From Desulfomicrobium baculatum DSM 4028 (GTDB lineage: Bacteria; Desulfobacterota; Desulfovibrionia; Desulfovibrionales; Desulfomicrobiaceae), in NCBI RefSeq assembly GCF_000023225.1, contig NC_013173.1, forward strand, positions 3,040,501-3,104,500: 64,000 nucleotides of DNA. Reading direction: 5' to 3'. The notes beneath the pieces were generated by a model. That model was not told the origin of the DNA. It ran no database searches and was given only the letters and a program-made list of their open reading frames with translations. Each line of letters opens with the position of its first letter. Positions within the stretch are counted from its first letter, which is position 1. The translations under genes and the position numbers were made by a program. Below are positions 1 to 64,000 of the stretch, piece by piece.

Positions 1-1956
1 GCCGGACCCTGCGGCCTTGGGGCGGGCAAAGTTGAGAAGTTCCTGCAGCACCCTCTGCGCCTGTCTGGTGTGACGCTCGATAATGTTCAGGTCGGATGCC
101 TGCTGCGGATCGGAGATCGTCTGTCGCAGCAGTCCTGCGTAGCAGAGGATGACCCCGAGCGGGTTGTTGATCTCATGCGCCAGGCCCGCCGTGAGTTTGC
201 CCACCGTGGCCATCTTCTCCGAATGCCAAACCTGGGAGCGCATGCGTTTCTCCATGGTCGTCTCGCGCACGTAGACGACCACGCGGTCCGTCTGTCCGTC
301 GGAACTTCGCACCGGGTACATCGAAAGCGAAAAGGATCTGCCCGCGGGCAGTTCGACTTCGCGCAGATCCGGGGTTCCTCTGCGGATGGCTTCACCCATC
401 GGACACCGCTGGGACTGCGGATCGAAAAAGATGGCCAGCATATTACCGTCCGTGCGTTCGCCGTCCGTCAATTCCGAGGTCAACTGACGGGCGGCCTGGT
501 TCACGGTCAGCACGGCGCAGTTCGCATCCATGAGCGCCAGCGGATCGGTGATGCCTTCGACTATGGTCTCAAGCACGTTCATCTGCCGGAGCAGGCTGTC
601 GATGGCCGTCAGATTTTCCGCCGCTGTGCCTAGCTGACGCCCGAGCGCCGTGAGCACCCGCTGGTCATGCCGTGCGGCCTCGGCTTCGGTGTCCCAGTAG
701 AGGCAGAGAATGCCCTCGGCATTGCCGGAGCTCGACTCGACCGGCACGAAAACCCTGGCCCCCGATTGCAGGCAGGCACTGCCGGTCAAGACCTCCACCA
801 TGTTCTCCGGCAGCTCCGGACTGGGCGACGATTCCGGCCAGACATAATAATTCCGGGAGACCATGGTGCAGACATAGGCGATACTGCGCGCCCCGAAACG
901 GGTGCAGATCTGGGGCAGGGCCAGACTCCAGAGCTCGGAACGAGAGCCGCTGCGGCGCATGTCCTCCAGCAGGCGCACAAAAAGATGCACGTCCGCCTGC
1001 CGGGCTTCGGCCTCGTGAGAGAGGGCCTCGGTGCGCTCATCGACCATCTTGCGCAGATTCTCCGCATAATCCTGCAGCTGCCGCCGGACCTCGAAGAGAT
1101 GATTTCCCATCTGTTCCATGCCGTCGACCAGCTCCTCGATCTCGTCGCCCTGCTCCAGCCGGTGCAGGAGTTCAGAGCCTTCGGCATCGACCACGTTGCG
1201 CCTGAAAACACTGTTGAGCCGTTTCAGGTTATTGACCACCAGGACCCGAAACAAAAAATTTGTCGCGGAAAAGAAAAGCAGCGCGCCAAAGGCGAAAAAT
1301 GCGAAATAGGTCAGAATGGTCTGCTGCACACGCCCGACGCTGCTCTGCACGGAGATACCCACGAAATCGACTCCGGCGATGGAGTTCTCCTCCTTGCCGA
1401 ACCCCCGGCCCCCGTAAAGGGTCAGCAGTTCGGGCGGGGCGTCCTCGGGGCGGCCATGGCAATACATGCATCCGTCCTCGAAACGCACGGAGCGCACTTT
1501 CAGGAAATATCTTTCCCCGTCCATGGTCTTGTAGCCCTGCCACAGCTCCTGTTCGGGATTGGCCCGGAAATAGCGGATCAGCTCCCGTTCATGCGTGTTG
1601 GCTTCATAGGCGGGGTTGCGGGCGTCGATGGCCACGCGTCGATAGATGGTGCCACCTCGATCGTCGTTGATTGGCGACATGATGGTCCGCGAAATATAGG
1701 ATGAGGACATGGCCTCGATCACAAACGAGGCCGGCAGGCGCTCGTACATCGCCGGGCGGAGGACGTCGCGCACGTAGTGCTGGATGGAATCGACGTGGGC
1801 GAAGATGAGCATGGCCTTGTCCCGGACTTCCTCCTCCAGCACGTTTTTCATGTGCAGGTAAAAGCCTATGGAGAAGACAATACCCAAAAAAATGGAAGCC
1901 GCCAAAAGTCCGGACACGAATTTGGTCTGTATTTTTGATGGCTTGAAGATGTGCAT
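1..1956 (-). CDS. Sensor histidine kinase with CxxCH (DUF3365/Tll0287-like) sensor domain, C-terminus beyond window
   Basis: The minus-strand frame is open from ATG at 1956 to the window edge (652 codons), so the C-terminal ATPase domain is not visible. A membrane segment lies at about residues 15-34. A long extracytoplasmic region follows and contains CMYCH at 163-167, the c-type haem attachment pattern found in the DUF3365/Tll0287-like sensor family. A second membrane segment follows at about residues 215-235, then a HAMP-like and coiled stretch, a GAF/PAS-like region and an H-box (AHEINNPLG) near positions 150-200. By family it is a membrane kinase that may sense redox state or a ligand through haem; its partner regulator is outside the window. 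The start was chosen because the hydrophobic N-terminus begins there and AGGCGAG precedes it. Family is fairly sure, ligand unknown. Confidence 0.85.
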   Translation of the reverse strand, partial: MHIFKPSKIQTKFVSGLLAASIFLGIVFSIGFYLHMKNVLEEEVRDKAMLIFAHVDSIQHYVRDVLRPAMYERLPASFVIEAMSSSYISRTIMSPINDDRGGTIYRRVAIDARNPAYEANTHERELIRYFRANPEQELWQGYKTMDGERYFLKVRSVRFEDGCMYCHGRPEDAPPELLTLYGGRGFGKEENSIAGVDFVGISVQSSVGRVQQTILTYFAFFAFGALLFFSATNFLFRVLVVNNLKRLNSVFRRNVVDAEGSELLHRLEQGDEIEELVDGMEQMGNHLFEVRRQLQDYAENLRKMVDERTEALSHEAEARQADVHLFVRLLEDMRRSGSRSELWSLALPQICTRFGARSIAYVCTMVSRNYYVWPESSPSPELPENMVEVLTGSACLQSGARVFVPVESSSGNAEGILCLYWDTEAEAARHDQRVLTALGRQLGTAAENLTAIDSLLRQMNVLETIVEGITDPLALMDANCAVLTVNQAARQLTSELTDGERTDGNMLAIFFDPQSQRCPMGEAIRRGTPDLREVELPAGRSFSLSMYPVRSSDGQTDRVVVYVRETTMEKRMRSQVWHSEKMATVGKLTAGLAHEINNPLGVILCYAGLLRQTISDPQQASDLNIIERHTRQAQRVLQELLNFARPKAAGSG

Positions 1957-2046
1957 GGCTCGCCTGAAATTGATGCTTCCCGCAGTCAGGGGAAGATGAG
2001 CGGGGTGAACAGTGATGCGCCAGGGCTGGACCAGCCGGGAAAGCAG

Positions 2047-2077
2047 ACAAAAAAGGGCCCGCATCGTAAACAGCGGG
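2047..2077 (-). terminator. Rho-independent terminator after the YeiH-type operon
   Basis: On the minus strand CCCGC and GCGGG pair around a 10-nt loop, followed by CCC and a run of six T. It lies about 80 bp beyond the stop codon of the small membrane protein and before the sensor kinase gene. Confidence 0.6.
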
Positions 2078-2155
2078 AATCGGCCATCCAATCAACACCC
2101 GGAAGGAAACGGAAACGTGTCGGGCCTGACGCATGAAGCGCCGACCGCTTTGTAG

Positions 2156-2389
2156 CTATTTCTCTTCCAGGGCGAAGCGCAAGTAGTTTTCCCCTTCCTT
2201 AACCTGCTCCACGTCCGTGTAGTAATAACGGCTCGGGTCGATGCCGTTCTTGTCCAGATATACGGACATGCGCTCCAGAACACCGCAGGAGTGGGTCAAC
2301 AGGGGCAGGAAGAGGTAGACGAAGGCCAGGGCCACACCCAGACCAAGAGTGAAATTTTTCAGCCGTACCGGCAAACTTTTTTCCGTCAT
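2156..2389 (-). CDS. Small single-span membrane protein downstream of the YeiH-type transporter
   Basis: This is a 77-residue protein with one hydrophobic segment at about residues 12-32 and a charged C-terminal half containing a RYYYTD motif. I do not recognise the family. It starts 54 bp after the stop codon of the transporter on the same strand, with a terminator after it, so the two are probably co-transcribed. It could be an accessory subunit of the transporter; that is inference from position only. The coding frame ends cleanly and the start ATG has a modest AAGGAC upstream. Confidence 0.6.
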   Translation of the reverse strand: MTEKSLPVRLKNFTLGLGVALAFVYLFLPLLTHSCGVLERMSVYLDKNGIDPSRYYYTDVEQVKEGENYLRFALEEK

Positions 2390-2443
2390 GACGTGGCGTC
2401 CTTGAGAGCCGGGAGGGAATCCCTCCCGGCTTGGAGATACTGT

Positions 2444-4186
2444 TTAGATCTTGGCCGTGATTTCCGGAAAAACCACATAGAACATGATGTAGGCCATGGT
2501 CAGAGTCAAGACCAAGTTGAAGCTCTGGCCGCAAACGTACAGGATAAGAGGCTTGCCGCCCTTGAAGTACTTGGCCAGCTCGCGGAAGTTGGTGGACAGG
2601 CCGATGGCCGCGAAGGACAGGGCGAAGAACCAGTCACGCAGCAGCGTGGTGCCACCCTTGACGATGCCGTTGGTCAACACCGCGGTGCTCAAATCCTTGT
2701 CCATGCCGGCGTCCATGATGGAGAAGATGATGGATGCGCCGATGAAGCCGAGTACGAACTTGGGGAAGCGATGCCAGATTTCTCCGGCGCCAACGCTGCG
2801 GCCTGTTTCCTGAACCTCAACCCTGGTGCACCAGTAGACGGCAACGCAGAAGGCAGTGACACCGATCATGACGTTCTGGATCATCTTGATGGTCGCGGCC
2901 ACGTACATGGCCTTCTGGCCCAGGAACGCGCCGGCAGCGGCTACCGCGCCGGTGGAGTCGATGGTGCCGCCCATCCAGGCGCCGCCCAGAACTTCAGGAA
3001 TGCCGACAGCCTTGATGAAGGCCGGCATGGCGATCATCATGATGGCGGTGAAGACCAGGGACAGACCGATGGACAGGGTAAGCTCTTCCTTCTTGGCCCG
3101 GCAGGCGGCTGCCGTGGCGATGGCGGCGGAGGTGCCGCACACGGACATGTCGGCGGAAATGACGATGTTCAGGGTCTTGGAGGGCATCTTCAGCACCCTC
3201 TGACCAAAGGTGTAGGTCACGACGACGACGATGGGCGTGACCACCCAGGCCACGAAGATGCCGGGGATGCCGATGGCCACGATCTTGTTGAAGAGCACTT
3301 CAGCGCCCAGAAGCACCAGGCCGGTTTTGATGAAGAATTCCACTTCGCAGGCAGGGAGCACCCATTTGGGCGTGCCCACGGTGTTGGCGATGAGCATGCC
3401 GAGCACGACGCCCCACGCCTCGGCGCCGAAGCCGTACTGCTTGGAGATGGCCTGTCCGCCGAGCAGATAGGCCAGGATGGCGACCAGGAACACGACCACA
3501 AAGCCCTGCATGAAGGCGGGCATGCTCTTGCCCATCATGGCGATGCCGACGCCGAAGATGGCGGCAAGGAAGACGCACAGGCCGATCAGGCTGGGAATTT
3601 TGTTATACGGCTTGTTTTCGACTTTTTTCTTGGCATCGCTGGCGGCCTTGTGCGCATCGCGCCAGGCGGAAATCTTGGAGGCAGCCTCGTCGTTCAAAGC
3701 CTGGTCCTGGAAGGAAGCGCCCGCGGCGGCCCCTTCGGCGGCAACGGCGGCGGCCAGAGCCATTTCCAGATTGCCCTTGGCCTCTTCGTACTTAGGCATG
3801 GCCTTCTCGTTCATCGCCTTGGCCTGAGCCTCGGTCCGGATCACCGCATCAAGGGGATTGGACTTCCAGGAACCGGGCTTGGTAACCCAGTGGGAGACAA
3901 ACTTGCCGAAAGGCGTGCTGGTGCCCTTGAGCTTGCCCTTGTCGTCCTGGGCTTTGTGCCAGGCGATGGTCTTGAACGGAGCCTTGTCCAATTCAGCCTG
4001 CTGAACCTGGCTCAACCCGCTGATTTTTTCGGCGAACTCCGCCTTGGGGCCAAACGTGGTGTACGCCAGAATGGACACGGCGATGATGATGAAGCCAAGC
4101 CAAATGGCCAGATAGTCCTCTTTCTTCCACAAATCCGACCACTGACTTTTACCGTGATCGACAACTACGTTGCTTTCCTGAGCCAT
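2444..4186 (-). CDS. YeiH-family putative sulfate exporter, long form
   Basis: At 580 residues this is much longer than E. coli YeiH (about 350). A first membrane segment at about residues 28-45 is followed by some 130 hydrophilic, Ala/Lys-rich residues, probably a helical domain outside the membrane core. The C-terminal 370 residues carry about ten further membrane segments typical of the UPF0324/YeiH family, annotated as putative sulfate exporters. The substrate has not been shown by anything in the sequence. The start ATG is preceded by GAGGAGGAAG. A strong sigma-54 promoter match and an inverted repeat lie upstream, so expression is probably activator-dependent. Sulfur-oxyanion transport would suit a sulfate reducer. 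Confidence 0.85.
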
Positions 4187-4252
4187 GTTTTTTTCTTCCT
4201 CCTCGATGATTATGAAGCGTTCTCTCGCCCATTATTTTGACGACAAAGACAA

Positions 4253-4268
4253 AGCAAAAGACCTGCCA
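4253..4268 (-). promoter_or_regulatory. Sigma-54 (-24/-12) promoter for the YeiH-type gene
   Basis: The minus strand reads TGGCAGGTCTTTTGCT, which matches the sigma-54 consensus TGGCACGNNNNTTGCW at all but one position, with the required GG-N10-GC spacing. It lies 67 bp upstream of the start codon. Confidence 0.75.
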
Positions 4269-4350
4269 CAATCACAAAGAAAATAAACATTATTTATTTC
4301 AAATTATTAGAAAAATCGAGTCCGTCACAAATGCAATGTCGCGTTTACAG

Positions 4351-4368
4351 TGCAAACACGAGTTTGCA
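4351..4368. promoter_or_regulatory. Inverted repeat, candidate enhancer for the sigma-54 promoter
   Basis: TGCAAAC and GTTTGCA form a perfect 7-bp inverted repeat around ACGA. It sits about 85-100 bp upstream of the -24/-12 element, the usual distance for an NtrC-type activator site. Which activator binds is unknown. Confidence 0.45.
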
Positions 4369-4430
4369 TCTCGTTCTACGCCAAAATTACAAACGTGTCG
4401 CTTGATCGCGCCCCCAGGCTCCCCCAAAAA

Positions 4431-4467
4431 AAAGGCGCGACCGGCCCGCAGGAACCGTCACGCCTTT
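4431..4467 (-). terminator. Terminator after mlaA
   Basis: On the minus strand AAAGGCG and CGCCTTT bracket a GC-rich imperfect hairpin, followed by a run of T. It begins about 20 bp after the mlaA stop codon. Confidence 0.65.
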
Positions 4468-4485
4468 GCAACAGCCAAAAGAGGT

Positions 4486-5241
4486 CTACTTCTCGATGTC
4501 GAGCTCGCGTTTCTTGGAGTAGATGAAGCGCACCAACTGGTACTCGAAAGGACTCCCTGTCTCGTAGTAGCGAAACTTGACCTGATGACGCGCATCCACG
4601 GCTTTGAGCACATATACGCCGGTGGTCGCGGACTCGCGCGCGAACCAACTCATGTCCTGGAAGAGACCATACGACGGATTCAAGGTCATGGCCGCGTCCA
4701 CGAACACGCCTCCCGTATCGCGCACCCCGGAAGGCCCGAGCACAGGGAGCACCAGATACGGACCGGCCGGAACGCCCCAGACGCCCAGGGTCTGTCCAAA
4801 ATCCTCGTCTTCCTGCGGGATGCCCCCGTTGCCGAGCACATCGATAATCCCGCCCAGGCCAATGGTCGTGTTGAAGACAAAGCGGCCGAGCGAGACCGAA
4901 GCCTTCTTGGCCTTGCCTTGCAGGACAGAGTTCACAAAGATCGGTATTTCTTTCAAGTTGCTGAAAATATTCGAAACGCCCTGCTGCACGCTATCGGGCA
5001 GGATCGCTTCGTAGGTTCTGACCACCGGCAGATAGACATAGCGGTCCAGCTGCGCGTTGAAATGGTACATGTTGCGGTTGAACCCTTCCCAGGGGTCATG
5101 CACCAGGAAATGCCGCTCCAGGGTGGGATCCTCCGGCAGGCCGCGATGCACGGGAGCCTGAAAAGGCCCGGGCTGATGCTGTCCGTTGGTGGCGCATCCG
5201 GCGGAGACGAGAAGGATGAGGCAGAGTAGGAATATACGCAT
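4486..5241 (-). CDS. mlaA: MlaA/VacJ-family outer-membrane lipoprotein
   Basis: This 251-residue protein begins with a lipoprotein signal ending LVSAGC, so the mature protein should be lipidated. The core carries family signatures such as DPWEGFNRNMYHFN and the G-P-Y-L-V-L-P segment. MlaA works in the outer membrane with the Mla pathway to remove misplaced phospholipids from the outer leaflet and maintain lipid asymmetry. The ATG at 5241 fits the signal peptide. An alternative GTG at 5253 would overlap the upstream stop codon (GTGA), so translational coupling is possible. It is co-directional with the secreted hydrolase. The length is typical of the family. Confidence 0.9.
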   Translation of the reverse strand: MRIFLLCLILLVSAGCATNGQHQPGPFQAPVHRGLPEDPTLERHFLVHDPWEGFNRNMYHFNAQLDRYVYLPVVRTYEAILPDSVQQGVSNIFSNLKEIPIFVNSVLQGKAKKASVSLGRFVFNTTIGLGGIIDVLGNGGIPQEDEDFGQTLGVWGVPAGPYLVLPVLGPSGVRDTGGVFVDAAMTLNPSYGLFQDMSWFARESATTGVYVLKAVDARHQVKFRYYETGSPFEYQLVRFIYSKKRELDIEK

Positions 5242-5249
5242 GATGTGTC

Positions 5250-6545
5250 TCACTTGCGGAAAAAATCGAGCATGGCCGCGACGTTGTCCCGATAACTCAG
5301 ATTGCCGCAGTGTCCCCCTGCCGGATAGAGCGTCAGGCGGTCTTTGAACGTTTGTTCCAGGAAACTGAAGTTGCCTGGGGTCAGAATGGGGTCGTCCGCA
5401 TTGGTCATGACCGCGATGTTCGCGGACTCGCGCAGAAAGGGGGCGATGGACTCAAGGCTGCTGGCCGCCACGGCCCGTTCCCGGGTCATGGCCGGGTCGG
5501 CGAAGGCCAGGAATGGCATGAGGTACTCGTCCACATAATCCTCGAAACTCACGCCCACGGCCGCATCCAGATAGGGCGACAGGGATTCGTCCTTCTCAAT
5601 GACGTGGCCTCGGGGGGAAATATAACCGGCTCCCGTGCAGACATCGCTGGTAAAGACCATGGACGCCAGAGAGACGCGAAAGGCCACGCCGATGAGGATC
5701 TTGAGCTCCTTCTCGGAAATGGAGCTGCTCCCATGCAGCGCAAAAAGAAATTCGTCGCCGAAATTGACCTCGTCGCTGCTGCGATAGGCCGCCGACAGGT
5801 CAGAGACCAGATCGGCCACGACACGTGCGGCCTCGGTCCGGTCGACCACATTGTCGGAAAGCAGGTGGTCAAGGATGGTGGCGGAGGTCAAAAGGCTCAC
5901 CGCCGGATTGAGCAGCATCACCTTGTCGAACCCGAAACGCTTCTCGCGCGTATCCAGCTCCGCCAGAAAGGCGGACTGCGTGCCGCCGAGGCTGTAGCCG
6001 GTCAGATTGTAGGAGGAGATCCTGTCGCGGCCGATTTCGTTCACGATGGCGTCCATGCTCTGGTACAGGTCGGCCACATCATGGGGAATGAAACCGGGAA
6101 CCTGGGTCGTGGACGCGCTGACCACAAAGTTCGGGTACGTCGGCGAGGACAGACTGACCACGTGGTACCCGGCGCGATGAAAGACCGCCTGCAAAAAGCG
6201 GCAATTGCCCGAGTCGTAGGAAGAGCCTGTCCCGGCGATGATGAACAGCAGCGGCGCGACCTTGCGCTGCAGGGCCACGGAGTACTGCAGGGTGTCGTCA
6301 TACCAGAGGATACTGGGCACCGGGCGGTCATGCAGCAGGAACTCGCGGGCGCGCACCGCCCCCAGATCGCTCAAGGGGTTGAGATCGCGCAGCGAGGCGG
6401 GACGCAGAGAGTCCAGCGCAAACCGGTCTTCGGGCGGAGTGCCCATGACCGTGGCCACATAAGGGTTCTTGAACGGATATTCATAGGCATTGGCCGGCGC
6501 GAAGGCGGCCAGAACAAGCAGGCTTAATAACAGGGCGCGATGCAT
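5250..6545 (-). CDS. Secreted alpha/beta hydrolase
   Basis: The 431-residue protein has a Sec signal peptide (about residues 1-20, ending PANA). The nucleophile elbow GYSLGG puts the likely catalytic Ser near residue 185. An earlier IIAGTGS is a candidate oxyanion region, and a late GGHCG supplies a candidate catalytic His, as in alpha/beta-fold hydrolases. The substrate is unknown. Coupling to mlaA suggests an envelope lipid or ester substrate, but this is inference. The ATG at 6545 has GGAGG seven bases upstream, which makes it preferable to the TTG two codons earlier. Confidence 0.75.
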   Translation of the reverse strand: MHRALLLSLLVLAAFAPANAYEYPFKNPYVATVMGTPPEDRFALDSLRPASLRDLNPLSDLGAVRAREFLLHDRPVPSILWYDDTLQYSVALQRKVAPLLFIIAGTGSSYDSGNCRFLQAVFHRAGYHVVSLSSPTYPNFVVSASTTQVPGFIPHDVADLYQSMDAIVNEIGRDRISSYNLTGYSLGGTQSAFLAELDTREKRFGFDKVMLLNPAVSLLTSATILDHLLSDNVVDRTEAARVVADLVSDLSAAYRSSDEVNFGDEFLFALHGSSSISEKELKILIGVAFRVSLASMVFTSDVCTGAGYISPRGHVIEKDESLSPYLDAAVGVSFEDYVDEYLMPFLAFADPAMTRERAVAASSLESIAPFLRESANIAVMTNADDPILTPGNFSFLEQTFKDRLTLYPAGGHCGNLSYRDNVAAMLDFFRK

Positions 6546-6623
6546 GCGCAATCCTCCACGATGATGTATCGGGGTTCACTAGCCAGTTGCAGATATAAGC
6601 GCAAGTTTTTGCGCCGCAAATGA

Positions 6624-6644
6624 AAAGAGCGCCCGCAGGCGCCC
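6624..6644 (-). terminator. Terminator after phoU
   Basis: On the minus strand GCGCC and GGCGC pair around a 4-nt loop, followed by a T-rich tract. It lies about 25 bp after the phoU stop codon. Confidence 0.6.
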
Positions 6645-6669
6645 TTTGAGAGTTGTATGAATAAAAAGC

Positions 6670-7338
6670 TCAGCGCTCGTCAAAATACAGTTTGTGTTTG
6701 ATATTCACGCCCTTGGCGATGAACACGACGGATTCGGCGATATTGGTGGCCAGGTCCCCGATGCGTTCCAGCCGACGGATGAGAATGATGGTGTGCACGG
6801 AACGCTCGATGGCCGGGGTCTCGTGGATCATGTATTCTATGACCTGGCGCATGTTCTTGTGGTTCAGCACATCGACCTCGTTGTCCAGATGGCAGACCTG
6901 CAAGGCCGCCTCCACGTTGCCGGAGGAGAACGCCTGGGCCGCGTGCCGCAGCATGGCCAGGGCCTTGTTGCCCATTTCCAGCACGTCCTGATGAAAAGGC
7001 AGCGGCGGCCGCGAACTGAGCATGATGGACCGCTCGGCGATGTTCACGGCTTCGTCGGCGATGCGCTCAAGGTCGACGCTGATGCGCATGCACCCCAAAA
7101 TAAAGCGCAGATCCCCGGCCACGGGCTGTTCCAGGGCCAGGAGCCTCAAGGCAAGTTCGTCGATCTCCACTTCCAGACGATTGACGTCCACGTCCCCGTC
7201 CTGAACCTCCTCGGCCAAATACAAATCCTTGTTCACATAGGCCTGGATCGATTTCTGGACCGCATCCTCGGTCAGGGACACCATCTTCAGCACTTTGAGC
7301 TTCAACGTTTCGATTTCTTCATGCAAATGCGTATACAT
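6670..7338 (-). CDS. phoU: Phosphate signalling protein PhoU
   Basis: The protein has 222 residues, the normal PhoU size, with two three-helix PhoU repeats. Each repeat carries a metal-binding ER(I)xD signature (SVDLERIADEAVNIAE and RRLERIGDLATNIAE). PhoU links the Pst transporter to the PhoR kinase and keeps PhoR quiet when phosphate is plentiful. It is the last gene of phoB-phoR-pstB-phoU. The other pst genes lie 22 kb away on the other strand. Confidence 0.95.
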   Translation of the reverse strand: MYTHLHEEIETLKLKVLKMVSLTEDAVQKSIQAYVNKDLYLAEEVQDGDVDVNRLEVEIDELALRLLALEQPVAGDLRFILGCMRISVDLERIADEAVNIAERSIMLSSRPPLPFHQDVLEMGNKALAMLRHAAQAFSSGNVEAALQVCHLDNEVDVLNHKNMRQVIEYMIHETPAIERSVHTIILIRRLERIGDLATNIAESVVFIAKGVNIKHKLYFDER

Positions 7339-7389
7339 CTTTCACTTCCTTTAAATATTTGGCGGACCGGTCATGAGAACATAAAGGCA

Positions 7390-8151
7390 TCAACCGAAAC
7401 GTCCGGTTATGTAGTCCTCGGTCTGCTTGTTCTCCGGCCTTGTGAACAGCTTGTCTGTCGGGCCGACCTCGATGAGCCGGCCCATGTAGAAAAAGGCGGT
7501 CCGATCGGAGACGCGGGCGGCCTGCTGCATGGAATGCGTGACAATGACGATGGTGAACTTGTTTTTGAGATCGTGGATGAGTTCCTCGATCTTCTGGGTG
7601 GCGATGGGATCCAGCGCCGAGGCGGGCTCGTCCATGAGCAGGACCTCGGGCTCCACGGCCATGGCCCGGGCGATGCACAGGCGCTGTTGCTGACCGCCGG
7701 AGAGGCTGAGGCCCGACTGGTCCATGCGGTCCTTGACCTCATCCCACAGGGCGGCAAGCTTCAGGCTTTCCTCCACCCGTGCGTCGATGAACTCGCGGTC
7801 CTTGACGCCGTTGACCCGCAGTCCATAGGCCACGTTCTCGTAGATGCTCTTGGGGAAGGGGTTGGGTTTCTGAAAGACCATGCCCACCCTGCGCCGGAGC
7901 ACGACCACGTCATGGGAAGAATCGTTCAGATCCTGACCGTCCATGGTCAAAGCCCCCTCGATCCGGGTGCCGGCTATGAGATCGTTCATGCGATTTATGC
8001 AACGCAAGAACGTCGACTTGCCGCAGCCCGAAGGCCCGATCAGGGCCGTGGCCTGATGCTGCAGCATATCAAAGGAGATATCCTGCAGCGCGTGAAAGTC
8101 CGAATAATAAAAGTTGAGATTTCTGGACGAAATCTTGACCGTTTCTGTCAT
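7390..8151 (-). CDS. pstB: Phosphate ABC transporter ATP-binding protein PstB
   Basis: This 253-residue ABC ATPase has Walker A (GPSGCGKST), a signature ([14 protein letters not shown]), Walker B ([13 protein letters not shown]) and the switch His (VTHSM). The N-terminal [11 protein letters not shown] and the CINRMND segment are typical of PstB. It drives uptake of inorganic phosphate together with PstSCA, which are encoded at 29.8-33.3 kb. It starts only 2 bp from the stop codon of phoR, so it is part of the phoBR operon. Confidence 0.96.
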
Positions 8152-8153
8152 GT

Positions 8154-9962
8154 CTATTCCTCTGAGATCTGCCCGGCCAGGGGCAAGGTAATGATGAAGC
8201 GGGATCCGATCCCGGTTTCGGGCACAGGGCTCTGTACCGTGATCCGCCCTCCGTGGTTGGCCATGATGTGCCTACTGATAGCCAGGCCAAGGCCCGTGCC
8301 GCCGATGGAGCTGTTGCGGTCTTTTTCCACACGGTAGAACCGTTCAAAAATCCGGGTCTGGTCTTCGGCCGGAATGCCCGGCCCGTTGTCCTCGATAAAA
8401 ACAACCAGCTCCGGTCCGCTCGTATGTCCGTGGACACGGATGACGGCAGTCTCCTCGGGCACATATTTGATGGCGTTTTCAAAGACATTGCGAAAAACCT
8501 GAACCAACTGCTCGAAATTGGCCCGCACCGCAGGGGTGGAGGCGTCCAGTTCGCTTGTGAACTCGATGTTCTTGCTCAATGGGTGACAGCTTTTCCAGGC
8601 CGAATACACCGCCGAAGCCGGTTCGACCGAGACCAGGTCAAGGCGCAGTTTGCCATGTTCCAGGCGCGAAAGCTGCAGCAGCTCGTCAAGCATGGTGTTC
8701 ATGTGGTTGGCGTTGCGCAGAATGACCTCCAGAAATGAACGCGTCTGCTCGGGGTCGTATTTGTCGATGCCCACCAACGTTTCGGCATAGCCCTTGATCG
8801 ATGTCAGCGGTGTACGCAGCTCGTGCGACACGTTGGCCACAAAATCACGACGGATCTGTTCCACGCGCTTGATCTCGGTGATGTCGTGAAAAACCATGAT
8901 CACGCCGAGCTCGGCGTCGCCCTTGATAGGCACGATGGAGACATCGAAATTCCTGCCGCCGGCCAGGGACACCATCACGCCGACCTGGGAAAAATCCCCT
9001 TCCAGGCGTTTTTTCAGCGCTGCGTCGCAGGCGTCCTGCAGATCCTGGAGCAGTGACAGCTCCATGGGCTTGTGGCCCGCAAAGGTCGACAGGCCGGGAA
9101 AAATCTCCTGGGCGGCGTAGTTGCCGCGCAAGATTCGCCCGTTGCCGTCAAGAACGATGAGTCCGGCCTTCATTCCGTTCAACACGGCTTCGGACTCCAT
9201 CTTCTGCTTGACGATGGTCTGCATGTTGGACTCGATGCGCTCGACCATGTTGTTGAAGGCCACAACCAGCGGGGTGAGCTCCGTGCTCGGGGAAAAACGA
9301 ATGCGCTTGCCCGGTTCGCCCTGGCCGATGTCGGCGGCGGCCTGGGCCACGCTCGCGATGGCGCGGCCGACCTGGCGCGAAGTCAGGGAAACCAGCCCGA
9401 AGGCAAAAACCACGCCGAGCCCGTAAACCCAGCCAGCCTGCCCGTAGAGGCGGTCCAGGCTCTTGCGGATCTGGCTCTGGGGACGCGCGATGCGCACGAC
9501 ACCCTCCGGCAGGACCCCGCTCGCCTGCGTACGCATGGCCGCATAGAGCAGCTCCTGGCCCAGGGTGTCGCTGTAGCGCAGGCCGACCCCGACCTCCCCG
9601 CCCAGGGCCTGGGTCACCTCGGGACGGCCCAGGTGGTTCTCCAGGCTCTCCACCCGCTGCGCCGTCACGCCGGAATCGGTCAGCACCCGGCCGTCAAGAG
9701 TCATGAACGTGATGCGTATGTCCATGCGCGCGGCCAGTTCGCGCAGGGCCTCGTTGACCTGTTCAAGGTCGTGAAAAGAGCCGGAAGACAGCATCCATTC
9801 GACGGAACGCAGGTCGCGCACCGCGCCATCGCGGGCCTCGCGCTCGCTGGTCTGCCCGAGATTCTGGTGCAGATAGTAGGCAGGCACGCCCAGCGCCAAA
9901 AACAAAATGACCCCAAAGGCCAGAAACAGCCGCAGCCGCAAGGAAATCGTCGTAGTGGTCAT
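8154..9962 (-). CDS. phoR: Phosphate regulon sensor histidine kinase PhoR
   Basis: The 602-residue kinase has a membrane segment at about 10-30, an extracytoplasmic domain of about 140 residues and a second membrane segment near 170-190. HAMP and PAS domains follow, then the H-box ([20 protein letters not shown]) and an ATPase domain with N box, DNGPGIP and GTGLGLAI. It is longer than E. coli PhoR (431) because of the periplasmic domain. PhoR autophosphorylates in low phosphate and donates to PhoB. It lies directly downstream of phoB and upstream of pstB and phoU, which settles the assignment. Confidence 0.92.
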
Positions 9963-9970
9963 GCTCTGCC

Positions 9971-10666
9971 CTAATCGACCTGGTTTTCACGTTTCATGCG
10001 ATACCCGATGCCCCGGACAGTCTCCAGCCAGTCGGCATAGGGTCCGAGCTTCTTGCGCAGCCTGCGTACATGGGTATCCACGGTGCGCGAATAGCCTTCG
10101 AATTCATAGCCCCAGGCGTTGCTTAAGAGCTGCTCCCGGGAGAGCACCTTGCCTTCGTTGCGCACGAATTCGCCGAAGAGATTGAACTCCGTGGGGGTCA
10201 GATGCGCGTCCACGCCGTCGACCAAAAGCGTATAGGCCTCGAAATCGGCCGCCAGCCCGTCGCGCTGCCAGTGCGCGACCTTGGGCAGGATATTCACGTT
10301 GCGTCGCAGGACCGTCTTGATGCGCAGCATCAGCTCCCGGGGGCTGAAAGGCTTGATGACATAATCGTCCGCGCCAAGCTCGAAACCAAGAATGCGGTCG
10401 ACTTCGTCACCCCGGGCGGTGAGCATAATGATTGGTATGTGAGCGCATTCAGGGCTGCCCTTGACCGCCTTGCACACATCCGTGCCGCTCATGCCGGGCA
10501 GCATGAGGTCAAGAAGCACCAGGTCCGGACGTTCGCTCTGAACCAGTTGCAGCCCCTTTTTACCGTCCCGGGCCACGAAACAGTCGTAGCCCCCGGATTT
10601 CAGATGAAAGGCCAGCAGGTTGGCAATATCGGGTTCGTCTTCGATGACGACAATCTTGTGAGCCAT
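9971..10666 (-). CDS. phoB: Phosphate regulon response regulator PhoB
   Basis: The 231-residue OmpR/PhoB-type regulator has a receiver domain with acidic pair EDE, phospho-acceptor Asp in LVLLDLMLPG and Lys in VIKPF. A C-terminal winged helix ends in the recognition segment RTVDTHVRRLRKKL. Phosphorylated PhoB binds 11-bp direct repeats (Pho boxes). Such repeats occur before its own gene and several other transcription units in this window. First gene of the phoB-phoR-pstB-phoU operon; it is probably autoregulated. Confidence 0.94.
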   Translation of the reverse strand: MAHKIVVIEDEPDIANLLAFHLKSGGYDCFVARDGKKGLQLVQSERPDLVLLDLMLPGMSGTDVCKAVKGSPECAHIPIIMLTARGDEVDRILGFELGADDYVIKPFSPRELMLRIKTVLRRNVNILPKVAHWQRDGLAADFEAYTLLVDGVDAHLTPTEFNLFGEFVRNEGKVLSREQLLSNAWGYEFEGYSRTVDTHVRRLRKKLGPYADWLETVRGIGYRMKRENQVD

Positions 10667-10743
10667 GTTTCCCCCTTGTTCACGAAAAGAGCCGCGTCAC
10701 TTTCGGCATCAGCCCCTTCGTACCCAACATGGGCTACAGGGGT

Positions 10744-10766
10744 CGTGTGACAGCATTGTGACACCC
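10744..10766 (-). promoter_or_regulatory. Pho box upstream of phoB
   Basis: On the minus strand the hexamer TGTCAC occurs twice with 11-bp spacing (10758-10763 and 10747-10752). A third CTGTAG lies near 10735, slightly out of register. It is about 80-100 bp upstream of the phoB start codon, consistent with autoregulation. Confidence 0.7.
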
Positions 10767-10821
10767 ATATGAATTTCCTGTAACATTCGCCCCAAAGGGA
10801 CTCAATCACATCGCCTCGGTC

Positions 10822-10854
10822 TTGTCGCGAAACTGTCGCCAAAATGTCGCATCT
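10822..10854 (+). promoter_or_regulatory. Variant Pho-box-like triple repeat upstream of the EAL/GGDEF gene
   Basis: TGTCGC occurs three times at exactly 11-bp spacing (10823, 10834, 10845), each followed by an A-rich or AT-containing spacer. The geometry is that of a Pho box, but the fifth base is G instead of A. A TAACTT (-10-like) stretch follows at about 10872. It points at the gene starting at 10925. Confidence 0.6.
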
Positions 10855-10924
10855 GCCGGACAAAGAGCATCTAACTTAAATTGTACCAATTAAATGACTC
10901 GTATTTCATCCATCCGAGGAAAAT

Positions 10925-13186
10925 ATGTCCCACTCTCAAGCAGAAATCATGCACGCCGCAACCCCACCGATTTTCGAACTCAAAAAATTCCTGCACGCCC
11001 ATAATTGGCTGAGCATTTTCATATTTCGTCTCAAAGACTTCGGGCTCTGCCGGGAACTCTACGGAGACCATGTCGCCGAAGAGTTGGAGAACCTGCTGAT
11101 CAACGCATTGAACCAGCACGATCCGGGCAGTCCTATGCTCAACGCCAGGCACGCGTTACGAATCTCTTGCGGCGAGGCGGTGCTTATCCGTTGTCTGGGA
11201 CAGGCCGGGGATTCTCAGCTCATGGACCAGGCCTTCAGCCTCAAGGTCAAGCTGCAGGCCATACTCAGAAAGCACACCATCTCATCCCTCGGCAGGGAAT
11301 TCGAGATCGAGGTGGGATTCGCCATGCTGCCGGAATCCTCACTTTTCGAGCGGGAGCGGATTTTCCACGAGGCCATTCGCGATGCGCGACGCATGGCCCA
11401 GGGCGGAATCGATCTTGAAGCGGTCAAGCTCTCGTCGACCTTCCGCTCCATCATCCGCAACGGACAGATCCGCATGCTCTTCCAGCCCATCTACGACTTC
11501 AAGACCGGGGCGGTCATGGCCTGGGAAGCATTGGCACGCGGGCCGCGGGGGTCCGATTTCGAGTCGCCGTCGATCCTCTTTGATTTCGCCGAACAGTTCG
11601 GACAGCTCTTCGCCTTGGAGCAGGCCTGCCGTTCCAAGGCCATGGAAACGGTGGGAACCCTGGCGTCAGGTCAACGGCTGTTCCTGAACATTCATCCGCG
11701 CACCGTGGTCGACCCGACCTTCGCGCCCGGCAAGACCCTTGAAATTCTGGACAAGCATGGCCTGAGACCCGAGGATATTGTCTTTGAAATCACCGAACGC
11801 CATTCCATCAAGGACTTCACCTCGTTTCACAAAACCCTGGACCATTATCGCAGCCAGGGTTTCAAGATCGCCGTGGACGATGCCGGAACGGGCTACTCGG
11901 GCCTGTCCACCGTCGCGGCCCTGAAGCCGGACTTCATCAAGGTCGACATGTCGCTGGTGCGCGATGTGGACAAGGACCCTGTGCGCAGGGCGCTGATGGA
12001 GACCATGGTCACCCTGGCTGGCCGCATCGGCTCGGAGATCATCGCCGAAGGGATCGAAACCAAGGGCGAGGCCCGGACATTGACGGAGATCGGAGTCCAT
12101 TTCGGCCAGGGGTATTACCTGAGCCGCCCGCATTTCCCCAAACCCGAGACCCCGCTGGACATGAAGGAGCTTACCCCGCTTCGTTCGGACAACTTCGGCA
12201 GGCTCTCCTGCTCGATCCCCATCGGACAGCTGGTGCAAAAGACGCTGACGGTCAGCCCGCGTACTCCGGTCCAATCAGTGCAGCGGATCTTTGCCACAAA
12301 TCCGGCGCTCTCAAGCGTGGTCGTCGTCGAGGATGGGATACCCCGTGGGCTGGTCATGGGCTACAGCCTGGACCGGCACCTGGCCACTCTTTACGGGCGC
12401 GCGCTGTACGCGGAAAAGCCCGTGGCCGTGCTCATGGACACCACGCCCATGATCGTCGACGAGCGCGAACCCGTGGAATCCGTGGCCAAGGACGCCAACA
12501 CCCGCGAAATGCTCAAAGCCTACGACGAGGTCATCGTCACCAGCGGCGGACAGTTTCTGGGCGTGGTAACGGTGCAGAAGATGCTGACCACCCTGGCGCA
12601 GGTGCAGGTCGAGATGGCCAAGGGTACCAACCCCCTGACAGGCATTCCGGGCAACGTGGCCCTGGAAAAGGAAATCGAGACACGGCTCAGAAGGGCCAAG
12701 CCCTTTTGCATGCTTTATGCGGACCTGGACAATTTCAAGGTGTACAATGACGTCTACGGCTTCAAGGACGGCGACTTTGTCATTCTGCTGCTGGGCCGCA
12801 TCATGACCTGGGCCATCTCCCGGCATGGGCACAGCGGAGACTTTCTGGCCCACATCGGCGGGGATGACTTCGTGGCCATGGTCAATCCGGAAAAGGCGGA
12901 ACGCATCTGCCAGGCCGTGACCCGCTGCTTCAAGAGGCTCATCCTGAACTGCTACCATACCCAGGACCGCGCCAGAGGATGGATCATGGGCAAGGGTCGC
13001 GACGGCAAGGAACAGCAGTTCCCGCTTGTCTCCGTCTCCATCGGCATCGTGGACTGCATGGCTCCGTGCAGTCTGCAGGCCCTGGGGGAAAAAGCGGCCC
13101 AGATCAAGGGCTACGCCAAGACCCTGCCCGGCAATGTCTATGTCCGTGACCGGCGTGGCAGCTCCGGATGCGGACAGGCGGCCTGA
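10925..13186 (+). CDS. Cyclic-di-GMP protein with EAL, CBS and GGDEF-type (GGDDF) domains
   Basis: This 753-residue soluble protein starts with a degenerate GGDEF-like region (about 1-165). The EAL phosphodiesterase domain (about 170-410) keeps EALARGP, NIHP, EITE, DDAGTGYS, KVD and EGIET, so it is probably active. A CBS pair follows (about 425-560), then a GGDEF domain (about 575-740) in which the signature reads GGDDF. The protein may make or degrade c-di-GMP in response to a nucleotide or ion bound at the CBS pair. The ATG has GAGGAAAA upstream. The upstream triple repeat suggests PhoB control. There are no transmembrane segments. Confidence 0.9.
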   Translation: MSHSQAEIMHAATPPIFELKKFLHAHNWLSIFIFRLKDFGLCRELYGDHVAEELENLLINALNQHDPGSPMLNARHALRISCGEAVLIRCLGQAGDSQLMDQAFSLKVKLQAILRKHTISSLGREFEIEVGFAMLPESSLFERERIFHEAIRDARRMAQGGIDLEAVKLSSTFRSIIRNGQIRMLFQPIYDFKTGAVMAWEALARGPRGSDFESPSILFDFAEQFGQLFALEQACRSKAMETVGTLASGQRLFLNIHPRTVVDPTFAPGKTLEILDKHGLRPEDIVFEITERHSIKDFTSFHKTLDHYRSQGFKIAVDDAGTGYSGLSTVAALKPDFIKVDMSLVRDVDKDPVRRALMETMVTLAGRIGSEIIAEGIETKGEARTLTEIGVHFGQGYYLSRPHFPKPETPLDMKELTPLRSDNFGRLSCSIPIGQLVQKTLTVSPRTPVQSVQRIFATNPALSSVVVVEDGIPRGLVMGYSLDRHLATLYGRALYAEKPVAVLMDTTPMIVDEREPVESVAKDANTREMLKAYDEVIVTSGGQFLGVVTVQKMLTTLAQVQVEMAKGTNPLTGIPGNVALEKEIETRLRRAKPFCMLYADLDNFKVYNDVYGFKDGDFVILLLGRIMTWAISRHGHSGDFLAHIGGDDFVAMVNPEKAERICQAVTRCFKRLILNCYHTQDRARGWIMGKGRDGKEQQFPLVSVSIGIVDCMAPCSLQALGEKAAQIKGYAKTLPGNVYVRDRRGSSGCGQAA

Positions 13187-13194
13187 ACCCTTCA

Positions 13195-13224
13195 GCCGCC
13201 CGGCTTCAGGCGGGCGGCCTTTTC
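13195..13224 (+). terminator. Terminator after the EAL/GGDEF gene
   Basis: GCCGCCCG pairs with CGGGCGGC around an 8-nt loop, followed by CTTTTC. It overlaps the 3' end of the convergent MATE gene. Confidence 0.75.
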
Positions 13225-14588
13225 TCCACCACCAGCATGTGCCGCCATTTCCCCTGTCTGAAGCGCCACCAGCCGACCAGGGACAACATGACCAGAAACG
13301 TACAGCTCACGGCCCAGAAATAATACAGTCCAAAGCCAAGCCTGGCTCCGGCCAGAAGCGGCCCGACCATGACCGTGATGACCAGCGCCAGGCGCGAGGT
13401 CATGACAAAGACCGTATCCCCCGCCCCTTTCAAAGCTCCGTAGACAATAAAACTAACCCCGTCGAAGAACAGGTAGGCGACCACAATCATGAGCAGAATC
13501 CGGCCCATGCCGACCACCGAGGCAAAGGCGGCCGGATCCATGTCGCGGGGCTGGAACAGCTGCAGGACCGCTTCCGGAGCGAACAGAAACACCGCCGACA
13601 TGACTGCCAGATAGGCAAAGGTCAGCACCAGGCTGGCACGCACCACGACCGGCACGTCATCGGGCTTGCCCGCGCCCATGGCCTGCCCGACCAGGGTGCT
13701 GGTGCCCATGGCGAAACCGACCAACGGCATGAAGGCCAGGGCATTGATATTGAGGGCTATGTTGGTCGCGGCCAGCTCCATGGTCCCGAGCCGGCCGACC
13801 ACGAAGATGAAGACCGTGAAGGCGAATATATCAAGAAAAAACTCCATCCCGCTCGGCAGGCCGTAGCGCATGAGCCGCAGCCACAGGTCAAGCCGCAGCC
13901 TTCGATCCGTGGTCAGGCGGAAACGGGCATTCTCGCGGCGGCGCATGGCCATCCAGAGAATGGCCGTAATGAGCCCCCAACTGATCACCGTGGCCAGACC
14001 CGCGCCAAAGATGCCCAGCTCCGGAAACGGCCCGATGCCGTTGATGAGGCAATAATCGAGGGGGATGTTCAGGAGCATTCCCGCCAGGTTGGCGAGCATG
14101 ACAACGCGCGTGCGGCCCAGGCCGGTAAAGAATCCGGCAAAAGCGCCGCCGGCGAGATGAATCCCCGCCCCCATGCACAGGGTCCGAAAATATATGGATT
14201 CAAGGACCTGAATCTCCCTGGAATGACCTCCGAGAGCAAAAATGCCATCGGCGAGAAAGGCCATTCCCCCCAGCACGACCGCCCCCAACAGCGCCACGTA
14301 GATACCCTGCCAGACCGCCCTGCCGACCATCTCGGGTCGCCCCTGGCCGGTGTACTGGGCCACGAACACGGAAACATAGCTGGTGGTACCCAGAAAAATC
14401 GTCATGGCCAAAAGAGCCATGATCCCGGCGGGCAAGGCTGCGGCAATGGCGTCGAGGGAATAGCGGGCCAAAAAGAGGCGGTCCGTGAACTCCATGACCG
14501 TGGTCGCGCCGAGGCTGACGACCAGGGGCATGGAAACCTTGAAGATGCGGCGATATATGATGGCGGTGGCCGGGGAAATGTGGATCAT
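13206..14588 (-). CDS. MATE-family efflux transporter
   Basis: The 460-residue integral membrane protein has about twelve hydrophobic segments in two homologous halves, the MATE fold. Typical features are a long first helix following MIHISPATAIIYRRIFKVS and the GMGTSTLVGQAMGAG-type sequence opening the second half. MATE proteins export cationic drugs or metabolites by Na+ or H+ antiport; the substrate cannot be told from sequence. The 3' end carries the terminator of the convergent c-di-GMP gene. There is about 110 bp without a gene before the next one. Confidence 0.88.
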   Translation of the reverse strand: MIHISPATAIIYRRIFKVSMPLVVSLGATTVMEFTDRLFLARYSLDAIAAALPAGIMALLAMTIFLGTTSYVSVFVAQYTGQGRPEMVGRAVWQGIYVALLGAVVLGGMAFLADGIFALGGHSREIQVLESIYFRTLCMGAGIHLAGGAFAGFFTGLGRTRVVMLANLAGMLLNIPLDYCLINGIGPFPELGIFGAGLATVISWGLITAILWMAMRRRENARFRLTTDRRLRLDLWLRLMRYGLPSGMEFFLDIFAFTVFIFVVGRLGTMELAATNIALNINALAFMPLVGFAMGTSTLVGQAMGAGKPDDVPVVVRASLVLTFAYLAVMSAVFLFAPEAVLQLFQPRDMDPAAFASVVGMGRILLMIVVAYLFFDGVSFIVYGALKGAGDTVFVMTSRLALVITVMVGPLLAGARLGFGLYYFWAVSCTFLVMLSLVGWWRFRQGKWRHMLVVEKRPPA

Positions 14589-14699
14589 GGGCTATGAGTG
14601 CCGCAAGAGCGGCCGACAGGCAAGAGCGCAGGAGGTCAGTGATCGAGTCGTAACATGAATCCGGATCGGACCTGAGTCGGTGCTTCTACGCGGAACGGC

Positions 14700-15455
14700 T
14701 CACCGGCCGTGGGTTTTCGCGCTGAGTCCGCACAGCAGGAACCCCAGAATCGGCCGACATTTTTCCGCGCAGGGCGCGAAAAACTGCCCGTGCCTGCGGG
14801 TGGCGGAACGATTTTCTCGGCCAACAAAAAATTCCGCGAGACCGAGCGGGGTCAGCCCGTGCAGGGCGGCGTGGTGCAAGAGCTTGGGCGCGCAGCATTC
14901 ACCCGTGCCCGTGGGCATGGAAGTGCCCATGAACACGTCGGCCAGGGCCCTGGCCCGGCCGTGAAAATTGGTCAGTCGGTACAAGCCGAAGATGCGATCC
15001 ATGAGATTTCGGGACAATTCGCGGCGCTGCGCCAGCATTGCCAGGCGACTCGGATCGTCCACGCCCAATCCCTGCATGCGGCGGGTCAAGTCCTTGATAC
15101 GCGGCTCGTCGCGCTCGATTGTGCGTGCAAACTCCGCCGGCTCAAGAATGGGCGGGACCCAGCCCGGCACCTCCCAGATCCCGTTGTACTGTCCGGAAAA
15201 AGCCTTAAGCACGCCCTGCTTCCCGGCTTTGTCCGCATACAGGAGCACCCCGAACATCTGGCCCCTGGCCGGGCCGTACAGGTAGTCCAGGAAAAGACGC
15301 GAATCTTCCGTCTTTATCCCAAGCCCGATATGGCCGTGGCGTTCGAGCTGCCCCATCAGTTCCAAGGCGTGGGGCACGGCAGGCGCGGAGGGAAGGACGT
15401 GCTCACGTCCGCAGTCCCGGCAAAAGCCGGCGCAATCAAGGGCGGAATATTCCAT
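14700..15455 (-). CDS. Protein resembling the N-terminal accessory domain of long RluA-family pseudouridine synthases
   Basis: The 251-residue protein has an N-terminal CAGFCRDCG motif, a KAFSGQYNGIWEVPGWVPP stretch and a C-terminal GTGECCAPKLLHHAALHGL plus GLAEFFVG. I recall these motifs from the extra domain of long RluA-type pseudouridine synthases in gammaproteobacteria, but no synthase domain is present here. Function unknown. The ATG at 15455 follows the NtrC-type regulator by 14 bp with AAGGCT upstream, so it is the last gene of that operon. The Cys residues suggest metal binding. A frame extending to 15593 is open but only overlaps the upstream gene. Confidence 0.7.
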   Translation of the reverse strand: MEYSALDCAGFCRDCGREHVLPSAPAVPHALELMGQLERHGHIGLGIKTEDSRLFLDYLYGPARGQMFGVLLYADKAGKQGVLKAFSGQYNGIWEVPGWVPPILEPAEFARTIERDEPRIKDLTRRMQGLGVDDPSRLAMLAQRRELSRNLMDRIFGLYRLTNFHGRARALADVFMGTSMPTGTGECCAPKLLHHAALHGLTPLGLAEFFVGRENRSATRRHGQFFAPCAEKCRPILGFLLCGLSAKTHGR

Positions 15456-15469
15456 GCCGAGCCTTCGCT

Positions 15470-16849
15470 CTACAACCCGTGACGCTTGATCTTGCGCCAC
15501 AAAGAAGCCCGGTCGATGCCCAGCAGTTTGGCGGCCAGGGTGCGATTGTCCGCCGCATGCTCCAGAGTCCACTGGATCTGCTCGCGCTCGCACTCCTCCA
15601 AAGTCATGGGCTGCCTGTCCCCGGCGCGGCTGACATGCAGGGAGACTTCGCGCAGCTCCGGAGAAAGGTGGGCCGCGCGGATCTCATCCCCGTTGCAGAA
15701 GATTACGGCCCGCTCGATGACGTTCTGCAGCTCGCGGACATTGCCCGGAAAGGCATAGCGGCTCAGTATCTCCATCACTTCATCGGAAATGCCCGGAGCC
15801 GGGCGGTCCGTCTCCCGGCTGGCCTTTTCCGCGAAATAGCGGGCCAACAGCGGCAGATCTTCCCGTCGCTGCACCAACGGCGGCATGTTCAGCACCAGGA
15901 CATGCAGACGGAAATACAGGTCCTGACGAAAGCGGCCCGCCTCCACCTCGGTTTTGAGGTTCTTGTTGGTCGCGGCCACAAGGCGCACGTCCACGGCGAT
16001 GTCGGCGGTGCCGCCGACGCGGCGGATGGTCCGTTCCTGCACGGCGCGCAGCAGCTTGACCTGCATGGCCAGGGACATCTCCCCCACTTCGTCGAGAAAG
16101 AGCGTGCCGCCCTCCGCCGCCTCGAACAGGCCCTTCTTCTGCCGGGTCGCGCCGGAAAAAGCGCCCTGCTCGTGCCCGAAAAGCTCGCTTTCAAGAAGCT
16201 CCTCGTTGAACGCCCCGCAATTGATGGCCAGAAAACGGGCCTCGGAGCGACGGCTGAAGAGGTGCACCATGCGCGCCGCCACTTCCTTGCCCGTGCCCGT
16301 CTCCCCAAGGATCAGCACCGTGGCGTCGGAGGGCGCGACCTGCGCGATGGTGCGCTTGAGCTCCACCATGCACGGGGCCGCGCCGAGCATGGGTACGGGC
16401 AGGGTCCGCTCGCGCAACTGCTCGCGCAGCCGGGCCACCTCCAGCTTGAGCCGCCGCTTCTCCAGCGCCTTGTGCACCAGCAGCCGGGCCTCGTCGATGC
16501 GGTACGGCTTGGCCAGATAGTCATAGGCCCCGGCCCGCATGGCTTCCACCGCCGTATCCACCGTGGGGTAGCCGGTGATGACCACGACCTCGATGTCGGG
16601 ATGGCGGGACTTGACCTCGCGCAAGAGGGCCAGACCGTCCATGCCTTCCATCATCAGGTCGGTCAGGACCATGTCGAAATCCGAATCCTGTAAAAGGCCA
16701 AGGGCCTCGGCCCCGCCTGATGCGGTCACCGTGTCGTGACCCTGCCTGGCCAGGGCCAGGGCCAGATTGTCGCGCGAGATGACCTCGTCGTCGACCACCA
16801 GAATCCTGGCCGCCGGGATGGCCGGGGACGCCTGCGCCATGGCGCTCAT
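15470..16849 (-). CDS. NtrC-family sigma-54-dependent response regulator
   Basis: The 459-residue protein has a receiver domain (about 14-125; acidic DDE, phospho-Asp in MVLTDLMM, Lys in LAKPYR). The AAA+ domain has Walker A GETGTGKE, the sigma-54 contact loop as GAFSGA instead of the usual GAFTGA, and Walker B GTLFLDE. A Fis-type helix-turn-helix closes it (TLAAKLLGIDRASLWRKIK). It overlaps the upstream kinase gene by ATGA. It is the likely activator of the divergent sigma-54 promoter at 20530, with the TGCAN3TGCA repeats as candidate binding sites. Confidence 0.93.
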   Translation of the reverse strand: MSAMAQASPAIPAARILVVDDEVISRDNLALALARQGHDTVTASGGAEALGLLQDSDFDMVLTDLMMEGMDGLALLREVKSRHPDIEVVVITGYPTVDTAVEAMRAGAYDYLAKPYRIDEARLLVHKALEKRRLKLEVARLREQLRERTLPVPMLGAAPCMVELKRTIAQVAPSDATVLILGETGTGKEVAARMVHLFSRRSEARFLAINCGAFNEELLESELFGHEQGAFSGATRQKKGLFEAAEGGTLFLDEVGEMSLAMQVKLLRAVQERTIRRVGGTADIAVDVRLVAATNKNLKTEVEAGRFRQDLYFRLHVLVLNMPPLVQRREDLPLLARYFAEKASRETDRPAPGISDEVMEILSRYAFPGNVRELQNVIERAVIFCNGDEIRAAHLSPELREVSLHVSRAGDRQPMTLEECEREQIQWTLEHAADNRTLAAKLLGIDRASLWRKIKRHGL

Positions 16850-18306
16850 GCGGCCCCCGAAGTCATGCGCGGCAGCCGGATGGTGAAGGTCGTGCCTTCG
16901 CCCACGGCGCTTTCAACGCCGATGGTTCCCCCATGCTTCTTGATGATGCCGAAGACCACGGACAGACCCAGGCCCGTGCCCGTGTCCTTCAGCGTGAAAA
17001 AGGGGTCGAAGATGCGGCCCATGTGTTCGGGGGCGATGCCCGCCCCGGTGTCGGTGACCTGCAGCACCGCCTCCGTCGAACCGGGTTCGGACGTGGCGGA
17101 AAGCGAGATCACGCCGGGCGGGGTGATGGCGTGGATGGCGTTTATCATCAGGTTCAACAGCACCTCCTGAAAGCGCTGGTTGTCCAGGGGCAGCACGATG
17201 TCCGCCGGAATATCGGTCAGGATGCGCACCCCTGTCGGCACTTCGCTCGAAACCAGGGTCACCGCCCGCTGCACCACGGCCTGCAAGGGCACGGACTTCA
17301 GGCAAAAATCCGTCTCGCGGGCGAATTCGAGCAACCCTTTGACGATGTCGCGCGACCGGCTGACCTCCTGATAGATGTTGTCGAGCATCTGCCGGGTCAG
17401 GGCCGGATCGACGGGCAGGGCCGCTTCCAGGTCCTCCTGCAGGATCTGGCAGGAGGTGGAGATGTTGTTGAGCGGATTGTTGAGCTGGTGGGCGATGCCC
17501 GACGTGAGAACGCCGAGCGAGGCCAGCTTCTTTTCCTGCAGGAGCTGGCTTTGCCTGCGCTCAAGCTCCTCGATCATGTGATTGAAGGCCTCAACCACAC
17601 CCCGCGTCTCGTCGCTGGTGTCCGGCAGGGGCAGGGGTTCGAAATTGCCCTGCACGATCTGGCGCGCGGAATGCTCGATGATGCCCAGGGCTCCGAAAAT
17701 CCTGCGTCCGACCAGCCAGGAGAAAAATATGGCCACCCCGGTGAACGCGGCGATGGCCAGAGCCAGTTGGTGCTTCAAGGTGCCGACAATGCCCAAGATT
17801 TGTTCACGCTGGTAGATCACGAACTGCCTGACCACATCGACAAGATCCTTGCCCTGGTCGCGCAGTTCGATGCCCAGGGCGTCGTCCTCGCCATTGCCGG
17901 CCCGTCCCTGCGTGCCGAGGCTGGAAAAGAGCTCTTTGTAACGACGCAGATCGTCCCGCAGCCGCACCAGGGTCATCCTTCCTTTCAGATCGGCCCCGAT
18001 CAGCCCCCCTTCCCGGGGCTCGATGCGCTCGATGATGGACAGGGCGGCATCGCAATAGCGCAAGGTCTCCTGGTAATCCTCCTGCAATGCGTAAAGAAGA
18101 TAGTTCTTCTCGTAGCGGCGGATCTCCAGGATCTCGCTGCTCAGATCGTCCACGACCTCGGCCAGGGCCAGGGCATCCTCGATCTGTAGCAGATAGCGGT
18201 AGGAGATGCCTCCGAGCACGGAAAAACCCAGGATGGACAGCACCATGCCGAAAAGAACGATGCGGCGGATCTTGCCGCTGGCGAAACGCGAGATCATTCC
18301 ATACAT
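16846..18306 (-). CDS. Membrane sensor histidine kinase, partner of the NtrC-type regulator
   Basis: The 486-residue kinase has membrane segments at about 17-37 and 180-200 flanking a mostly helical extracytoplasmic domain, which is rich in RRYEKNYLLY-type helical-bundle sequence. A HAMP domain follows, then an H-box (LTSGIAHQLNNPLNN), N box and GTGLGLSVV. The start at 18306 has GGAGG seven bases upstream and overlaps the end of the Lon-receiver gene by 13 bp. A second ATG at 18297 overlaps by ATGA. The order protease-kinase-regulator suggests that this kinase may phosphorylate both receiver domains. Confidence 0.92.
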   Translation of the reverse strand: MYGMISRFASGKIRRIVLFGMVLSILGFSVLGGISYRYLLQIEDALALAEVVDDLSSEILEIRRYEKNYLLYALQEDYQETLRYCDAALSIIERIEPREGGLIGADLKGRMTLVRLRDDLRRYKELFSSLGTQGRAGNGEDDALGIELRDQGKDLVDVVRQFVIYQREQILGIVGTLKHQLALAIAAFTGVAIFFSWLVGRRIFGALGIIEHSARQIVQGNFEPLPLPDTSDETRGVVEAFNHMIEELERRQSQLLQEKKLASLGVLTSGIAHQLNNPLNNISTSCQILQEDLEAALPVDPALTRQMLDNIYQEVSRSRDIVKGLLEFARETDFCLKSVPLQAVVQRAVTLVSSEVPTGVRILTDIPADIVLPLDNQRFQEVLLNLMINAIHAITPPGVISLSATSEPGSTEAVLQVTDTGAGIAPEHMGRIFDPFFTLKDTGTGLGLSVVFGIIKKHGGTIGVESAVGEGTTFTIRLPRMTSGAA

Positions 18307-20321
18307 GGTGCGTCCTCCCGAGCGGCCAGGACCACGGCCAGGGCCTGTTCGACCCGTTCCACCAAGACCACCGGCGGCAGATCGGCCACACTTTCGCGCA
18401 AGACCGCCACATCGGCCGCGTTGGCGGCGGGCAGCACGACCGTGGCCGCCCCGCCGCGCAGAGCGGCCAAGATCTTTTCACGCACCCCGCTGACCGGCAA
18501 GACCCGGCCCACCAGCGACAGCTCGCCGGACAGGGCCACGTCCGAACGCGCCGGGCGGCCCGTCAAAAGGGATATCAGGGCCACGGCGATGGTCAGCCCG
18601 GCCGAGGGCCCATCCTTGGCGATGCCGCCGGCCGGAATGTGGATGTGGATGTCGTGACCTTCAAAGAAATCCGCAGCCACGCCCAGGGCCTGCGCGTTGC
18701 TGCGGATGAAGCTGAGCGCGATCTGGGCCGATTCCTTGAGCACACCGCCCAGGGAGCCGGTCAGGATGAGCTGGCCCGGGCCGGTCATGCGCGTAACTTC
18801 GACAAAAATGATCTCCCCGCCCGTCTCCGACCAGACCAGGCCCGTGGCCGTGCCGATTAACCCTCCCGCCTCCGCCGCATCATGCCGAAACCGCGCCGGT
18901 CCGAGCAAAACCGCCGCGCCCTCGCTGGCCACGGGCGCAGCCACGGCCTCGGCCCCGCCGTCCAGACGCAGGCGGGCCAGCTTGCGGCACAGCCGCGCGA
19001 TCTCGCGCTCAAGGCCGCGCACGCCGGACTCGTTAGTGTATTCGCGGATGATGCGCACCAGGGCCTCGGGGAGAATCGTGGGATACGGATTGGTCAGACC
19101 GTGCCCCCGCAACTGGCGCGGCAGCAGGAAGCGGGTGGCGATATCGAGCTTCTCGGCCTCGGAGTATCCGGAAAACTGCACCACCTCCAGGCGGTCCAAC
19201 AGCGGCCCGGCCAGGCGCTCGATCCCGTTGGCCGTGGCGATGAAGAGCACCTCGGACAGATCGAAGGGCATCTCCAGATAACGGTCCACATAGCGCGAAT
19301 TCTGCTCCGGATCGAGGATTTCGAGCATGGCCATGGCCGGGTCACCCTTCACGTCCTGGCCGATCTTGTCCATCTCGTCGAGCATGAAGACCGGATTGCG
19401 CACCCCTACGCTTTTCAGCGCCTGGATGATGCGGCCGGGCATGGCCCCGACATAGGTCCGGCGATGCCCGCGCAGCTCGGCCTCGTCGCGCAGATCGGCC
19501 AGGGACATGCGGTAGAAACGCCGCCCCAGGGCCTCGGCGATGGCCTTGCCGACCGAGGTCTTGCCCACGCCCGGAGGCCCGACAAAACACAGGATCGGCG
19601 AGCGATTGGCGTAGCGGTGCGTGCGCGAAAGCAGGGCAGTTCGCACAGCCTCCCGCAATTCATTAAGATCTATGGGCTTTGAAAGATAATGCACGGCCCC
19701 GGTCTTCAAGGCCTGCACGGCGGTATCCACCGTGGCGTAGCCCGTGACCAGAATGAATTTCGTGTCCGGGGCCACGGCCCTGGCCGCTTCAAGGAGCTGC
19801 ATGCCGTCCATGCGATCCATTTTGAGGTCAGTGACGATGCAGTCGAACTCCTGACGGGCAAGAAAGGCCATGGCCTCCTCACCGTTGGCCGCGACCTCCA
19901 CCGCGTACCCCTCCCGCGCCAACACGTGGCGCAGGTTGGAACGGGCGATGGGCTCGTCGTCGACGATGAGCAGCGAGGCCTGCCGCTTGGAATGCAGCAC
20001 CCTGGACGCCAGATGCTCCAGCACCCGCTCCCGGACCTGCCCCAGGCCCGCATGGCTGCCGTCGAAGACTTCCGCCGCCTGCGCCAGGTCGAGATTGTCC
20101 CGCGTCATGGCGTTCCACGGCAGCGAAAGCAACGTCTCCACGTAATTGAGCGCGATGGAATATTCCGCCACCGCCGCATCGGTCTTTTCCATGCGGCTGA
20201 TTTCGGATTCAATGGCGCTTTGCACCGGCTCAGGCAGCTCCGCCTGCCGGCATTTTTCCCGCAACCCCGTAGGGTCCGCCGTCTGCACCGGCGCCTCGAG
20301 TTCCTGTTTGCGAAAAAACAT
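18294..20321 (-). CDS. Lon-type protease with an embedded response-regulator receiver domain
   Basis: The 675-residue protein lacks the usual Lon substrate-binding N domain. Residues 1-112 match the helical linker that normally precedes the Lon ATPase. A complete receiver domain follows at about 116-230 (acidic pair D121/D122, phospho-Asp D165, T193, K215). The ATPase comes next: Walker A GPPGVGKT at 248-255, LDEMDK, the ELRGHRRTYVGAMPG segment. The protease domain has catalytic Ser573 (KDGPSAG) and Lys616, 43 apart as in E. coli Lon. The ATG at 20321 with AGGGGAC upstream is preferred to the open frame reaching 20498, which runs through the regulatory repeats. It probably degrades specific targets in response to phosphorylation. 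Confidence 0.92.
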   Translation of the reverse strand: MFFRKQELEAPVQTADPTGLREKCRQAELPEPVQSAIESEISRMEKTDAAVAEYSIALNYVETLLSLPWNAMTRDNLDLAQAAEVFDGSHAGLGQVRERVLEHLASRVLHSKRQASLLIVDDEPIARSNLRHVLAREGYAVEVAANGEEAMAFLARQEFDCIVTDLKMDRMDGMQLLEAARAVAPDTKFILVTGYATVDTAVQALKTGAVHYLSKPIDLNELREAVRTALLSRTHRYANRSPILCFVGPPGVGKTSVGKAIAEALGRRFYRMSLADLRDEAELRGHRRTYVGAMPGRIIQALKSVGVRNPVFMLDEMDKIGQDVKGDPAMAMLEILDPEQNSRYVDRYLEMPFDLSEVLFIATANGIERLAGPLLDRLEVVQFSGYSEAEKLDIATRFLLPRQLRGHGLTNPYPTILPEALVRIIREYTNESGVRGLEREIARLCRKLARLRLDGGAEAVAAPVASEGAAVLLGPARFRHDAAEAGGLIGTATGLVWSETGGEIIFVEVTRMTGPGQLILTGSLGGVLKESAQIALSFIRSNAQALGVAADFFEGHDIHIHIPAGGIAKDGPSAGLTIAVALISLLTGRPARSDVALSGELSLVGRVLPVSGVREKILAALRGGAATVVLPAANAADVAVLRESVADLPPVVLVERVEQALAVVLAAREDAPCME

Positions 20322-20364
20322 CGATCGTCCCCTGTGCCCTGCCTGCTCCGTTTCCGGCTTTTTG

Positions 20365-20452
20365 TTGCGTTTTGCAACAGCGCTGCAATCTGCATCAACC
20401 CCGGCAAGCTGGACTTTGTTATGGTTTTCACGATCAGGCGCTGCAATCTGCA
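20365..20452. promoter_or_regulatory. Cluster of TGCA-type repeats, candidate enhancer between divergent operons
   Basis: Two identical 15-bp copies of GCGCTGCAATCTGCA lie at 20381-20395 and 20438-20452, each with an internal TGCA-N3-TGCA palindrome. An additional inverted repeat GTTGC-N5-GCAAC lies at 20365-20379. They sit about 80-165 bp upstream of the sigma-54 promoter and 45-130 bp upstream of the Lon-receiver start, as expected for a shared NtrC-type binding site. Confidence 0.65.
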
Positions 20453-20529
20453 ACATAGCCCGAAATCCCGCCCGTACTCCAGTCTTGATTAAAATCAATT
20501 ATTTCAAACAAGTAGAATTTTTTCAAACA

Positions 20530-20545
20530 TGGCACGCGCCTTGTT
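20530..20545 (+). promoter_or_regulatory. Sigma-54 (-24/-12) promoter of the SulP/TSUP operon
   Basis: TGGCACGCGCCTTGTT matches the sigma-54 consensus except for T in place of C in the final GC. It lies 37 bp before the first start codon of the operon. Its neighbour is an NtrC-type regulator operon on the other strand. Confidence 0.75.
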
Positions 20546-20582
20546 TAGGGGATCGCATCACATTTAACGCGAGGTTAGCAAA

Positions 20583-20759
20583 ATGAGCACCATCCGTGAA
20601 ACGATCGAGACGAATTATGCGGCCACTGCCTTTGCGGAACGAAACTTAAGCGAGGAAGCCACGCTGTTGCTCAAAGCAGAGCAGCCGCAGCCCAAAACCC
20701 AGGCCGAAGCGGTCAAGCAGGTGGAAAAACGTCCCCGTCCGACCTTGCAGGCCCGCTAG
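20583..20759 (+). CDS. Small hypothetical protein, first gene of the sigma-54 operon
   Basis: A 58-residue reading frame starts at an ATG preceded by GAGGTTAGCAAA and ends in TAG. The product is hydrophilic and helical, with an N-terminal MSTIRETIETNYAATAFAE and a Lys/Gln/Pro-rich tail. I do not recognise it. It begins 37 bp after the sigma-54 element and is followed after 31 bp by the universal-stress-like gene, which supports it being real and co-transcribed. Confidence 0.6.
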   Translation: MSTIRETIETNYAATAFAERNLSEEATLLLKAEQPQPKTQAEAVKQVEKRPRPTLQAR

Positions 20760-20790
20760 GCCAACCAGACAACACGAGCAGGAGCAGAAC

Positions 20791-21318
20791 ATGCCGCGCA
20801 ATTGGTTACGAAATTCGATGCACACGCCCACCCCATCACTGCGCCGCGCCAAGTCCGTCCAGGACAGGCTCGCGGATTACAGCGAAGCGGTCGCCCTGGC
20901 CGAGGCCGGAGAGCAGATGCTCGCCGCCGACCTGGTCGCGCCGACGTCCACGGGCCGCAGGCGCATCCTGGTCATCGGGCATGGCTGCTCCTTTTCGCCC
21001 CGCCTGCGTGAATACGCCCTGAGCGTGGCCGAAAGAATGGGCAGCGACCTTTTGCTCCTGAGCATCGGCATGAAGGCGGGAGACGCGACGTGGAGGGAAT
21101 CCTTCACCCAGCTCTCGGCTCAGGCGGCTTCCTCCTGGCATGAAAACGCCGCGCGGATGGGTCTGCACATCGCCCACGAGGTCCGTTTCGGAGGCATTGA
21201 AGAGGCTGTCAGCGAGCTTGTGCGGTCCTGCGGACGAATCGAATTCATCTTGAGCGAACCCGAGGAAGGCGAACAGGTCGTCGGCCAGACCGGGCTCGCC
21301 CTGTTCACGGTCAAATGA
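20791..21318 (+). CDS. Universal-stress-protein-like protein
   Basis: The 175-residue protein has a beta-alpha pattern (RRRILVIGHGCSFSPRLREYALSVAERMGSD, LLLLSIG, a late IEFILSEPEEG and ALFTVK) resembling a UspA-type alpha/beta fold. The G-2x-G-9x-G(S/T) nucleotide-binding signature of ATP-binding Usp proteins is not evident. It lies between the leader small gene and the SulP transporter, so a regulatory or adaptor role for the transporters is possible. The ATG at 20791 has GGAGC upstream. The family assignment is moderate. Confidence 0.65.
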   Translation: MPRNWLRNSMHTPTPSLRRAKSVQDRLADYSEAVALAEAGEQMLAADLVAPTSTGRRRILVIGHGCSFSPRLREYALSVAERMGSDLLLLSIGMKAGDATWRESFTQLSAQAASSWHENAARMGLHIAHEVRFGGIEEAVSELVRSCGRIEFILSEPEEGEQVVGQTGLALFTVK

Positions 21319-21409
21319 TGCGGGCAATCACCTGCCATCTCATTTTCGCCCCTCCGCGAACCCGGGGCACTTCCGTCAGGCTCCGCACCTTGACGGGCAA
21401 GGAGACATC

Positions 21410-23620
21410 ATGGGCACTCTAGTCTTGAGAATGATCCCGTTTTTCGGCTGGATCAAGACGTATTCCACCGAGCACCTGAAAATGGATTTCATGGCCGGAC
21501 TGACCGTGGCCCTGGTGCTCATCCCGCAGAGCATGGCCTATGCCCAGCTCGCGGGGCTGCCTCCGTACTACGGCTTGTACGCGTCCTTCCTTCCCCCGCT
21601 CATCGCCGCGCTGTTCGGTTCCAGCCGACAGCTCTCCACCGGACCGGTGGCCGTGGTCTCGCTGATGACCGCCGCCAGCCTCGAACCCCTGGCCACGGCG
21701 GGCAGCGCCAGCTACATCGCCTACGCCGTGCTGCTGGCCCTGGCCGTCGGCATCTTCCAGTTGTCCCTTGGCGTGTTGCGACTGGGACTGGTGGTCAACT
21801 TTCTGTCCCATCCCGTGGTGGCCGGCTTCACCAACGCGGCGGCCATCATCATCGCCACCAGCCAGCTTTCCAAGATGTTCGGCGTGTCCGTGGACAGCGC
21901 CGAACATCATTATCAGACCATCCTGCGGGTCGCGCAGGCGGCCATGGAGTACACGCACTGGCCCACGCTGGCCCTGGGCGTCTTCGCCTTCGCGCTCATG
22001 TTCGTCCTGAAGCGCTTCAGTCCGAATGTGCCCAACGTGCTGGTGGCCGTGGCCTTGACCACGATCTTTTCCTGGGGCACCGGCTTTGAGCACAACGCCG
22101 TCACCAGCGTGAACTCCCTGGCCGCGCCCAAGGCGAGCCAGGCCCTGGCCGACTACAACAGGGCCATGCAGGCCCAAGTCGATCTGGCCACCAAGCGCAC
22201 AGCCCTGACCACGGACATGGAAGAGGCCAAAAAAAGCGGCGAACTCTTTGCCCTGGTCGACGAGGAGCATGAACTGCGCCGCCTGTCCCTGGAAATGGAG
22301 ATCGCCAAAAGCCAGGCCCAAAACCTCAAGGCCATGCTTCGCTCCATGCTCTTCCAGGCCGTGCCCGAGCCTGACGGAAGGCTGAAGTTCTACCCTCAGG
22401 ACAGTACCGTCCCGGTCGGCGCGGCCAACGACGGACGGACATGGCGTCTGCGCATTGGCAATTCCCTGCTCGATCCCCTGGCCTTGACCATGATCGGAGG
22501 CGGAGCCGTGGTCGGCGCGGTGCCCAGCGGCCTGCCCGCCCTGAGCGTGCCGCATTTCGATCTCGGCGTGATGCTCAGGCTTCTCCCCAGCGCCATGATC
22601 ATCGCCCTGCTGGGCTTCATGGAGGCCATCTCCATCGCCAAGGCCATGGCCGCAAAAACAGGCCAGAGCCTGGACCCGAATCAGGAACTGATCGGCCAGG
22701 GCCTCGCCAACATCCTGGGCGCGTTCAGCAAAAGCTACCCGGTGTCGGGGTCCTTTTCCCGCTCGGCGGTCAATCTGCAGGCCGGAGCAATGACCGGATT
22801 CTCCAGCGTGTTCACCAGTGCAGTGGTGCTCGCGGCCCTGCTCTTCCTCACCCCCCTTCTGTACCACCTGCCCCAGTGCACCCTGGCCGCGGTGATCATG
22901 ATGGCGGTCATCGGGCTCATCCAGCCCGCAGGCTTCCTGCATTCCTGGAAGGTCGCCAAATACGACGGGGCCATCTCCGTGATCACGTTCATCGCCACCC
23001 TGGCCTTCGCGCCGCACCTGGACAAGGGCATCATGATCGGCGTGATCCTGTCCCTGGGCGTCTTCCTGTACCGCAACATGCGTCCCATGGTCAGCTCCCT
23101 GGCCCGGACCGAAGGAGGCGAACTGCGCGACGCGACCCGCTTCGGCCTCGATCTGTGCGCTCATGTGGACATGGTCCGTTTCAACGGCCCCCTCTTTTTC
23201 GCCAATGCCAGCTTTCTGGACGAAGCCATCACCGGGCGTCTGCAGTCCAAGAAGCGCTTGAAGCACATCGTGCTGGTGGCCAAGGGCATCAACGACATGG
23301 ACGCCTCCGGCGAGGAGGCCCTGTCCCTGGTCATCGAACGCTGCCGCAGCCGGGGCGTGGACATCTCGCTCGCCGGAGTCAACGACACGGTCATGGCCAT
23401 CATGGAACGCAGTGGTCTCCTGGACAAGATCGGCCGGGACCACATCTACGCCAACATGGAAAAGGCCCTGTGCACGGTGCACTTCGACGCGCATTGCGGC
23501 AGCGATGAAGCTCGGTGCCCCCTGACCACGGCCTGTCAGATAACTGCGCGGCCGCAGCCGCAACAACCACGGGCCCGCGCCTATGCCGCCGCAGGCTCCG
23601 CCCAGGCAGAACGACCGTAG
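21410..23620 (+). CDS. SulP-family sulfate/anion permease with STAS domain and an inserted helical domain
   Basis: The 736-residue protein has the SulP core: the PPYYGLYASFLPPLIAALFG region, about 11-14 membrane segments and a C-terminal STAS domain from about residue 585 (VDMVRFNGPLFFANASFLDE). Between membrane segments, about residues 230-355 form a hydrophilic Ala/Glu/Lys-rich insertion likely to be coiled coil, which ordinary SulP proteins lack. SulP carriers import sulfate or other anions. The start has AAGGAG five bases upstream. It is the main member of a sigma-54 operon with a second sulfur-type transporter. Confidence 0.9.
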   Translation: MGTLVLRMIPFFGWIKTYSTEHLKMDFMAGLTVALVLIPQSMAYAQLAGLPPYYGLYASFLPPLIAALFGSSRQLSTGPVAVVSLMTAASLEPLATAGSASYIAYAVLLALAVGIFQLSLGVLRLGLVVNFLSHPVVAGFTNAAAIIIATSQLSKMFGVSVDSAEHHYQTILRVAQAAMEYTHWPTLALGVFAFALMFVLKRFSPNVPNVLVAVALTTIFSWGTGFEHNAVTSVNSLAAPKASQALADYNRAMQAQVDLATKRTALTTDMEEAKKSGELFALVDEEHELRRLSLEMEIAKSQAQNLKAMLRSMLFQAVPEPDGRLKFYPQDSTVPVGAANDGRTWRLRIGNSLLDPLALTMIGGGAVVGAVPSGLPALSVPHFDLGVMLRLLPSAMIIALLGFMEAISIAKAMAAKTGQSLDPNQELIGQGLANILGAFSKSYPVSGSFSRSAVNLQAGAMTGFSSVFTSAVVLAALLFLTPLLYHLPQCTLAAVIMMAVIGLIQPAGFLHSWKVAKYDGAISVITFIATLAFAPHLDKGIMIGVILSLGVFLYRNMRPMVSSLARTEGGELRDATRFGLDLCAHVDMVRFNGPLFFANASFLDEAITGRLQSKKRLKHIVLVAKGINDMDASGEEALSLVIERCRSRGVDISLAGVNDTVMAIMERSGLLDKIGRDHIYANMEKALCTVHFDAHCGSDEARCPLTTACQITARPQPQQPRARAYAAAGSAQAERP

Positions 23621-23675
23621 GATTCCCCGCTCAAAACACCCGCTGCAAGCGGTAAACAACAACATGGAGAATACA

Positions 23676-23972
23676 ATGGCCACTACTCAATCGAACAGCA
23701 AACCCTTCGGACGGACCATTCTCTTCGGAACGCTGACCGCCGCCTTCTACACGGGGTTCTTCGCTTACGGCGACACCATCGCCGCGCATTTCGCCCAGGG
23801 CTCCTTCTGGGCCGCCGGGCCCATCGCCACGGTCTTCGCCGTATCCTATCTGCACGGCGAGTTCGCAAGCAATCTGTGGTCCGTGCTCGGCATTTCCGCC
23901 ATCCGCAAGGATACCCGCAAGACCGTCGAAGCTACCAAACGCCCGGCCCAGCGCCCTGTCCTCAACGCCTAA
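23676..23972 (+). CDS. Small membrane protein between SulP and TSUP genes
   Basis: The 98-residue protein has two hydrophobic segments (about residues 10-30 and 40-62) and a basic C-terminus. I do not recognise a named family. The ATG at 23676 is chosen because GGAG sits six bases upstream; an in-frame ATG at 23664 lacks this. The tight position between two transporters (55 bp after SulP, 26 bp before TSUP) suggests an accessory subunit. That is inference. Confidence 0.65.
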   Translation: MATTQSNSKPFGRTILFGTLTAAFYTGFFAYGDTIAAHFAQGSFWAAGPIATVFAVSYLHGEFASNLWSVLGISAIRKDTRKTVEATKRPAQRPVLNA

Positions 23973-23998
23973 ACGAAAGATACCGAGGAGACACCACC

Positions 23999-25048
23999 AT
24001 GGATATTTTGAGCCTTGACCCCAGCAAATTCATAGATCTGAACGCAATGGCGATCACATTCCTGTTTCTGGTCGGATTCATCGGCGGACTGGTCAGCGGC
24101 TTTATCGGTTCGGGCGGAGCCTTCGTGCTCACTCCCGGCATGATGAGCCTGGGCGTGCCCGGCACGGTGGCCGTGGCCAGCAACATGTGTCACAAATTCC
24201 CCAAGGCCCTGGTCGGCGCCATCAAGCGCTTCCGCTACGGCCAGGTCGACGTAAAAATGGGCCTGATCATGGCCGCCTCGGCCGGCATCGGCGTGCAGAT
24301 CGGCATCAAGATCCAGCAGGTGATCCTGGCCATGTGGGGCTCGGCCGGGTCCGATCTTTACGTCAGCACGTCATTTGTCCTGGTTCTGGTCCTGGTGGGC
24401 GGCTACGTCATGAAAGACGCCATCAAGTGCGCCCGCTGCGGCGGCGAGGAAGAGACCACTGCCCTGGCCAAGCGCCTGCAGAAGATCGAGCTGTGGCCCA
24501 TGATCAACTTCCCGCGTTCGGGTCTGCGCATCTCCCTGTGGTTCACCCTGCCCGTGGGATTCGCCACCGGCATGCTGGCCGCGACCATCGCCGTGGGCGG
24601 CTTCATCGGCGTACCCGGCATGATCTACGTGCTCGGCGTGCCCGGCCTCATGGCCTCGGCCACCGAACTGGTCATCGCCTTCGCCATGGGCCTGGGTGGC
24701 TCCATCAACTGGGCCATGCACGGCATGGTCGACATCCGCCTCGTGCTCATCATCCTCGGCGGCTCGCTCCTGGGCGTGCAGCTCGGCGCCATCGGCACCA
24801 CCTACGTCAAACCGCACATGATCAAGATGGTCATGGCCACCATCATGCTCATCGTCGCGGTCAGCCGCGGGCTGGCAATGCCCACCTACCTGACGAAGCT
24901 GGGCCTCATGAACGTCGGACCGGAGATGCTGGACCTCATGAACAAGGTCAGCTTCGCATCCATGTGCCTGGCGCTCCTGGTCGGCTCCGGCATCATCCTC
25001 GGCAGCATGTGGATCGGTCGCAGAACCCAGTTGGCCGAAGCCGCGTAA
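23999..25048 (+). CDS. TSUP-family (TauE/SafE-like) sulfite or sulfonate transporter
   Basis: The 349-residue membrane protein has about eight or nine hydrophobic segments. Two TauE/SafE repeats are visible through matching glycine-rich motifs: LVSGFIGSGGAFVLTPGMM in the N half and MLAATIAVGGFIGVPGMIY in the C half. A cytoplasmic loop with CARCGG lies between the halves. The family exports or imports sulfite, sulfoacetate and related anions; direction and substrate are not visible. GAGGAG precedes the ATG at 23999. It is the last gene before a strong double terminator. Confidence 0.88.
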   Translation: MDILSLDPSKFIDLNAMAITFLFLVGFIGGLVSGFIGSGGAFVLTPGMMSLGVPGTVAVASNMCHKFPKALVGAIKRFRYGQVDVKMGLIMAASAGIGVQIGIKIQQVILAMWGSAGSDLYVSTSFVLVLVLVGGYVMKDAIKCARCGGEEETTALAKRLQKIELWPMINFPRSGLRISLWFTLPVGFATGMLAATIAVGGFIGVPGMIYVLGVPGLMASATELVIAFAMGLGGSINWAMHGMVDIRLVLIILGGSLLGVQLGAIGTTYVKPHMIKMVMATIMLIVAVSRGLAMPTYLTKLGLMNVGPEMLDLMNKVSFASMCLALLVGSGIILGSMWIGRRTQLAEAA

Positions 25049-25083
25049 CGCGCGCCAAGCCATCTCCCGGTTTACCCCTGTCC

Positions 25084-25122
25084 CAAACGACGAAACCCCG
25101 CGCTGCGGGGTTTCGTCGTTTG
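25084..25122. terminator. Strong bidirectional terminator between convergent operons
   Basis: An 18-bp perfect stem beginning CAAACGACGAAACCCCGC with a 3-nt loop lies between the convergent TSUP and chrA genes. T-rich and A-rich flanks allow termination in both directions. Confidence 0.8.
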
Positions 25123-25142
25123 GTTCGAAATTCCGAACCAAA
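25119..25142. terminator. Second hairpin of the double terminator
   Basis: TTTGGTTCG and CGAACCAAA pair around AAATTC. The hairpin overlaps the end of the first by four bases and lies 30 bp from the chrA stop codon. Confidence 0.6.
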
Positions 25143-25172
25143 AGTAGCATTGGTGACGCAGGATACGGTCTG

Positions 25173-26510
25173 CTAGGCCAGCATCCGCACCACCCACCCC
25201 AGCGCCGCGCACCCGGCCAGGGTCGCGCCCATGCCGATCTTGAAGCGGGTCAGGGCCAGGAGCGCTCCCGCGCTGAGCATGAGTGCCCACACATCGAGGC
25301 TGCCAAGGCCCGGCACGGGCAGCTTGAGGCCCAGGGGGCCGTGCCAGGAGCCGACCTCGCCGAAAAGGGTGTGCAGCCCGAACCACAGGGACAGGTTCAG
25401 GATCACGCCGACCACGGCGGCCGTGACCCCGGCCAGGGCCGCGGACAGGTTGCGGTTGCCGCGAATAGCCTCCATGTAGGGCGCGCCCAGAAAAATCCAC
25501 AGAAAGCAGGGCGTGAACGTGACCCAGACGGTCAGCGTTGCGCCAAGCGCTCCGGCCAGCAGGGGGTGCAGGGCTCCGGGGCTGGCGAAGGCGGCCATGA
25601 AGCCGACATATTCGAGCACCAGGATGAGCGGACCGGGGGTGGTCTCGGCCAGGGCCAGGCCGCTGATCATGTCCGCCGGGGAAAGCCAGCCATATCCCTC
25701 CACGGCCTGCTGGGCCACGTAACTCAGGACGGCGTAGGCCCCACCGAAGGTGACCACGGCCATCTTGCTGAAAAACACGGCCAGCCGGGCATAGACGTCA
25801 TCCCACCCGAAGAGCAGGCCGATGACAAGGACCGGCCCGAGCCACAGCGGAACCCACGTCGCCAGCACGCGCAGACTGCGGGACGCACTGGGCCGGGCAT
25901 GTTCGGGAACGTCCTCTTCCTCCTCGCAATGAACCGTGCAGGCCGGCTCCACCGTGCTCCTGGACTTGAGCCAGCCCAGCAGCGCGGCGCCAAAAACCAC
26001 CAGCGGAAAGGGCACGTCGAACGCGAAGAGCGCCACAAAGGCGAAAGCGGCCAACCCCAGGGCGAACCTGGTCCTCATGGACTTGCCGCCTACCCGCAGC
26101 ACCGCGCCAATGACAATGGCCAGCACGGCGGGCTTCAAGCCGTAAAAGAGCGCGTCCACCGCCGGAACCTGCCGGTAGGCCGCATACAGAGCGCTCAATG
26201 CCAGAATGACGAAAAATCCGGGCAGCACGAAGAGGGTCCCGGCCATGATCCCGCCCCAGGTGCCGTGCGTGAGCCAGCCGACGTAGGTGGCCAGCTGCTG
26301 AGCCTCGGGGCCGGGCAGGAAATGGCAATAGTTGAGGGCGTGCAGGAACCGGTCGTTCGAGATCCATTTTTTTTCCTCGACCAGGGTCTTGTGCATCATG
26401 GCGATCTGCCCGGCGGGACCGCCGAAGCTCAAGAGACCTATGCGCAGCCAGGTCCAGAAGGCTTCGGTCAGGGATGGGCGGGACGGCGAGTTGGTCATTG
26501 ATTCACTCAT
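25173..26510 (-). CDS. chrA: Chromate transporter ChrA
   Basis: The 445-residue protein has the two-domain CHR architecture, each half opening with the F-x-G-G-A/P segment (LLSFGGPAGQIAMMH and VVTFGGAYAVLSYVAQQAVE) and six or so membrane segments. The hydrophilic stretch between the halves contains CTVHCEEEED. ChrA proteins expel chromate, probably by exchange. It overlaps chrB by ATGA, so translation is coupled. Chromate is taken up through sulfate carriers, which suits the adjoining sulfate transport operon. Confidence 0.93.
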   Translation of the reverse strand: MSESMTNSPSRPSLTEAFWTWLRIGLLSFGGPAGQIAMMHKTLVEEKKWISNDRFLHALNYCHFLPGPEAQQLATYVGWLTHGTWGGIMAGTLFVLPGFFVILALSALYAAYRQVPAVDALFYGLKPAVLAIVIGAVLRVGGKSMRTRFALGLAAFAFVALFAFDVPFPLVVFGAALLGWLKSRSTVEPACTVHCEEEEDVPEHARPSASRSLRVLATWVPLWLGPVLVIGLLFGWDDVYARLAVFFSKMAVVTFGGAYAVLSYVAQQAVEGYGWLSPADMISGLALAETTPGPLILVLEYVGFMAAFASPGALHPLLAGALGATLTVWVTFTPCFLWIFLGAPYMEAIRGNRNLSAALAGVTAAVVGVILNLSLWFGLHTLFGEVGSWHGPLGLKLPVPGLGSLDVWALMLSAGALLALTRFKIGMGATLAGCAALGWVVRMLA

Positions 26511-27508
26511 GAGGGTTGATTTTGTCCTGGCTGCCGGCGCACCGTGCGCCGAAAATATTCCAACAGATCGTCGAAAACGCGCACCCCCTGCTCCAGCCGC
26601 TCCCAGTCCTGATCCGTGCGCAGGGTGATGCCGTTTATGAGCGCCCCGATCCCCGGAGATTCGGGACGCGCAGGCCTTGCCTCGTCCAGGTCCACATCAT
26701 GGATGATGGCGGCGACGATCCCCAGGGCCGGGTCCGCGTCCAGACCAAAGCGGCGGACCATGACCTCGAAGGTGCACAGCTCGCCCTCGTGGGTGAACTC
26801 CGCACCAGGCATATCGAAGCGGAGGTCTTCGGCCGCCGCCGCTTCCCCGTCGAAACGGAACCGCGCCTGCGGGTCGATGAAGCGGCGGATGAGCCAGGCC
26901 GAGGCCATGCGGTCCACATGAATGCCGGGCCGGGTGACCCAGGTCCGCTTCACGTAGGCCGAGACATCAAGCAGCTCGGACCCGGACCCCATTCCATCAC
27001 CGGACGTTCCGGCCAGTCGCAGCCAGCGCTGCGCGCCGTCCAGGATGCCTTCCACGGCCTCGCGGCCTGCGGCGCCGAAGAAATCGATGGCGCGCACCGC
27101 TTCGAAACGGGTTTGCATCTGATGCAGCCACCCGGCAACCTCTTCGCGCCGGGCAGCGTCCGCGTCACGGGCCTCGCCCAGATTCTCGAACACGGGCCGG
27201 GATTCGACCGCCAGCGCCCGATAGTCCTCGTCGCGGGCCTGAACGAAGAGCGACTCGATCTGGTCGTTGCCCATTCCTCCCGCCTGGACATCAAAGGACG
27301 CGGCGCAGACAAAGGCACGCCCGCCGCCGTCCTCGATCTCCTTGGCCAGCCACATCAGCCCATCCCGATGCGCCGCGTTGTCCGGCAGCACATAGACCGC
27401 ATTCTTGATGGCCACCGCGCCCAGGGCCGCGAGCCTCCGCGCCACCTTGGCCCGCAGGTAAGGCGGCTTGGGCGGGATATTGTGGATGCATAAGATCCAG
27501 GGAGTCAT
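26507..27508 (-). CDS. chrB: Chromate resistance protein ChrB
   Basis: The 333-residue protein has the ChrB N-terminal part (KVARRLAALGAVAIKNAVYVLP) and C-terminal part (TWVTRPGIHVDRMASAWLIRRFIDPQARFRF), both in the usual order. ChrB proteins accompany chrA and are reported as chromate-sensing regulators in other bacteria. The gene is flanked by chrA (4-bp overlap) and a rhodanese gene (1 bp between), forming a chromate operon. Confidence 0.9.
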   Translation of the reverse strand: MTPWILCIHNIPPKPPYLRAKVARRLAALGAVAIKNAVYVLPDNAAHRDGLMWLAKEIEDGGGRAFVCAASFDVQAGGMGNDQIESLFVQARDEDYRALAVESRPVFENLGEARDADAARREEVAGWLHQMQTRFEAVRAIDFFGAAGREAVEGILDGAQRWLRLAGTSGDGMGSGSELLDVSAYVKRTWVTRPGIHVDRMASAWLIRRFIDPQARFRFDGEAAAAEDLRFDMPGAEFTHEGELCTFEVMVRRFGLDADPALGIVAAIIHDVDLDEARPARPESPGIGALINGITLRTDQDWERLEQGVRVFDDLLEYFRRTVRRQPGQNQPS

Positions 27509-27509
27509 T

Positions 27510-27830
27510 TCACTCTCCTTGCTCTTTCGCGCCCTGCGCTTCCCAGGCTACCAGGCCGCCTTCCAGAAAACGGACATCTATCCGCCTCCCCCGCAACGCG
27601 CCCTGCACGGACGTGCTGACCGAACCGCCCCGTACGCAATAGATGACCACCGGACGCTCGGGCGCAAGCTCCCCGGCCCACTGCTCGACCTGTTCCGGAT
27701 CGCGCCACTGGGCGCCCCCGATCATGGGCCCTCCGCCATCACGGTCCGCAGCGCGGCGCACATCCAGAAGGGTCACCCGGCCCTGATCGAGCAAGGCTTT
27801 GAGTTCTGCGGGTGTTGTCGTGTCGGACAT
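27510..27830 (-). CDS. Single-domain rhodanese-like protein
   Basis: The 106-residue protein has a rhodanese fold with LLDVRRAADRDGGG and the active-site loop YCVRGGSVS, whose Cys is the candidate sulfur carrier. The start MSDTTTPAEL at 27830 has GGAGAAT upstream. Position in the chr operon suggests a part in thiol or sulfur chemistry during oxyanion stress; chromate-operon rhodaneses are common. Confidence 0.85.
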   Translation of the reverse strand: MSDTTTPAELKALLDQGRVTLLDVRRAADRDGGGPMIGGAQWRDPEQVEQWAGELAPERPVVIYCVRGGSVSTSVQGALRGRRIDVRFLEGGLVAWEAQGAKEQGE

Positions 27831-27883
27831 GGGATTCTCCTTGGTGTTTGTGTGTAAAAGAGCCGGGCAACCACCCGGAAGGT

Positions 27884-28162
27884 CTAGCCGCCGAAGTACT
27901 TCAGACAGTCGGCCATGGCCGCCTGATGGCTGGCCAGCTGCTTGCCGAAGCGGCATTTGAGGTCGTCCACGAGGTGCTCCACATATTCCTGGGCCGCCTC
28001 TTCGCCGTATTTCTCCCGGAACATGGCCGCATTGATCAGCACCTTGGAAAAATCATGGCGCTCGTACTTGGTCTCGGCGTTGTCGATCCACTCGTGCACC
28101 TCACGATATTCCTTGCCCGTTCTGGCCAAGCTGGATGCGATGTGTACGTTCAATTCAGGCAT
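27884..28162 (-). CDS. Conserved-looking small protein of the chromate operon
   Basis: The 92-residue soluble protein is helical and charged (MPELNVHIASSLARTGKEYR at the start, CLKYFGG at the end). I cannot name the family. AAGGAG lies upstream of the ATG. It lies between the MFS pump and the rhodanese gene on the same strand with short gaps, so it is probably co-transcribed. Two Cys residues (in DLKCRFG and DCLKYF) are the only candidates for redox or metal binding. Confidence 0.65.
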   Translation of the reverse strand: MPELNVHIASSLARTGKEYREVHEWIDNAETKYERHDFSKVLINAAMFREKYGEEAAQEYVEHLVDDLKCRFGKQLASHQAAMADCLKYFGG

Positions 28163-28201
28163 GATAAGTCTCCTTTTGTTGTCTGTATTTTGAATCTTCC
28201 G

Positions 28202-29428
28202 CTAGTGATCATTATGCTCAGGCACAGGCTCTTCCCGCACGCCGCGCAGAAAAACAGGGATGGCCAGGACAAGGACGAGCCCCATGGCCGAAAAGGCCGG
28301 GGCAAATCCGAACGTGGCCACCAGCAGGCCGCCCAGGATGGGTCCCGAGGCATGCCCCACGTCGAAAATGGTCCCGAAGGTGCCCATGGCCGCGCCGTAA
28401 TGACGGGCCTGGCACATGTCGGCCACCAGGGCCGCTGACGAGGACGTCACGAAGGCTTCGCCGAACCCGAACAGGGCGCTGGCGAGCATCAGCGTCCAAA
28501 AACTCTGCAGGTGCCCCATGACCAGCATGGGCGCGGCGCACAGCAACAGCCCCGCGACGATAAGCGGCCTGCGCCCGAACCGATCCGAGACCCGTCCCAT
28601 GACCGGCTTGGAAATGAGCGTCACCACCACCTGCGCGCCCCACAGCAGGCCGGCCTGAAAAACATTGAGCCCGGCCACGGTCACCGCATAAACGGGCAGA
28701 AAAGCTTCGAGCGCGCCCATGCTCATGTTCTGGAGCCCCTCCATGGACGAGGTCACCAGCACCCGCCTGTCGCCCAAAACCTGCCGCAAGCCGTTGGTAA
28801 ATTGCCCGAACCGCTCGCCAAGGCTCCGGGTTTCGGCGGGCCGGTCGCCATCTTTAAGCGTGCGCAGACCAAGCAGCAACGCTCCCATGCCGAGCACCCC
28901 GCAGACCAGATACAGAATGCGGAAGTCACGGAGGACCGCCTCGCCCCCGCCGCTCAGGGCGTGCAGCAGCAATCCGCCCATGGGCGCGCCAAGAAGAGTG
29001 CCGAGAATGGTTACGGAGGAAAACCAGGACAACAGCTCGCCCTTGCGGCTCCCGGCCACGTCGGCCACCACGGCCATGGCTACAGGGCCGTATATGGCAG
29101 TGGCCAGGCCGTGCATGAAACGCACGACGACCAGGGCGGAATAGCTGGTGATGAAGAGATAGGCGAAAGGCAGCAGGCCGAAGACCACCAGCCCGGCGAG
29201 CATTGTCCGCTTGCGTCCGATGACATCGGACAGGGCTCCGGCAGGCATCTTGAACAAAATTCCCGTGACCGTGGAAATGCCTACGGCCAAACCGATAGCT
29301 TCGGGGCCTGCGCCCAGAAACATGGCAAAGAGCGGCAGGACCGGGTTGCGGGCCAGGGCGTAGGAGAAGCGGGCCAGGAAGGCCACCAGGCAAAGTTCGT
29401 GAAAGGTGCGCTCGTCATGTTTGGTCAT
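28202..29428 (-). CDS. Major facilitator superfamily transporter
   Basis: The 408-residue membrane protein has twelve predicted segments in two halves and MFS loop motifs (GALSDVIGRKRTMLAG after TM2 and GRVSDRFGRRPLIVAG after TM8). It resembles drug:H+ antiporters. A consensus-like sigma-70 promoter sits upstream, so this is probably the first gene of MFS-92aa-rhodanese-chrB-chrA. The substrate is unknown. Confidence 0.88.
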   Translation of the reverse strand: MTKHDERTFHELCLVAFLARFSYALARNPVLPLFAMFLGAGPEAIGLAVGISTVTGILFKMPAGALSDVIGRKRTMLAGLVVFGLLPFAYLFITSYSALVVVRFMHGLATAIYGPVAMAVVADVAGSRKGELLSWFSSVTILGTLLGAPMGGLLLHALSGGGEAVLRDFRILYLVCGVLGMGALLLGLRTLKDGDRPAETRSLGERFGQFTNGLRQVLGDRRVLVTSSMEGLQNMSMGALEAFLPVYAVTVAGLNVFQAGLLWGAQVVVTLISKPVMGRVSDRFGRRPLIVAGLLLCAAPMLVMGHLQSFWTLMLASALFGFGEAFVTSSSAALVADMCQARHYGAAMGTFGTIFDVGHASGPILGGLLVATFGFAPAFSAMGLVLVLAIPVFLRGVREEPVPEHNDH

Positions 29429-29503
29429 GGGTTACCATCCGATGGATGCTTTCTCGGGCAGATCCGCAATCCGGCATAAGCCGCTGCTCCCGAGGTTGCT
29501 GAA

Positions 29504-29532
29504 AAAATAGTAACCACCGCCCAATATGTCAA
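29504..29532 (-). promoter_or_regulatory. Sigma-70 type promoter of the MFS/chr operon
   Basis: On the minus strand TTGACA (29527-29532) and TATTTT (29504-29509) are separated by 17 bp. The element is 76 bp upstream of the MFS start codon. Confidence 0.6.
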
Positions 29533-29732
29533 CTGTCATTTTTTAATTTTGTTAAAATATAGCAGTTGAAACACGAACAACTCCAAGCACTCATGCCTTA
29601 GGGTTTCAAGGCACGCGACGTCGCATCGAGCGGGCCACGAATGGCAGGAGCTTGCCATCAACACCGATATCCCGCCATGCTCCGACGCAGCTTCACTTCG
29701 GCCGGGCCGAACGCCAACATGCACCGCCCCAC

Positions 29733-29775
29733 CTTGTCACACCTCTGTCACATTCGCCTCAACATCCTGTAACAA
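29733..29775 (+). promoter_or_regulatory. Pho box upstream of pstS
   Basis: TGT-containing repeats at 29735 (TTGTCAC) and 29746 (CTGTCAC) are 11 bp apart, and CTGTAAC at 29768 keeps the register after one degenerate repeat. TAGAAA about ten bases downstream is a plausible -10. Confidence 0.75.
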
Positions 29776-29846
29776 ACTCCCCCTAGAAAGACCTCCAGCG
29801 CATGACGCAAACCTGAATCTGAAACACAAGCCAAGGAGGCACTCTC

Positions 29847-30863
29847 ATGAACCGTTTTCTGAACAAAGCCATTTTTGCTCTGGCCCTGCTGCTGGTCGGC
29901 ACGGGCATGGCCCATGCCCGCGATCAGGTCAAAATTTCCGGATCTTCCACGGTTTTCCCTTTTTCCAGCTACGTGGCTGAAGAGCTGGGCGCCACTACCA
30001 AATTCGCCGCGCCCGTGGTCGAGTCCACCGGTTCCGGCGGAGGCCACAAGCTTTTCGGCGCCGGCATGGGCGTGGGCACCCCCGACATCGCCAATTCCTC
30101 GCGCCGCATGAAGGACAGCGAGTTCGAGAACGCCGCCAAAAACGGCGTGACCGACATCACCGAAGCCAAGATCGGCTTTGACGGCATCGCCGTGGCCCAG
30201 AGCAAGGACAACGACCCCATGAGCATCTCCCTTGAAGAACTGGCTACCGCCGTGGCCGCCGACATCATGGTCGACGGCAAGCTCGTCCCCAACCCTTACA
30301 AGATGTGGAACGAGATCAACCCCCAGCTGCCCGCCCGCAAGATCGTCTTCTACGGCCCGCCCACCTCTTCCGGCACCCGTGATGCCTTCGAGGAAATGGT
30401 CGTCGAAAAGATCTTCGGCAAGAAGGAAGGCTATGAGAAGGGCTACCACGCGATCCGTCAGGACAACGCCTACGTGCCCGCCGGTGAGAACGACAACCTG
30501 ATCGTACAGAAGCTGGCCAAGGACAAGGACGCATTCGGTATCTTCGGCTACAGCTTCCTGGAAGAAAACGCCGATTCCATACAGGGCGCGGCCATCAACG
30601 GCGTGACCCCGAATCCCGAGTCCGTCGCCTCCGGCCAGTACCCCATCTCCCGCTCCCTGTTCTTCTACGTCAAGAACGCCCACTACGACGCCATTCCCGG
30701 CCTGAAGGAATATGTGGAACTGTTCATGAGCGAGAAGATGATCGGCAAGGACGGCCTGCTGAAATCCATCGGCCTCATCCCGCTGCCCGATGCAGAGCGC
30801 GCAACGGCTCGCGAGAACGTGCTCTCCAAGAAGAAGCTGACCCTCGACGACCTGAAGAAATAG
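29847..30863 (+). CDS. pstS: Phosphate-binding protein PstS
   Basis: The 338-residue periplasmic protein has a signal peptide ending in AMA-like sequence (GMAHA, about residue 24) and the PstS phosphate-binding motifs KISGSSTVFPFS, ESTGSGGGHKLF and PPTSSGTRDAFEEMV. It delivers phosphate to PstCA. AAGGAGG precedes the start. A Pho box upstream and the pstC gene 84 bp downstream place it at the head of pstSCA. Confidence 0.95.
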   Translation: MNRFLNKAIFALALLLVGTGMAHARDQVKISGSSTVFPFSSYVAEELGATTKFAAPVVESTGSGGGHKLFGAGMGVGTPDIANSSRRMKDSEFENAAKNGVTDITEAKIGFDGIAVAQSKDNDPMSISLEELATAVAADIMVDGKLVPNPYKMWNEINPQLPARKIVFYGPPTSSGTRDAFEEMVVEKIFGKKEGYEKGYHAIRQDNAYVPAGENDNLIVQKLAKDKDAFGIFGYSFLEENADSIQGAAINGVTPNPESVASGQYPISRSLFFYVKNAHYDAIPGLKEYVELFMSEKMIGKDGLLKSIGLIPLPDAERATARENVLSKKKLTLDDLKK

Positions 30864-30947
30864 TCAAGAAAGAGAAACCTGCGAGGGGCCGAACCGTGAA
30901 TGTGCGGATCGGCCCTTCGCCGCGCCCGACAACATGCGAGGAACCTC

Positions 30948-32177
30948 GTGACCACAACCTACCTGGCCCAATATCTGTTTACCGGGCTGTTGCCCCTGGC
31001 TCTGTTCGGCTATTTCCTTGGCCGCAGGAAAATTCGCAGCCAGCAGGACCCCAATGCCAGATACAAGGCATCGGAAAACCTGTTCGGCTGGTTCGCCGTC
31101 AGCAAGATGCTCATGCCCGCCGTGCTGATCAGCTTCATCGGCTCGGTTCTCGACCTCTTTGATCTGGTCGAAGTGCCCTGGCCCATGCTCGCGGCCTCAG
31201 CCCTGCTGCTGGGTGCCGGAAGCGTCTGGCTTGCGCTGAGGGCCATCCGTCCGAGTCTGCGGGTGCGCACGGCGCTGGAAAAGACCATCACCCGCATTCT
31301 GCTGGTGGCGTCGCTCATTTCCATCCTGACGACCATCGGCATCGTCATGTCCATCGTCTTCGAGGCGGTTCATTTTTTTCGCATCGTCAACTTCTGGGAC
31401 TTCCTGACCGGAACGACCTGGAACCCCGACGCGGCGACCATTGACGATGACGGAAACATCCAGCCCCTCTTCGGGTCGGTACCACTTTTCGCGGGCACGT
31501 TCATGATCACGGCCATCGCCATGTGCGTGGCCATCCCCGTGGGCCTGTTGTCAGCCATCTGCATGTCCGAATACGCCTCGCTCACGGTCAGGCGGGTGGC
31601 CAAGCCCGCCCTGGAGATCCTGGCCGGAATCCCCACCGTTGTTTACGGATTCTTCGCGGCCATCACGGTCAGCCCCCTGATCGTGAGCCTGGCCGACAAG
31701 GTGGGCATCAGCGCCGACTACACCAACGCCCTCAGCCCTGGCCTGGTCATGGGCATCATGATCATCCCCCTGGTCTCGTCCCTGTCCGACGACGTGATCA
31801 GCTCCGTGCCGCAGAGCCTGCGCGAGGGGTCCCTGGCGCTCGGCGCCTATCCTTCCGAGACCATCAAGCGGGTGGTTCTGCCCGCCGCCCTGCCGGGCAT
31901 CGTCTCGGCCTGCCTGCTGGCCGTGTCCCGCGCCGTCGGGGAAACCATGATCGTGGTCATGGCCGCGGGACTGCAGCCGAACCTGTCCTGGAACCCGCTG
32001 GTAGGCATGACCACGGTCAACGTACGCATCGTCGATGCCCTGACCGGCGATCAGGCCTTTGACAGCCCTGAGACGCTGTCCGCCTTCGGCCTTGGCCTGG
32101 TCCTCTTGGTCCTGACCCTGTGCCTGAATATCGTCTCCCTGACAGTCATTCGAAAGTTCCGCCAAAGGTACGAATAG
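30948..32177 (+). CDS. pstC: Phosphate ABC transporter permease PstC
   Basis: The 409-residue membrane protein has a hydrophobic N-terminal extension (three segments in about the first 100 residues) before the ABC permease domain, which ends near residue 400. The permease loop EGSLALGAYPSETIKRVVLPAALPGI is typical of PstC. The start is taken as GTG at 30948, with GAGGA upstream, because the protein from there begins with a clean membrane segment. It forms the phosphate channel with PstA. Confidence 0.93.
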   Translation: MTTTYLAQYLFTGLLPLALFGYFLGRRKIRSQQDPNARYKASENLFGWFAVSKMLMPAVLISFIGSVLDLFDLVEVPWPMLAASALLLGAGSVWLALRAIRPSLRVRTALEKTITRILLVASLISILTTIGIVMSIVFEAVHFFRIVNFWDFLTGTTWNPDAATIDDDGNIQPLFGSVPLFAGTFMITAIAMCVAIPVGLLSAICMSEYASLTVRRVAKPALEILAGIPTVVYGFFAAITVSPLIVSLADKVGISADYTNALSPGLVMGIMIIPLVSSLSDDVISSVPQSLREGSLALGAYPSETIKRVVLPAALPGIVSACLLAVSRAVGETMIVVMAAGLQPNLSWNPLVGMTTVNVRIVDALTGDQAFDSPETLSAFGLGLVLLVLTLCLNIVSLTVIRKFRQRYE

Positions 32178-32186
32178 GAGCCTCAC

Positions 32187-33347
32187 ATGAGCATGCCCAT
32201 AGATCCGCGCAGCCTGCGCAAACGCAAAAACAAAGAGAGCCAGTTCAAAGCCCTCTCCTACATGGCCATTGCCGTTGCCGGAATTTTTCTGGTGGTCTTC
32301 TTCGCGGACATCATCCGTCAGGGATACACCGCCTTCATGCAAACGGAGATCCGAACCAACGTCACCTTTTCGCAATCGATCTTCGACGATCCCAGGTCCG
32401 CCCTGGACAGAAAGCTCATTCCCCTGGTCAGCCGCGGCGTGACCCGCATCCTGCCCATGCAGCTGCGCGAAAATCCGCAACTGCTGGGCACAACCTCCGA
32501 GGTCTGGGTGCTGGCCAACGCCGAGGTGGACCAATACATAAAGGGCAAGCCCAACCGTCTGAAGCCCAAGGAAATAGCCCAGGTAGACGAGCTTGTGGCC
32601 GAAGGCTCGATCAAGAAAGCCTTCAACGTCGGTTTCTTCACCAACGGCGACTCCAAGCTGGCGGAGATGGCGGGCATCCTGTCCGCGGCAGTGGGCACGC
32701 TCTACCTGCTGGGCATCACCTTCATCTTCAGCTTCCCGGCCGGAGTCATGGCCGCCATTTATCTGGAGGAGTTCGCTCCGGACAACCGGCTCATGCACAT
32801 CGTCGAGGTCAACATCAACAACCTCGCCGCCATCCCGTCCATCCTCTTCGGTCTTTTGGGACTTGCGATCTTCATCAATTTCATGGGCTTGCCGCGCTCT
32901 TCCGCCCTGGTCGGCGGACTGACCCTTGCGCTCATGACCCTGCCGGTCATCATCATCTCCACCCGCGCGGCCATCCGGGCCATTCCGGACTCCATCCGCG
33001 AGGGCGCCCTGGCCCTGGGCGCAACCCACTGGCAGGTGGTCTGGGACCACATCCTGCCCCTGTCCCTGCCCGGCATCCTGACCGGAACCATCATCGGCCT
33101 GGCCCGCGCCATCGGCGAGACCGCGCCGCTCCTCATCATCGGCATGGTCGCCTACATCCAGGACATGCCGCGCGGGCTGACCAGCGCGGCCACCGTGCTT
33201 CCGGCCCAGATCTACGTCTGGTCCTCGGAATCCATCCGCGCCTTCACCGAGCGCACTTCCGCCGGCATCATCGTCCTTCTGGTCGTGCTCTTGTCCATGA
33301 ACGCCCTGGCCATCCTGCTGCGCAACAAATACGAGCGCAAATGGTAG
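32187..33347 (+). CDS. pstA: Phosphate ABC transporter permease PstA
   Basis: The 386-residue permease has a first membrane segment at about 25-47, then about 110 extracytoplasmic residues before the remaining five segments, so it is longer than E. coli PstA (296). The EAA loop reads EGALALGATHWQVVWDHILPLSLPGILTG. It starts 9 bp after pstC. There is no pstB after it; that gene is with phoBR at 7.4-8.2 kb. Confidence 0.93.
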   Translation: MSMPIDPRSLRKRKNKESQFKALSYMAIAVAGIFLVVFFADIIRQGYTAFMQTEIRTNVTFSQSIFDDPRSALDRKLIPLVSRGVTRILPMQLRENPQLLGTTSEVWVLANAEVDQYIKGKPNRLKPKEIAQVDELVAEGSIKKAFNVGFFTNGDSKLAEMAGILSAAVGTLYLLGITFIFSFPAGVMAAIYLEEFAPDNRLMHIVEVNINNLAAIPSILFGLLGLAIFINFMGLPRSSALVGGLTLALMTLPVIIISTRAAIRAIPDSIREGALALGATHWQVVWDHILPLSLPGILTGTIIGLARAIGETAPLLIIGMVAYIQDMPRGLTSAATVLPAQIYVWSSESIRAFTERTSAGIIVLLVVLLSMNALAILLRNKYERKW

Positions 33348-33369
33348 ATTGCCCCGGCTAAAAAGCCAC

Positions 33370-33399
33370 AGGGAAGGACTGCGGTTCTTCCCTTTTTTT
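33370..33399 (+). terminator. Terminator after pstA
   Basis: AGGGAAG and CTTCCCT pair around a 10-nt loop and are followed by seven T. It ends the pstSCA unit about 25 bp after the pstA stop. Confidence 0.8.
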
Positions 33400-33498
33400 G
33401 GCCCCCGCCCCGAGGCGTCCCAGGCCGCGCGGATCAACCCGGAGGCGTTGCCACTCTTCGGCCTTTGGGATAGCCCCTCTGGGGCCATGGAGGTCACA

Positions 33499-34320
33499 AT
33501 GCCAACTCTTCCCGAAGACAAACTGGTCCGGGGGCAGGTCTATCTCTGCCAGACCGGGCCGTGCGTATCCTGCGGCAGCTGCTGCGGACTCTACAACATG
33601 GCGGATCTCTCACGAGAGCACCTGCGGGCCATTCTGGCCGAGCGCACGAACACCTTCGCCGGGGTCCCGCGCACCATCGACGACATCCTCGCCTTCGAAC
33701 AAGAGCGCATGCGCGTAGAAGGCGCGGATGCGCCCATCGCGGATTTCCATCACTGCTTCTTTGTCGGGCTGATCCAGGATGGTGGGGAGCGGGTCGGCTG
33801 CCTGCTGCACCCGCTGGCTTCGGGAAACGGGGGGATTGATTGGCGGGGCCTCAGCTTTTACGGCGGGGCGGCCTGCAAACACTTCTTCTGCCCAAGCTAT
33901 GACCAGCTTGCGGCGCGGTTCAAGCGCATCGCGCGCGAGGTGCTTGAGGATTGGTACGAATACGGACTGATCATCCCGGAGCACCGCTTTCTGGAGGCGG
34001 CCCTGGGAGCCGTCGAGAGTCGTCTGGGTTTCTCCCTTGATGCGGCCACGATGACCCCGGAAGAAAAAACGGCCTTGGCGGAGCTGCTGCGTCTCAAACT
34101 GCACTGGCCCTTCCGTGACACGAAGAGGGCGCTGGCCTGGAATTTTTTCAGCACCAGGGACACCAAGCGCACGGCGCTGCTGGAAAACAAACCAGCCGAT
34201 GACCCACAAATCCATCAGATCCTGCATGAACTGGACACGCTGCCTGAACATGCGCAGGCGGCGGAGAAACTGCTGCACGAGCTGCTGAGCCGGGTCGCAA
34301 GAACCTTGAGCCCAAAATGA
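33499..34320 (+). CDS. Cysteine-cluster protein of the YkgJ (zinc/iron-chelating) type
   Basis: The 273-residue soluble protein has an N-terminal cluster CQTGPCVSCGSCC at about residues 18-30 and later CLLHP and CKHFFCPSY, the arrangement of YkgJ-type proteins proposed to bind zinc or an iron-sulfur centre. Function unknown. The ATG at 33499 has GGAGG six bases upstream. It stands alone between two terminators. A longer open frame to 33349 would run through the pstA terminator and is rejected. Confidence 0.75.
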   Translation: MPTLPEDKLVRGQVYLCQTGPCVSCGSCCGLYNMADLSREHLRAILAERTNTFAGVPRTIDDILAFEQERMRVEGADAPIADFHHCFFVGLIQDGGERVGCLLHPLASGNGGIDWRGLSFYGGAACKHFFCPSYDQLAARFKRIAREVLEDWYEYGLIIPEHRFLEAALGAVESRLGFSLDAATMTPEEKTALAELLRLKLHWPFRDTKRALAWNFFSTRDTKRTALLENKPADDPQIHQILHELDTLPEHAQAAEKLLHELLSRVARTLSPK

Positions 34321-34346
34321 AAGGACCGGCGCGAAGGCCGGTCCTT
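34321..34346. terminator. Bidirectional terminator between the cysteine-cluster gene and hsp20
   Basis: AAGGACCGGC and GCCGGTCCTT pair around a 6-nt loop directly after the stop codon, between two convergent genes. Confidence 0.7.
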
Positions 34347-34380
34347 GGGGTGAGCTGCGGCGGATTGTCCGCCAAGGTCT

Positions 34381-34818
34381 TTAGTCGACGTGAATGTCGA
34401 TGGCCTTGGGTTCCGTCTTTTCGGTCTTGGGCAGGTGCAGGTGCAGCATGCCATCCTTGAAGACCGCCTTGATGGCTTCCGGATCGACATTCTCCGGTAC
34501 GGTGAAACGGCGCATGAAGGTTCCCGTGAACCGCTCGACGCGGTGGAACTTCTTGTCCTTTTCTTCCTTCTCGGTCTTGCGCTCACCCTGAATGGTCAAC
34601 ACTCCGTTCTCCAGCGACACCTTGACATGGTCCTTTTCCACGCCGGGAATATCGGCCTTGATCAAAAACTCGGTTTCGGTCTCGGCTATATCCACCCGCG
34701 GGGTCCAGTCGCTGGGTGCGAGGGCCTCCTGGCCTCCGCGCGGCCATCCCACGGCCTTGGTGTACCGATCGAACATGTCCTCGATTTCCCGCCAGGGATC
34801 CCATTTCATCAGTGTCAT
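34381..34818 (-). CDS. Hsp20/alpha-crystallin family small heat-shock protein
   Basis: The 145-residue protein begins MTLMKWDPWREIEDMFDR and carries the alpha-crystallin domain (about 40-130) with IPGVEKDHVKVSLENGVLTIQGER and the late hydrophobic GMLHLHLPK. It binds unfolding proteins. The start at 34818 has a perfect AGGAGG upstream. It is monocistronic. Confidence 0.93.
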   Translation of the reverse strand: MTLMKWDPWREIEDMFDRYTKAVGWPRGGQEALAPSDWTPRVDIAETETEFLIKADIPGVEKDHVKVSLENGVLTIQGERKTEKEEKDKKFHRVERFTGTFMRRFTVPENVDPEAIKAVFKDGMLHLHLPKTEKTEPKAIDIHVD

Positions 34819-34972
34819 GGCCAACCTCCTTCCGTGACCAGCTTGAATTGATTTCACGGTCCGTGACGCTCCCGGATCGCATAAAAAATAAAACGCTCAG
34901 GCCGTCAGTCAAGGGAGAAGGAGCCCGGAAATGACGGCTCTTAAAGGCCTCAAGCCAACGTTTCCCGTGTTG

Positions 34973-35890
34973 TCACATTGCTGTCCCGGCCAGGTATGCG
35001 GCCAGGGCCAGGGCGTAGAACTTGGAGCGGTCGGAGTCCCCGCGCGAGGGCACGACCAGGGGATAGCTCGCGCCGACCACGATCCCGGCCATGGGCAGGT
35101 CCATGAGGCTGGTCACGGCCTTGTAAAGCACGTTGCCGGTGACGATGTTGGGCGCGCAGAGAATGTCGGCCCGGCCCGCGGCGGGATGGTCAACGCCCTT
35201 GGCCCGCGCCTTGTCCGTGGAAACGGCGATATCCAGGGCAAAAGGCCCGCCGACCACCGCGTCGCCAAAGATGCCCATGCGGCAGAGCTTGGCCAGAATG
35301 TCGGCATCCTTGCTTGAGACCATGTCGTTGTAGGAGACTTTTTCCGTGGCCGAGAGCACGGCCACCTTGGGCGGATCCATGCCCAGCTTTTTGGCCACGG
35401 CGACGGCGTTGTTGATGATGTCGATCTTGCGCGTCAGCGAAGGCGCTATGTTGACGCCCGCGTCGGTCACGATCAGAAGCCGCTCCTCGCGCGGGTGCGG
35501 GAACACCCCGATATGGCTGAGGAGCCCATCGCTCCCGCGCTTGCGGCCCAGCACGGCCCGCAGCAGCACATCGGTCTTGACCCCGCCCTTCATCAGAAAC
35601 TGGGCGCGGCCGTCTTGCAGCAGGTCGAGGCTCGCCGCAAGGGCTTTCTTGTCGTCCGGTTCGTGCAGACATTCGAAGGCGTCGACATTCTCGCTTGCCA
35701 GCTCCGGCAAACCGCGCATGCGCTCCACGTCCCCGACAAAAACCGGCTCGGCCAGCCCCTGCCGCGCGGCTTCAAGTCCGGCCAGCACCGCGTTGGCCTC
35801 GGCGCAGGCCGCGATGACAACGCGCACCGGCGTCTTGCGGGAACGGACCAGTTCCACCATCCGCTCCAGGGAGCGCACCGGCCCGGCCAT
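34973..35890 (-). CDS. Phosphate acyltransferase of the phosphate butyryl/acetyltransferase family
   Basis: The 305-residue protein matches the Pta/Ptb family: FLMKGGVKTDVLLRAVL, LLIVTDAGVNIAPSLTRKIDIINNAV, VAVLSATEKV and GIVVGASYPLVVPSRGD. It would exchange CoA for phosphate on a short acyl-CoA. Neighbouring kbl/tdh generate acetyl-CoA from threonine, so acetyl- or branched acyl-CoA are the obvious candidates, but specificity cannot be told. Its start overlaps the ACT gene stop (TGATG). Confidence 0.85.
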   Translation of the reverse strand: MAGPVRSLERMVELVRSRKTPVRVVIAACAEANAVLAGLEAARQGLAEPVFVGDVERMRGLPELASENVDAFECLHEPDDKKALAASLDLLQDGRAQFLMKGGVKTDVLLRAVLGRKRGSDGLLSHIGVFPHPREERLLIVTDAGVNIAPSLTRKIDIINNAVAVAKKLGMDPPKVAVLSATEKVSYNDMVSSKDADILAKLCRMGIFGDAVVGGPFALDIAVSTDKARAKGVDHPAAGRADILCAPNIVTGNVLYKAVTSLMDLPMAGIVVGASYPLVVPSRGDSDRSKFYALALAAYLAGTAM

Positions 35891-36369
35891 CAGGCGTCTC
35901 CCCGAGACAGGGCGATGAGCCCGGTGCGGCTCAGGGACTGGATGCCGTGCGGAGCCAGGGTGCGGATGAGCCCGGCGACCTTGCCCTGGGGGGCGGCAAG
36001 CTCGGCGGAGATGGTCTCGTTGCCCATGTCGACGACGTTGGCCCGGAAGACCTCGAAGATCTGCAGGATCTGGCTGACGGTATCCTTCGTGATGCGGACC
36101 TTGATCATGACCAGCTCGCGGTCCATGAGATCCTGCCCCGAGAGGTCCTCCAGGCGCAGCACGAAATCCAGGGAGGCGATCTCGTCGGTCACGGCAGTGA
36201 TCTTTCCTTCGTCCGGCTCGACGCAGATGATCATGCGCGAGACATCCTCGCGCTCGGTCTCCCCGCAGGAAATGGAGCGGATGTTGATGTCGTGGCGCTG
36301 AAAAGCCTGGGCCATGGCGGCCAGAACGCCGGGCTCATTCCGGACCAGGGTGGAGATGGTGTGACGCAT
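35890..36369 (-). CDS. ACT-domain protein resembling acetolactate synthase small subunit
   Basis: The 159-residue protein has an N-terminal ACT domain (RHTISTLVRNEPGVLAAMAQAF) and a C-terminal part (KVRITKDTVSQILQIFEVFRANVVDMG) in the layout of IlvH/IlvN. No catalytic subunit gene is adjacent, so it may regulate a remote enzyme or the co-transcribed acyltransferase. The start at 36369 has GAGGAG upstream. It lies 74 bp after tdh. Confidence 0.8.
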   Translation of the reverse strand: MRHTISTLVRNEPGVLAAMAQAFQRHDINIRSISCGETEREDVSRMIICVEPDEGKITAVTDEIASLDFVLRLEDLSGQDLMDRELVMIKVRITKDTVSQILQIFEVFRANVVDMGNETISAELAAPQGKVAGLIRTLAPHGIQSLSRTGLIALSRGDA

Positions 36370-36443
36370 GGGAGGCTCCTCGGTTTCGGGTTCGACGCGC
36401 GGAAGTATCACGGGCCGGATTGCCGGGCAACCCGGCCGTGATC

Positions 36444-37481
36444 CTAGGCGTTCCAGTCCAGAATGACCTTGCCCGACTTGCCTGTGCGCATGACGTCGAA
36501 GCCTTTCTGGAAATCCTCGGCCGCGAAGTTGTGGGTGATGACCGGGCTCATGTCCAGGCCGCTCTGCAGCATGGCCGTCATCTTGTACCAGGTCTCGAAC
36601 ATTTCGCGGCCATAAATGCCTTTGAGCTTGAGGCCCTTGAAGACGACCTGGCCCCAATCGATGGCCGTGTCGTCGGGCATGATGCCCAAAAGCGCAATGT
36701 GTCCGCCATGGTTCATCTGCGCGAGCATTTCCCGGAAGGCGTGGGGGTTGCCGGACATCTCCAGGCCCACGTCGAAGCCTTCGGCCATGTGCAGATCGGC
36801 CATGACCGAGGCCAGGGATTCGCTGCCGACGTTGACGGCGCGGCTAACGCCCATCTTGCGGGCCAGGTCCAGACGATAGTCGTTGACGTCGGTGATGACC
36901 ACGTGGCGGGCTCCGCAGAAGCGGGCGATGCCGGCGGCCATGATGCCGATGGGCCCGGCCCCGGTGATGAGCACGTCCTCGCCGACCAGATCGAAGGACA
37001 GGGCCGTGTGCGTGGCGTTGCCCAGGGGATCGAGCATGGCCGCCACGTCGCCGGAGATGGTGTCCGGGACCTTGAAGGCGTTGACGGCCGGAACGCAGAC
37101 GTACTCCGCGAAACAGCCGGGGCGGTTGACGCCCACGCCGATGGCGTTGCGGCAGAGGTGGCGCTTGCCCGCCTTGCAGTTGCGGCAATGGCCGCAGGTG
37201 ATATGCCCTTCGGCAGAAACCCGGTCCCCGACTTTAAGCCCGCGGACCTCGGAGCCGACCTCCACGATGCGCCCCACGAATTCGTGGCCGACGACCATAG
37301 GCACGGGAATCGTCTTGGCGGCCCAGGCGTCCCAATTGTAGATATGGATGTCGGTGCCGCAGATGGCGGTCTTGCCGACCTTGATCAGGATATCGTTATG
37401 GCCGACCTCGGGCACGGGAATCTCTTCCATCCAGATCCCGACCTCGGCTTTGGCTTTAACCAATGCTTTCATTTTTTCCAT
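36444..37481 (-). CDS. tdh: L-threonine 3-dehydrogenase
   Basis: The 345-residue zinc-dependent dehydrogenase has catalytic zinc ligands in [12 protein letters not shown] and GHEFVGRI, the structural zinc Cys set [15 protein letters not shown] and a Rossmann GAGPIG. The [11 protein letters not shown] stretch is characteristic of Tdh. It oxidises threonine to 2-amino-3-ketobutyrate, which the upstream gene product cleaves. Separated from that gene by a 412-bp region holding a palindromic element. Confidence 0.94.
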
Positions 37482-37548
37482 TTTTCCTTGTCCTCTCTTC
37501 GTTCACTGAATGAAATACAAAATTTAGCGTTCCCCAGGGAGTGTCGGG

Positions 37549-37590
37549 GTGCCGGGATGGCGGCTCGTCAACTGTCTGACTGAATCTTGA
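37549..37590. repeat. Partial direct copy of the palindrome's left edge
   Basis: TGCCGGGATGGCGG followed by a near-identical ACTGTCTGAC(T/C)GA stretch repeats the sequence at about 37690-37724. It appears to be a decayed second unit. Confidence 0.6.
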
Positions 37591-37676
37591 AGATGGCTTG
37601 ACTTCGGAAACAGTCCCTAGTGCCTCATTGAATAAAGCATTCATACTTTACGCGCCTGTCCGGGCAGCGTCGCTCA

Positions 37677-37856
37677 AGGCTTTGCGGGTTGCCGGGATGG
37701 CGGGGCGCCGACTGTCTGACCGAGCCAGGCATCGTTTGTCGCATTGTCGCGTTACGCCCGAAGTACAAGCCGCTGTTCGACAGCAGCGACAATGCGACTC
37801 TACGAGGCCGGCGAGGGAGTTTCGGCGGCTCGCCATCCCGGCAACCCGCAAAGCCT
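37677..37856. repeat. Long nested palindromic element (REP/BIME- or MITE-like)
   Basis: A 26-bp perfect inverted repeat forms the ends (37677-37702 and 37831-37856, starting AGGCTTTGCGGG). Inside is a second perfect 13-bp inverted repeat (37738-37750 and 37786-37798, GTCGCATTGTCGC). Together they can fold as a roughly 180-nt hairpin. No transposase, and no target duplication identified. Confidence 0.75.
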
Positions 37857-37893
37857 CCCCCGTCCTGCCCCGTCCCGTCTTTCAGCTCGCCCC

Positions 37894-39078
37894 TCAAATC
37901 ACTCCCAGTTCCTTCCCGACTTTCACAAACGCCGCCACCGCCTGTTCCAGCTGCTCCCGCGTATGCGCCGCGCTCATCTGGGTGCGGATCCGGGCCTTGC
38001 CCTGGGGCACCACCGGGAAGCTGAAGCCGACCACGTAAATTCCCTCTTCCAGCATGCGCGCCGCCATGCGCTGGGCCAGCACCGCATCACCGAGCATGAC
38101 CGGAATGATGGGATGCTCGCCCGGAGCCAGTGTGAATCCGGCCTTTGTCATGGCTTCCCGGAAGTATCGGCTGTTCTCTTCCAGTCTCACGCGCAGTTCC
38201 GGCTCTTCCCGGATCAGGTCGAGCACGGCCAAGGATGTGGCCGTGATGACCGGGGCCAGCGTATTGGAAAACAAATACGGCCGGGAGCGCTGCCGCAGCC
38301 ACTCCACGATCTCCTTGCGCCCGGAGGTGTAGCCGCCGGAGGCCCCGCCCAGAGCCTTGCCCAGGGTGCCGGTGATGATGTCCACCCGGCCCATGACCCC
38401 GCAATGCTCGTGGCTGCCGCGCCCATTCTCGCCCATAAAGCCTACGGCGTGGGAATCGTCGACCATGACCAGGGCGTCGTATTTATCGGCCAGGTCACAG
38501 ATGGCCTTCAAATTGGCGATGTGCCCATCCATGGAAAAAACGCCGTCGGTGACGATGAGCCTGTAGCGGCAATCCGCGGCATCTTTGAGCTGTGCTTCCA
38601 GGTCGGCCATGTCATTGCTCGCGTATCGATAGCGTTTGGCCTTGCACAGCCGCACCCCGTCGATGATGGAGGCATGATTCAAGGCGTCGCTGATGACCGC
38701 GTCCTCGGCCCCGAGCAGGGTCTCGAAGAGGCCGCCGTTGGCGTCGAAGCAGGAGCTGTACAGGATGGTGTCGTCGGTACCCAGAAACTCGGACAGCCTG
38801 TTTTCAAGCTCCTTGTGCACGTCCTGGGTGCCGCAGATGAAACGCACCGAGGACAGACCATAACCCCAGTGGTCCAGGGCATCGTGCGCGGCCGCAACCA
38901 GGCGTTTGTCGCCAGCCAGGCCGAGATAGTTGTTGGCGCAGAAATTGAGCACTTCGCCTCCACCGGCCACGGAGATGCGCGCCCCCTGGGGTGAGGTGAT
39001 GACCCGTTCCGCCTTGAAGAGCCCCTTTTCCCGCAATTCCTCTGTCTGCCGCGCCAGATCTTCCAGTATTCGCTTCAT
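37894..39078 (-). CDS. kbl: Glycine C-acetyltransferase (2-amino-3-ketobutyrate CoA ligase)
   Basis: The 394-residue PLP enzyme has [12 protein letters not shown], the cofactor Asp in [13 protein letters not shown] and the Schiff-base Lys in [14 protein letters not shown], all typical of Kbl. It splits 2-amino-3-ketobutyrate with CoA to glycine and acetyl-CoA, directly after Tdh in the pathway. Divergent from an Lrp/AsnC regulator that probably controls it. Confidence 0.94.
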
Positions 39079-39087
39079 GCCGCCTCC

Positions 39088-39130
39088 CCGTAAAATTTCG
39101 ATTTCCGCAATTTTATCACCGTAAAATTTC
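39088..39130. promoter_or_regulatory. Paired 12-bp repeats in the kbl/lrp divergent promoter
   Basis: CCGTAAAATTTC occurs at 39088-39099 and 39119-39130, exactly 31 bp apart (three helical turns), in an AT-rich stretch. Such spacing suits an Lrp/AsnC multimer. Confidence 0.5.
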
Positions 39131-39254
39131 TTGTCAACGAATTGAAAGGCAATATATTAACGAATAAATCAATTAGCAACCCTCTCCAGACCCGTCCGCC
39201 CGGATTTTGTCTTTCAGGCCGGACTGGGCTAAACGCTCACGCGGGAGCATAAAC

Positions 39255-39728
39255 GTGAACGAAAAAGAAATCACCCTGGATCACACGGACCGCCAGATCA
39301 TCGCCGCCTTGCAGGAAAACGGACGCGAATCCTACAAGAGCATCGCCCAGCGCCTGGGCGTGTCCGACGGCACGGTGCGGCTGCGCACGGAGCGGCTGCT
39401 GAAAAGCGGTTACCTGCGCATCTCGGCGTCGGTGAACCCGATGTTCTTCGAGGACGGCCTGACCGCCACCGTGGGAGTCAGTCTTGAGGGACGGGCCAAT
39501 GCACAGATCATGCAGGCCATTGCGGATCTTGAGGGGGTGCAGTCCGTGTCCAACGTCTCGGGCCGCTTCGACCTCTTGGTCGAGATCCATGTGGCTTCCC
39601 GCAGCGATCTGCGCCGCTTTCTGGTCGACGACCTCTCGGCCCTCGGCGCGGTCCAGAACACCGAGACCTTCCTTTATCTGGAAACCATCAACAAATGGGT
39701 GCAGCAGCGCCAGGAAGACACCAAATGA
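39255..39728 (+). CDS. Lrp/AsnC-family transcriptional regulator
   Basis: The 157-residue protein has an N-terminal helix-turn-helix (DRQIIAALQENGRESYKSIAQRLGVSDGTVRLRTERLL) and a C-terminal RAM ligand domain (GVQSVSNVSGRFDLLVEIHV). Start is GTG at 39255 with GGGAG eight bases upstream. Divergence from kbl suggests control of threonine or glycine metabolism; the effector is not visible. Confidence 0.92.
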   Translation: MNEKEITLDHTDRQIIAALQENGRESYKSIAQRLGVSDGTVRLRTERLLKSGYLRISASVNPMFFEDGLTATVGVSLEGRANAQIMQAIADLEGVQSVSNVSGRFDLLVEIHVASRSDLRRFLVDDLSALGAVQNTETFLYLETINKWVQQRQEDTK

Positions 39729-39925
39729 GCCACATCCTGCACGGATTCACGGACCCCAACTATCTGGAAGCGTTGATCGCCAAGGCCGAAACCCAGTTGC
39801 GCGAAGCGGAAAACGAAGAGGACCGGCAGCGGTTCGCCGCCTATCTGGACGTGTTGAAAGGATGGAAGGAAAAAATCACGGCGAGCCAGGATGTCTGCTC
39901 GCCCGATGCAAACGAATCGAAATAA
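39725..39925 (+). CDS. Small hydrophilic protein coupled to the Lrp gene
   Basis: The 66-residue helical protein overlaps the regulator stop codon by ATGA, so translation is coupled. It is acidic, with LEALIAKAETQLREAENEED. I do not recognise the family. It ends 3 bp before the convergent operon's end. Confidence 0.6.
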   Translation: MSHILHGFTDPNYLEALIAKAETQLREAENEEDRQRFAAYLDVLKGWKEKITASQDVCSPDANESK

Positions 39926-39928
39926 AGA

Positions 39929-41020
39929 CTACGGAGCAGACAGCCGCTCCCGCATCAAAAGCCCAATCAGCTCCCCGCGATCGAGGCGCTGCGCGTAGCC
40001 CTTTTCCAAAATTCCTGAAGCAGTCCTGTTCTTTTCCTGTTCGGCCTGCGCCAGATACCCGGCCAGAATGGGTTCGACCTCGCGGCGCAACTGCGCGTCG
40101 GACTTTCCGTCCAGCGCCCTGAATAACGATTCCAGCTCTTCGGGCGCGGGCAGATCGGCCGCATGCAGAACCGCGCCGATCCGCTCCCGGTAGCGCTCCA
40201 GCGAAGCCTTTATATGGTTCTCCTTGATGACCGACAGACCCGACCAGCCCGCCCGCATCCATTGAAACACCCCGCTTTGCACCACCTCGCCCCCATCGAG
40301 ATAGACCCCGATGGAGACGTTGGTCTGAATCCGGGACGAAACCCAGCCCAGCCCGGTCTTGGTCAGGCCTTGTTCATCCGAATAGACGTAGCGGCTGTCC
40401 TCGTCGCGTCCGACACGATACCCCTTGGTGCCCACTTCCGATGGTTCGGGCTGCACGCTCACGGACAAAAGCGCCTTCGCCTCCGGCAAGAAAACAAGCA
40501 CCCGCTTCAAACGCATCGCGTAGCATCCGCCCGTGGACAGATCCGCAGTGGTGCGGTCGTATTGCTCACCCCGCACGACCACGGTCCTGGGCGGCGGCCA
40601 GGGATCGGCCCACAGCTGCCGCTGTGCCTCCGCGCTTTTCGGTGTGGTCCAGACCGAAGAACGGATCGAAAACGGCTTTATGAGCTCCTGGGGAATCTCG
40701 GGATTGTAGAGATAACGCAGCAGGCGCTGCATGGACTGGTTGACCGTAAATCCCTGATACGCGCCGGGAGCGTCGTCGTATCGGGGCAGGCCGCCGCCAG
40801 CGTCGCCCTGGGCCCGGACATGGGCGATGAGAGGCGCGATGCGGTCCGGGTCCGGGTCGTGGCCGAGGAGCACCTCATGGCACAGATGATCCACCGCCTG
40901 CTCAAGGCCCAGCAGCGACGAGTGGGGGCCGAGGGCAAGGGCCTGGCCCGCGCCAAGACCGAAAAAAAAGAGGATGAGTCCGCAGACCCACCCCCGCCGC
41001 GCACCAACGGGGACACTCAC
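39929..41020 (-). CDS. Secreted protein of unknown function, last gene of the Pho-linked lipid operon
   Basis: The 363-residue protein has a signal-like N-terminus (about 12-30, GLILFFFGLGAGQALA). The remainder is mixed alpha/beta with a MQRLLRYLYNPEIPQELIKPFSIRSS stretch near the start and a helical Glu/Arg-rich C-terminus. I do not recognise the family. The start is taken as GTG at 41020, one base after the Lgt-like gene's TAA, with GGGGA upstream. It is exported or periplasmic by prediction and probably works with the two lipid-type enzymes before it. Confidence 0.7.
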   Translation of the reverse strand: MSVPVGARRGWVCGLILFFFGLGAGQALALGPHSSLLGLEQAVDHLCHEVLLGHDPDPDRIAPLIAHVRAQGDAGGGLPRYDDAPGAYQGFTVNQSMQRLLRYLYNPEIPQELIKPFSIRSSVWTTPKSAEAQRQLWADPWPPPRTVVVRGEQYDRTTADLSTGGCYAMRLKRVLVFLPEAKALLSVSVQPEPSEVGTKGYRVGRDEDSRYVYSDEQGLTKTGLGWVSSRIQTNVSIGVYLDGGEVVQSGVFQWMRAGWSGLSVIKENHIKASLERYRERIGAVLHAADLPAPEELESLFRALDGKSDAQLRREVEPILAGYLAQAEQEKNRTASGILEKGYAQRLDRGELIGLLMRERLSAP

Positions 41021-41021
41021 G

Positions 41022-42053
41022 TTATATTTCCCCTTCCTTGACGAAAAAGCGGACCTGCGACCCCGTGACCGAACTGCGGCCCGTGTAAAGAAAAACAAGC
41101 AGAAAAACGCCCTGCAGGAGCAGCAGCACCGGCACGCTCCACAGGGCGGCAAGCCCATGGCCAAGATTCACCGCGACTCCATGCGCAGACAGAAGCAAGG
41201 CAGGCGCAAGTCCGTAGAGAACGCCCACGGCGGCCATGATCTGATAGGCGGATATCTTCTGCTCTCCACGGTAGTCGGCGCGGAAGAATTCGGAAATCAC
41301 CCGCCAGACCTGGGTCACAACCAGCGGTACGATCATGGCCGCCGAAAAACTCGCGGCCGCGAAGAAGACCATCCCCAGACAGGCGGCGGCGCAATACAGG
41401 TAGGCGGTCATGAGCTGCACGGGCACCAACTCGCGTCCGCAGAGCTCATGGGCGTAAGCCGCTTTCTTGGTCTGACCGTGGAAAACGATGTTCCAGCGGT
41501 TGAAAATTCCACGCCACGGTTCGGGCATGGTCTTTACAGGGCGACCGTAGCAGCAGCCGAAACTTAAGCACGCCAAGCGACCAACTCCTTCACCTACGGC
41601 GTAGGCGATGGCCAGGGCCGCAAGAGCCGGCAGCACGGCTCCCTGCCCGGTCAGCGCAACCACGGCCCAGGCTACAAAGGGGGCCACGACTATGCCCACG
41701 AAGGCGGCCCCGCCGACGCTCAAGGTGTTGGGCTTGCCTTCGACAAGGCGCGCCACGATCTTCGCCGCCGGAATGCACAACCCGAGCATGCCCGCGACCA
41801 TGAGCACAAGTCCAAGGAGCCCCATGCCGACGGACCCCAGCAGCGCGACAGCAACGGCCGTGGCCAGCGTGTAGGCGAGGGCGCTCAAGGCCCCGTACCA
41901 GGTCAGATTCAACGCCTGCCACGCGCCGTCCGGATTCTTGAACAGGGGCACGCTGGCCATCATCTGCCAGCGTTCACCGGGAAGAGCCCGCCCGCCCCAG
42001 GCGATGAACGCGAAAAGCGCTGCCCCGAAACACAAAATCAGCACATACTCCAT
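41022..42053 (-). CDS. Prolipoprotein diacylglyceryl transferase (Lgt)-like membrane protein
   Basis: The 343-residue protein has about eight membrane segments. The central GEGVGRLACLSFGCCYGRP resembles the Lgt GxGR...GN signature region, and RVISEFFRADYRG resembles the C-terminal R-x-x-x-E-x-F-R motif. The central N/H residues of true Lgt are partly changed, so the acceptor may not be prolipoprotein. Lgt uses phosphatidylglycerol as donor. It lies 30 bp after the decarboxylase-like gene. Confidence 0.7.
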   Translation of the reverse strand: MEYVLILCFGAALFAFIAWGGRALPGERWQMMASVPLFKNPDGAWQALNLTWYGALSALAYTLATAVAVALLGSVGMGLLGLVLMVAGMLGLCIPAAKIVARLVEGKPNTLSVGGAAFVGIVVAPFVAWAVVALTGQGAVLPALAALAIAYAVGEGVGRLACLSFGCCYGRPVKTMPEPWRGIFNRWNIVFHGQTKKAAYAHELCGRELVPVQLMTAYLYCAAACLGMVFFAAASFSAAMIVPLVVTQVWRVISEFFRADYRGEQKISAYQIMAAVGVLYGLAPALLLSAHGVAVNLGHGLAALWSVPVLLLLQGVFLLVFLYTGRSSVTGSQVRFFVKEGEI

Positions 42054-42083
42054 ATTTTCTCCAGCCAGGCCGAGACGCCCGGG

Positions 42084-43088
42084 TTATGCGTTGGGTCCAA
42101 GGATGCGGCCGATGCTCTCGCGCACCCGCACGTCCGTTTCCACCCAGGGACGCCCCAGCCAGCTCGAAAAGCGGCTGCCGACGTCCCCGCGAAACTGATT
42201 GGCGACCAGGTCCGGGCTGAATTCAACCCGGCCCGGCTCAAAAATGAGCACATCAAGAGAACTCCCGGGCCGGTACAGGCTCTTGGGCTGCCCTTTGCGC
42301 AGGAAAAGGCCGGGACGCATCGGCTCGCACGGCTCGTAGCCGCTGCCGGCATAGGCCTGCACGATCTGCCCGATCATGAGCGCCGCGACCTCGACCATGG
42401 CCACCAGGCCGCAGCCGCTTCCGCCCGGCACGTCGGTGTCGATGACCGTGACCGCGCGGCGGTTGCGGGAAAACGGCGTGACCTCGCTGATGACGGCGGC
42501 CGGATTGCAGGAGTGAAACGCGCCTTCGATCTCGTAGAAATCGCGCACCACCCCGCTGACCGGAGCGTGATTGTAATGATACTTGTCCGGGGTGAGGCGA
42601 AAGATGGCAAAATCACCGCCCGTGAAGGTCCAGACCCAGTTCGGCCGCCCCAGAAACTCCGCAAAGGAGAAGAACTTGTCCTTGATGAAAAGAACGCTCT
42701 CCTGGCTCAGCGACCCCGCAAACATGCGCGAGTCGGCGGGTGAGACCACGGCCAGAGGGTCATCGCTCATGGGCCGAACCTCATCGTAGCGGATGCGACG
42801 CTCGAAAATGCGGCGAGCCGTGGTGTAATAGGATGCGTCCTCCACGCATTCCGAAAGATCGATGCCCAGACGCCGGATGAGCGAATTCGCGCCCGAAATG
42901 CGTGCGCCCAGCGGCAGGTCGTAGTTCATGAACCCCAGAAGGCTCGATGCGCGGCCCGATACCACGGCATCGAACAGGACCGGAGCCCGCTCCCTCACCC
43001 GCGAATACAGATAGCCGATGGCCCGGTCGCAGAAAAGTTCCTCATCCCGGATCCGCCCGGAATCTCTAGCTATATACTGATGCGTCAT
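42084..43088 (-). CDS. Phosphatidylserine decarboxylase-like protein
   Basis: The 334-residue protein has the PSD core: YHYNHAPVSGVVRDFYEIEG, FHSCNP, and a late GSSLDVLIFEPG. The GSS corresponds to the GST/GSS self-cleavage site that gives a pyruvoyl beta and alpha chain. This would place cleavage about 65 residues before the C-terminus. An N-terminal region of about 100 residues precedes it. It decarboxylates phosphatidylserine or a related head group. The ATG at 43088 is preferred to GTG at 43112; both overlap the upstream gene. Confidence 0.85.
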   Translation of the reverse strand: MTHQYIARDSGRIRDEELFCDRAIGYLYSRVRERAPVLFDAVVSGRASSLLGFMNYDLPLGARISGANSLIRRLGIDLSECVEDASYYTTARRIFERRIRYDEVRPMSDDPLAVVSPADSRMFAGSLSQESVLFIKDKFFSFAEFLGRPNWVWTFTGGDFAIFRLTPDKYHYNHAPVSGVVRDFYEIEGAFHSCNPAAVISEVTPFSRNRRAVTVIDTDVPGGSGCGLVAMVEVAALMIGQIVQAYAGSGYEPCEPMRPGLFLRKGQPKSLYRPGSSLDVLIFEPGRVEFSPDLVANQFRGDVGSRFSSWLGRPWVETDVRVRESIGRILGPNA

Positions 43089-45471
43089 GTTTTTTTCCCA
43101 TTTTTTGTCCACTCAAGCGGGCATTTTCGCTGTGCATGCCGATGACAAGAAGCAGGAGCTGGATCAGCACCGGCCGACACCCGCCCAGCTCGCCCGTGCG
43201 TTTCAATTCCGTGCGGGCTTCGCGCGCGAACTCCATGATGTCCCGTCCGCCGAGCAGCGCGGGGAGCCCGGTACGGCAGAACTGCGCGGGCAGACACCCG
43301 AAATTCTTGACCGTCTCGCAGTCTTCCAGAAGGTAATCGAGGGCTTCGGCAAGATGCGAGCGTCTCAATTCCCCTCTATAGACCTCCTCGGCCCCCATGT
43401 TGAATTCCTGCGCGCGCAGGGCCAGCGGGGTGCGCGCTCCGGCATGCTCCAGAATGCGCCGGGTCAGCTTTCCCCCGGCGCCACGTTCCGGATCCGTGAT
43501 GCGGGCGCGCAGATCGCGCAGAAGATCACCCGCCCCGAAAAGTTCGATCACGTCCCGGCCCTCGGATTCGATGAAATCGAGCAGCGCCATGCGGTACTCC
43601 TGCACATGCACGCGCAGGGTGCCCGGATAGCGATGACTGCCACGGACGCGGGACGCCCTGGATACGAGGTCGAGCAGCAAGGCGTTGCCCGAATCCCGGC
43701 GCACGAAAAAGGTGGGCAGGTTGATGGCCGTGGCAAAAAATATCTGTCGCCGCTCGCTCTCCACTTCCGGACTGTCGGGAATCGAAGACCGGCTGACGCG
43801 GCCGCCGAGCACCAGCTTGCAGGCCAGCGCGCTCAGAAACTGCTGCAGGCGCGCCGCAGGCCGCATGTCCTCTTCCAAAGAATCAAAGAGGCTGTAAAAA
43901 CGGCCCTCGAACCCGGAAAACCCCATCACTTCGAACGAGCGCTGCTTGTAGAGCAGGTAGGTCGACATGGACTCGTGAAAAACGCCCATGGCCGCAAGGT
44001 CGCGCTTCAGCCGCAGGTCGTTGCCGACCTCGCCGTCCAGGGCCGCGCAACGATGGGTGCTCATGAGCGTGGTCATGTAGTCGAGCAGGCGAAAATCCGG
44101 GATGAAGTCGCCGCGCAGGCCAAAAATCCGGGCAATGGTCCTGTCCATCAGCGGCGGGCCGAAGGGGGTCAGGGGGCGGCCACAGACTTTGAGCTTGGCC
44201 TTCTTCTTCCAGCGCCGCCAGATCATGCGCAGGTGGGTGTAATCAAGCTCGTGCGGCAGGAAACCGAGCGCTTTTTCCGGATGGAAATCCTCGAAATCCA
44301 TGCGCATGGGAGCTGCGCTGTAGGTGCCGACAAAAAGCGGCAGAAAATGTTCCACGATCTTGATGACCAGGTCGCCCAGATATTTTTCGTCGGCCGCGCC
44401 GAAATCGCCGCCGCGCATGAGTTCTCCCAAACGCTTGCTGCCAAGGGAGATATGCGTCCCGTTGTTGGCCAGGCAGGTGTTGGAGGTGTTGGGCAGAACG
44501 ACCAGATTGTTGGTCAGGATGCCGGATTCGCGCAGCTTGGCGATGGTGTTCAGCTGACTGCGCGAGAGCATGCGGTGGCACAGGCCCATGTATTCCTTCT
44601 TGGCCTCGCCCCGGTCCCAGCCCGACAGGCACGGGTTCATGAACAGCTCGCGGTAATGGGCGTCGGGGATGATCTCGTTCAGCCGCTTCTGCCGGGCCGG
44701 AGGCAGCGGGGCGAAATAGATCATGGCCCGCTGGCCGTGATCCAGCAGCCCGAACCGTTCATTGGCATGGTCGAGGAGCAGTTGGGACAGCAGGAAACGC
44801 TGGCTGGTTTCCCGGGCGATGCCGCGCCCGCCCTCGAACGCCTCGTTCATGGGCGCGGGATAAAAGGAAAAGGTCTCGGGGGAGGTGTTGTCGTTCAGGA
44901 AATGGCCGAGAAAGGATTCCGCCAGCTTGCGCACCTCGGCGCTCACCCCGGACCCGGCCAGATCGGCCAGGGAGAGCTTCAAAAGATAACTGATGGGGAT
45001 GCGCAGCCAGTCTTCGCCGTCTTTGGCAAAGAAGAAATCCGCGCTGTCTTTCCTGCGCCCGGAGGCCGGATCGCTCTTGTCCGCCAGCAGGTCCCGCTCC
45101 AGGGTGTGGCGGGCAAAGGAGTTCAGCCGGGTCAAGGGAAAGCGCACCCAGCTGTTTTCCCAGACCGCGTCAGGCCCGGCCTGCAGATAGCGTTCAAGCT
45201 CAAGCAGGGTGTGGCTCGAGGTATCCCCGGCCACGGTGCGCCGGGCCACATTCTGGTAGAAACTCGAATCGCGGATGCGCAGCGGCAGATCGACGGATTC
45301 CGGGCTGCCCATGACCGCGACCTGCAATTCGCTCTCGCTTCCGGCCGTGGCGTCGTCAGGGCCAAAAGGGAGCAGGTCCACCAGGCGGTCGTTCCAGACA
45401 CCTTCGAATCCCATCTTCCCGGCCAACCGCCCTTCCATGCCCGCCTGCATCATTGTCGTATCGAATAACAT
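43066..45471 (-). CDS. Large (801-residue) protein of unknown family heading a Pho-linked operon
   Basis: No signal peptide and no clear membrane segment, apart from a C-terminal hydrophobic stretch VLIQLLLLVIGMH. Notable stretches are NLVVLPNTSNTCLANNG, MRMDFEDFHPEKALGFLP, RRWKKKAKLKVCGRPLTPFG and a Cys-containing KNFGCLPAQFCRTGLP. I do not recognise a family. ATG at 45471 has AAGGTGG upstream. It precedes the decarboxylase-like gene by overlap and has Pho-box hexamers upstream, so it is probably a PhoB-induced enzyme or scaffold acting with lipid-type proteins. Confidence 0.8.
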   Translation of the reverse strand: MLFDTTMMQAGMEGRLAGKMGFEGVWNDRLVDLLPFGPDDATAGSESELQVAVMGSPESVDLPLRIRDSSFYQNVARRTVAGDTSSHTLLELERYLQAGPDAVWENSWVRFPLTRLNSFARHTLERDLLADKSDPASGRRKDSADFFFAKDGEDWLRIPISYLLKLSLADLAGSGVSAEVRKLAESFLGHFLNDNTSPETFSFYPAPMNEAFEGGRGIARETSQRFLLSQLLLDHANERFGLLDHGQRAMIYFAPLPPARQKRLNEIIPDAHYRELFMNPCLSGWDRGEAKKEYMGLCHRMLSRSQLNTIAKLRESGILTNNLVVLPNTSNTCLANNGTHISLGSKRLGELMRGGDFGAADEKYLGDLVIKIVEHFLPLFVGTYSAAPMRMDFEDFHPEKALGFLPHELDYTHLRMIWRRWKKKAKLKVCGRPLTPFGPPLMDRTIARIFGLRGDFIPDFRLLDYMTTLMSTHRCAALDGEVGNDLRLKRDLAAMGVFHESMSTYLLYKQRSFEVMGFSGFEGRFYSLFDSLEEDMRPAARLQQFLSALACKLVLGGRVSRSSIPDSPEVESERRQIFFATAINLPTFFVRRDSGNALLLDLVSRASRVRGSHRYPGTLRVHVQEYRMALLDFIESEGRDVIELFGAGDLLRDLRARITDPERGAGGKLTRRILEHAGARTPLALRAQEFNMGAEEVYRGELRRSHLAEALDYLLEDCETVKNFGCLPAQFCRTGLPALLGGRDIMEFAREARTELKRTGELGGCRPVLIQLLLLVIGMHSENARLSGQKMGKKHDASVYS

Positions 45472-45526
45472 GCACACCACCTTGTTTCACTGCCTTGAAC
45501 AGATATATATGAAGGGGATGCGAAGA

Positions 45527-45551
45527 ATCCGTGACCGCACCGTGACAACTT
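45527..45551 (-). promoter_or_regulatory. Pho box for the 801-residue-protein operon
   Basis: On the minus strand TGTCAC (45542-45547) and GGTCAC (45531-45536) are 11 bp apart, 60-75 bp before the start codon. Two repeats are clear; further repeats are degenerate. Confidence 0.55.
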
Positions 45552-45580
45552 TGCCAGCCCTTCGGGGTGGACGACCAGGA

Positions 45581-45609
45581 CTGTCACCCAAACGTCACCG
45601 CGCTGTCAC
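45581..45609 (+). promoter_or_regulatory. Pho box for dedA
   Basis: CTGTCAC, ACGTCAC and CTGTCAC occur at 45581, 45592 and 45603, in exact 11-bp register, 34-60 bp before the dedA start. Confidence 0.7.
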
Positions 45610-45642
45610 GGACATGCGCGAGGCTCACGGCAAGGAAGGGTC

Positions 45643-46191
45643 ATGGAGATGAACACCATTGCCCAATACGGTCCTTTGGCCATCGCGCTGGGCGCTTTCG
45701 TGGAAGGGGAGACGGCGGTGCTTCTGGGCGGGGCGGGCCTGGCGCTGGGGCTGTTCGATTTCTGGACCGTGGTGGGGGCGGCCTTTGCAGGCAGCATGGC
45801 CGGAGATCAATTCTTTTTCTGGCTCGGCAGGCTCAAAGGGGCCGCCTATCTTGCGGGGCATCCGCGCTTCGGGGCCAAGGTCGCCCGCGTCGGCAGCCTG
45901 CTGCTGCGCCACCGCCTGCCGCTCCTTGGCACCTACCGGTTCATCTACGGCATGCGCGGGGTCATCCCCTTTGCCTTTGGCGTGTCGGACCTCTGCTGGC
46001 GCTTCTTTCTTGCCGCCAACCTGTTCACGGCAACGCTATGGTCGCTCCTCATCACCCTGCTCGGGCTTCATGCCGGAAAATTCCTGACCGATCCGACTGT
46101 CGTCGCAAGGCTGCCCCTGTTCGGCGCGGGCGCTGCCCTGCTTTTCGGGCTGGGGATGCTGGTGCGCGGACGCTTCAAGGCCCGGCCCTGA
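45643..46191 (+). CDS. DedA-family membrane protein
   Basis: The 182-residue protein has four to five hydrophobic segments and family motifs FVEGETAVLLGGAGLALG, AGSMAGDQFFFWLGR and RFIYGMRGVIPFAFG. DedA proteins move polyprenyl phosphates or phospholipids across the membrane in the members studied. GGAAGGG precedes the ATG. It faces away from the 801-residue-protein operon and has its own Pho box. Confidence 0.88.
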   Translation: MEMNTIAQYGPLAIALGAFVEGETAVLLGGAGLALGLFDFWTVVGAAFAGSMAGDQFFFWLGRLKGAAYLAGHPRFGAKVARVGSLLLRHRLPLLGTYRFIYGMRGVIPFAFGVSDLCWRFFLAANLFTATLWSLLITLLGLHAGKFLTDPTVVARLPLFGAGAALLFGLGMLVRGRFKARP

Positions 46192-46238
46192 ACGCGGCGG
46201 GTCTGCCGGGTTCCGGGCCATCGACGCAGGATGGAGGT

Positions 46239-47510
46239 TCAGGACGCGACCTCCGGGGAGACAACAAGCGCGGGCGCGGCCTGCGGTGGCGCGAAGCGCG
46301 CCAGTTTTTCCGTACGCATGGGCTTGGTGCCGTCAAAGAAATCGCAGGCCATGTAGTAGCGCAGGTCGGAAAACCAGATGCCGGGCAGATCCGGGCGGGA
46401 CGAGAACCTGCGCATAACCTCCAGCGGGTTGGAGAGTGCCATCCCGAAAGGACCGAGCAACTCGGACGGGTCGCGGAAGCATTCCCATTCGCAGCGCCGA
46501 CAGACCGGCTCGCCGCCCGGCAAATCCGTAAGCTCCCAGAAAGGGCCGAGGTCCTCCGCACTGCGGTAGCCGCACGGATAGGCATGCCCGGCCGTGGCAT
46601 CCACGAAAAAGAAGTCCAGACCTCCGCGACAGGCGTACGTTTGCCCGGCTTCCCCTTCGGTCTGCCGCACAAGGGCGTCCAGTGAGGACAGCGGCGTGAA
46701 GAGGCGAATGCGCGACCTGAAGTCCGGCACGACATCCTTGAGCGCCAGCAACATGGCCCTTTTCTCCTCGGGGCTGAAACGGATGAAGGAGTCCGAGGAT
46801 GTGGCCTGGTAAACGGCACGATCTTCGTCACTCATGGGATAGCAACAATTGGCGATGGTGAAGCCAAGGTTCGTCGCAAACGTGAAAAAGCGCGTAAAGG
46901 CCTCGAAAAAGCCCTGCCGAAATCCGTGCGTATCAAAAGGACCGTGCAAGGCCGGAATGTGGCCACCGCAAAGGCGGTTGATACCCAGGTTGACCGAAGG
47001 GTAAAGGCCGCTGTTGTGAAAAATGGGCAACGCCTTGGCCATGCCCCTCACCACGCCGGGCAGGCCCCGGTTTGTCTCGTGGATGTCCGGGTCGCTGGAA
47101 TCGAGGCTGATCCAGAAATTGCGGATGCCGCTCTCAAGCAATTCATCGGCCGTGCGGCGCATGCGGTCCTCAAAATCCGGGGCCTCGTGGCGCTGAAAGA
47201 TAAAGCCGTTGGTGCCGGTGCGAATGTACGGAATACCGAGTTTTTTGGCGCTGCGGATCATGCCGGTCAGGCGCGGCAGGTCAAGCAGAGGCTCCCCGCC
47301 GGTGAACGAAACGGCCTGCATGCCAAGCCTGGCCACAGTATCGAGAATACGGTCCACGACCTCCGGGTCGAGACTGTGACGGGCAAAGGAATGATCGACG
47401 CTCATGCCGCATTGCACGCACCGCGCATTGCAGCGGGTCGTGATCTGAATCACGGCCTGGCCGGGCAGACGGCCACGGAACAGGGCGCGGCAGGTGGAAA
47501 GAAACTTCAT
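46239..47510 (-). CDS. Radical SAM/SPASM-like enzyme ending the GAK operon
   Basis: The 423-residue protein has CNARCVQC (Cx3Cx2C) at about residues 26-33 for the SAM-linked cluster, FTGGEPLL and a C-terminal cysteine set (ACRGG, YPCGYR, CRRCEWEC) suggesting extra iron-sulfur clusters as in SPASM proteins. The substrate is unknown. ATG at 47510 has AGGAG seven bases upstream, better than the TTG at 47516. It is 47 bp after the HU-like gene on the same strand, so it is probably part of the operon. Confidence 0.82.
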   Translation of the reverse strand: MKFLSTCRALFRGRLPGQAVIQITTRCNARCVQCGMSVDHSFARHSLDPEVVDRILDTVARLGMQAVSFTGGEPLLDLPRLTGMIRSAKKLGIPYIRTGTNGFIFQRHEAPDFEDRMRRTADELLESGIRNFWISLDSSDPDIHETNRGLPGVVRGMAKALPIFHNSGLYPSVNLGINRLCGGHIPALHGPFDTHGFRQGFFEAFTRFFTFATNLGFTIANCCYPMSDEDRAVYQATSSDSFIRFSPEEKRAMLLALKDVVPDFRSRIRLFTPLSSLDALVRQTEGEAGQTYACRGGLDFFFVDATAGHAYPCGYRSAEDLGPFWELTDLPGGEPVCRRCEWECFRDPSELLGPFGMALSNPLEVMRRFSSRPDLPGIWFSDLRYYMACDFFDGTKPMRTEKLARFAPPQAAPALVVSPEVAS

Positions 47511-47557
47511 ATACAAACTCCTGTGACCCTAAAGCCCTTTACATTCCGGACCCGGGC

Positions 47558-47887
47558 TCACGGATTGAGAAGCTCCCGGAGCCCCTTGCACGTCTTGAAA
47601 TGAATCCTCCGGCGAGCCGGAATGGCGATGGTTTCCCCGGTGCGCGGGTTCCGCCCCATGCGCGCGGCATGGAGCATCACGGAAAAGGAACCAAGTCCAG
47701 GCAAAGAGATTCCCTGGCCTTTGGCCAGGGCTTCGCGGATCACCGCGTAGAAGGCCTTTTGGGGGGAAGAATGGGTCGTTTGGGACGTATGGGCTACAGG
47801 GAGCTCCGCATTTCCATAGGTCCCATTCTTCTCATCTTCTTCCACCCCCACCTCTTCCGTCAGCTCATTTTTTTTTTGCTTCGTCAC
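47558..47887 (-). CDS. HU/IHF-family DNA-binding-like protein with an unusual N-terminus
   Basis: The 109-residue protein has the HU C-terminal half: AKGQGISLPGLGSFSVML and GRNPRTGETIAIPARRRIHFK, including the DNA-intercalating NP. The N-terminal helical part is replaced or interrupted by an acidic and Thr/Ser-rich stretch of about 35 residues. The only start is GTG at 47887, overlapping the amphi-Trp gene by 23 bp, or an inner GTG at about 47851. It may bend DNA or serve as a regulator of the operon. Confidence 0.65.
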   Translation of the reverse strand: MTKQKKNELTEEVGVEEDEKNGTYGNAELPVAHTSQTTHSSPQKAFYAVIREALAKGQGISLPGLGSFSVMLHAARMGRNPRTGETIAIPARRRIHFKTCKGLRELLNP

Positions 47888-48176
47888 CCAGCGGACTCGA
47901 AGGCAAAACCGGGGCTTCCAGTTGCGTCGCCACCGGGGTCAGCGGCTGCATTTTGTTCGGGACCCAGGAAAGCTTGAGCTCAAGCTTCTCCTTGTCGCTT
48001 TTCTGTTTTATTTCGAGCTCCGCCTCGATGCTGTCCGAAGGCCGCAGGATGAGGGGCCGCTCTTCGTTGTCGAGAATGAGTGTGCCCTGCCTTAGGCCCG
48101 CGAGCACGGTTTCCAGATACGCGACCAGATCATCCCTGGTCATGATGTTCCTTGATTTGAGCTTGTCTTTTCCCAT
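47865..48176 (-). CDS. Amphi-Trp domain protein (GAK operon)
   Basis: The 103-residue protein shows the amphi-Trp layout: a helix (DDLVAYLETVLAGLRQGTLIL), beta strands and a final KLELKLSWV in which Trp closes an amphipathic strand. AAAGGAGG precedes the ATG. Amphi-Trp proteins recur in GAK loci; their molecular role is not known. A second copy lies upstream at 52971. Confidence 0.72.
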   Translation of the reverse strand: MGKDKLKSRNIMTRDDLVAYLETVLAGLRQGTLILDNEERPLILRPSDSIEAELEIKQKSDKEKLELKLSWVPNKMQPLTPVATQLEAPVLPSSPLGDEAKKK

Positions 48177-48195
48177 AAAATCCTCCTTTTAAGTA

Positions 48196-49386
48196 TCACG
48201 CCAGGGATATGAGGGCCTGGCAGAGCAGATGCGGATCGATGACGCCGGTGTTCGTGTCGGTCAGGGGAGTTTTGATGATCTGGATGCCCAGCGAAGCCAG
48301 CTCCCGCTGCGGATTCTTCGTGTCCGGATAGTTCACGGACGGATCAAGCAGGACAAAATCGAGAACATCGCTGATGGCGATGCTGTCCGGGGCGTCGGCC
48401 CGCAGATGACGCAGCAGGGTCCGGACCTGACCCGCCAGAGACAGCCCGATCGATTCGGGGTCTTCGAACGTGTTGGGGATGAACACCTTGGGACAGGGCG
48501 TCTGACTCACGGCCTGCCCGACTCCGCGGGGCAGCAGGTTGGCGACGACGGAGCTGTAAAAGCTGCCCACCGGGTAGCAGATGAGGTCCGCGCCCTGAAT
48601 GGCCCTTCGGATCTTGTCGCGGATGAGCGGACGCACCGGGGCGTTGCCCTTGGCCGGATCGACAAGGGACAGCTCGGACACGGCGCGGGTCAGAGGGGGA
48701 GTGTCCTTGCCGGTCAGCAGATGCTGTCCGACGAGATGCCCCCCGCCCTCCAGCACGGCCCGGAGTTGCAGGTTGGAATTGATCAGCAGGCGAACTTCCC
48801 CTCGCACCTGAACCAGTTTGGAATAGATGTAGACAATGGGGTCGATGTGCCGCCTGTTCTCAAGATACCCGGCGGTCAGGATGAGGTTGCCGACGCTCGC
48901 CCCGCGCAGGTCGAAATCCGGGCCAATGGATTTCTCGAAGAGCTGCAGATGATGGCGGATGATCTTGCGCATGGGATCCGACACCCGGGTGATCAGCGGG
49001 TGACTGCCCCCGACCAGGGCGGAGAGTTCGTCCTGCAGCTGTTCCGGACTGGCGGTCCTCGGCAGGCGGTGGGCAAAAAGCTCGAAAATTTCCGGGTATC
49101 CGTGCAGGGTGCGGTCTGCCAGGGCCATGAGCCGATTGCGCAGGTCGCCCACGGCCGGCATGTCGAAATAGCGGCGCAGCACGGCCGAACTGCCGCCGGA
49201 ATCAAACGGCGTGACCAGATGCACGGAGTTGTGGGTGTATCCGACCAGGGCCTGGCTGGTTTCCTTCAGGGCCGTGCCGCCGGTGAAAAACAGGATTCGC
49301 GGCCCGAGGTCGGGGCTGCGTTGCGCCCTGGCCACGCGCACCGGATCAGGGACATTGACCTCCCGGGTGACCCGTATCGCCGTCAT
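48196..49386 (-). CDS. GAK system CofD-like protein
   Basis: The 396-residue protein has the CofD/YvcK-type N-terminus ILFFTGGTALKETSQAL and TPFDSGGSSAVLRR, then DLRGASVGNLILTAGY and DLICYPVGSFYSSVVANLLP. It belongs to the group called CofD-related protein of the GAK system. True CofD transfers a phospholactyl group; here the reaction is unknown. It overlaps the HprK-related kinase gene by ATGA. Confidence 0.85.
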   Translation of the reverse strand: MTAIRVTREVNVPDPVRVARAQRSPDLGPRILFFTGGTALKETSQALVGYTHNSVHLVTPFDSGGSSAVLRRYFDMPAVGDLRNRLMALADRTLHGYPEIFELFAHRLPRTASPEQLQDELSALVGGSHPLITRVSDPMRKIIRHHLQLFEKSIGPDFDLRGASVGNLILTAGYLENRRHIDPIVYIYSKLVQVRGEVRLLINSNLQLRAVLEGGGHLVGQHLLTGKDTPPLTRAVSELSLVDPAKGNAPVRPLIRDKIRRAIQGADLICYPVGSFYSSVVANLLPRGVGQAVSQTPCPKVFIPNTFEDPESIGLSLAGQVRTLLRHLRADAPDSIAISDVLDFVLLDPSVNYPDTKNPQRELASLGIQIIKTPLTDTNTGVIDPHLLCQALISLA

Positions 49387-50453
49387 GCGCCCTCCAGCAG
49401 ACGCAGGCAGCCGGCGGCGGCCTGGTCAAAGTCCACGCCCCCGCTGATCTCGAAAACCCTGCACCCGCGCAGCGCCCTGGCATAGTCCTCGGCCGTTGGC
49501 GCATAGCCGTTTTCGGCGGCGAAAAAAAGGCCGGTATCCTTCATGAAGGCTTCCAGCAGATCGTGCCGCTCGTTTATGTCGATTTCCCCGATGCGCGTGG
49601 GCGAGCCGTCCCGGTGCCAGTTCAGCAGCACCAGATAGCGCATGGGACACTGCAGGATGAATCGGTCCGGACCAAAGAGCTGGTCGATGAGCGCGTCGTA
49701 TTTATGCTCCAGGCTCCAGAGCTCCTCCGGGGACAGGCTTTGGAACCGCGCCGTGTCCTCGGGAGAGATTATGCCTGTCAGATCGGGATTGTGCAGCGCG
49801 GTGCCGGGATTGATGCGCGGATGCTTGGCCACGCCGAACATGACCGGACCGGGCGTTCCCGGGCTGATCATCAAACGGTCGTTGCTGACAAAGGTCACGC
49901 CCTTGCTGACCAGATGCAGGGCCAGGGTGGACTTGCCCATGCCCGAAAACCCGGCCATGGCCATGCCGGTCTCGCACACGGCCACGCCGGCGGCGTGGGC
50001 GAGGAGGCAGCCGTCGTTCAGCTTGCGCTCGATGAAGCGGTTGTTGATGAAATTGACGACCTGGTTGGGATTGGCTTCGCAGTCGCCCACGGCCAGATTC
50101 TCTCCTTTCCCGAACAGAAAGTGCATGCCGGTCAGGCGCTTGCGGATGACCCGCCCGCCTTCGATGTCGACCCACTCCTCCTTGATCTTGGTCTTGCCCG
50201 GATCCGGCTGTTTGACCTGAAAGGAAAGCCCCAGATCCGGGACCTTAGCCTGCAAAGCCGTGATGGTGATGTCCGCGTTTGCCGCCGACCTCAGAAAGGG
50301 CGCAAAATACGTGGTCAGTTCCCGGGCCAGATTCGCGGAGTTGGTCATGACCCGAAAGCGGCAGTCGCCCATGCTCAGAAAGACCTGATGCGGTGTCGCG
50401 ATTCCGGCGCTCAAGAGACTCACGAGCTTGGCCAGACTGGTATCATCGTTCAC
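49383..50453 (-). CDS. HprK-related kinase B (GAK system)
   Basis: The 356-residue protein has Walker A GFSGMGKST at about 168-176 and the HprK-like HAAGVAV and FVSNDRLMI segments. Family: HprK-related kinase B, the kinase of GAK loci. It probably phosphorylates a protein or small molecule; no HPr protein is encoded nearby. The start is GTG at 50453 with GGAG seven bases upstream, inside the end of the ATP-grasp gene (11-bp overlap), so translation is coupled. The longer open frame to 50675 is rejected. Confidence 0.85.
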   Translation of the reverse strand: MNDDTSLAKLVSLLSAGIATPHQVFLSMGDCRFRVMTNSANLARELTTYFAPFLRSAANADITITALQAKVPDLGLSFQVKQPDPGKTKIKEEWVDIEGGRVIRKRLTGMHFLFGKGENLAVGDCEANPNQVVNFINNRFIERKLNDGCLLAHAAGVAVCETGMAMAGFSGMGKSTLALHLVSKGVTFVSNDRLMISPGTPGPVMFGVAKHPRINPGTALHNPDLTGIISPEDTARFQSLSPEELWSLEHKYDALIDQLFGPDRFILQCPMRYLVLLNWHRDGSPTRIGEIDINERHDLLEAFMKDTGLFFAAENGYAPTAEDYARALRGCRVFEISGGVDFDQAAAGCLRLLEGA

Positions 50454-51315
50454 GAATCTTCTCCATGACGTAATCGGTGTACATGGCCGCCGCATCGAGC
50501 CCGCAGGCATCCTGGATGCCGCGGAACCCGCCGAAGGCGGAAACCTCGAAGACAACCGGGCCAGTGGCCGCTTCCACCACATCGACGCAGGTGAAATCCA
50601 GGTCGAAAAGGGCCTGGGCCTGTTCGGCCGTGCGCAGGGCCTCGGGCGAAGGCGTCGCCGGAGCGTATTTGCCACCCGACTCGGTGGTCGTGTTCCAGGC
50701 CCCGGTGCCGCAGCGGGCGTAGGTGGTCAGATATTTGCCGCCGAGAAAAACAATGCCCAGATCCTGCCCAGGCAGCTCGATCTTCCGCTGCATGTACATG
50801 ATGGGATTTTCCGCGTGGAAAGCCTCAATGGCGAGGCGTGCCCCGGCGCCATGTTCAATGACCGTCATGCCCCGGGCCTTTGACGTGAAAAGCGGTTTGA
50901 AAACGGCCGCGCCGTAGCGCTGCACCGCGCCCAGCGCCTCGTCCACGGATTCGGTGATGGTCGTGGGCGGCATGGGAATGTCTCCCAGGCGCAGGGTCAC
51001 GGTGCAGCTCAGCCGGTCCAGGACCCGCATGATGGACATGGGCGAAGAGAAAATGGGCAGCCCGCGCTGCGCCAGAAAGCGCAGCACCTCAAGCCTGTCG
51101 AGAAGATCCGGGGAATAGCGCGCTCCGATCTTCTTGATGATCAGGCCGTCAAGCCCGCCCAGATCGACTCCCTCGGTCCAAACCTTGCCCGCGTCCAGAT
51201 CCATGCAGACCTGCTCCATATCCACCAGCAGGCGGAATCCGGTCTTGGCGGCCACCGTGTCCGCAAGAAGTTCCGAAGACCACCCGCCGCGCGTACCGAC
51301 CACTCCTATCTTCAT
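50443..51315 (-). CDS. GAK system ATP-grasp enzyme
   Basis: The 290-residue RimK-like ATP-grasp protein begins MKIGVVGTRGGWSSELLAD and has AVFKPLFTSKARGM, ELPGQDLGIVFLGGKYL and VVFEVSAFGGFRGIQDACG, matching the ATP-binding and metal-binding (E-x-N-like region) parts. It would ligate a carboxylate to an amine or thiol. Substrate unknown. It lies 9 bp after the PhoU-kinase fusion gene. Confidence 0.85.
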   Translation of the reverse strand: MKIGVVGTRGGWSSELLADTVAAKTGFRLLVDMEQVCMDLDAGKVWTEGVDLGGLDGLIIKKIGARYSPDLLDRLEVLRFLAQRGLPIFSSPMSIMRVLDRLSCTVTLRLGDIPMPPTTITESVDEALGAVQRYGAAVFKPLFTSKARGMTVIEHGAGARLAIEAFHAENPIMYMQRKIELPGQDLGIVFLGGKYLTTYARCGTGAWNTTTESGGKYAPATPSPEALRTAEQAQALFDLDFTCVDVVEAATGPVVFEVSAFGGFRGIQDACGLDAAAMYTDYVMEKIRER

Positions 51316-51324
51316 AAGCGATTC

Positions 51325-52962
51325 CTAATAGTTAAGTATTTCCAAAGGGAAAGAAAACTGTGCCGGATCCTCCAGTCTGTGCTCCGTGAGCCGCTCCATG
51401 AGGAAGAGGCAACGGTTGTACATGGCGTGGGCAAAGGCCCGGTTCAGCTCGAAGCGGGTCGAGGTGTAGAACGATCTGGCCACCCCGAGTCCAAGACGGA
51501 TGTCGAAGCTCTCGTCACCATGGGCCTTGGCGAACGCCTTGCTGAACTCGTAAAAGCTTCTGATCGTCGCGGTGATCCGTGCGCGCGACTCCCGGTCAAA
51601 GGCGGGCAGCCGGAAATTGGAGACAAGAAACACCGAGACGTCCTGCACGTAGTCGGAATGCTGCGAACGGTGCAGATCAATAAAATACACCTTCTGATCC
51701 AGATGGTTGTAGATGACGTTGTTGATGTTGAAGTCGCCGTGGATGAACACCGAGAATGGCGCGGGATATCTGACTTCGATATCCATGCAACTCCTGATCA
51801 GTCCACCGGCCGAAGGGATGGCCACCGAACCAATGCCCATGGCGGGACGCATCAGGTCCGGATGGACCTGCAGGATGGAGGACATGCGGTCCAGGGCCTG
51901 GCGCATCATGTTCGTCGGCAGGGAGTGCCGGCTCATGGTCTGTTCCCAGACATGCTGAACAGTCTGCTCGAAAATGAACAGGGCGTTCTTGAGAATCTCC
52001 TCGTCCGAATTGAAGATGGCTTCGTCCAGGGTGCAGCCGGACAAGAATTCGGTCAAAAGCGACGCGTTCTCGCCCTCCTCCTGATAGCTGAACACTTTCG
52101 GGACCAGTCCGGGAATGATTTCATTCCAGCATTCCAGATTGATTTTCTCCTGACGGATCTTGCGCAGGTTGCCTTCCTTGAAAATGGAGTCCCGCGCCTG
52201 GGGAGTCTTCTTCCCCTCCACGCGGGCGATGCGGCAGCCCGAGCGCGAGCCCCAGATGCCCTGGAAATCCACATCCGTGACATCCCCCTGCAGGCCCGAT
52301 TTGTTCAGGTTGCGCTGCAGGGCCTTGAACTGCTGGATCTTGATGCGCTCGCCGATGATGACGAAAAGCAGGGCCTCCCCGATGTTGAGCAGGCTATCCC
52401 CGATGCGCTCCATGTAGCGGATGATGAAAAGCGAGGTGATATGGTCCTCCACGTTGCGGCCGATGCGCAAGTGGATCATGATCTTGTCGAAATTCTCCTT
52501 GTACATGAGGTCGAGCTCGTCCTCCATGCGGCAGATGGACAACGCCCCGGACAGATTGGCCTTTTGCAGGACAGGGAGGATCTCGCTGACCGTTTCGTGG
52601 ATTTTGAGAAAACTGTCCTTGTAATCGAAATTTTCCAGAAACCTGTGCGTGGTGAGGTAGCCCATCTGCTTGGCTATGTTCACGCAATAATCGCCGATAC
52701 GCTCCAGATTGATGGTGATGATGTGCACGGCGCGCAGATACTTCATTTGATCCTGACCGAGCCGGGTCTGATTGAGCGTCGTGAAGCATTTGTTTTCAAT
52801 GACGTTCTTCAGATTGTCTATGTAATCGTCCTTGCTGAATATCTTGTCATAGGTGGAGGGCGTCGGCTCCAGCAGAAATTCGAACGTGGCCTTGATCTGG
52901 TTTTGAACTTCCATGATCAGGAACCGGAAATTCTCATCGAGCCCTTCAAAACTTTTGAGCAT
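51325..52962 (-). CDS. PhoU-domain protein fused to an aminoglycoside-phosphotransferase-type kinase
   Basis: The 545-residue protein has two PhoU repeats in residues 1-235, each with ERIGD (about 87-91 and 185-189). A kinase-like domain follows with HGDFNINN (H408, D410, N415) and IDLHR (D429), the catalytic and metal-binding positions of APH-type kinases. The fusion suggests phosphate or PhoR-type signals controlling a small-molecule kinase. It is part of the GAK operon, 8 bp after the amphi-Trp gene. Confidence 0.85.
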   Translation of the reverse strand: MLKSFEGLDENFRFLIMEVQNQIKATFEFLLEPTPSTYDKIFSKDDYIDNLKNVIENKCFTTLNQTRLGQDQMKYLRAVHIITINLERIGDYCVNIAKQMGYLTTHRFLENFDYKDSFLKIHETVSEILPVLQKANLSGALSICRMEDELDLMYKENFDKIMIHLRIGRNVEDHITSLFIIRYMERIGDSLLNIGEALLFVIIGERIKIQQFKALQRNLNKSGLQGDVTDVDFQGIWGSRSGCRIARVEGKKTPQARDSIFKEGNLRKIRQEKINLECWNEIIPGLVPKVFSYQEEGENASLLTEFLSGCTLDEAIFNSDEEILKNALFIFEQTVQHVWEQTMSRHSLPTNMMRQALDRMSSILQVHPDLMRPAMGIGSVAIPSAGGLIRSCMDIEVRYPAPFSVFIHGDFNINNVIYNHLDQKVYFIDLHRSQHSDYVQDVSVFLVSNFRLPAFDRESRARITATIRSFYEFSKAFAKAHGDESFDIRLGLGVARSFYTSTRFELNRAFAHAMYNRCLFLMERLTEHRLEDPAQFSFPLEILNY

Positions 52963-52970
52963 GGCGTGTC

Positions 52971-53240
52971 CTAGGAGGTGATGGAAATTGTGCCGGACGC
53001 CGGGGATTCATCGCTTTTGTCTTTCCAGCCGACCTTGATGGCCAGCTTGTTCTCCGAGCCCTTCTTCTTCACCGACACCTCGAATTTCATGTACCCGCCC
53101 GGATGCAGGCAGATTTCAGACCCCTCGGATTTGAGCACGATCCGCCCCTCGGCAAATCCATCCTGCAAGGCCTGCAGATATTTCTGGATGGTCCGGCTGT
53201 CCTGTACGGACTCGAATTCGAATTTATCGTCTTGAGACAT
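52971..53240 (-). CDS. Amphi-Trp domain protein (second copy)
   Basis: The 89-residue protein has a helix (QDSRTIQKYLQALQDGFAEG) followed by beta strands and ends in KLAIKVGWK, the amphi-Trp layout. It differs in sequence from the copy at 47865. It lies 15 bp after the PHP-like gene and 8 bp before the PhoU-kinase gene, so it is operonic. Function unknown. Confidence 0.75.
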   Translation of the reverse strand: MSQDDKFEFESVQDSRTIQKYLQALQDGFAEGRIVLKSEGSEICLHPGGYMKFEVSVKKKGSENKLAIKVGWKDKSDESPASGTISITS

Positions 53241-53255
53241 GAGTATTCCTTTTTT

Positions 53256-54395
53256 TCAGCCCAGCAGGCGTTCGCGATATTCGCGGATGACGATTTCCCG
53301 GCTCATGCCCGAAAGGATGAGCCGCTTGGAGATCTCCAGGTCATCCCAGGCCGGTTGATAGCCAATCTCCCGATTCGCCTTTTCCACATTTTGCGACGTG
53401 ATGGTTTTGACTTTCTCACCCATGTGGGTGTCGTCGCCCATGAAGACCAGTTTGCGGCGTGTGGACGGACCCGCGCAGGCATTGGCCCGGCCCACGGCCG
53501 CAATCAGAAAATCCGTGTAACGCTGCGACTGGGGGTTCCAGACCTCGTACCCGTCGACGTCGTAGTCGGCCAGCAGGATGGGCCAGAACTGCTCCGGGTG
53601 GGGGATGATGATTCCTCCGCCAAGAGCCCGGGCTTCCTCGATGACCTCGGAAGTGCGATAGAAATAGCGCAGGGAAAAGTGGGTTTTGACAATGGCCTTG
53701 ACCGCCGACAGATAGGTCTGGATACGGTCGATGAGTTCGCCGTCATAGAACGGACGCAGGGCGTCGAAATAGTTGCGCAGCAGCTTGTTCTTGAGAGCGT
53801 CCGGGGACAGGCCGGCGTGTCTGTCCTCGACCATGCGCCGCACCTTGGTCACATGGTGCCGCACGAATTCGACCAGATCCAGATCCGCCCCGGTCTCCCG
53901 CGCAGCCTGTTCGATGCGGTCTTCCAGCGGAGCGGTGATGGCGTGCATGAAATCGAAAAGCTGCGACGCCCGGTAGGTCTGGGTATGGCGAAGCATGGCG
54001 CGCAACGTATGGGCGTGCTCCAGGCGGGATGTCTGGAAATGGAGCAGCAACTGCACCTTCTGGTTGAAGCCGTGGGAGTAGCAGTCCACCTCCACGCCGC
54101 TGAAATTTCCGTACTCCAGGATCTCGTTGTGCTGGGTCGGGATGATCAAATTCTCGGTCATGCCTGGGAACATGTTGTGAACGCGTTGCGTAATGACCGG
54201 CATGGGCACGAATTCCGGATGCCAGTGTACGGCCATGACGCTTTGCTGGTCGGGGAGGACACGCTGCGGGGAGGCCAGCGCCGCCAACGTTTCTTCGCTG
54301 AGATTCGTGCTGGTCACGGATTCGAACACGGCGAGATCCCGCTCGTTGATAGCCGGATCCCAGGCCGCGGGATTCATTGGGTCGGATGAACGCAT
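53256..54395 (-). CDS. PHP-like metal-dependent hydrolase candidate
   Basis: The 379-residue soluble protein has metal-ligand-like segments in the order VMAVHWHPEF, LIIPTQHNEI, GVEVDCYSHGF, GGGIIIPHPE, DGYEVWNPQ and VFMGDDTHMGE, which resemble those of PHP-superfamily phosphoesterases. I infer the fold from this pattern; catalytic function is not shown. The ATG at 54395 follows the XXXCH gene by 9 bp with AGG upstream; an inner ATG at 54377 is also possible. Confidence 0.65.
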   Translation of the reverse strand: MRSSDPMNPAAWDPAINERDLAVFESVTSTNLSEETLAALASPQRVLPDQQSVMAVHWHPEFVPMPVITQRVHNMFPGMTENLIIPTQHNEILEYGNFSGVEVDCYSHGFNQKVQLLLHFQTSRLEHAHTLRAMLRHTQTYRASQLFDFMHAITAPLEDRIEQAARETGADLDLVEFVRHHVTKVRRMVEDRHAGLSPDALKNKLLRNYFDALRPFYDGELIDRIQTYLSAVKAIVKTHFSLRYFYRTSEVIEEARALGGGIIIPHPEQFWPILLADYDVDGYEVWNPQSQRYTDFLIAAVGRANACAGPSTRRKLVFMGDDTHMGEKVKTITSQNVEKANREIGYQPAWDDLEISKRLILSGMSREIVIREYRERLLG

Positions 54396-54404
54396 TGGCA
54401 AAAC

Positions 54405-54938
54405 CTATTTGTAGCGGTCGTGGCAGGATTTCTTGGCCTGGGCCAGTTCTTCGACCACCGCGGCCGTTGCGGCCTGGTCCTCGTGGTCGAAGGACGCGCG
54501 CAGACGCTCGCAAATTTCCGCATACGCAGGATAAAAGTCGTCACCGTATCCATGATACGAAATCATCTTTTCGGAATCCGAGAGGAAAACCGAGACTATT
54601 TCACGCGAAGGCATCTCGCCGCGGGCAACGCTTTCACGGATGGCCTTGAAATAGATCTGCATCCTCTTCTTGAGCTTCGAATAACTCTCGCACACGACGC
54701 CCGACCCGCACGGATCGTCGGCTCCGCAGACTTTCAGGCCCTTGCCCGTGAATTTCACTTCCAGCGCATCGTCCTGTCCCAGATCAACCTTGACCTTGAA
54801 CTTGACCAGTTCCGCAAGGCTGATCCCGTATTCGCTTAGGTCATCGGACTCCTGCTCCAGGGTATCCGCCAATTTGCGCAACAGGTCCGCGGCTTCGGCG
54901 CGTGAGAGCAGCCAATTGTGTTTCAGTTTCGATGCCAT
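54405..54938 (-). CDS. GAK system XXXCH protein
   Basis: The 177-residue protein has a start matching the amphi-Trp-like layout (LLSRAEAADLLRKLADTLEQ), a KFKVKVDL strand, a Cys-rich middle (VCGADDPCGSGVVC) and a C-terminus KKSCHDRYK, the CH motif that gives XXXCH proteins their name. It is the first gene after the Pho box of the GAK operon. Role unknown; the CH motif suggests metal or haem binding. Confidence 0.75.
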   Translation of the reverse strand: MASKLKHNWLLSRAEAADLLRKLADTLEQESDDLSEYGISLAELVKFKVKVDLGQDDALEVKFTGKGLKVCGADDPCGSGVVCESYSKLKKRMQIYFKAIRESVARGEMPSREIVSVFLSDSEKMISYHGYGDDFYPAYAEICERLRASFDHEDQAATAAVVEELAQAKKSCHDRYK

Positions 54939-55011
54939 GCAATCTTCCTTGGTGAAAAGTAATATGGAAATGCTGATTTTCTCTGTTAACAGGGCCGCAA
55001 AGTCAATTCTC

Positions 55012-55046
55012 TTACTGTGACATTTGCGTCACAGTTCCGTGACAGA
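55012..55046 (-). promoter_or_regulatory. Pho box upstream of the GAK operon
   Basis: On the minus strand TGTCAC, TGTGAC and TGTCAC occupy 55039-55044, 55028-55033 and 55017-55022, in exact 11-bp register, about 80 bp before the first start codon. It may also serve the divergent PHP-glycosyltransferase gene. Confidence 0.7.
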
Positions 55047-55155
55047 CTACTCCTGGACCAACATGATTCCAAAATATTTATGAAATTGCCATGCAAGCGT
55101 AACAGTAATGACGCCAGCGCGGGATAGCGTGCGCAAACCACAAAGAGGTATGCAC

Positions 55156-57567
55156 ATGATCACACAACGCAAAGCGGACATGCATGTCCATTCCAAATTT
55201 TCCAGCAGACCATCGCAATGGATTTTGCAAAAACTTGGCTGTCCGGAAAGCTTCACGGAACCCGCATTCATTTATGAACAGGCCAAAGCGGCGGGCATGG
55301 ATTTTGTCACCATCACCGATCACAACGTCATCGATGGAGGACTGCGCATTGCCCACCTGCCGGGAGTTTTTTTAAGCGAGGAGGTGACCACCTACTTCCC
55401 GGAGGACCGCTGCAAGCTGCATGTCCTGGTCTACGGCATCACCGAGACGCAGCACGGGGAAATTCAGCGCCTGCGCGAAAATGTCTATGATCTGTGCGGC
55501 TACCTGCGCAGGGAAGGTTTGGTGCATGCGCTGGCCCATCCTCTGTTCGCGGTCAACGACAAGCTCGGCATCGACCATTTCGAACAGAGCCTGCTCCTCT
55601 TTGACGTCTTTGAATTGAACGGCTGTCGTGACGAAATGCAGAACACGGTCCTACGGTCGATCCTGGCGGATCTGGACCGGATCACGATGGAAATCCTGGC
55701 CGATCGGCACGGACTGGAACCGCTGGGGTGCACGCCCTGGAAAAAAGGATTGATCGGGGGCTCCGACGACCATTCCAGCCTCAACATCGCAAGCATGCAC
55801 ACCCTGGCCGAAGCGAACGGTCTGGATGATTTTCTCGGTGCGGTGCGCGGTGGGCGGGCGCTGCCGTCCGGTCGCGCGGCCACCGGACATGCCCTGGCGC
55901 GAAATCTCTACGCCATAGCCTACCAATTCTACCGCGCCAGGACCAAACGTTCGCGCTCCAAAATGCTCTGCATGCAGTTCGCCGACCACATGCTCGGTGC
56001 CGGTGAAACGTCCGGAGACGGCATTCTGGCCCGCCTGCACGCGGCCATCGGCACGCGCAAAAGCAGCACCTATCTGCGCCTGGCCGACGCCGACGGGATC
56101 AAGGCCGCACTCTTGAAAGAGGTGACCCGCATCATCGAGAACGACCCCACATTCACGGCCATCGCCAAGGGAGAACCGGGCGCGGACTTTGACCAGGAGT
56201 GGTTCCGCTGCGTCGGCCAGGCCTCGGACAAGCTCATCGCCACATTTCTGGACCGGCTGCTCACCAGCGCCATCGGCGCGGACATCTTCGACATTTTCAG
56301 CACCATCGGCACTGCCGGGTCGCTGTACGCCCTCTTGGCCCCGTACTTCGTGTCTTTCGGGCTCTTTGCCCGTGAACGGTCATTCAGCCGAAAATGCGCC
56401 AGAGCTTTCGGACAGGCGAGGCCAAGGCCGCTTACGCTCCTGCATTTCACAGATACGTTCGAAGACGTGAACGGCGTCTCACGGACCATCCGGCAGCAAC
56501 TGGACATGGCTTTGGAGCACGGCAAAGACATGACCGTGATCACCTGCGGACAAGGAGATAACGCACCGGGGATCAAGGTCTTCGACCCCATTGGCACGTT
56601 CGCCATGCCCGAGTATCCGGAGCTTTCCATATCGTACCCACCCTTCTTGCGCATGCTTGAGTACGCCCTGGAAACGGACGCAAAGCTCATTCTGGCCGCC
56701 ACGCCCGGACCTGTCGGCCTCGCCGCGCTGGCCATCAGCAAGATTCTGCAGATCCCCATCCACGGCACCTACCACACCGCCTTCCCCCAGTATGTCGCGT
56801 CCCTGACCGGCGATTCTGGCCTGACAGACCTGACCCGCAAGTTCATGGCATGGTATTACAAGCAGATGGACGTGGTTTATGCCCCCTCCTCGGCCATCGC
56901 CGAGGAATTGACGACCTTCGGCGTGGACCGCAAGGCCATCCGGGTATACCCGCGCGGGGTGGACACAGCGCGCTTTGATCCGATCAAACGAAACGGCTTT
57001 TACAAACCCTGGTCAGGCATGGACTCTTTCAAGCTGATCTATGTTGGACGGGTTTCCAGGGAAAAGGACCTGGACATCCTGGCAGCGGCCTACAAAAGCG
57101 CGATCTCGCGGATGAACGGACACGACGTGCAACTCGTCATTGTCGGAGATGGCCCGTACCGGACGGAAATGGAGAACGAGCTCCTCGGATTGCCCGCGCT
57201 CTTCACCGGAGTGCTGCATGGCGAAGCATTGGCAGCGGCCTATGCCTCGGCGGATCTTTTTGTCTTTCCGTCGACCACGGACACATTCGGCAATGTGGTG
57301 CTGGAGGCCCAGGCATCGGGGCTACCGGTTATTGTCAGCGACAGGGGCGGACCCATGGAAAACATCGATCCCGGCAAAACGGGCCTCGTCGTTCCCGGCC
57401 GGGACGCGGACAGTCTGGCCCAGGCCATGATCGAGCTGTGCGCCGATCCGCGCCGCGTCAAGCACATGGGTGAAGCGGCACGCGTTTTTGCCGAAGAGCG
57501 CAGCTTCGGCTCCGCGTTTCTGGCCACCTGGGAACTCTACAAAGACGCCGCCCCGCCCGCCGCGTGA
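55156..57567 (+). CDS. PHP-domain/GT4-family glycosyltransferase fusion
   Basis: The 803-residue protein has an N-terminal PHP phosphoesterase domain (DMHVHSKFS, TITDHNVIDG, HALAHPLF, GSDDHSS; about 1-230). A helical linker follows, then a GT4 glycosyltransferase (about 415-795) with DVNGVSRTIRQQ, YHTAFPQYV, YPRGVDTARF, YVGRVSREKDLD and SDLF-type ASADLFVFPSTTDTFGNVVLEA. The latter resembles SqdX/MgtA-type lipid glycosyltransferases. ATG at 55156 has GAGG seven bases upstream. It is divergent from the GAK operon and probably Pho-controlled. Confidence 0.88.
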   Translation: MITQRKADMHVHSKFSSRPSQWILQKLGCPESFTEPAFIYEQAKAAGMDFVTITDHNVIDGGLRIAHLPGVFLSEEVTTYFPEDRCKLHVLVYGITETQHGEIQRLRENVYDLCGYLRREGLVHALAHPLFAVNDKLGIDHFEQSLLLFDVFELNGCRDEMQNTVLRSILADLDRITMEILADRHGLEPLGCTPWKKGLIGGSDDHSSLNIASMHTLAEANGLDDFLGAVRGGRALPSGRAATGHALARNLYAIAYQFYRARTKRSRSKMLCMQFADHMLGAGETSGDGILARLHAAIGTRKSSTYLRLADADGIKAALLKEVTRIIENDPTFTAIAKGEPGADFDQEWFRCVGQASDKLIATFLDRLLTSAIGADIFDIFSTIGTAGSLYALLAPYFVSFGLFARERSFSRKCARAFGQARPRPLTLLHFTDTFEDVNGVSRTIRQQLDMALEHGKDMTVITCGQGDNAPGIKVFDPIGTFAMPEYPELSISYPPFLRMLEYALETDAKLILAATPGPVGLAALAISKILQIPIHGTYHTAFPQYVASLTGDSGLTDLTRKFMAWYYKQMDVVYAPSSAIAEELTTFGVDRKAIRVYPRGVDTARFDPIKRNGFYKPWSGMDSFKLIYVGRVSREKDLDILAAAYKSAISRMNGHDVQLVIVGDGPYRTEMENELLGLPALFTGVLHGEALAAAYASADLFVFPSTTDTFGNVVLEAQASGLPVIVSDRGGPMENIDPGKTGLVVPGRDADSLAQAMIELCADPRRVKHMGEAARVFAEERSFGSAFLATWELYKDAAPPAA

Positions 57568-57638
57568 GGGAACGCACGGCAGACGGGGCGGACACGTTGG
57601 CAGGAAAAAAAATCCGGACCATGCGGCCCGGTCATGGA

Positions 57639-58826
57639 TCAAAGCCCGGTCTTGATGACCATGTCCGTGATCGGGCCGCGCGAGCGTTCGCCCTTGAGCA
57701 CGATGTGGCCGTAGCCCGGAAGGCCTTTGAGCATTTTGACGGTCCAGTTCAGGCCGTTGTTGGACTCGTTCAGGTAGGGGTTGTCGACCTGACGCGTGTC
57801 GCCGAGGCAGATGCATTTCACGTTCTCGCCCATGCGGGTCAAAAGCGCCCTTGTTTCGGCGCGTGAGAGGTTCTGCATCTCGTCGATGATGACCACGGCG
57901 TTTTCGAGGTTCATGCCACGGATAAAGGCGATGGGCAGGATCTCGAAGCGTTTGGGATTGAAGCGGAAATTGCCGCTCTCGCTGTCGGCGAAGATGCGGT
58001 TGGCCGGGCGCAGGTCGTGCAGTTTCATGAGCAGGTCCCCGACGTAGCGCACATAGGGGGCCATCTTCTCCTCCAGATCGCCGGGCAGGTAGCCGAGCTT
58101 GGCGCCAATCTCGATGACCGGCTTGACGAGGTAGATCTTGCGGTACGGGTTGTCCTTCTTCTCCAGGGCCATGAACAGGGCGGCGGCCAGGGCCAGGAAG
58201 GTCTTGCCGTAGCCTGCCTCGGACTGGATGGTGACCAGGTTCACGGCATCGTCGAGCAGAAGCTCCAGAGCCAGGTTCTGATAGACATTGCGCGGACGCA
58301 CGTTCCAGACGTTGTGCTGAAAGTCGATGACGCGGGGCCCGGAGGTGGCGTGCATGTATGGCTGGCCGCCGATCCAGGCGAAACTGTTGGGGATGGGCTC
58401 CTCGCCTTCGCGCACAAAGCCGGTGTAGGACTGGGATTCGGAGCGGAACGGGTTGGAATCGCGGAACCCTTCGCTGGCGATGGCGTGGATGCGGGCCTTG
58501 AGCTGCAGGATGCGGTCGTTGGTGACCAGAATGGGCGCATCCACGCCGCTGTCTTTGAGTTCATCAAGGATCAGTTCGTCGCCGTTCTTGCTCTCCGCGT
58601 CCGTGAAAATCCGGGGCGGAAGGAACTGGATATCCGGGTCGTCCTGCAGCGCAGCAATGGCCTGGGCCACGATATGGGCCACGCGCGGCTCGCGCTTGAG
58701 CTTGTCCAGCTCCCGCAGGACGGTGTACGGCAGGATGACCCGGTTCTCCTGGCCGTTGCGCAGAGCGCGGATGCATTGAGGGTTGTCAATGAGCACATTG
58801 GTGTCGAGTACGTAATTCTTCTGCAT
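57639..58826 (-). CDS. PIN-PhoH family protein
   Basis: The 395-residue protein has an N-terminal PIN ribonuclease-type domain (YVLDTNVLIDNP; about 1-130) and a C-terminal PhoH ATPase (Walker A EAGYGKT, Walker B VVIIDEMQN; about 170-385). This is the PhoH2/YlaK layout, proposed to unwind and cut RNA. It is not preceded by a visible Pho box here, so its phosphate link rests on the family name and location. Confidence 0.92.
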   Translation of the reverse strand: MQKNYVLDTNVLIDNPQCIRALRNGQENRVILPYTVLRELDKLKREPRVAHIVAQAIAALQDDPDIQFLPPRIFTDAESKNGDELILDELKDSGVDAPILVTNDRILQLKARIHAIASEGFRDSNPFRSESQSYTGFVREGEEPIPNSFAWIGGQPYMHATSGPRVIDFQHNVWNVRPRNVYQNLALELLLDDAVNLVTIQSEAGYGKTFLALAAALFMALEKKDNPYRKIYLVKPVIEIGAKLGYLPGDLEEKMAPYVRYVGDLLMKLHDLRPANRIFADSESGNFRFNPKRFEILPIAFIRGMNLENAVVIIDEMQNLSRAETRALLTRMGENVKCICLGDTRQVDNPYLNESNNGLNWTVKMLKGLPGYGHIVLKGERSRGPITDMVIKTGL

Positions 58827-58889
58827 GGACGGCTCAATCCTTAGGGGCTCATGCCCCGGTCCGGACCATTGACGGGAGAGGGCGGCCGA

Positions 58890-59291
58890 TCAGACTGCTG
58901 CCAAAACCCCGTCCCCAAGTCCGGTGCGCCCGAATTCTCCGGGAAGCCTGTCTATCATCTCCTGGCACTCTATGCAGAAGAGCGCGCTCGGTATGGCCAG
59001 GAGCCTGCGGTCGGCAATATGCTCGCCGCACATTTCACAGATCCCGTAGGAATCGTTGTCGATGGCCTTGAGGGCGACGGTGATGTCTTTGAGCAGTTTA
59101 ACGTTACGATTGTAGCGTATCACATTCCAGTCCCGTGAGGAAGCGCTGCAGGCCTGGTCCGCCAGATCCGGCTCAAGCTCCCTGTTCTGGCTCATGACGT
59201 CCCGCAGGGACTCGTTTTCCTCTTCGATCTTCCTGAATTTTTCCCGTAATTGCAGCTCGATTCCCTGATGAACATGGCAAACACTCGACAT
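58890..59291 (-). CDS. DksA/TraR-type C4 zinc-finger protein
   Basis: The 133-residue protein has a coiled-coil N-terminal part and a C-terminal zinc finger CEMCG...CIEC (about 95-115). DksA-type proteins bind RNA polymerase with ppGpp or modify promoter kinetics. The start at 59291 has a perfect GGAGG upstream. It stands alone downstream of a 130-bp region. Confidence 0.9.
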   Translation of the reverse strand: MSSVCHVHQGIELQLREKFRKIEEENESLRDVMSQNRELEPDLADQACSASSRDWNVIRYNRNVKLLKDITVALKAIDNDSYGICEMCGEHIADRRLLAIPSALFCIECQEMIDRLPGEFGRTGLGDGVLAAV

Positions 59292-59419
59292 AGGCACCTC
59301 CGTTATGTGTGGCCGTCGGTCCACCCGGAACACCCGGACCCAAACCTTTTGCCGTTGAAGCACCCTAGATCCGGCGTGTTGCGGGTCAGAGACGAAGGCG
59401 AGGAGGTTTCATGACAGAG

Positions 59420-59794
59420 TCATTCGCCTCCGTCCGCAAGAAGACGATCGACGAGGAGACGCTCCAGAGCTGGATCGTCCTGCAAGGTCGGCTGGATCAC
59501 GAATTCGACTCCGGGAAATTCCTCGCGCAGCGCGGCGATCATCTGCGGGATGTCCTGTTCGATATGCACCCCGTTGTAGAGAAAATACTGCATGACCACG
59601 ATCCTCGTGCAGCCCCGCACGACGAGTTCGCGCACCTGATCGGCCAGGGTCGGCTCGCCCAGGGAAAAAAAGGCAGGCAGGACCTGCGCCTCTGCGATTC
59701 GGCTTGCGACCCGCCCGACCATGGCCGTGAACTGCAAGGCAACCTCCTTGCGCCTGCTGCCGTGCCCAAGCACGATCATTCCCGTTTTATGCAC
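59420..59794 (-). CDS. Short CbiX-type sirohydrochlorin chelatase
   Basis: The 124-residue class II chelatase has the N-terminal metal-binding GHGSRR and the second His in FLYNGVHIEQDI. Short CbiX proteins insert cobalt, nickel or iron into sirohydrochlorin; sulfate reducers need sirohaem and cobalamin. Start is GTG at 59794 with GAGGAGG upstream. It is downstream of a His-rich peptide gene and a terminator. Confidence 0.85.
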   Translation of the reverse strand: MHKTGMIVLGHGSRRKEVALQFTAMVGRVASRIAEAQVLPAFFSLGEPTLADQVRELVVRGCTRIVVMQYFLYNGVHIEQDIPQMIAALREEFPGVEFVIQPTLQDDPALERLLVDRLLADGGE

Positions 59795-59813
59795 ACATCC
59801 TCCTCAAATGATG

Positions 59814-59844
59814 AAAAAAGGCCACCCACTCACTGCAGGCGGCC
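59814..59844 (-). terminator. Terminator between the His-rich peptide gene and cbiX
   Basis: On the minus strand GGCCGCC pairs with GGTGGCC (one G-U), followed by six T. The hairpin separates the two genes; read-through may express cbiX at a lower level. Confidence 0.6.
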
Positions 59845-59870
59845 CTTGAACCGACGTTACCCGTCCCGTC

Positions 59871-60038
59871 CTAGTGCTTGTGATCCTCATGAGCCTCGGC
59901 AGGCTGCTCATCGTGGGCATGGTCGTGATCGTGATCATGGGGATGGCTGTGGGTCAGATCCCCGTGGGTGTGTTCATGATCATGCTTGACCACGGTCGTA
60001 GTGGCCTTGCCCCTCAAACATCCGCAACCTTTGCACAT
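59871..60038 (-). CDS. Small His-rich metal-binding protein
   Basis: A 55-residue frame starts with a perfect AGGAGG upstream and begins MCKGCGCLRGK, followed by 14 His, mostly in H-x-H pairs (HPHDHDHDHAHD). The CKGCGC and HxH stretches suggest nickel, cobalt or zinc storage or delivery. Its position just before cbiX suggests delivery of metal to the chelatase; this is inference. Confidence 0.75.
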   Translation of the reverse strand: MCKGCGCLRGKATTTVVKHDHEHTHGDLTHSHPHDHDHDHAHDEQPAEAHEDHKH

Positions 60039-60138
60039 ATGGACCTCCTTGAGCCTTGAAACAGGCTGTTTGCGATAAATATGGGGTTCAAAGTAATCCT
60101 TTCCTTGCCGATGGCAATACCGAACTCAATGCAGCATT

Positions 60139-60163
60139 TTGCACATCTACACATCTTGTGCAA
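60139..60163. promoter_or_regulatory. Inverted repeat, candidate ZraR-type enhancer
   Basis: TTGCACA and TGTGCAA are separated by 11 nt and lie about 75-100 bp upstream of the sigma-54 promoter of zraP. The spacing and position suit an NtrC-type activator site. A second, GC-rich repeat (GGCGGT-N6-ACCGCC) lies at 60166-60183. Confidence 0.5.
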
Positions 60164-60238
60164 CAGGCGGTACACAAACCGCCCGCAGAGGACGCACACC
60201 GACAACTCAACATCTTGAAATAAAGCAATTTCATCTAT

Positions 60239-60254
60239 TGGCACGGCGTCTGCT
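60239..60254 (+). promoter_or_regulatory. Sigma-54 promoter of zraP
   Basis: TGGCACGGCGTCTGCT has GG-N10-GC spacing and matches the sigma-54 consensus at nearly all positions. It is 64 bp before the start of the periplasmic protein gene. Confidence 0.75.
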
Positions 60255-60317
60255 AAGCCAGAATCAACCAACGACATTCCACTACCTCCAGAATGTAATT
60301 GTAAAGGGAGCCTTCAA

Positions 60318-60791
60318 ATGCACGTGAAACACCTCATAATCACCCTCACGCTGGTCCTGGCCCTCGCAGCCGGAGCCCAGGCCTACAGGGGCGGCTGTCC
60401 GGGACAGGGACACTACCAGGACTTCATGTCCGGCCTGCCCCCCGAGCAGCAGCAAAAAGTCCAGGCGCTGACTGACGAACACCACAAGGAACTCTTTGCC
60501 CTCCACAAGGAGCTCCTGGCCAGGCACGAAGCCATGGAAGCACTGTTCGCGGCAACCCCCACCGACAAGTCAGCCATCGACAAGGCCGTGGCCGAAGTGA
60601 GCGAACTGCAGGCGAAAAAAGCGCAACTCAACGCAGACTATCGCGTGGAGTTGACTGAAATCGCCGGAAAGCCCGTTCCCATCGAATCCGGCAAAGGCTG
60701 CGGACGCATGTCCGGGTGCGGAGCAAACTCCAGCGGCGCCACCCCAGGCGCCGGTTCCGCCCCCGGGTGCCCAGCCGCACAAACCATGTAA
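60318..60791 (+). CDS. zraP: ZraP-like periplasmic metal-stress protein
   Basis: The 157-residue protein has a signal peptide (LALAAGAQA, about residues 13-22) and a helical core with SGLPPEQQQKVQALTDEHHKEL, an LxxLTxxxxK-like pattern of the Spy/ZraP family. The C-terminus is Cys/Gly rich (GKGCGRMSGCGANSSG). It is a periplasmic metal-binding chaperone. A sigma-54 promoter precedes it, and a kinase and regulator gene follow. Confidence 0.85.
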   Translation: MHVKHLIITLTLVLALAAGAQAYRGGCPGQGHYQDFMSGLPPEQQQKVQALTDEHHKELFALHKELLARHEAMEALFAATPTDKSAIDKAVAEVSELQAKKAQLNADYRVELTEIAGKPVPIESGKGCGRMSGCGANSSGATPGAGSAPGCPAAQTM

Positions 60792-60813
60792 ACCCTCTCT
60801 CTCCCTCCCTTGA

Positions 60814-60856
60814 AAAAGGCAAAGGCCGTACCCCCTGCGGCCTTTGCCTTTTCCTT
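60814..60856 (+). terminator. Terminator or attenuator between zraP and zraS
   Basis: A perfect 15-bp stem (AAAAGGCAAAGGCCG with CGGCCTTTGCCTTTT) and 9-nt loop lies 20 bp after the zraP stop, just before the kinase start at 60871. It probably keeps kinase levels below those of ZraP. Confidence 0.75.
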
Positions 60857-60870
60857 GAGAAAGGCAGGCC

Positions 60871-62565
60871 ATGGAACTCGTTCTCCCATCCCGCAGCGAT
60901 CGCACCATCATGATGGCCACCATGGCCGTGTTCATGCTCGGCCTGGCGCTGAGCTTCTCCACATGGCGCAACCTGCGCCAGCAGCAGGACTCCTTTCATG
61001 AGCACGCCCTGGTCACGGCCCGCGCCATCGCCGCCGGAATCGAGATCAATCTGCGCCGTGAATTGCGATTGCCTGCGACTCCCGAGCACACCAACACGCT
61101 CCTGCATCTCCATCGCACCCTGGCCAAGGAATTGCTCCAGGACTACATAAAACGCACCGACGCCCGCTTCATCGGCCTCTACAACCCCCTCGGGCACATC
61201 CTGCTCTCCTCGCACAACGATCCAAAGGCGATCCAGGGCCAATTGCCGACCATCGCCTGGGCGAGCATCGGCAACGCAGGGGAATGGAGCGGCGAAATGA
61301 ATTTCGAAGGCCAGCCCATCATGGTCCTGGGTCGCATCTCGCACCTGACCTCGGCCCCCGCCTGCCCCGACGGCCAGTGTCCGCCGGACAAGCAGCCCCC
61401 CCTTCTGCTCGTCGGCGTCGACATGACCCATCACCTGGCGGCCTTTGGCAAGTACAAGCGCACGGCCATCCTGCAAACCGGGTACATCCTGGCGGTGACC
61501 ATCGTCTTCTGGATTCTGCTCCTGGGCTTTCTGCAACGCAACGAGCAGCACAGACGCCTGCAACGCCTGGAGTCCTTCAACGCCCGCCTGCTGGACAACA
61601 TGCCCGACGGCCTGCTGACCCTCTCTGCGGACGGCACGGTCGTGGCGGCCAATCCGGCGGCCATCAGCCTCATGGGCGGCCTGAGCCTCGTCGGCCAGCC
61701 GCTTTCAAGTATTTTCTCGAACCTGGGCCTGACCCCGGACAAGCAGCCGGGCCAGGACTGGAGCACTCTCAAGACTGCCGATCGGCATCTGGAGATTCTG
61801 CAACTGCCCTTGAAGGATGGATCGGAGCAACGCCTCGTGCTGATTCGCGACCGCACGGAACTGGCCGGCCTTGAGCGGGAACTGCACCGCAATGAAAAGC
61901 TGGCCGCCATCGGCCGCATGGCGGCGGGCGTGGCCCACGAGATCCGCAACCCGCTCTCGGCCCTGCGCGGGTTCGCCCAGTTCTTCGCCAAGAAGCTGGC
62001 CGGCCGGGACCCTGAAGAACTGTATGCGCGAACCATGGTCCAGGAAGCGGACCGCCTGAACCGCGTCATCACCGACCTGCTCTTCCTGGCCCGTCCCCGG
62101 CAGCTGAGCTTCGCCCAGGTGCCCCTTGCAGAGATTTTCCGGGAAGTGCATACTCTCTTGTCCATGGACGCAGGCGCCAGGAACGGCCGTCTGGAACATT
62201 GGACAGACACCGAAACCGTGCAGGCCGACCGGGACGCCCTGAAGCAGGCCGTCATCAACCTGCTCATGAACAGCGTGGAGGCCCTGCCCGGGGAAGAGGG
62301 TTTGATAGAACTCTGGGCCGAAGGGAATGACGACGGGACCTGGATTCGCGTCCGGGACAACGGCGCGGGCATGAGCCCGGAAGAGCGCGAACACGCCCTG
62401 GAGCCGTTCTTCACCACCCGCGACAAGGGCACCGGCCTTGGGCTGGCCATCGTCCACACCATCATGCAGGAGCATGGCGGCCTTATCCAGATAGAAACGC
62501 CGACGGCCGGAGGCACGGTCGTCTCCCTTTTCTTTCCCGCAAACCCCACCGGGAGCGCTACATGA
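60871..62565 (+). CDS. zraS: ZraS-like sensor histidine kinase
   Basis: The 564-residue kinase has membrane segments at about 12-30 and 205-225 flanking a periplasmic domain that contains CPDGQCPPDKQ, a possible metal site. A PAS domain follows, then an H-box (AAGVAHEIRNPLSALRGFAQFF) and ATPase domain ([16 protein letters not shown]). The order matches the ZraS family, which senses zinc or lead. It overlaps the regulator gene by ATGA. Confidence 0.9.
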   Translation: MELVLPSRSDRTIMMATMAVFMLGLALSFSTWRNLRQQQDSFHEHALVTARAIAAGIEINLRRELRLPATPEHTNTLLHLHRTLAKELLQDYIKRTDARFIGLYNPLGHILLSSHNDPKAIQGQLPTIAWASIGNAGEWSGEMNFEGQPIMVLGRISHLTSAPACPDGQCPPDKQPPLLLVGVDMTHHLAAFGKYKRTAILQTGYILAVTIVFWILLLGFLQRNEQHRRLQRLESFNARLLDNMPDGLLTLSADGTVVAANPAAISLMGGLSLVGQPLSSIFSNLGLTPDKQPGQDWSTLKTADRHLEILQLPLKDGSEQRLVLIRDRTELAGLERELHRNEKLAAIGRMAAGVAHEIRNPLSALRGFAQFFAKKLAGRDPEELYARTMVQEADRLNRVITDLLFLARPRQLSFAQVPLAEIFREVHTLLSMDAGARNGRLEHWTDTETVQADRDALKQAVINLLMNSVEALPGEEGLIELWAEGNDDGTWIRVRDNGAGMSPEEREHALEPFFTTRDKGTGLGLAIVHTIMQEHGGLIQIETPTAGGTVVSLFFPANPTGSAT

Positions 62566-63926
62566 CTCAGCAATCCACTGTCCTTGTCATCGATGACGAA
62601 CCCGCGCACCGGCTCATGGTCCGCGTCGTCCTCGGCGACGCCGGCTTCAAGGTGCTGGAGGCGGACAACGGCTCGTCCGGCCTGACCACATTGCGCGCCA
62701 AGCCTGTGGACGTCGTCCTGCTGGACATGCGCATGCCGGGCATGAGCGGTCTTGATGTGCTGCAAAAGATGCACGAGGAAGGGATCGCGACGCCGGTGAT
62801 CATGCTGACCGCGTTCGGCAATGTGAGCAGCGCCGTGGAATCCATGAAAATTGGAGCCTGGGATTATCTGACCAAGCCGACGGACAACGACGAACTCCTG
62901 GCGGTGGTCAAAAAAGCGGCGGAACATGTGCGCCTGACCCGCGAAAACCGCGATCTCAAAAAACAGATCGGCCAACTGCGCGAGACCAGGATCATCGGCA
63001 ACAGCCCGGAAATACGCAAGGTCGTGGAGCTCATCGAACAGGTGGGGCCCAGTGAAGCCAACGTGCTCGTCCTCGGCGAATCGGGCACGGGCAAGGAGCT
63101 TGTCGCCCAGCAACTGCACGAACAGAGCGCGCGCTGCAAAGGCCCGCTGGTCAAGGTCAACTGCGCGGCCCTGCCCGAAAACCTGCTCGAAAGCGAACTC
63201 TTCGGCTACGTGCGCGGCGCCTTCACCGGCGCGGCCCAGGACAAACCCGGCCGCTTCCAGCTGGCCGGGGGCGGGACCCTCTTTCTGGATGAAATCGGCG
63301 AACTGCCCCTGACCCTGCAGGCCAAGATCCTGCGCGCCCTGCAGGAACGCATCGTCGAACCCCTCGGCGGCGTGACCCCGGTCAGCATCGACGTGCGCTT
63401 CATCGCGGCCACAAACCGCGACCTCCCGGCCATGATCGCCGCAGGCACATTCCGCGAAGACCTTTATTACCGGCTCAATGTGCTCGAAATACGCATTCCG
63501 CCCCTGCGCGAACGCAGCGAAGACATCCCCCTTTTGGTCGACTACCTTCTTGACAAGCTCGGCCGCAAAAACAACCGCCCGATCCGCACCGTCACCCGCG
63601 AATTCCTGGACGCCCTCGGCCGGCACGAATGGCGGGGCAATGTGCGCGAACTTGAAAACGTCCTGGAGCGTGCCCTTATCCTCTGCCGCGCGGACACGCT
63701 GGACCTGCGGGACCTCCCGGATCATCTGCTGGCTTCCGGCCCGGCGTCCCGCCCTGCGCACCAGGCCCAGCCCGGCGAAAGCCCGCTGGAAGCGGCCGAG
63801 CGTCAGGCCCTGGAAGAAACCCTGCGCAAATACGCCGGACACCGCGAACGCACCGCCCAGGCCCTCGGGATCAGCCGCCGCACGCTGCAATACCGCCTCA
63901 AGAAATACGGATTGACCACCAGATAA
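62562..63926 (+). CDS. zraR: ZraR-like sigma-54 response regulator
   Basis: The 454-residue protein has a receiver (phospho-Asp in VVLLDMRMPG), an AAA+ domain with GESGTGKE, GAFTGA and GTLFLDE, and a Fis-type helix-turn-helix (RTAQALGISRRTLQYRLKKYG). It is the likely activator of the sigma-54 promoter before zraP. A terminator follows. Confidence 0.92.
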   Translation: MTQQSTVLVIDDEPAHRLMVRVVLGDAGFKVLEADNGSSGLTTLRAKPVDVVLLDMRMPGMSGLDVLQKMHEEGIATPVIMLTAFGNVSSAVESMKIGAWDYLTKPTDNDELLAVVKKAAEHVRLTRENRDLKKQIGQLRETRIIGNSPEIRKVVELIEQVGPSEANVLVLGESGTGKELVAQQLHEQSARCKGPLVKVNCAALPENLLESELFGYVRGAFTGAAQDKPGRFQLAGGGTLFLDEIGELPLTLQAKILRALQERIVEPLGGVTPVSIDVRFIAATNRDLPAMIAAGTFREDLYYRLNVLEIRIPPLRERSEDIPLLVDYLLDKLGRKNNRPIRTVTREFLDALGRHEWRGNVRELENVLERALILCRADTLDLRDLPDHLLASGPASRPAHQAQPGESPLEAAERQALEETLRKYAGHRERTAQALGISRRTLQYRLKKYGLTTR

Positions 63927-63929
63927 AAA

Positions 63930-63957
63930 AGGCCGGCCCCTTTGCGGGAGCCGGCCT
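63930..63957. terminator. Bidirectional terminator after zraR
   Basis: AGGCCGGC and GCCGGCCT pair around a 12-nt loop. A run of A precedes and CTTC follows, so it may stop transcription in both directions. Confidence 0.7.
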
Positions 63958-63980
63958 CTTCAATTTCATGCACGAGGAAA

Positions 63981-64000
63981 TCAGATGCCGCAGGCATCCT
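63981..64000 (-). CDS. Possible C-terminal end of a convergent gene beyond the window
   Basis: The minus strand has TGA at 63981-63983 in a frame reading DACGI before it. The bidirectional terminator just inside suggests a gene converging from the right. Only six codons are visible, so the identity cannot be given. Confidence 0.25.

Follow-up and report, generated by a model that had tools for sequence, protein, structure and literature searches.

Ten tightly packed minus-strand genes were located at positions 46239-54938 of the window, the 64-kb stretch of Desulfomicrobium baculatum DSM 4028 DNA that was analysed. The genes, their predicted control site, the divergent neighbour and two loci given for context are as follows.

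54405..54938, minus strand: XXXCH protein, N-terminal amphi-Trp domain and predicted C-terminal four-helix bundle ending CHxxYK (TIGR04358, TIGR04354).
53256..54401, minus strand: predicted divergent PHP-family phosphoesterase, core GAK gene (AF2 fold, Foldseek, invariant residues).
52971..53240, minus strand: amphi-Trp protein 1 (TIGR04354, 72.6 bits, cut-off 31).
51325..52962, minus strand: PhoU domain fused to APH-type kinase, core GAK gene (PF01895, EcKL/APH matches).
50443..51315, minus strand: GAK ATP-grasp putative ligase, RimK/MptN-like, core GAK gene (TIGR04356, 452 bits, cut-off 300).
49383..50453, minus strand: HprK-related kinase B (HprK-B), GTG start (TIGR04355, 580 bits, cut-off 200).
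48196..49386, minus strand: CofD/YvcK-like protein (TIGR04357, 543 bits, cut-off 340).
47865..48176, minus strand: amphi-Trp protein 2 (TIGR04354, 63.8 bits, cut-off 31).
47558..47887, minus strand: HU/IHF-like DNA-binding protein, Desulfomicrobium-only addition (PF00216, 70.7 bits, profile 26-90).
46239..47516, minus strand: radical SAM protein of no specific family, Desulfomicrobium-only addition (PF04055, 55 bits).
55017..55044, minus strand: predicted Pho box, three TGTnAC half-sites in 11-bp register (unique triple, PWM, conservation).
55108..57567, plus strand: PHP plus GT4 glycosyltransferase, divergent from the operon (PF13692/PF00534/PF13439; PHP-like N-terminus read from the sequence).
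9971..10666, minus strand: phoB, context (TIGR02154 best match at 234 bits, below the cut-off of 296).
29847..33347, plus strand: pstS-pstC-pstA, context (TIGR02136, TIGR02138, TIGR00974).

The initial annotation had described a ten-gene operon, and all ten genes lie at the positions it gave, with overlaps of 4-23 bp and gaps of 3-41 bp. Calculated from the coordinates, the gaps are 3 bp (XXXCH to PHP), 15 bp (PHP to amphi-Trp 1), 8 bp (amphi-Trp 1 to PhoU-kinase) and 9 bp (PhoU-kinase to ATP-grasp). The ATP-grasp and HprK-B genes, the latter starting with GTG at 50453, overlap by 11 bp, HprK-B and CofD by 4 bp and amphi-Trp 2 and HU by 23 bp; gaps of 19 and 41 bp separate CofD from amphi-Trp 2 and HU from radical SAM. 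No RNA families were found in 42000-58000. Phospholipid genes (phosphatidylserine decarboxylase, LGT-like and DedA) lie next door, behind another Pho box.

Comparison sets comprised about 80 GAK clusters, 79 well-flanked loci, 96 loci, 101 relatives and a phylum sample of 297 genomes. All five NCBIfam GAK families (TIGR04354-TIGR04358) exceed their curated cut-offs in the one operon, which thus shares the whole curated system and adds HU and radical SAM genes. The GAK set originally assigned to the operon is present, but it is not the complete set: the CofD-like gene is not GAK-specific, and the PhoU-kinase and PHP (or metallophosphoesterase) genes, which track the ATP-grasp gene, are missing from the curated families. 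Among the 101 relatives the ATP-grasp gene was found over the cut-off in 52 and the PhoU-kinase and PHP genes each in 53; the three occur in the same genomes, the 53rd having an ATP-grasp fragment, and this holds also for g17 and g21, whose genes lie at separate loci. HprK-B was found in 43 of the 101, all within this genome set. In the phylum sample, 20 of 20 genomes with the ATP-grasp gene carry the PhoU-kinase, and two genomes gave a weaker PhoU-kinase match without it. PHP, PhoU-kinase and ATP-grasp are the obligate trio in Desulfovibrionales. GAK loci in related genomes with neither Pho boxes nor PhoU-kinase genes were named at the outset as evidence against the proposal; the PhoU-kinase gene adjoins GAK in 76 of the 79 well-flanked loci, besides its co-occurrence with ATP-grasp among the relatives.

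The PhoU-kinase joins two PhoU repeats (residues about 6-206; PF01895, 91 bits) to an APH-type kinase (about 240-460; EcKL/APH matches), in agreement with the fusion first proposed. The HGDxNxxN motif and Asp429 are invariant in 36-90 sequences, so that both the HGDxxxxN loop of APH-type kinases (His408, Gly409, Asp410 and Asn415) and the downstream metal-binding Asp are kept. The PhoU repeats are common to PhoU itself; the GAK protein differs in the fused kinase and in scoring below the PhoU equivalog cut-off (TIGR02135, 89.5 versus 130.25 bits). Only some two thirds of the sequences keep the residues of the PhoU metal motif, which makes gating by this domain uncertain.

The protein first annotated as PHP-like was not matched by any PHP model of Pfam or NCBIfam, and a PDB profile search with its alignment found nothing by sequence. 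Its AF2 model (pLDDT 87.7) gave PHP structures as the top three Foldseek matches (probability 1.00), with no others at E<=0.001, and HxH, His91, Glu104, His121, His268 and DDxH are invariant. The predicted model thus combines the PHP fold with conserved metal-ligand His, Asp and Glu residues, and it is on the predicted fold and these residues, not on a sequence-model match, that we assign the protein as a divergent PHP-family phosphoesterase. Over the 79 loci, 43 have PHP only, 26 metallophosphoesterase only and none both, neither type being linked in ten; in alpha- and gammaproteobacteria a metallophosphoesterase and a histidine phosphatase stand in place of the PHP-like protein.

The ATP-grasp protein is related in fold to the RimK/MptN alpha-glutamate ligases, with matches to RimK structures and MptN as second-best family (130 bits), but it stays below their cut-offs (91.6 versus 143.4 bits for RimK-type TIGR00768) and carries EVSAFGG for EVNxxPG. 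Asp245 and Glu257 are invariant; the third metal ligand of the E-x-N site is changed from Asn to Ser in 96 of 104 sequences, and ligase activity is therefore only putative. HprK-B shares with HPr kinase/phosphorylase the P-loop kinase core and the following Asp, its Walker A GxGKST and NDR being kept in 78-80 of 80 sequences; it differs in scoring 31 bits against the TIGR00679 cut-off of 240, and no HPr target is known for it. The solved structures closest to the CofD-like protein are YvcK/UPF0052, the UDP-GlcNAc-binding YvcK/GlmR group of the CofD superfamily, from which it is set apart as its own subfamily, TIGR04357 (102.8 bits against the TIGR01826 cut-off of 196). Its gene was found in 85 of the 101 relatives, in about 33 of them without GAK and among housekeeping neighbours; in Marinomonas it lies close downstream of ugpBAECQ, and in g17 pta-ackA lies between HprK-B and CofD. 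Equating it with DVU3031 of the lactate operon proved wrong, the paper naming DVU3031 pta-N.

The XXXCH protein (TIGR04358, 116.5 bits, cut-off 40) also bears an N-terminal amphi-Trp domain (TIGR04354, 34.4 bits, cut-off 31). Its AF2 model (pLDDT 76 overall, above 80 through the bundle) gave cytochrome c' as top Foldseek matches with a probability of 1.00, but an E value of only 0.017. Possible features in common with cytochrome c' are the predicted four-helix bundle and the CHxxYK close to the C-terminal end; unlike cytochrome c', the protein lacks the first haem Cys of CxxCH, only CH being kept, has the bundle fused behind the amphi-Trp domain and shows no apparent signal peptide. The HU-like member first reported has its PF00216 match, but this covers HU/IHF positions 26-90 only: the N-terminus is unrelated, and the first 25 positions of the profile have no counterpart. 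HU and radical SAM genes were dropped as core members, being present in eight and seven of the 96 loci, respectively; they are Desulfomicrobium-only passengers. A role in anti-phage defence was rejected: a PADLOC search gave no relevant match beyond a generic radical SAM similarity to viperins, and no phage record carrying the ATP-grasp gene was found.

The three hexamers in 11-bp register noted initially upstream of the first gene are present at 55017-55044 and read CTGTCACGGAACTGTGACGCAAATGTCACAG on the minus strand. They lie in the intergenic promoter region that the operon shares with the PHP-glycosyltransferase gene on the other strand. In the 3.94-Mb genome the triple pattern is found just once (reversed control, 0), and its footprint is kept in seven Desulfomicrobium genomes. 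A loose two-hexamer pattern, with 18 genome-wide matches versus 17 in the control and hence not significant alone, was dropped as evidence because the control was equally frequent. The half-sites are identical to the PhoB box of D. vulgaris, (c/t)GTnAC (PMC3333781), in 11-bp register, which places a predicted box of the lineage consensus upstream of the operon. The three best independent Pho PWM sites of the window precede phoB (10747-10764, 19.0 bits), pstS (29734-29751, 18.5 bits) and, third, the GAK operon. The operon shares 64 kb with phoBR and pst, but is no described member of the D. vulgaris or E. coli Pho regulon, and its PhoB site is a prediction. Genes of pst, phoBR or phoU also lie within about 10 kb of GAK in five other loci (L038, L069, L089, L107 and L112).

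In most of 12 Marinomonas GAK loci a Pho box, here a direct repeat of TGTCA, was found at -72 to -75 with a TATAGT-like -10 element downstream. GAK loci were surveyed for Pho boxes, as suggested in the initial annotation: of 88 GAK upstream regions, 23 scored at least 16 bits, compared with eight of 456 background regions and three of 88 with the reversed matrix, but the box is not universal. Gene starts taken from mechanical ORF calls are sometimes wrong in GC-rich loci, and windows misplaced for this reason (e.g. L031 and L099) were inspected by hand. Three of the eight background matches sit upstream of Marinomonas GAK metallophosphoesterase genes. Since many GAK loci have no recognisable box and the reversed-matrix control is mildly raised too, phosphate control may be lineage-specific. 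The half-sites can also be read as TGTGA...TCACA, the palindrome of another regulator of the CRP/FNR/HcpR type, but we regard this as highly improbable: the arms are 8 bp apart, whereas 6 bp is usual for CRP-type sites, the 11-bp register fits PhoB, phoB and pstS have this motif upstream as well, and in Marinomonas the box consists of a direct repeat followed by a -10 element. The conserved boxes and the PWM ranking support, also beyond the window, the original proposal of a link to phosphate limitation, and the GAK operon is very probably under phosphate control via PhoB.

We infer from the predicted low-phosphate switch and the PhoU-kinase, ligase and phosphatase core that the operon very probably belongs to an undescribed part of the response to phosphate shortage, and consider it probable on balance that it is a PhoB-induced phosphate-starvation module, a PhoU-gated set of kinase, ligase and phosphatase with amphi-Trp proteins. 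In low phosphate, PhoB would bind the triple box and activate expression in both directions, of the operon and of the PHP-glycosyltransferase gene. Three enzymes would form the obligate core, namely the PHP phosphoesterase, the ATP-grasp ligase and the kinase gated by the PhoU domain fused to it; in most genomes they would be assisted by the HprK-type P-loop kinase and the small amphi-Trp proteins. The PhoU domain would sense phosphate or the status of Pst transport and gate the attached kinase; kinase, ligase and phosphoesterase would then act in turn on one substrate, which would be phosphorylated, ligated and dephosphorylated. The amphi-Trp proteins, which are non-catalytic, could be the carrier, the substrate or an adaptor; a second reversible phosphorylation may come from HprK-B. 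In alpha- and gammaproteobacteria the PHP step would be taken by the unrelated metallophosphoesterase with the histidine phosphatase.

Two accounts of the product are plausible, each with rather less than an even chance. The enzymes may build a small molecule that spares or buffers phosphate, such as a head group free of phosphorus, an osmolyte or a phosphorylated or ligated metabolite that can be stored; the YvcK-like protein and the neighbouring glycosyltransferase would link this pathway in part to the supply of UDP-sugars. APH kinases and RimK/MptN-like ligases often use small molecules, the PHP-GT4 gene shares the Pho box, the adjoining phospholipid genes stand behind a box of their own and the CofD protein is YvcK-like; under phosphorus limitation, glycolipids take the place of phospholipids in D. 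alaskensis (PMC5193443). However, HprK-type kinases are best known for protein targets, the presence of amphi-Trp proteins in nearly all GAK loci speaks for a protein as carrier or substrate, and only 12 of 79 loci have the PHP-GT4 gene within 8.5 kb of GAK. The other account, for which the odds seem to us comparable, is a reversible phospho-signal. Its bearer would be either an amphi-Trp protein that is modified or a soluble messenger that the kinase makes and the phosphatases destroy, and it would couple Pst/PhoU status to carbon and envelope metabolism with the YvcK-like protein as an output. The PhoU-kinase fusion and the HprK-type kinase point this way, as do the multiple phosphatases found at a locus (either PHP, or metallophosphoesterase, histidine phosphatase and NUDIX), the separate CofD-like gene of many relatives and the pta-ackA genes of g17, although an ATP-grasp ligase in the obligate core would be unusual for a phospho-signal. 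Synthesis of an F420-like tail, with the CofD-like protein and the ligase attaching a phospho-acyl and glutamyl tail to a cofactor, is suggested by the CofD superfamily membership and the MptN match, but is very unlikely because the CofD-like protein is nearest YvcK and widespread without GAK; the ligase also lacks the usual metal-site Asn and no cofactor gene lies nearby.

For the phosphate-starvation module, a more specific form is put forward tentatively: GAK may be a new branch of the starvation response in Desulfobacterota, Alpha- and Gammaproteobacteria, in which a PhoU-gated kinase, an ATP-grasp ligase and an exchangeable phosphoesterase make and remove a new phosphorylated or ligated modification on amphi-Trp carriers or a soluble messenger, with a cytoplasmic cytochrome c'-like sensor in the sulfate-reducer version. 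The GAK families had curated names without a function, and no paper on GAK, amphi-Trp or the HprK-related kinase was found in the open literature searched; phosphate limitation is the first concrete condition proposed for them, and PhoU-kinase, PHP and ATP-grasp are the first candidate genes for their function. The direct output of PhoU is still debated, and GAK bears on the idea that PhoU acts through an attached enzyme. The same company of phosphate genes was found around GAK in distant lineages, and complete GAK cassettes, with the same genes annotated, occur on Rhodobacterales plasmids.

The window (C1:3040501-3104500) lies in a single-contig genome of 3.94 Mb, the nearest named relatives of which belong to Desulfomicrobium. 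The gene spacings given for the ten-gene operon in the initial annotation were reproduced from the coordinates, and its GAK assignment held, all five GAK families (NCBIfam) exceeding the cut-off. The operon runs on the minus strand from 54938 to 46239 as follows.

Gene 1 (minus strand, starting at the 54938 end): amphi-Trp + XXXCH protein
Gene 2 (minus strand): PHP-like protein
Genes 3-10 (in order): amphi-Trp, PhoU-kinase (PhoU domain fused to an APH-type kinase), ATP-grasp (GRASP), HprK-B, CofD-like, amphi-Trp, HU-like, radical SAM

The ATP-grasp enzyme exceeded the cut-off in 52 of the 101 genomes of the order. The PhoU-kinase was found in the same 52 and in one genome with a contig-end GRASP fragment, the PHP-like gene in precisely these 53, and HprK-B in 43, every one within the 53-genome set. 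Presence was patchy even within the genus (8/16 genomes positive), so that co-occurrence of the core genes is not simple shared ancestry; it persisted in g17 and g21, in which the genes are spread over more than one locus (in genus g17 pta and ackA separate HprK-B from the CofD-like gene). In a phylum sample of 297 genomes all 20 GRASP genomes carried the PhoU-kinase, and two further genomes gave a weaker PhoU-kinase match without GRASP. The CofD-like family occurred in 85 of the 101 genomes, often in housekeeping surroundings, and is therefore regarded as a general protein recruited to GAK; among the loci compared, the HU-like and radical SAM genes were confined to Desulfomicrobium. The redefined core consists of the ATP-grasp enzyme with the PhoU-kinase and PHP-like genes that track it, and excludes these last three. 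Joint action of the PhoU-kinase, ATP-grasp enzyme and phosphoesterase is well supported. In Marinomonas locus L164 (G105) the CofD-like gene is split over three frames, and in-frame TGA stops are reported for it; this genome retains the other GAK genes. A second mini-locus in G093 (L177; XXXCH, CofD-like, amphi-Trp) lacks ATP-grasp and PhoU-kinase and lies near a PHP-GT match.

The PHP-like protein gave no family match in the profile search. Its AlphaFold model (pLDDT 87.7) matched exclusively PHP phosphoesterases at E<=0.001, and the expected metal ligands were invariant across 50 sequences. In alphaproteobacterial and gammaproteobacterial loci this gene is absent and a metallophosphoesterase is found instead, in most cases accompanied by a histidine phosphatase and frequently by a NUDIX protein; complete plasmid-borne cassettes of Qingshengfaniella, Tritonibacter and Pseudooceanicola (RefSeq annotation) have the same gene order. 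Among 79 well-flanked loci, 43 carried PHP alone and 26 the metallophosphoesterase alone; ten had neither, and no locus had both. Such non-homologous replacement argues that phosphoester hydrolysis is a required GAK step.

The HGDxNxxN kinase loop and D429 of the PhoU-kinase were invariant, and PhoU metal-motif residues were found in about two thirds of sequences. HprK-B retains Walker A and NDR; the ATP-grasp enzyme retains D245 and E257, with Ser replacing the usual Asn as third metal ligand in 96/104. The XXXCH domain was modelled as a four-helix bundle whose top structural neighbours were nearly all cytochrome c', with CHxxYK at the position of the cytochrome c' CxxCH; that it may bind haem is offered as a suggestion only. 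Inspection by eye placed a short hydrophobic motif, L/P-x-I/V-x, at the end of the amphi-Trp proteins, behind a variable linker; it is possibly a strand or modification site. Elsewhere, a single ORF (18294-20498, minus strand, putative start) encodes a response-regulator receiver domain (about 175-295) and a Lon protease domain (about 293-721).

Three TGTnAC hexamers in 11-bp register (55017-55044) lie upstream of the operon and agree with the PhoB half-site reported for D. vulgaris from DAP-chip, (c/t)GTnAC (PMC3333781). The triple occurs once in the whole genome (reversed control, 0); the two-hexamer pattern was not significant genome-wide (18 matches versus 17 for the control). A simple Pho-box matrix was drawn from known E. 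coli sites without training on the window; since the window also encodes phoB, phoR and pstSCA, the test has built-in positive controls. The top three independent sites in the 64 kb were as follows.

10747: phoB promoter site, 19.0 bits
29734: pstS promoter site, 18.5 bits
55028: GAK promoter site, 17.6 bits

The Pho box of the GAK intergenic region is kept in seven Desulfomicrobium genomes. Relative to the PhoU-kinase gene, most of 12 Marinomonas loci have one at -72 to -75, with a TATAGT-like -10 after it. At least 16 bits was reached by 23 of 88 GAK loci versus 8 of 456 other upstream regions (reversed matrix, 3/88 GAK loci); related species being non-independent, the support is counted as two well-sampled lineages and a small number of single genera rather than as 23 events. 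Many other GAK loci have no recognisable Pho box upstream. On these sequence grounds, PhoB induction of the operon is strongly inferred. Further Pho-like half-sites at 45531-45609 (including TGTCAC-N5-CGTCAC-N5-TGTCAC at about 45582-45609) are flanked by a DedA/VTT gene (45643-46191, plus strand) and the gene of an 804-residue protein (43066-45480, minus strand). Within 10747-13186, phoB shares a Pho box with the divergently oriented EAL/GGDEF gene at 10925-13186, a possible link between phosphate and cyclic-di-GMP.

In five loci (L038, L069, L089, L107, L112) pst, phoU or phoBR genes are no more than about 10 kb from GAK; in L107 and L112 they are immediately upstream. The Marinomonas CofD-like gene lies away from GAK, with the glycerol-3-phosphate uptake operon ugpBAECQ at most a few genes upstream of it. 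G047 has two GAK loci (L089, L090) 53 kb apart, one of which lacks the PHP gene and adjoins pst genes and a PHP-glycosyltransferase. A cation P-type ATPase adjoins GAK in L118 and L119, and in tubeworm-symbiont genomes (L053-L058, L083) two CNNM/CorC (divalent-cation) genes adjoin the CofD-like gene.

GAK probably works as a low-phosphate module in which PhoB would induce the operon, the PhoU domain would plausibly gate the kinase, and kinase, ligase and phosphoesterase would handle one substrate in turn; the amphi-Trp proteins would serve as carrier, as substrate or as adaptor. The output would be either a metabolic product or a signal or protein modification. GAK is already named in NCBIfam; a search of a library of 5.39 million open papers turned up none that mentions it, and the phosphate link, core redefinition and fold assignments all appear new.

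The 804-residue protein gave no family match. Two lipid genes also lie within 41022-45480.

42084-43112: phosphatidylserine decarboxylase
41022-42053: LGT-like diacylglyceryl transferase

In L037, a more distant locus, all three genes adjoin GAK as well, which suggests Pho-controlled lipid remodelling.
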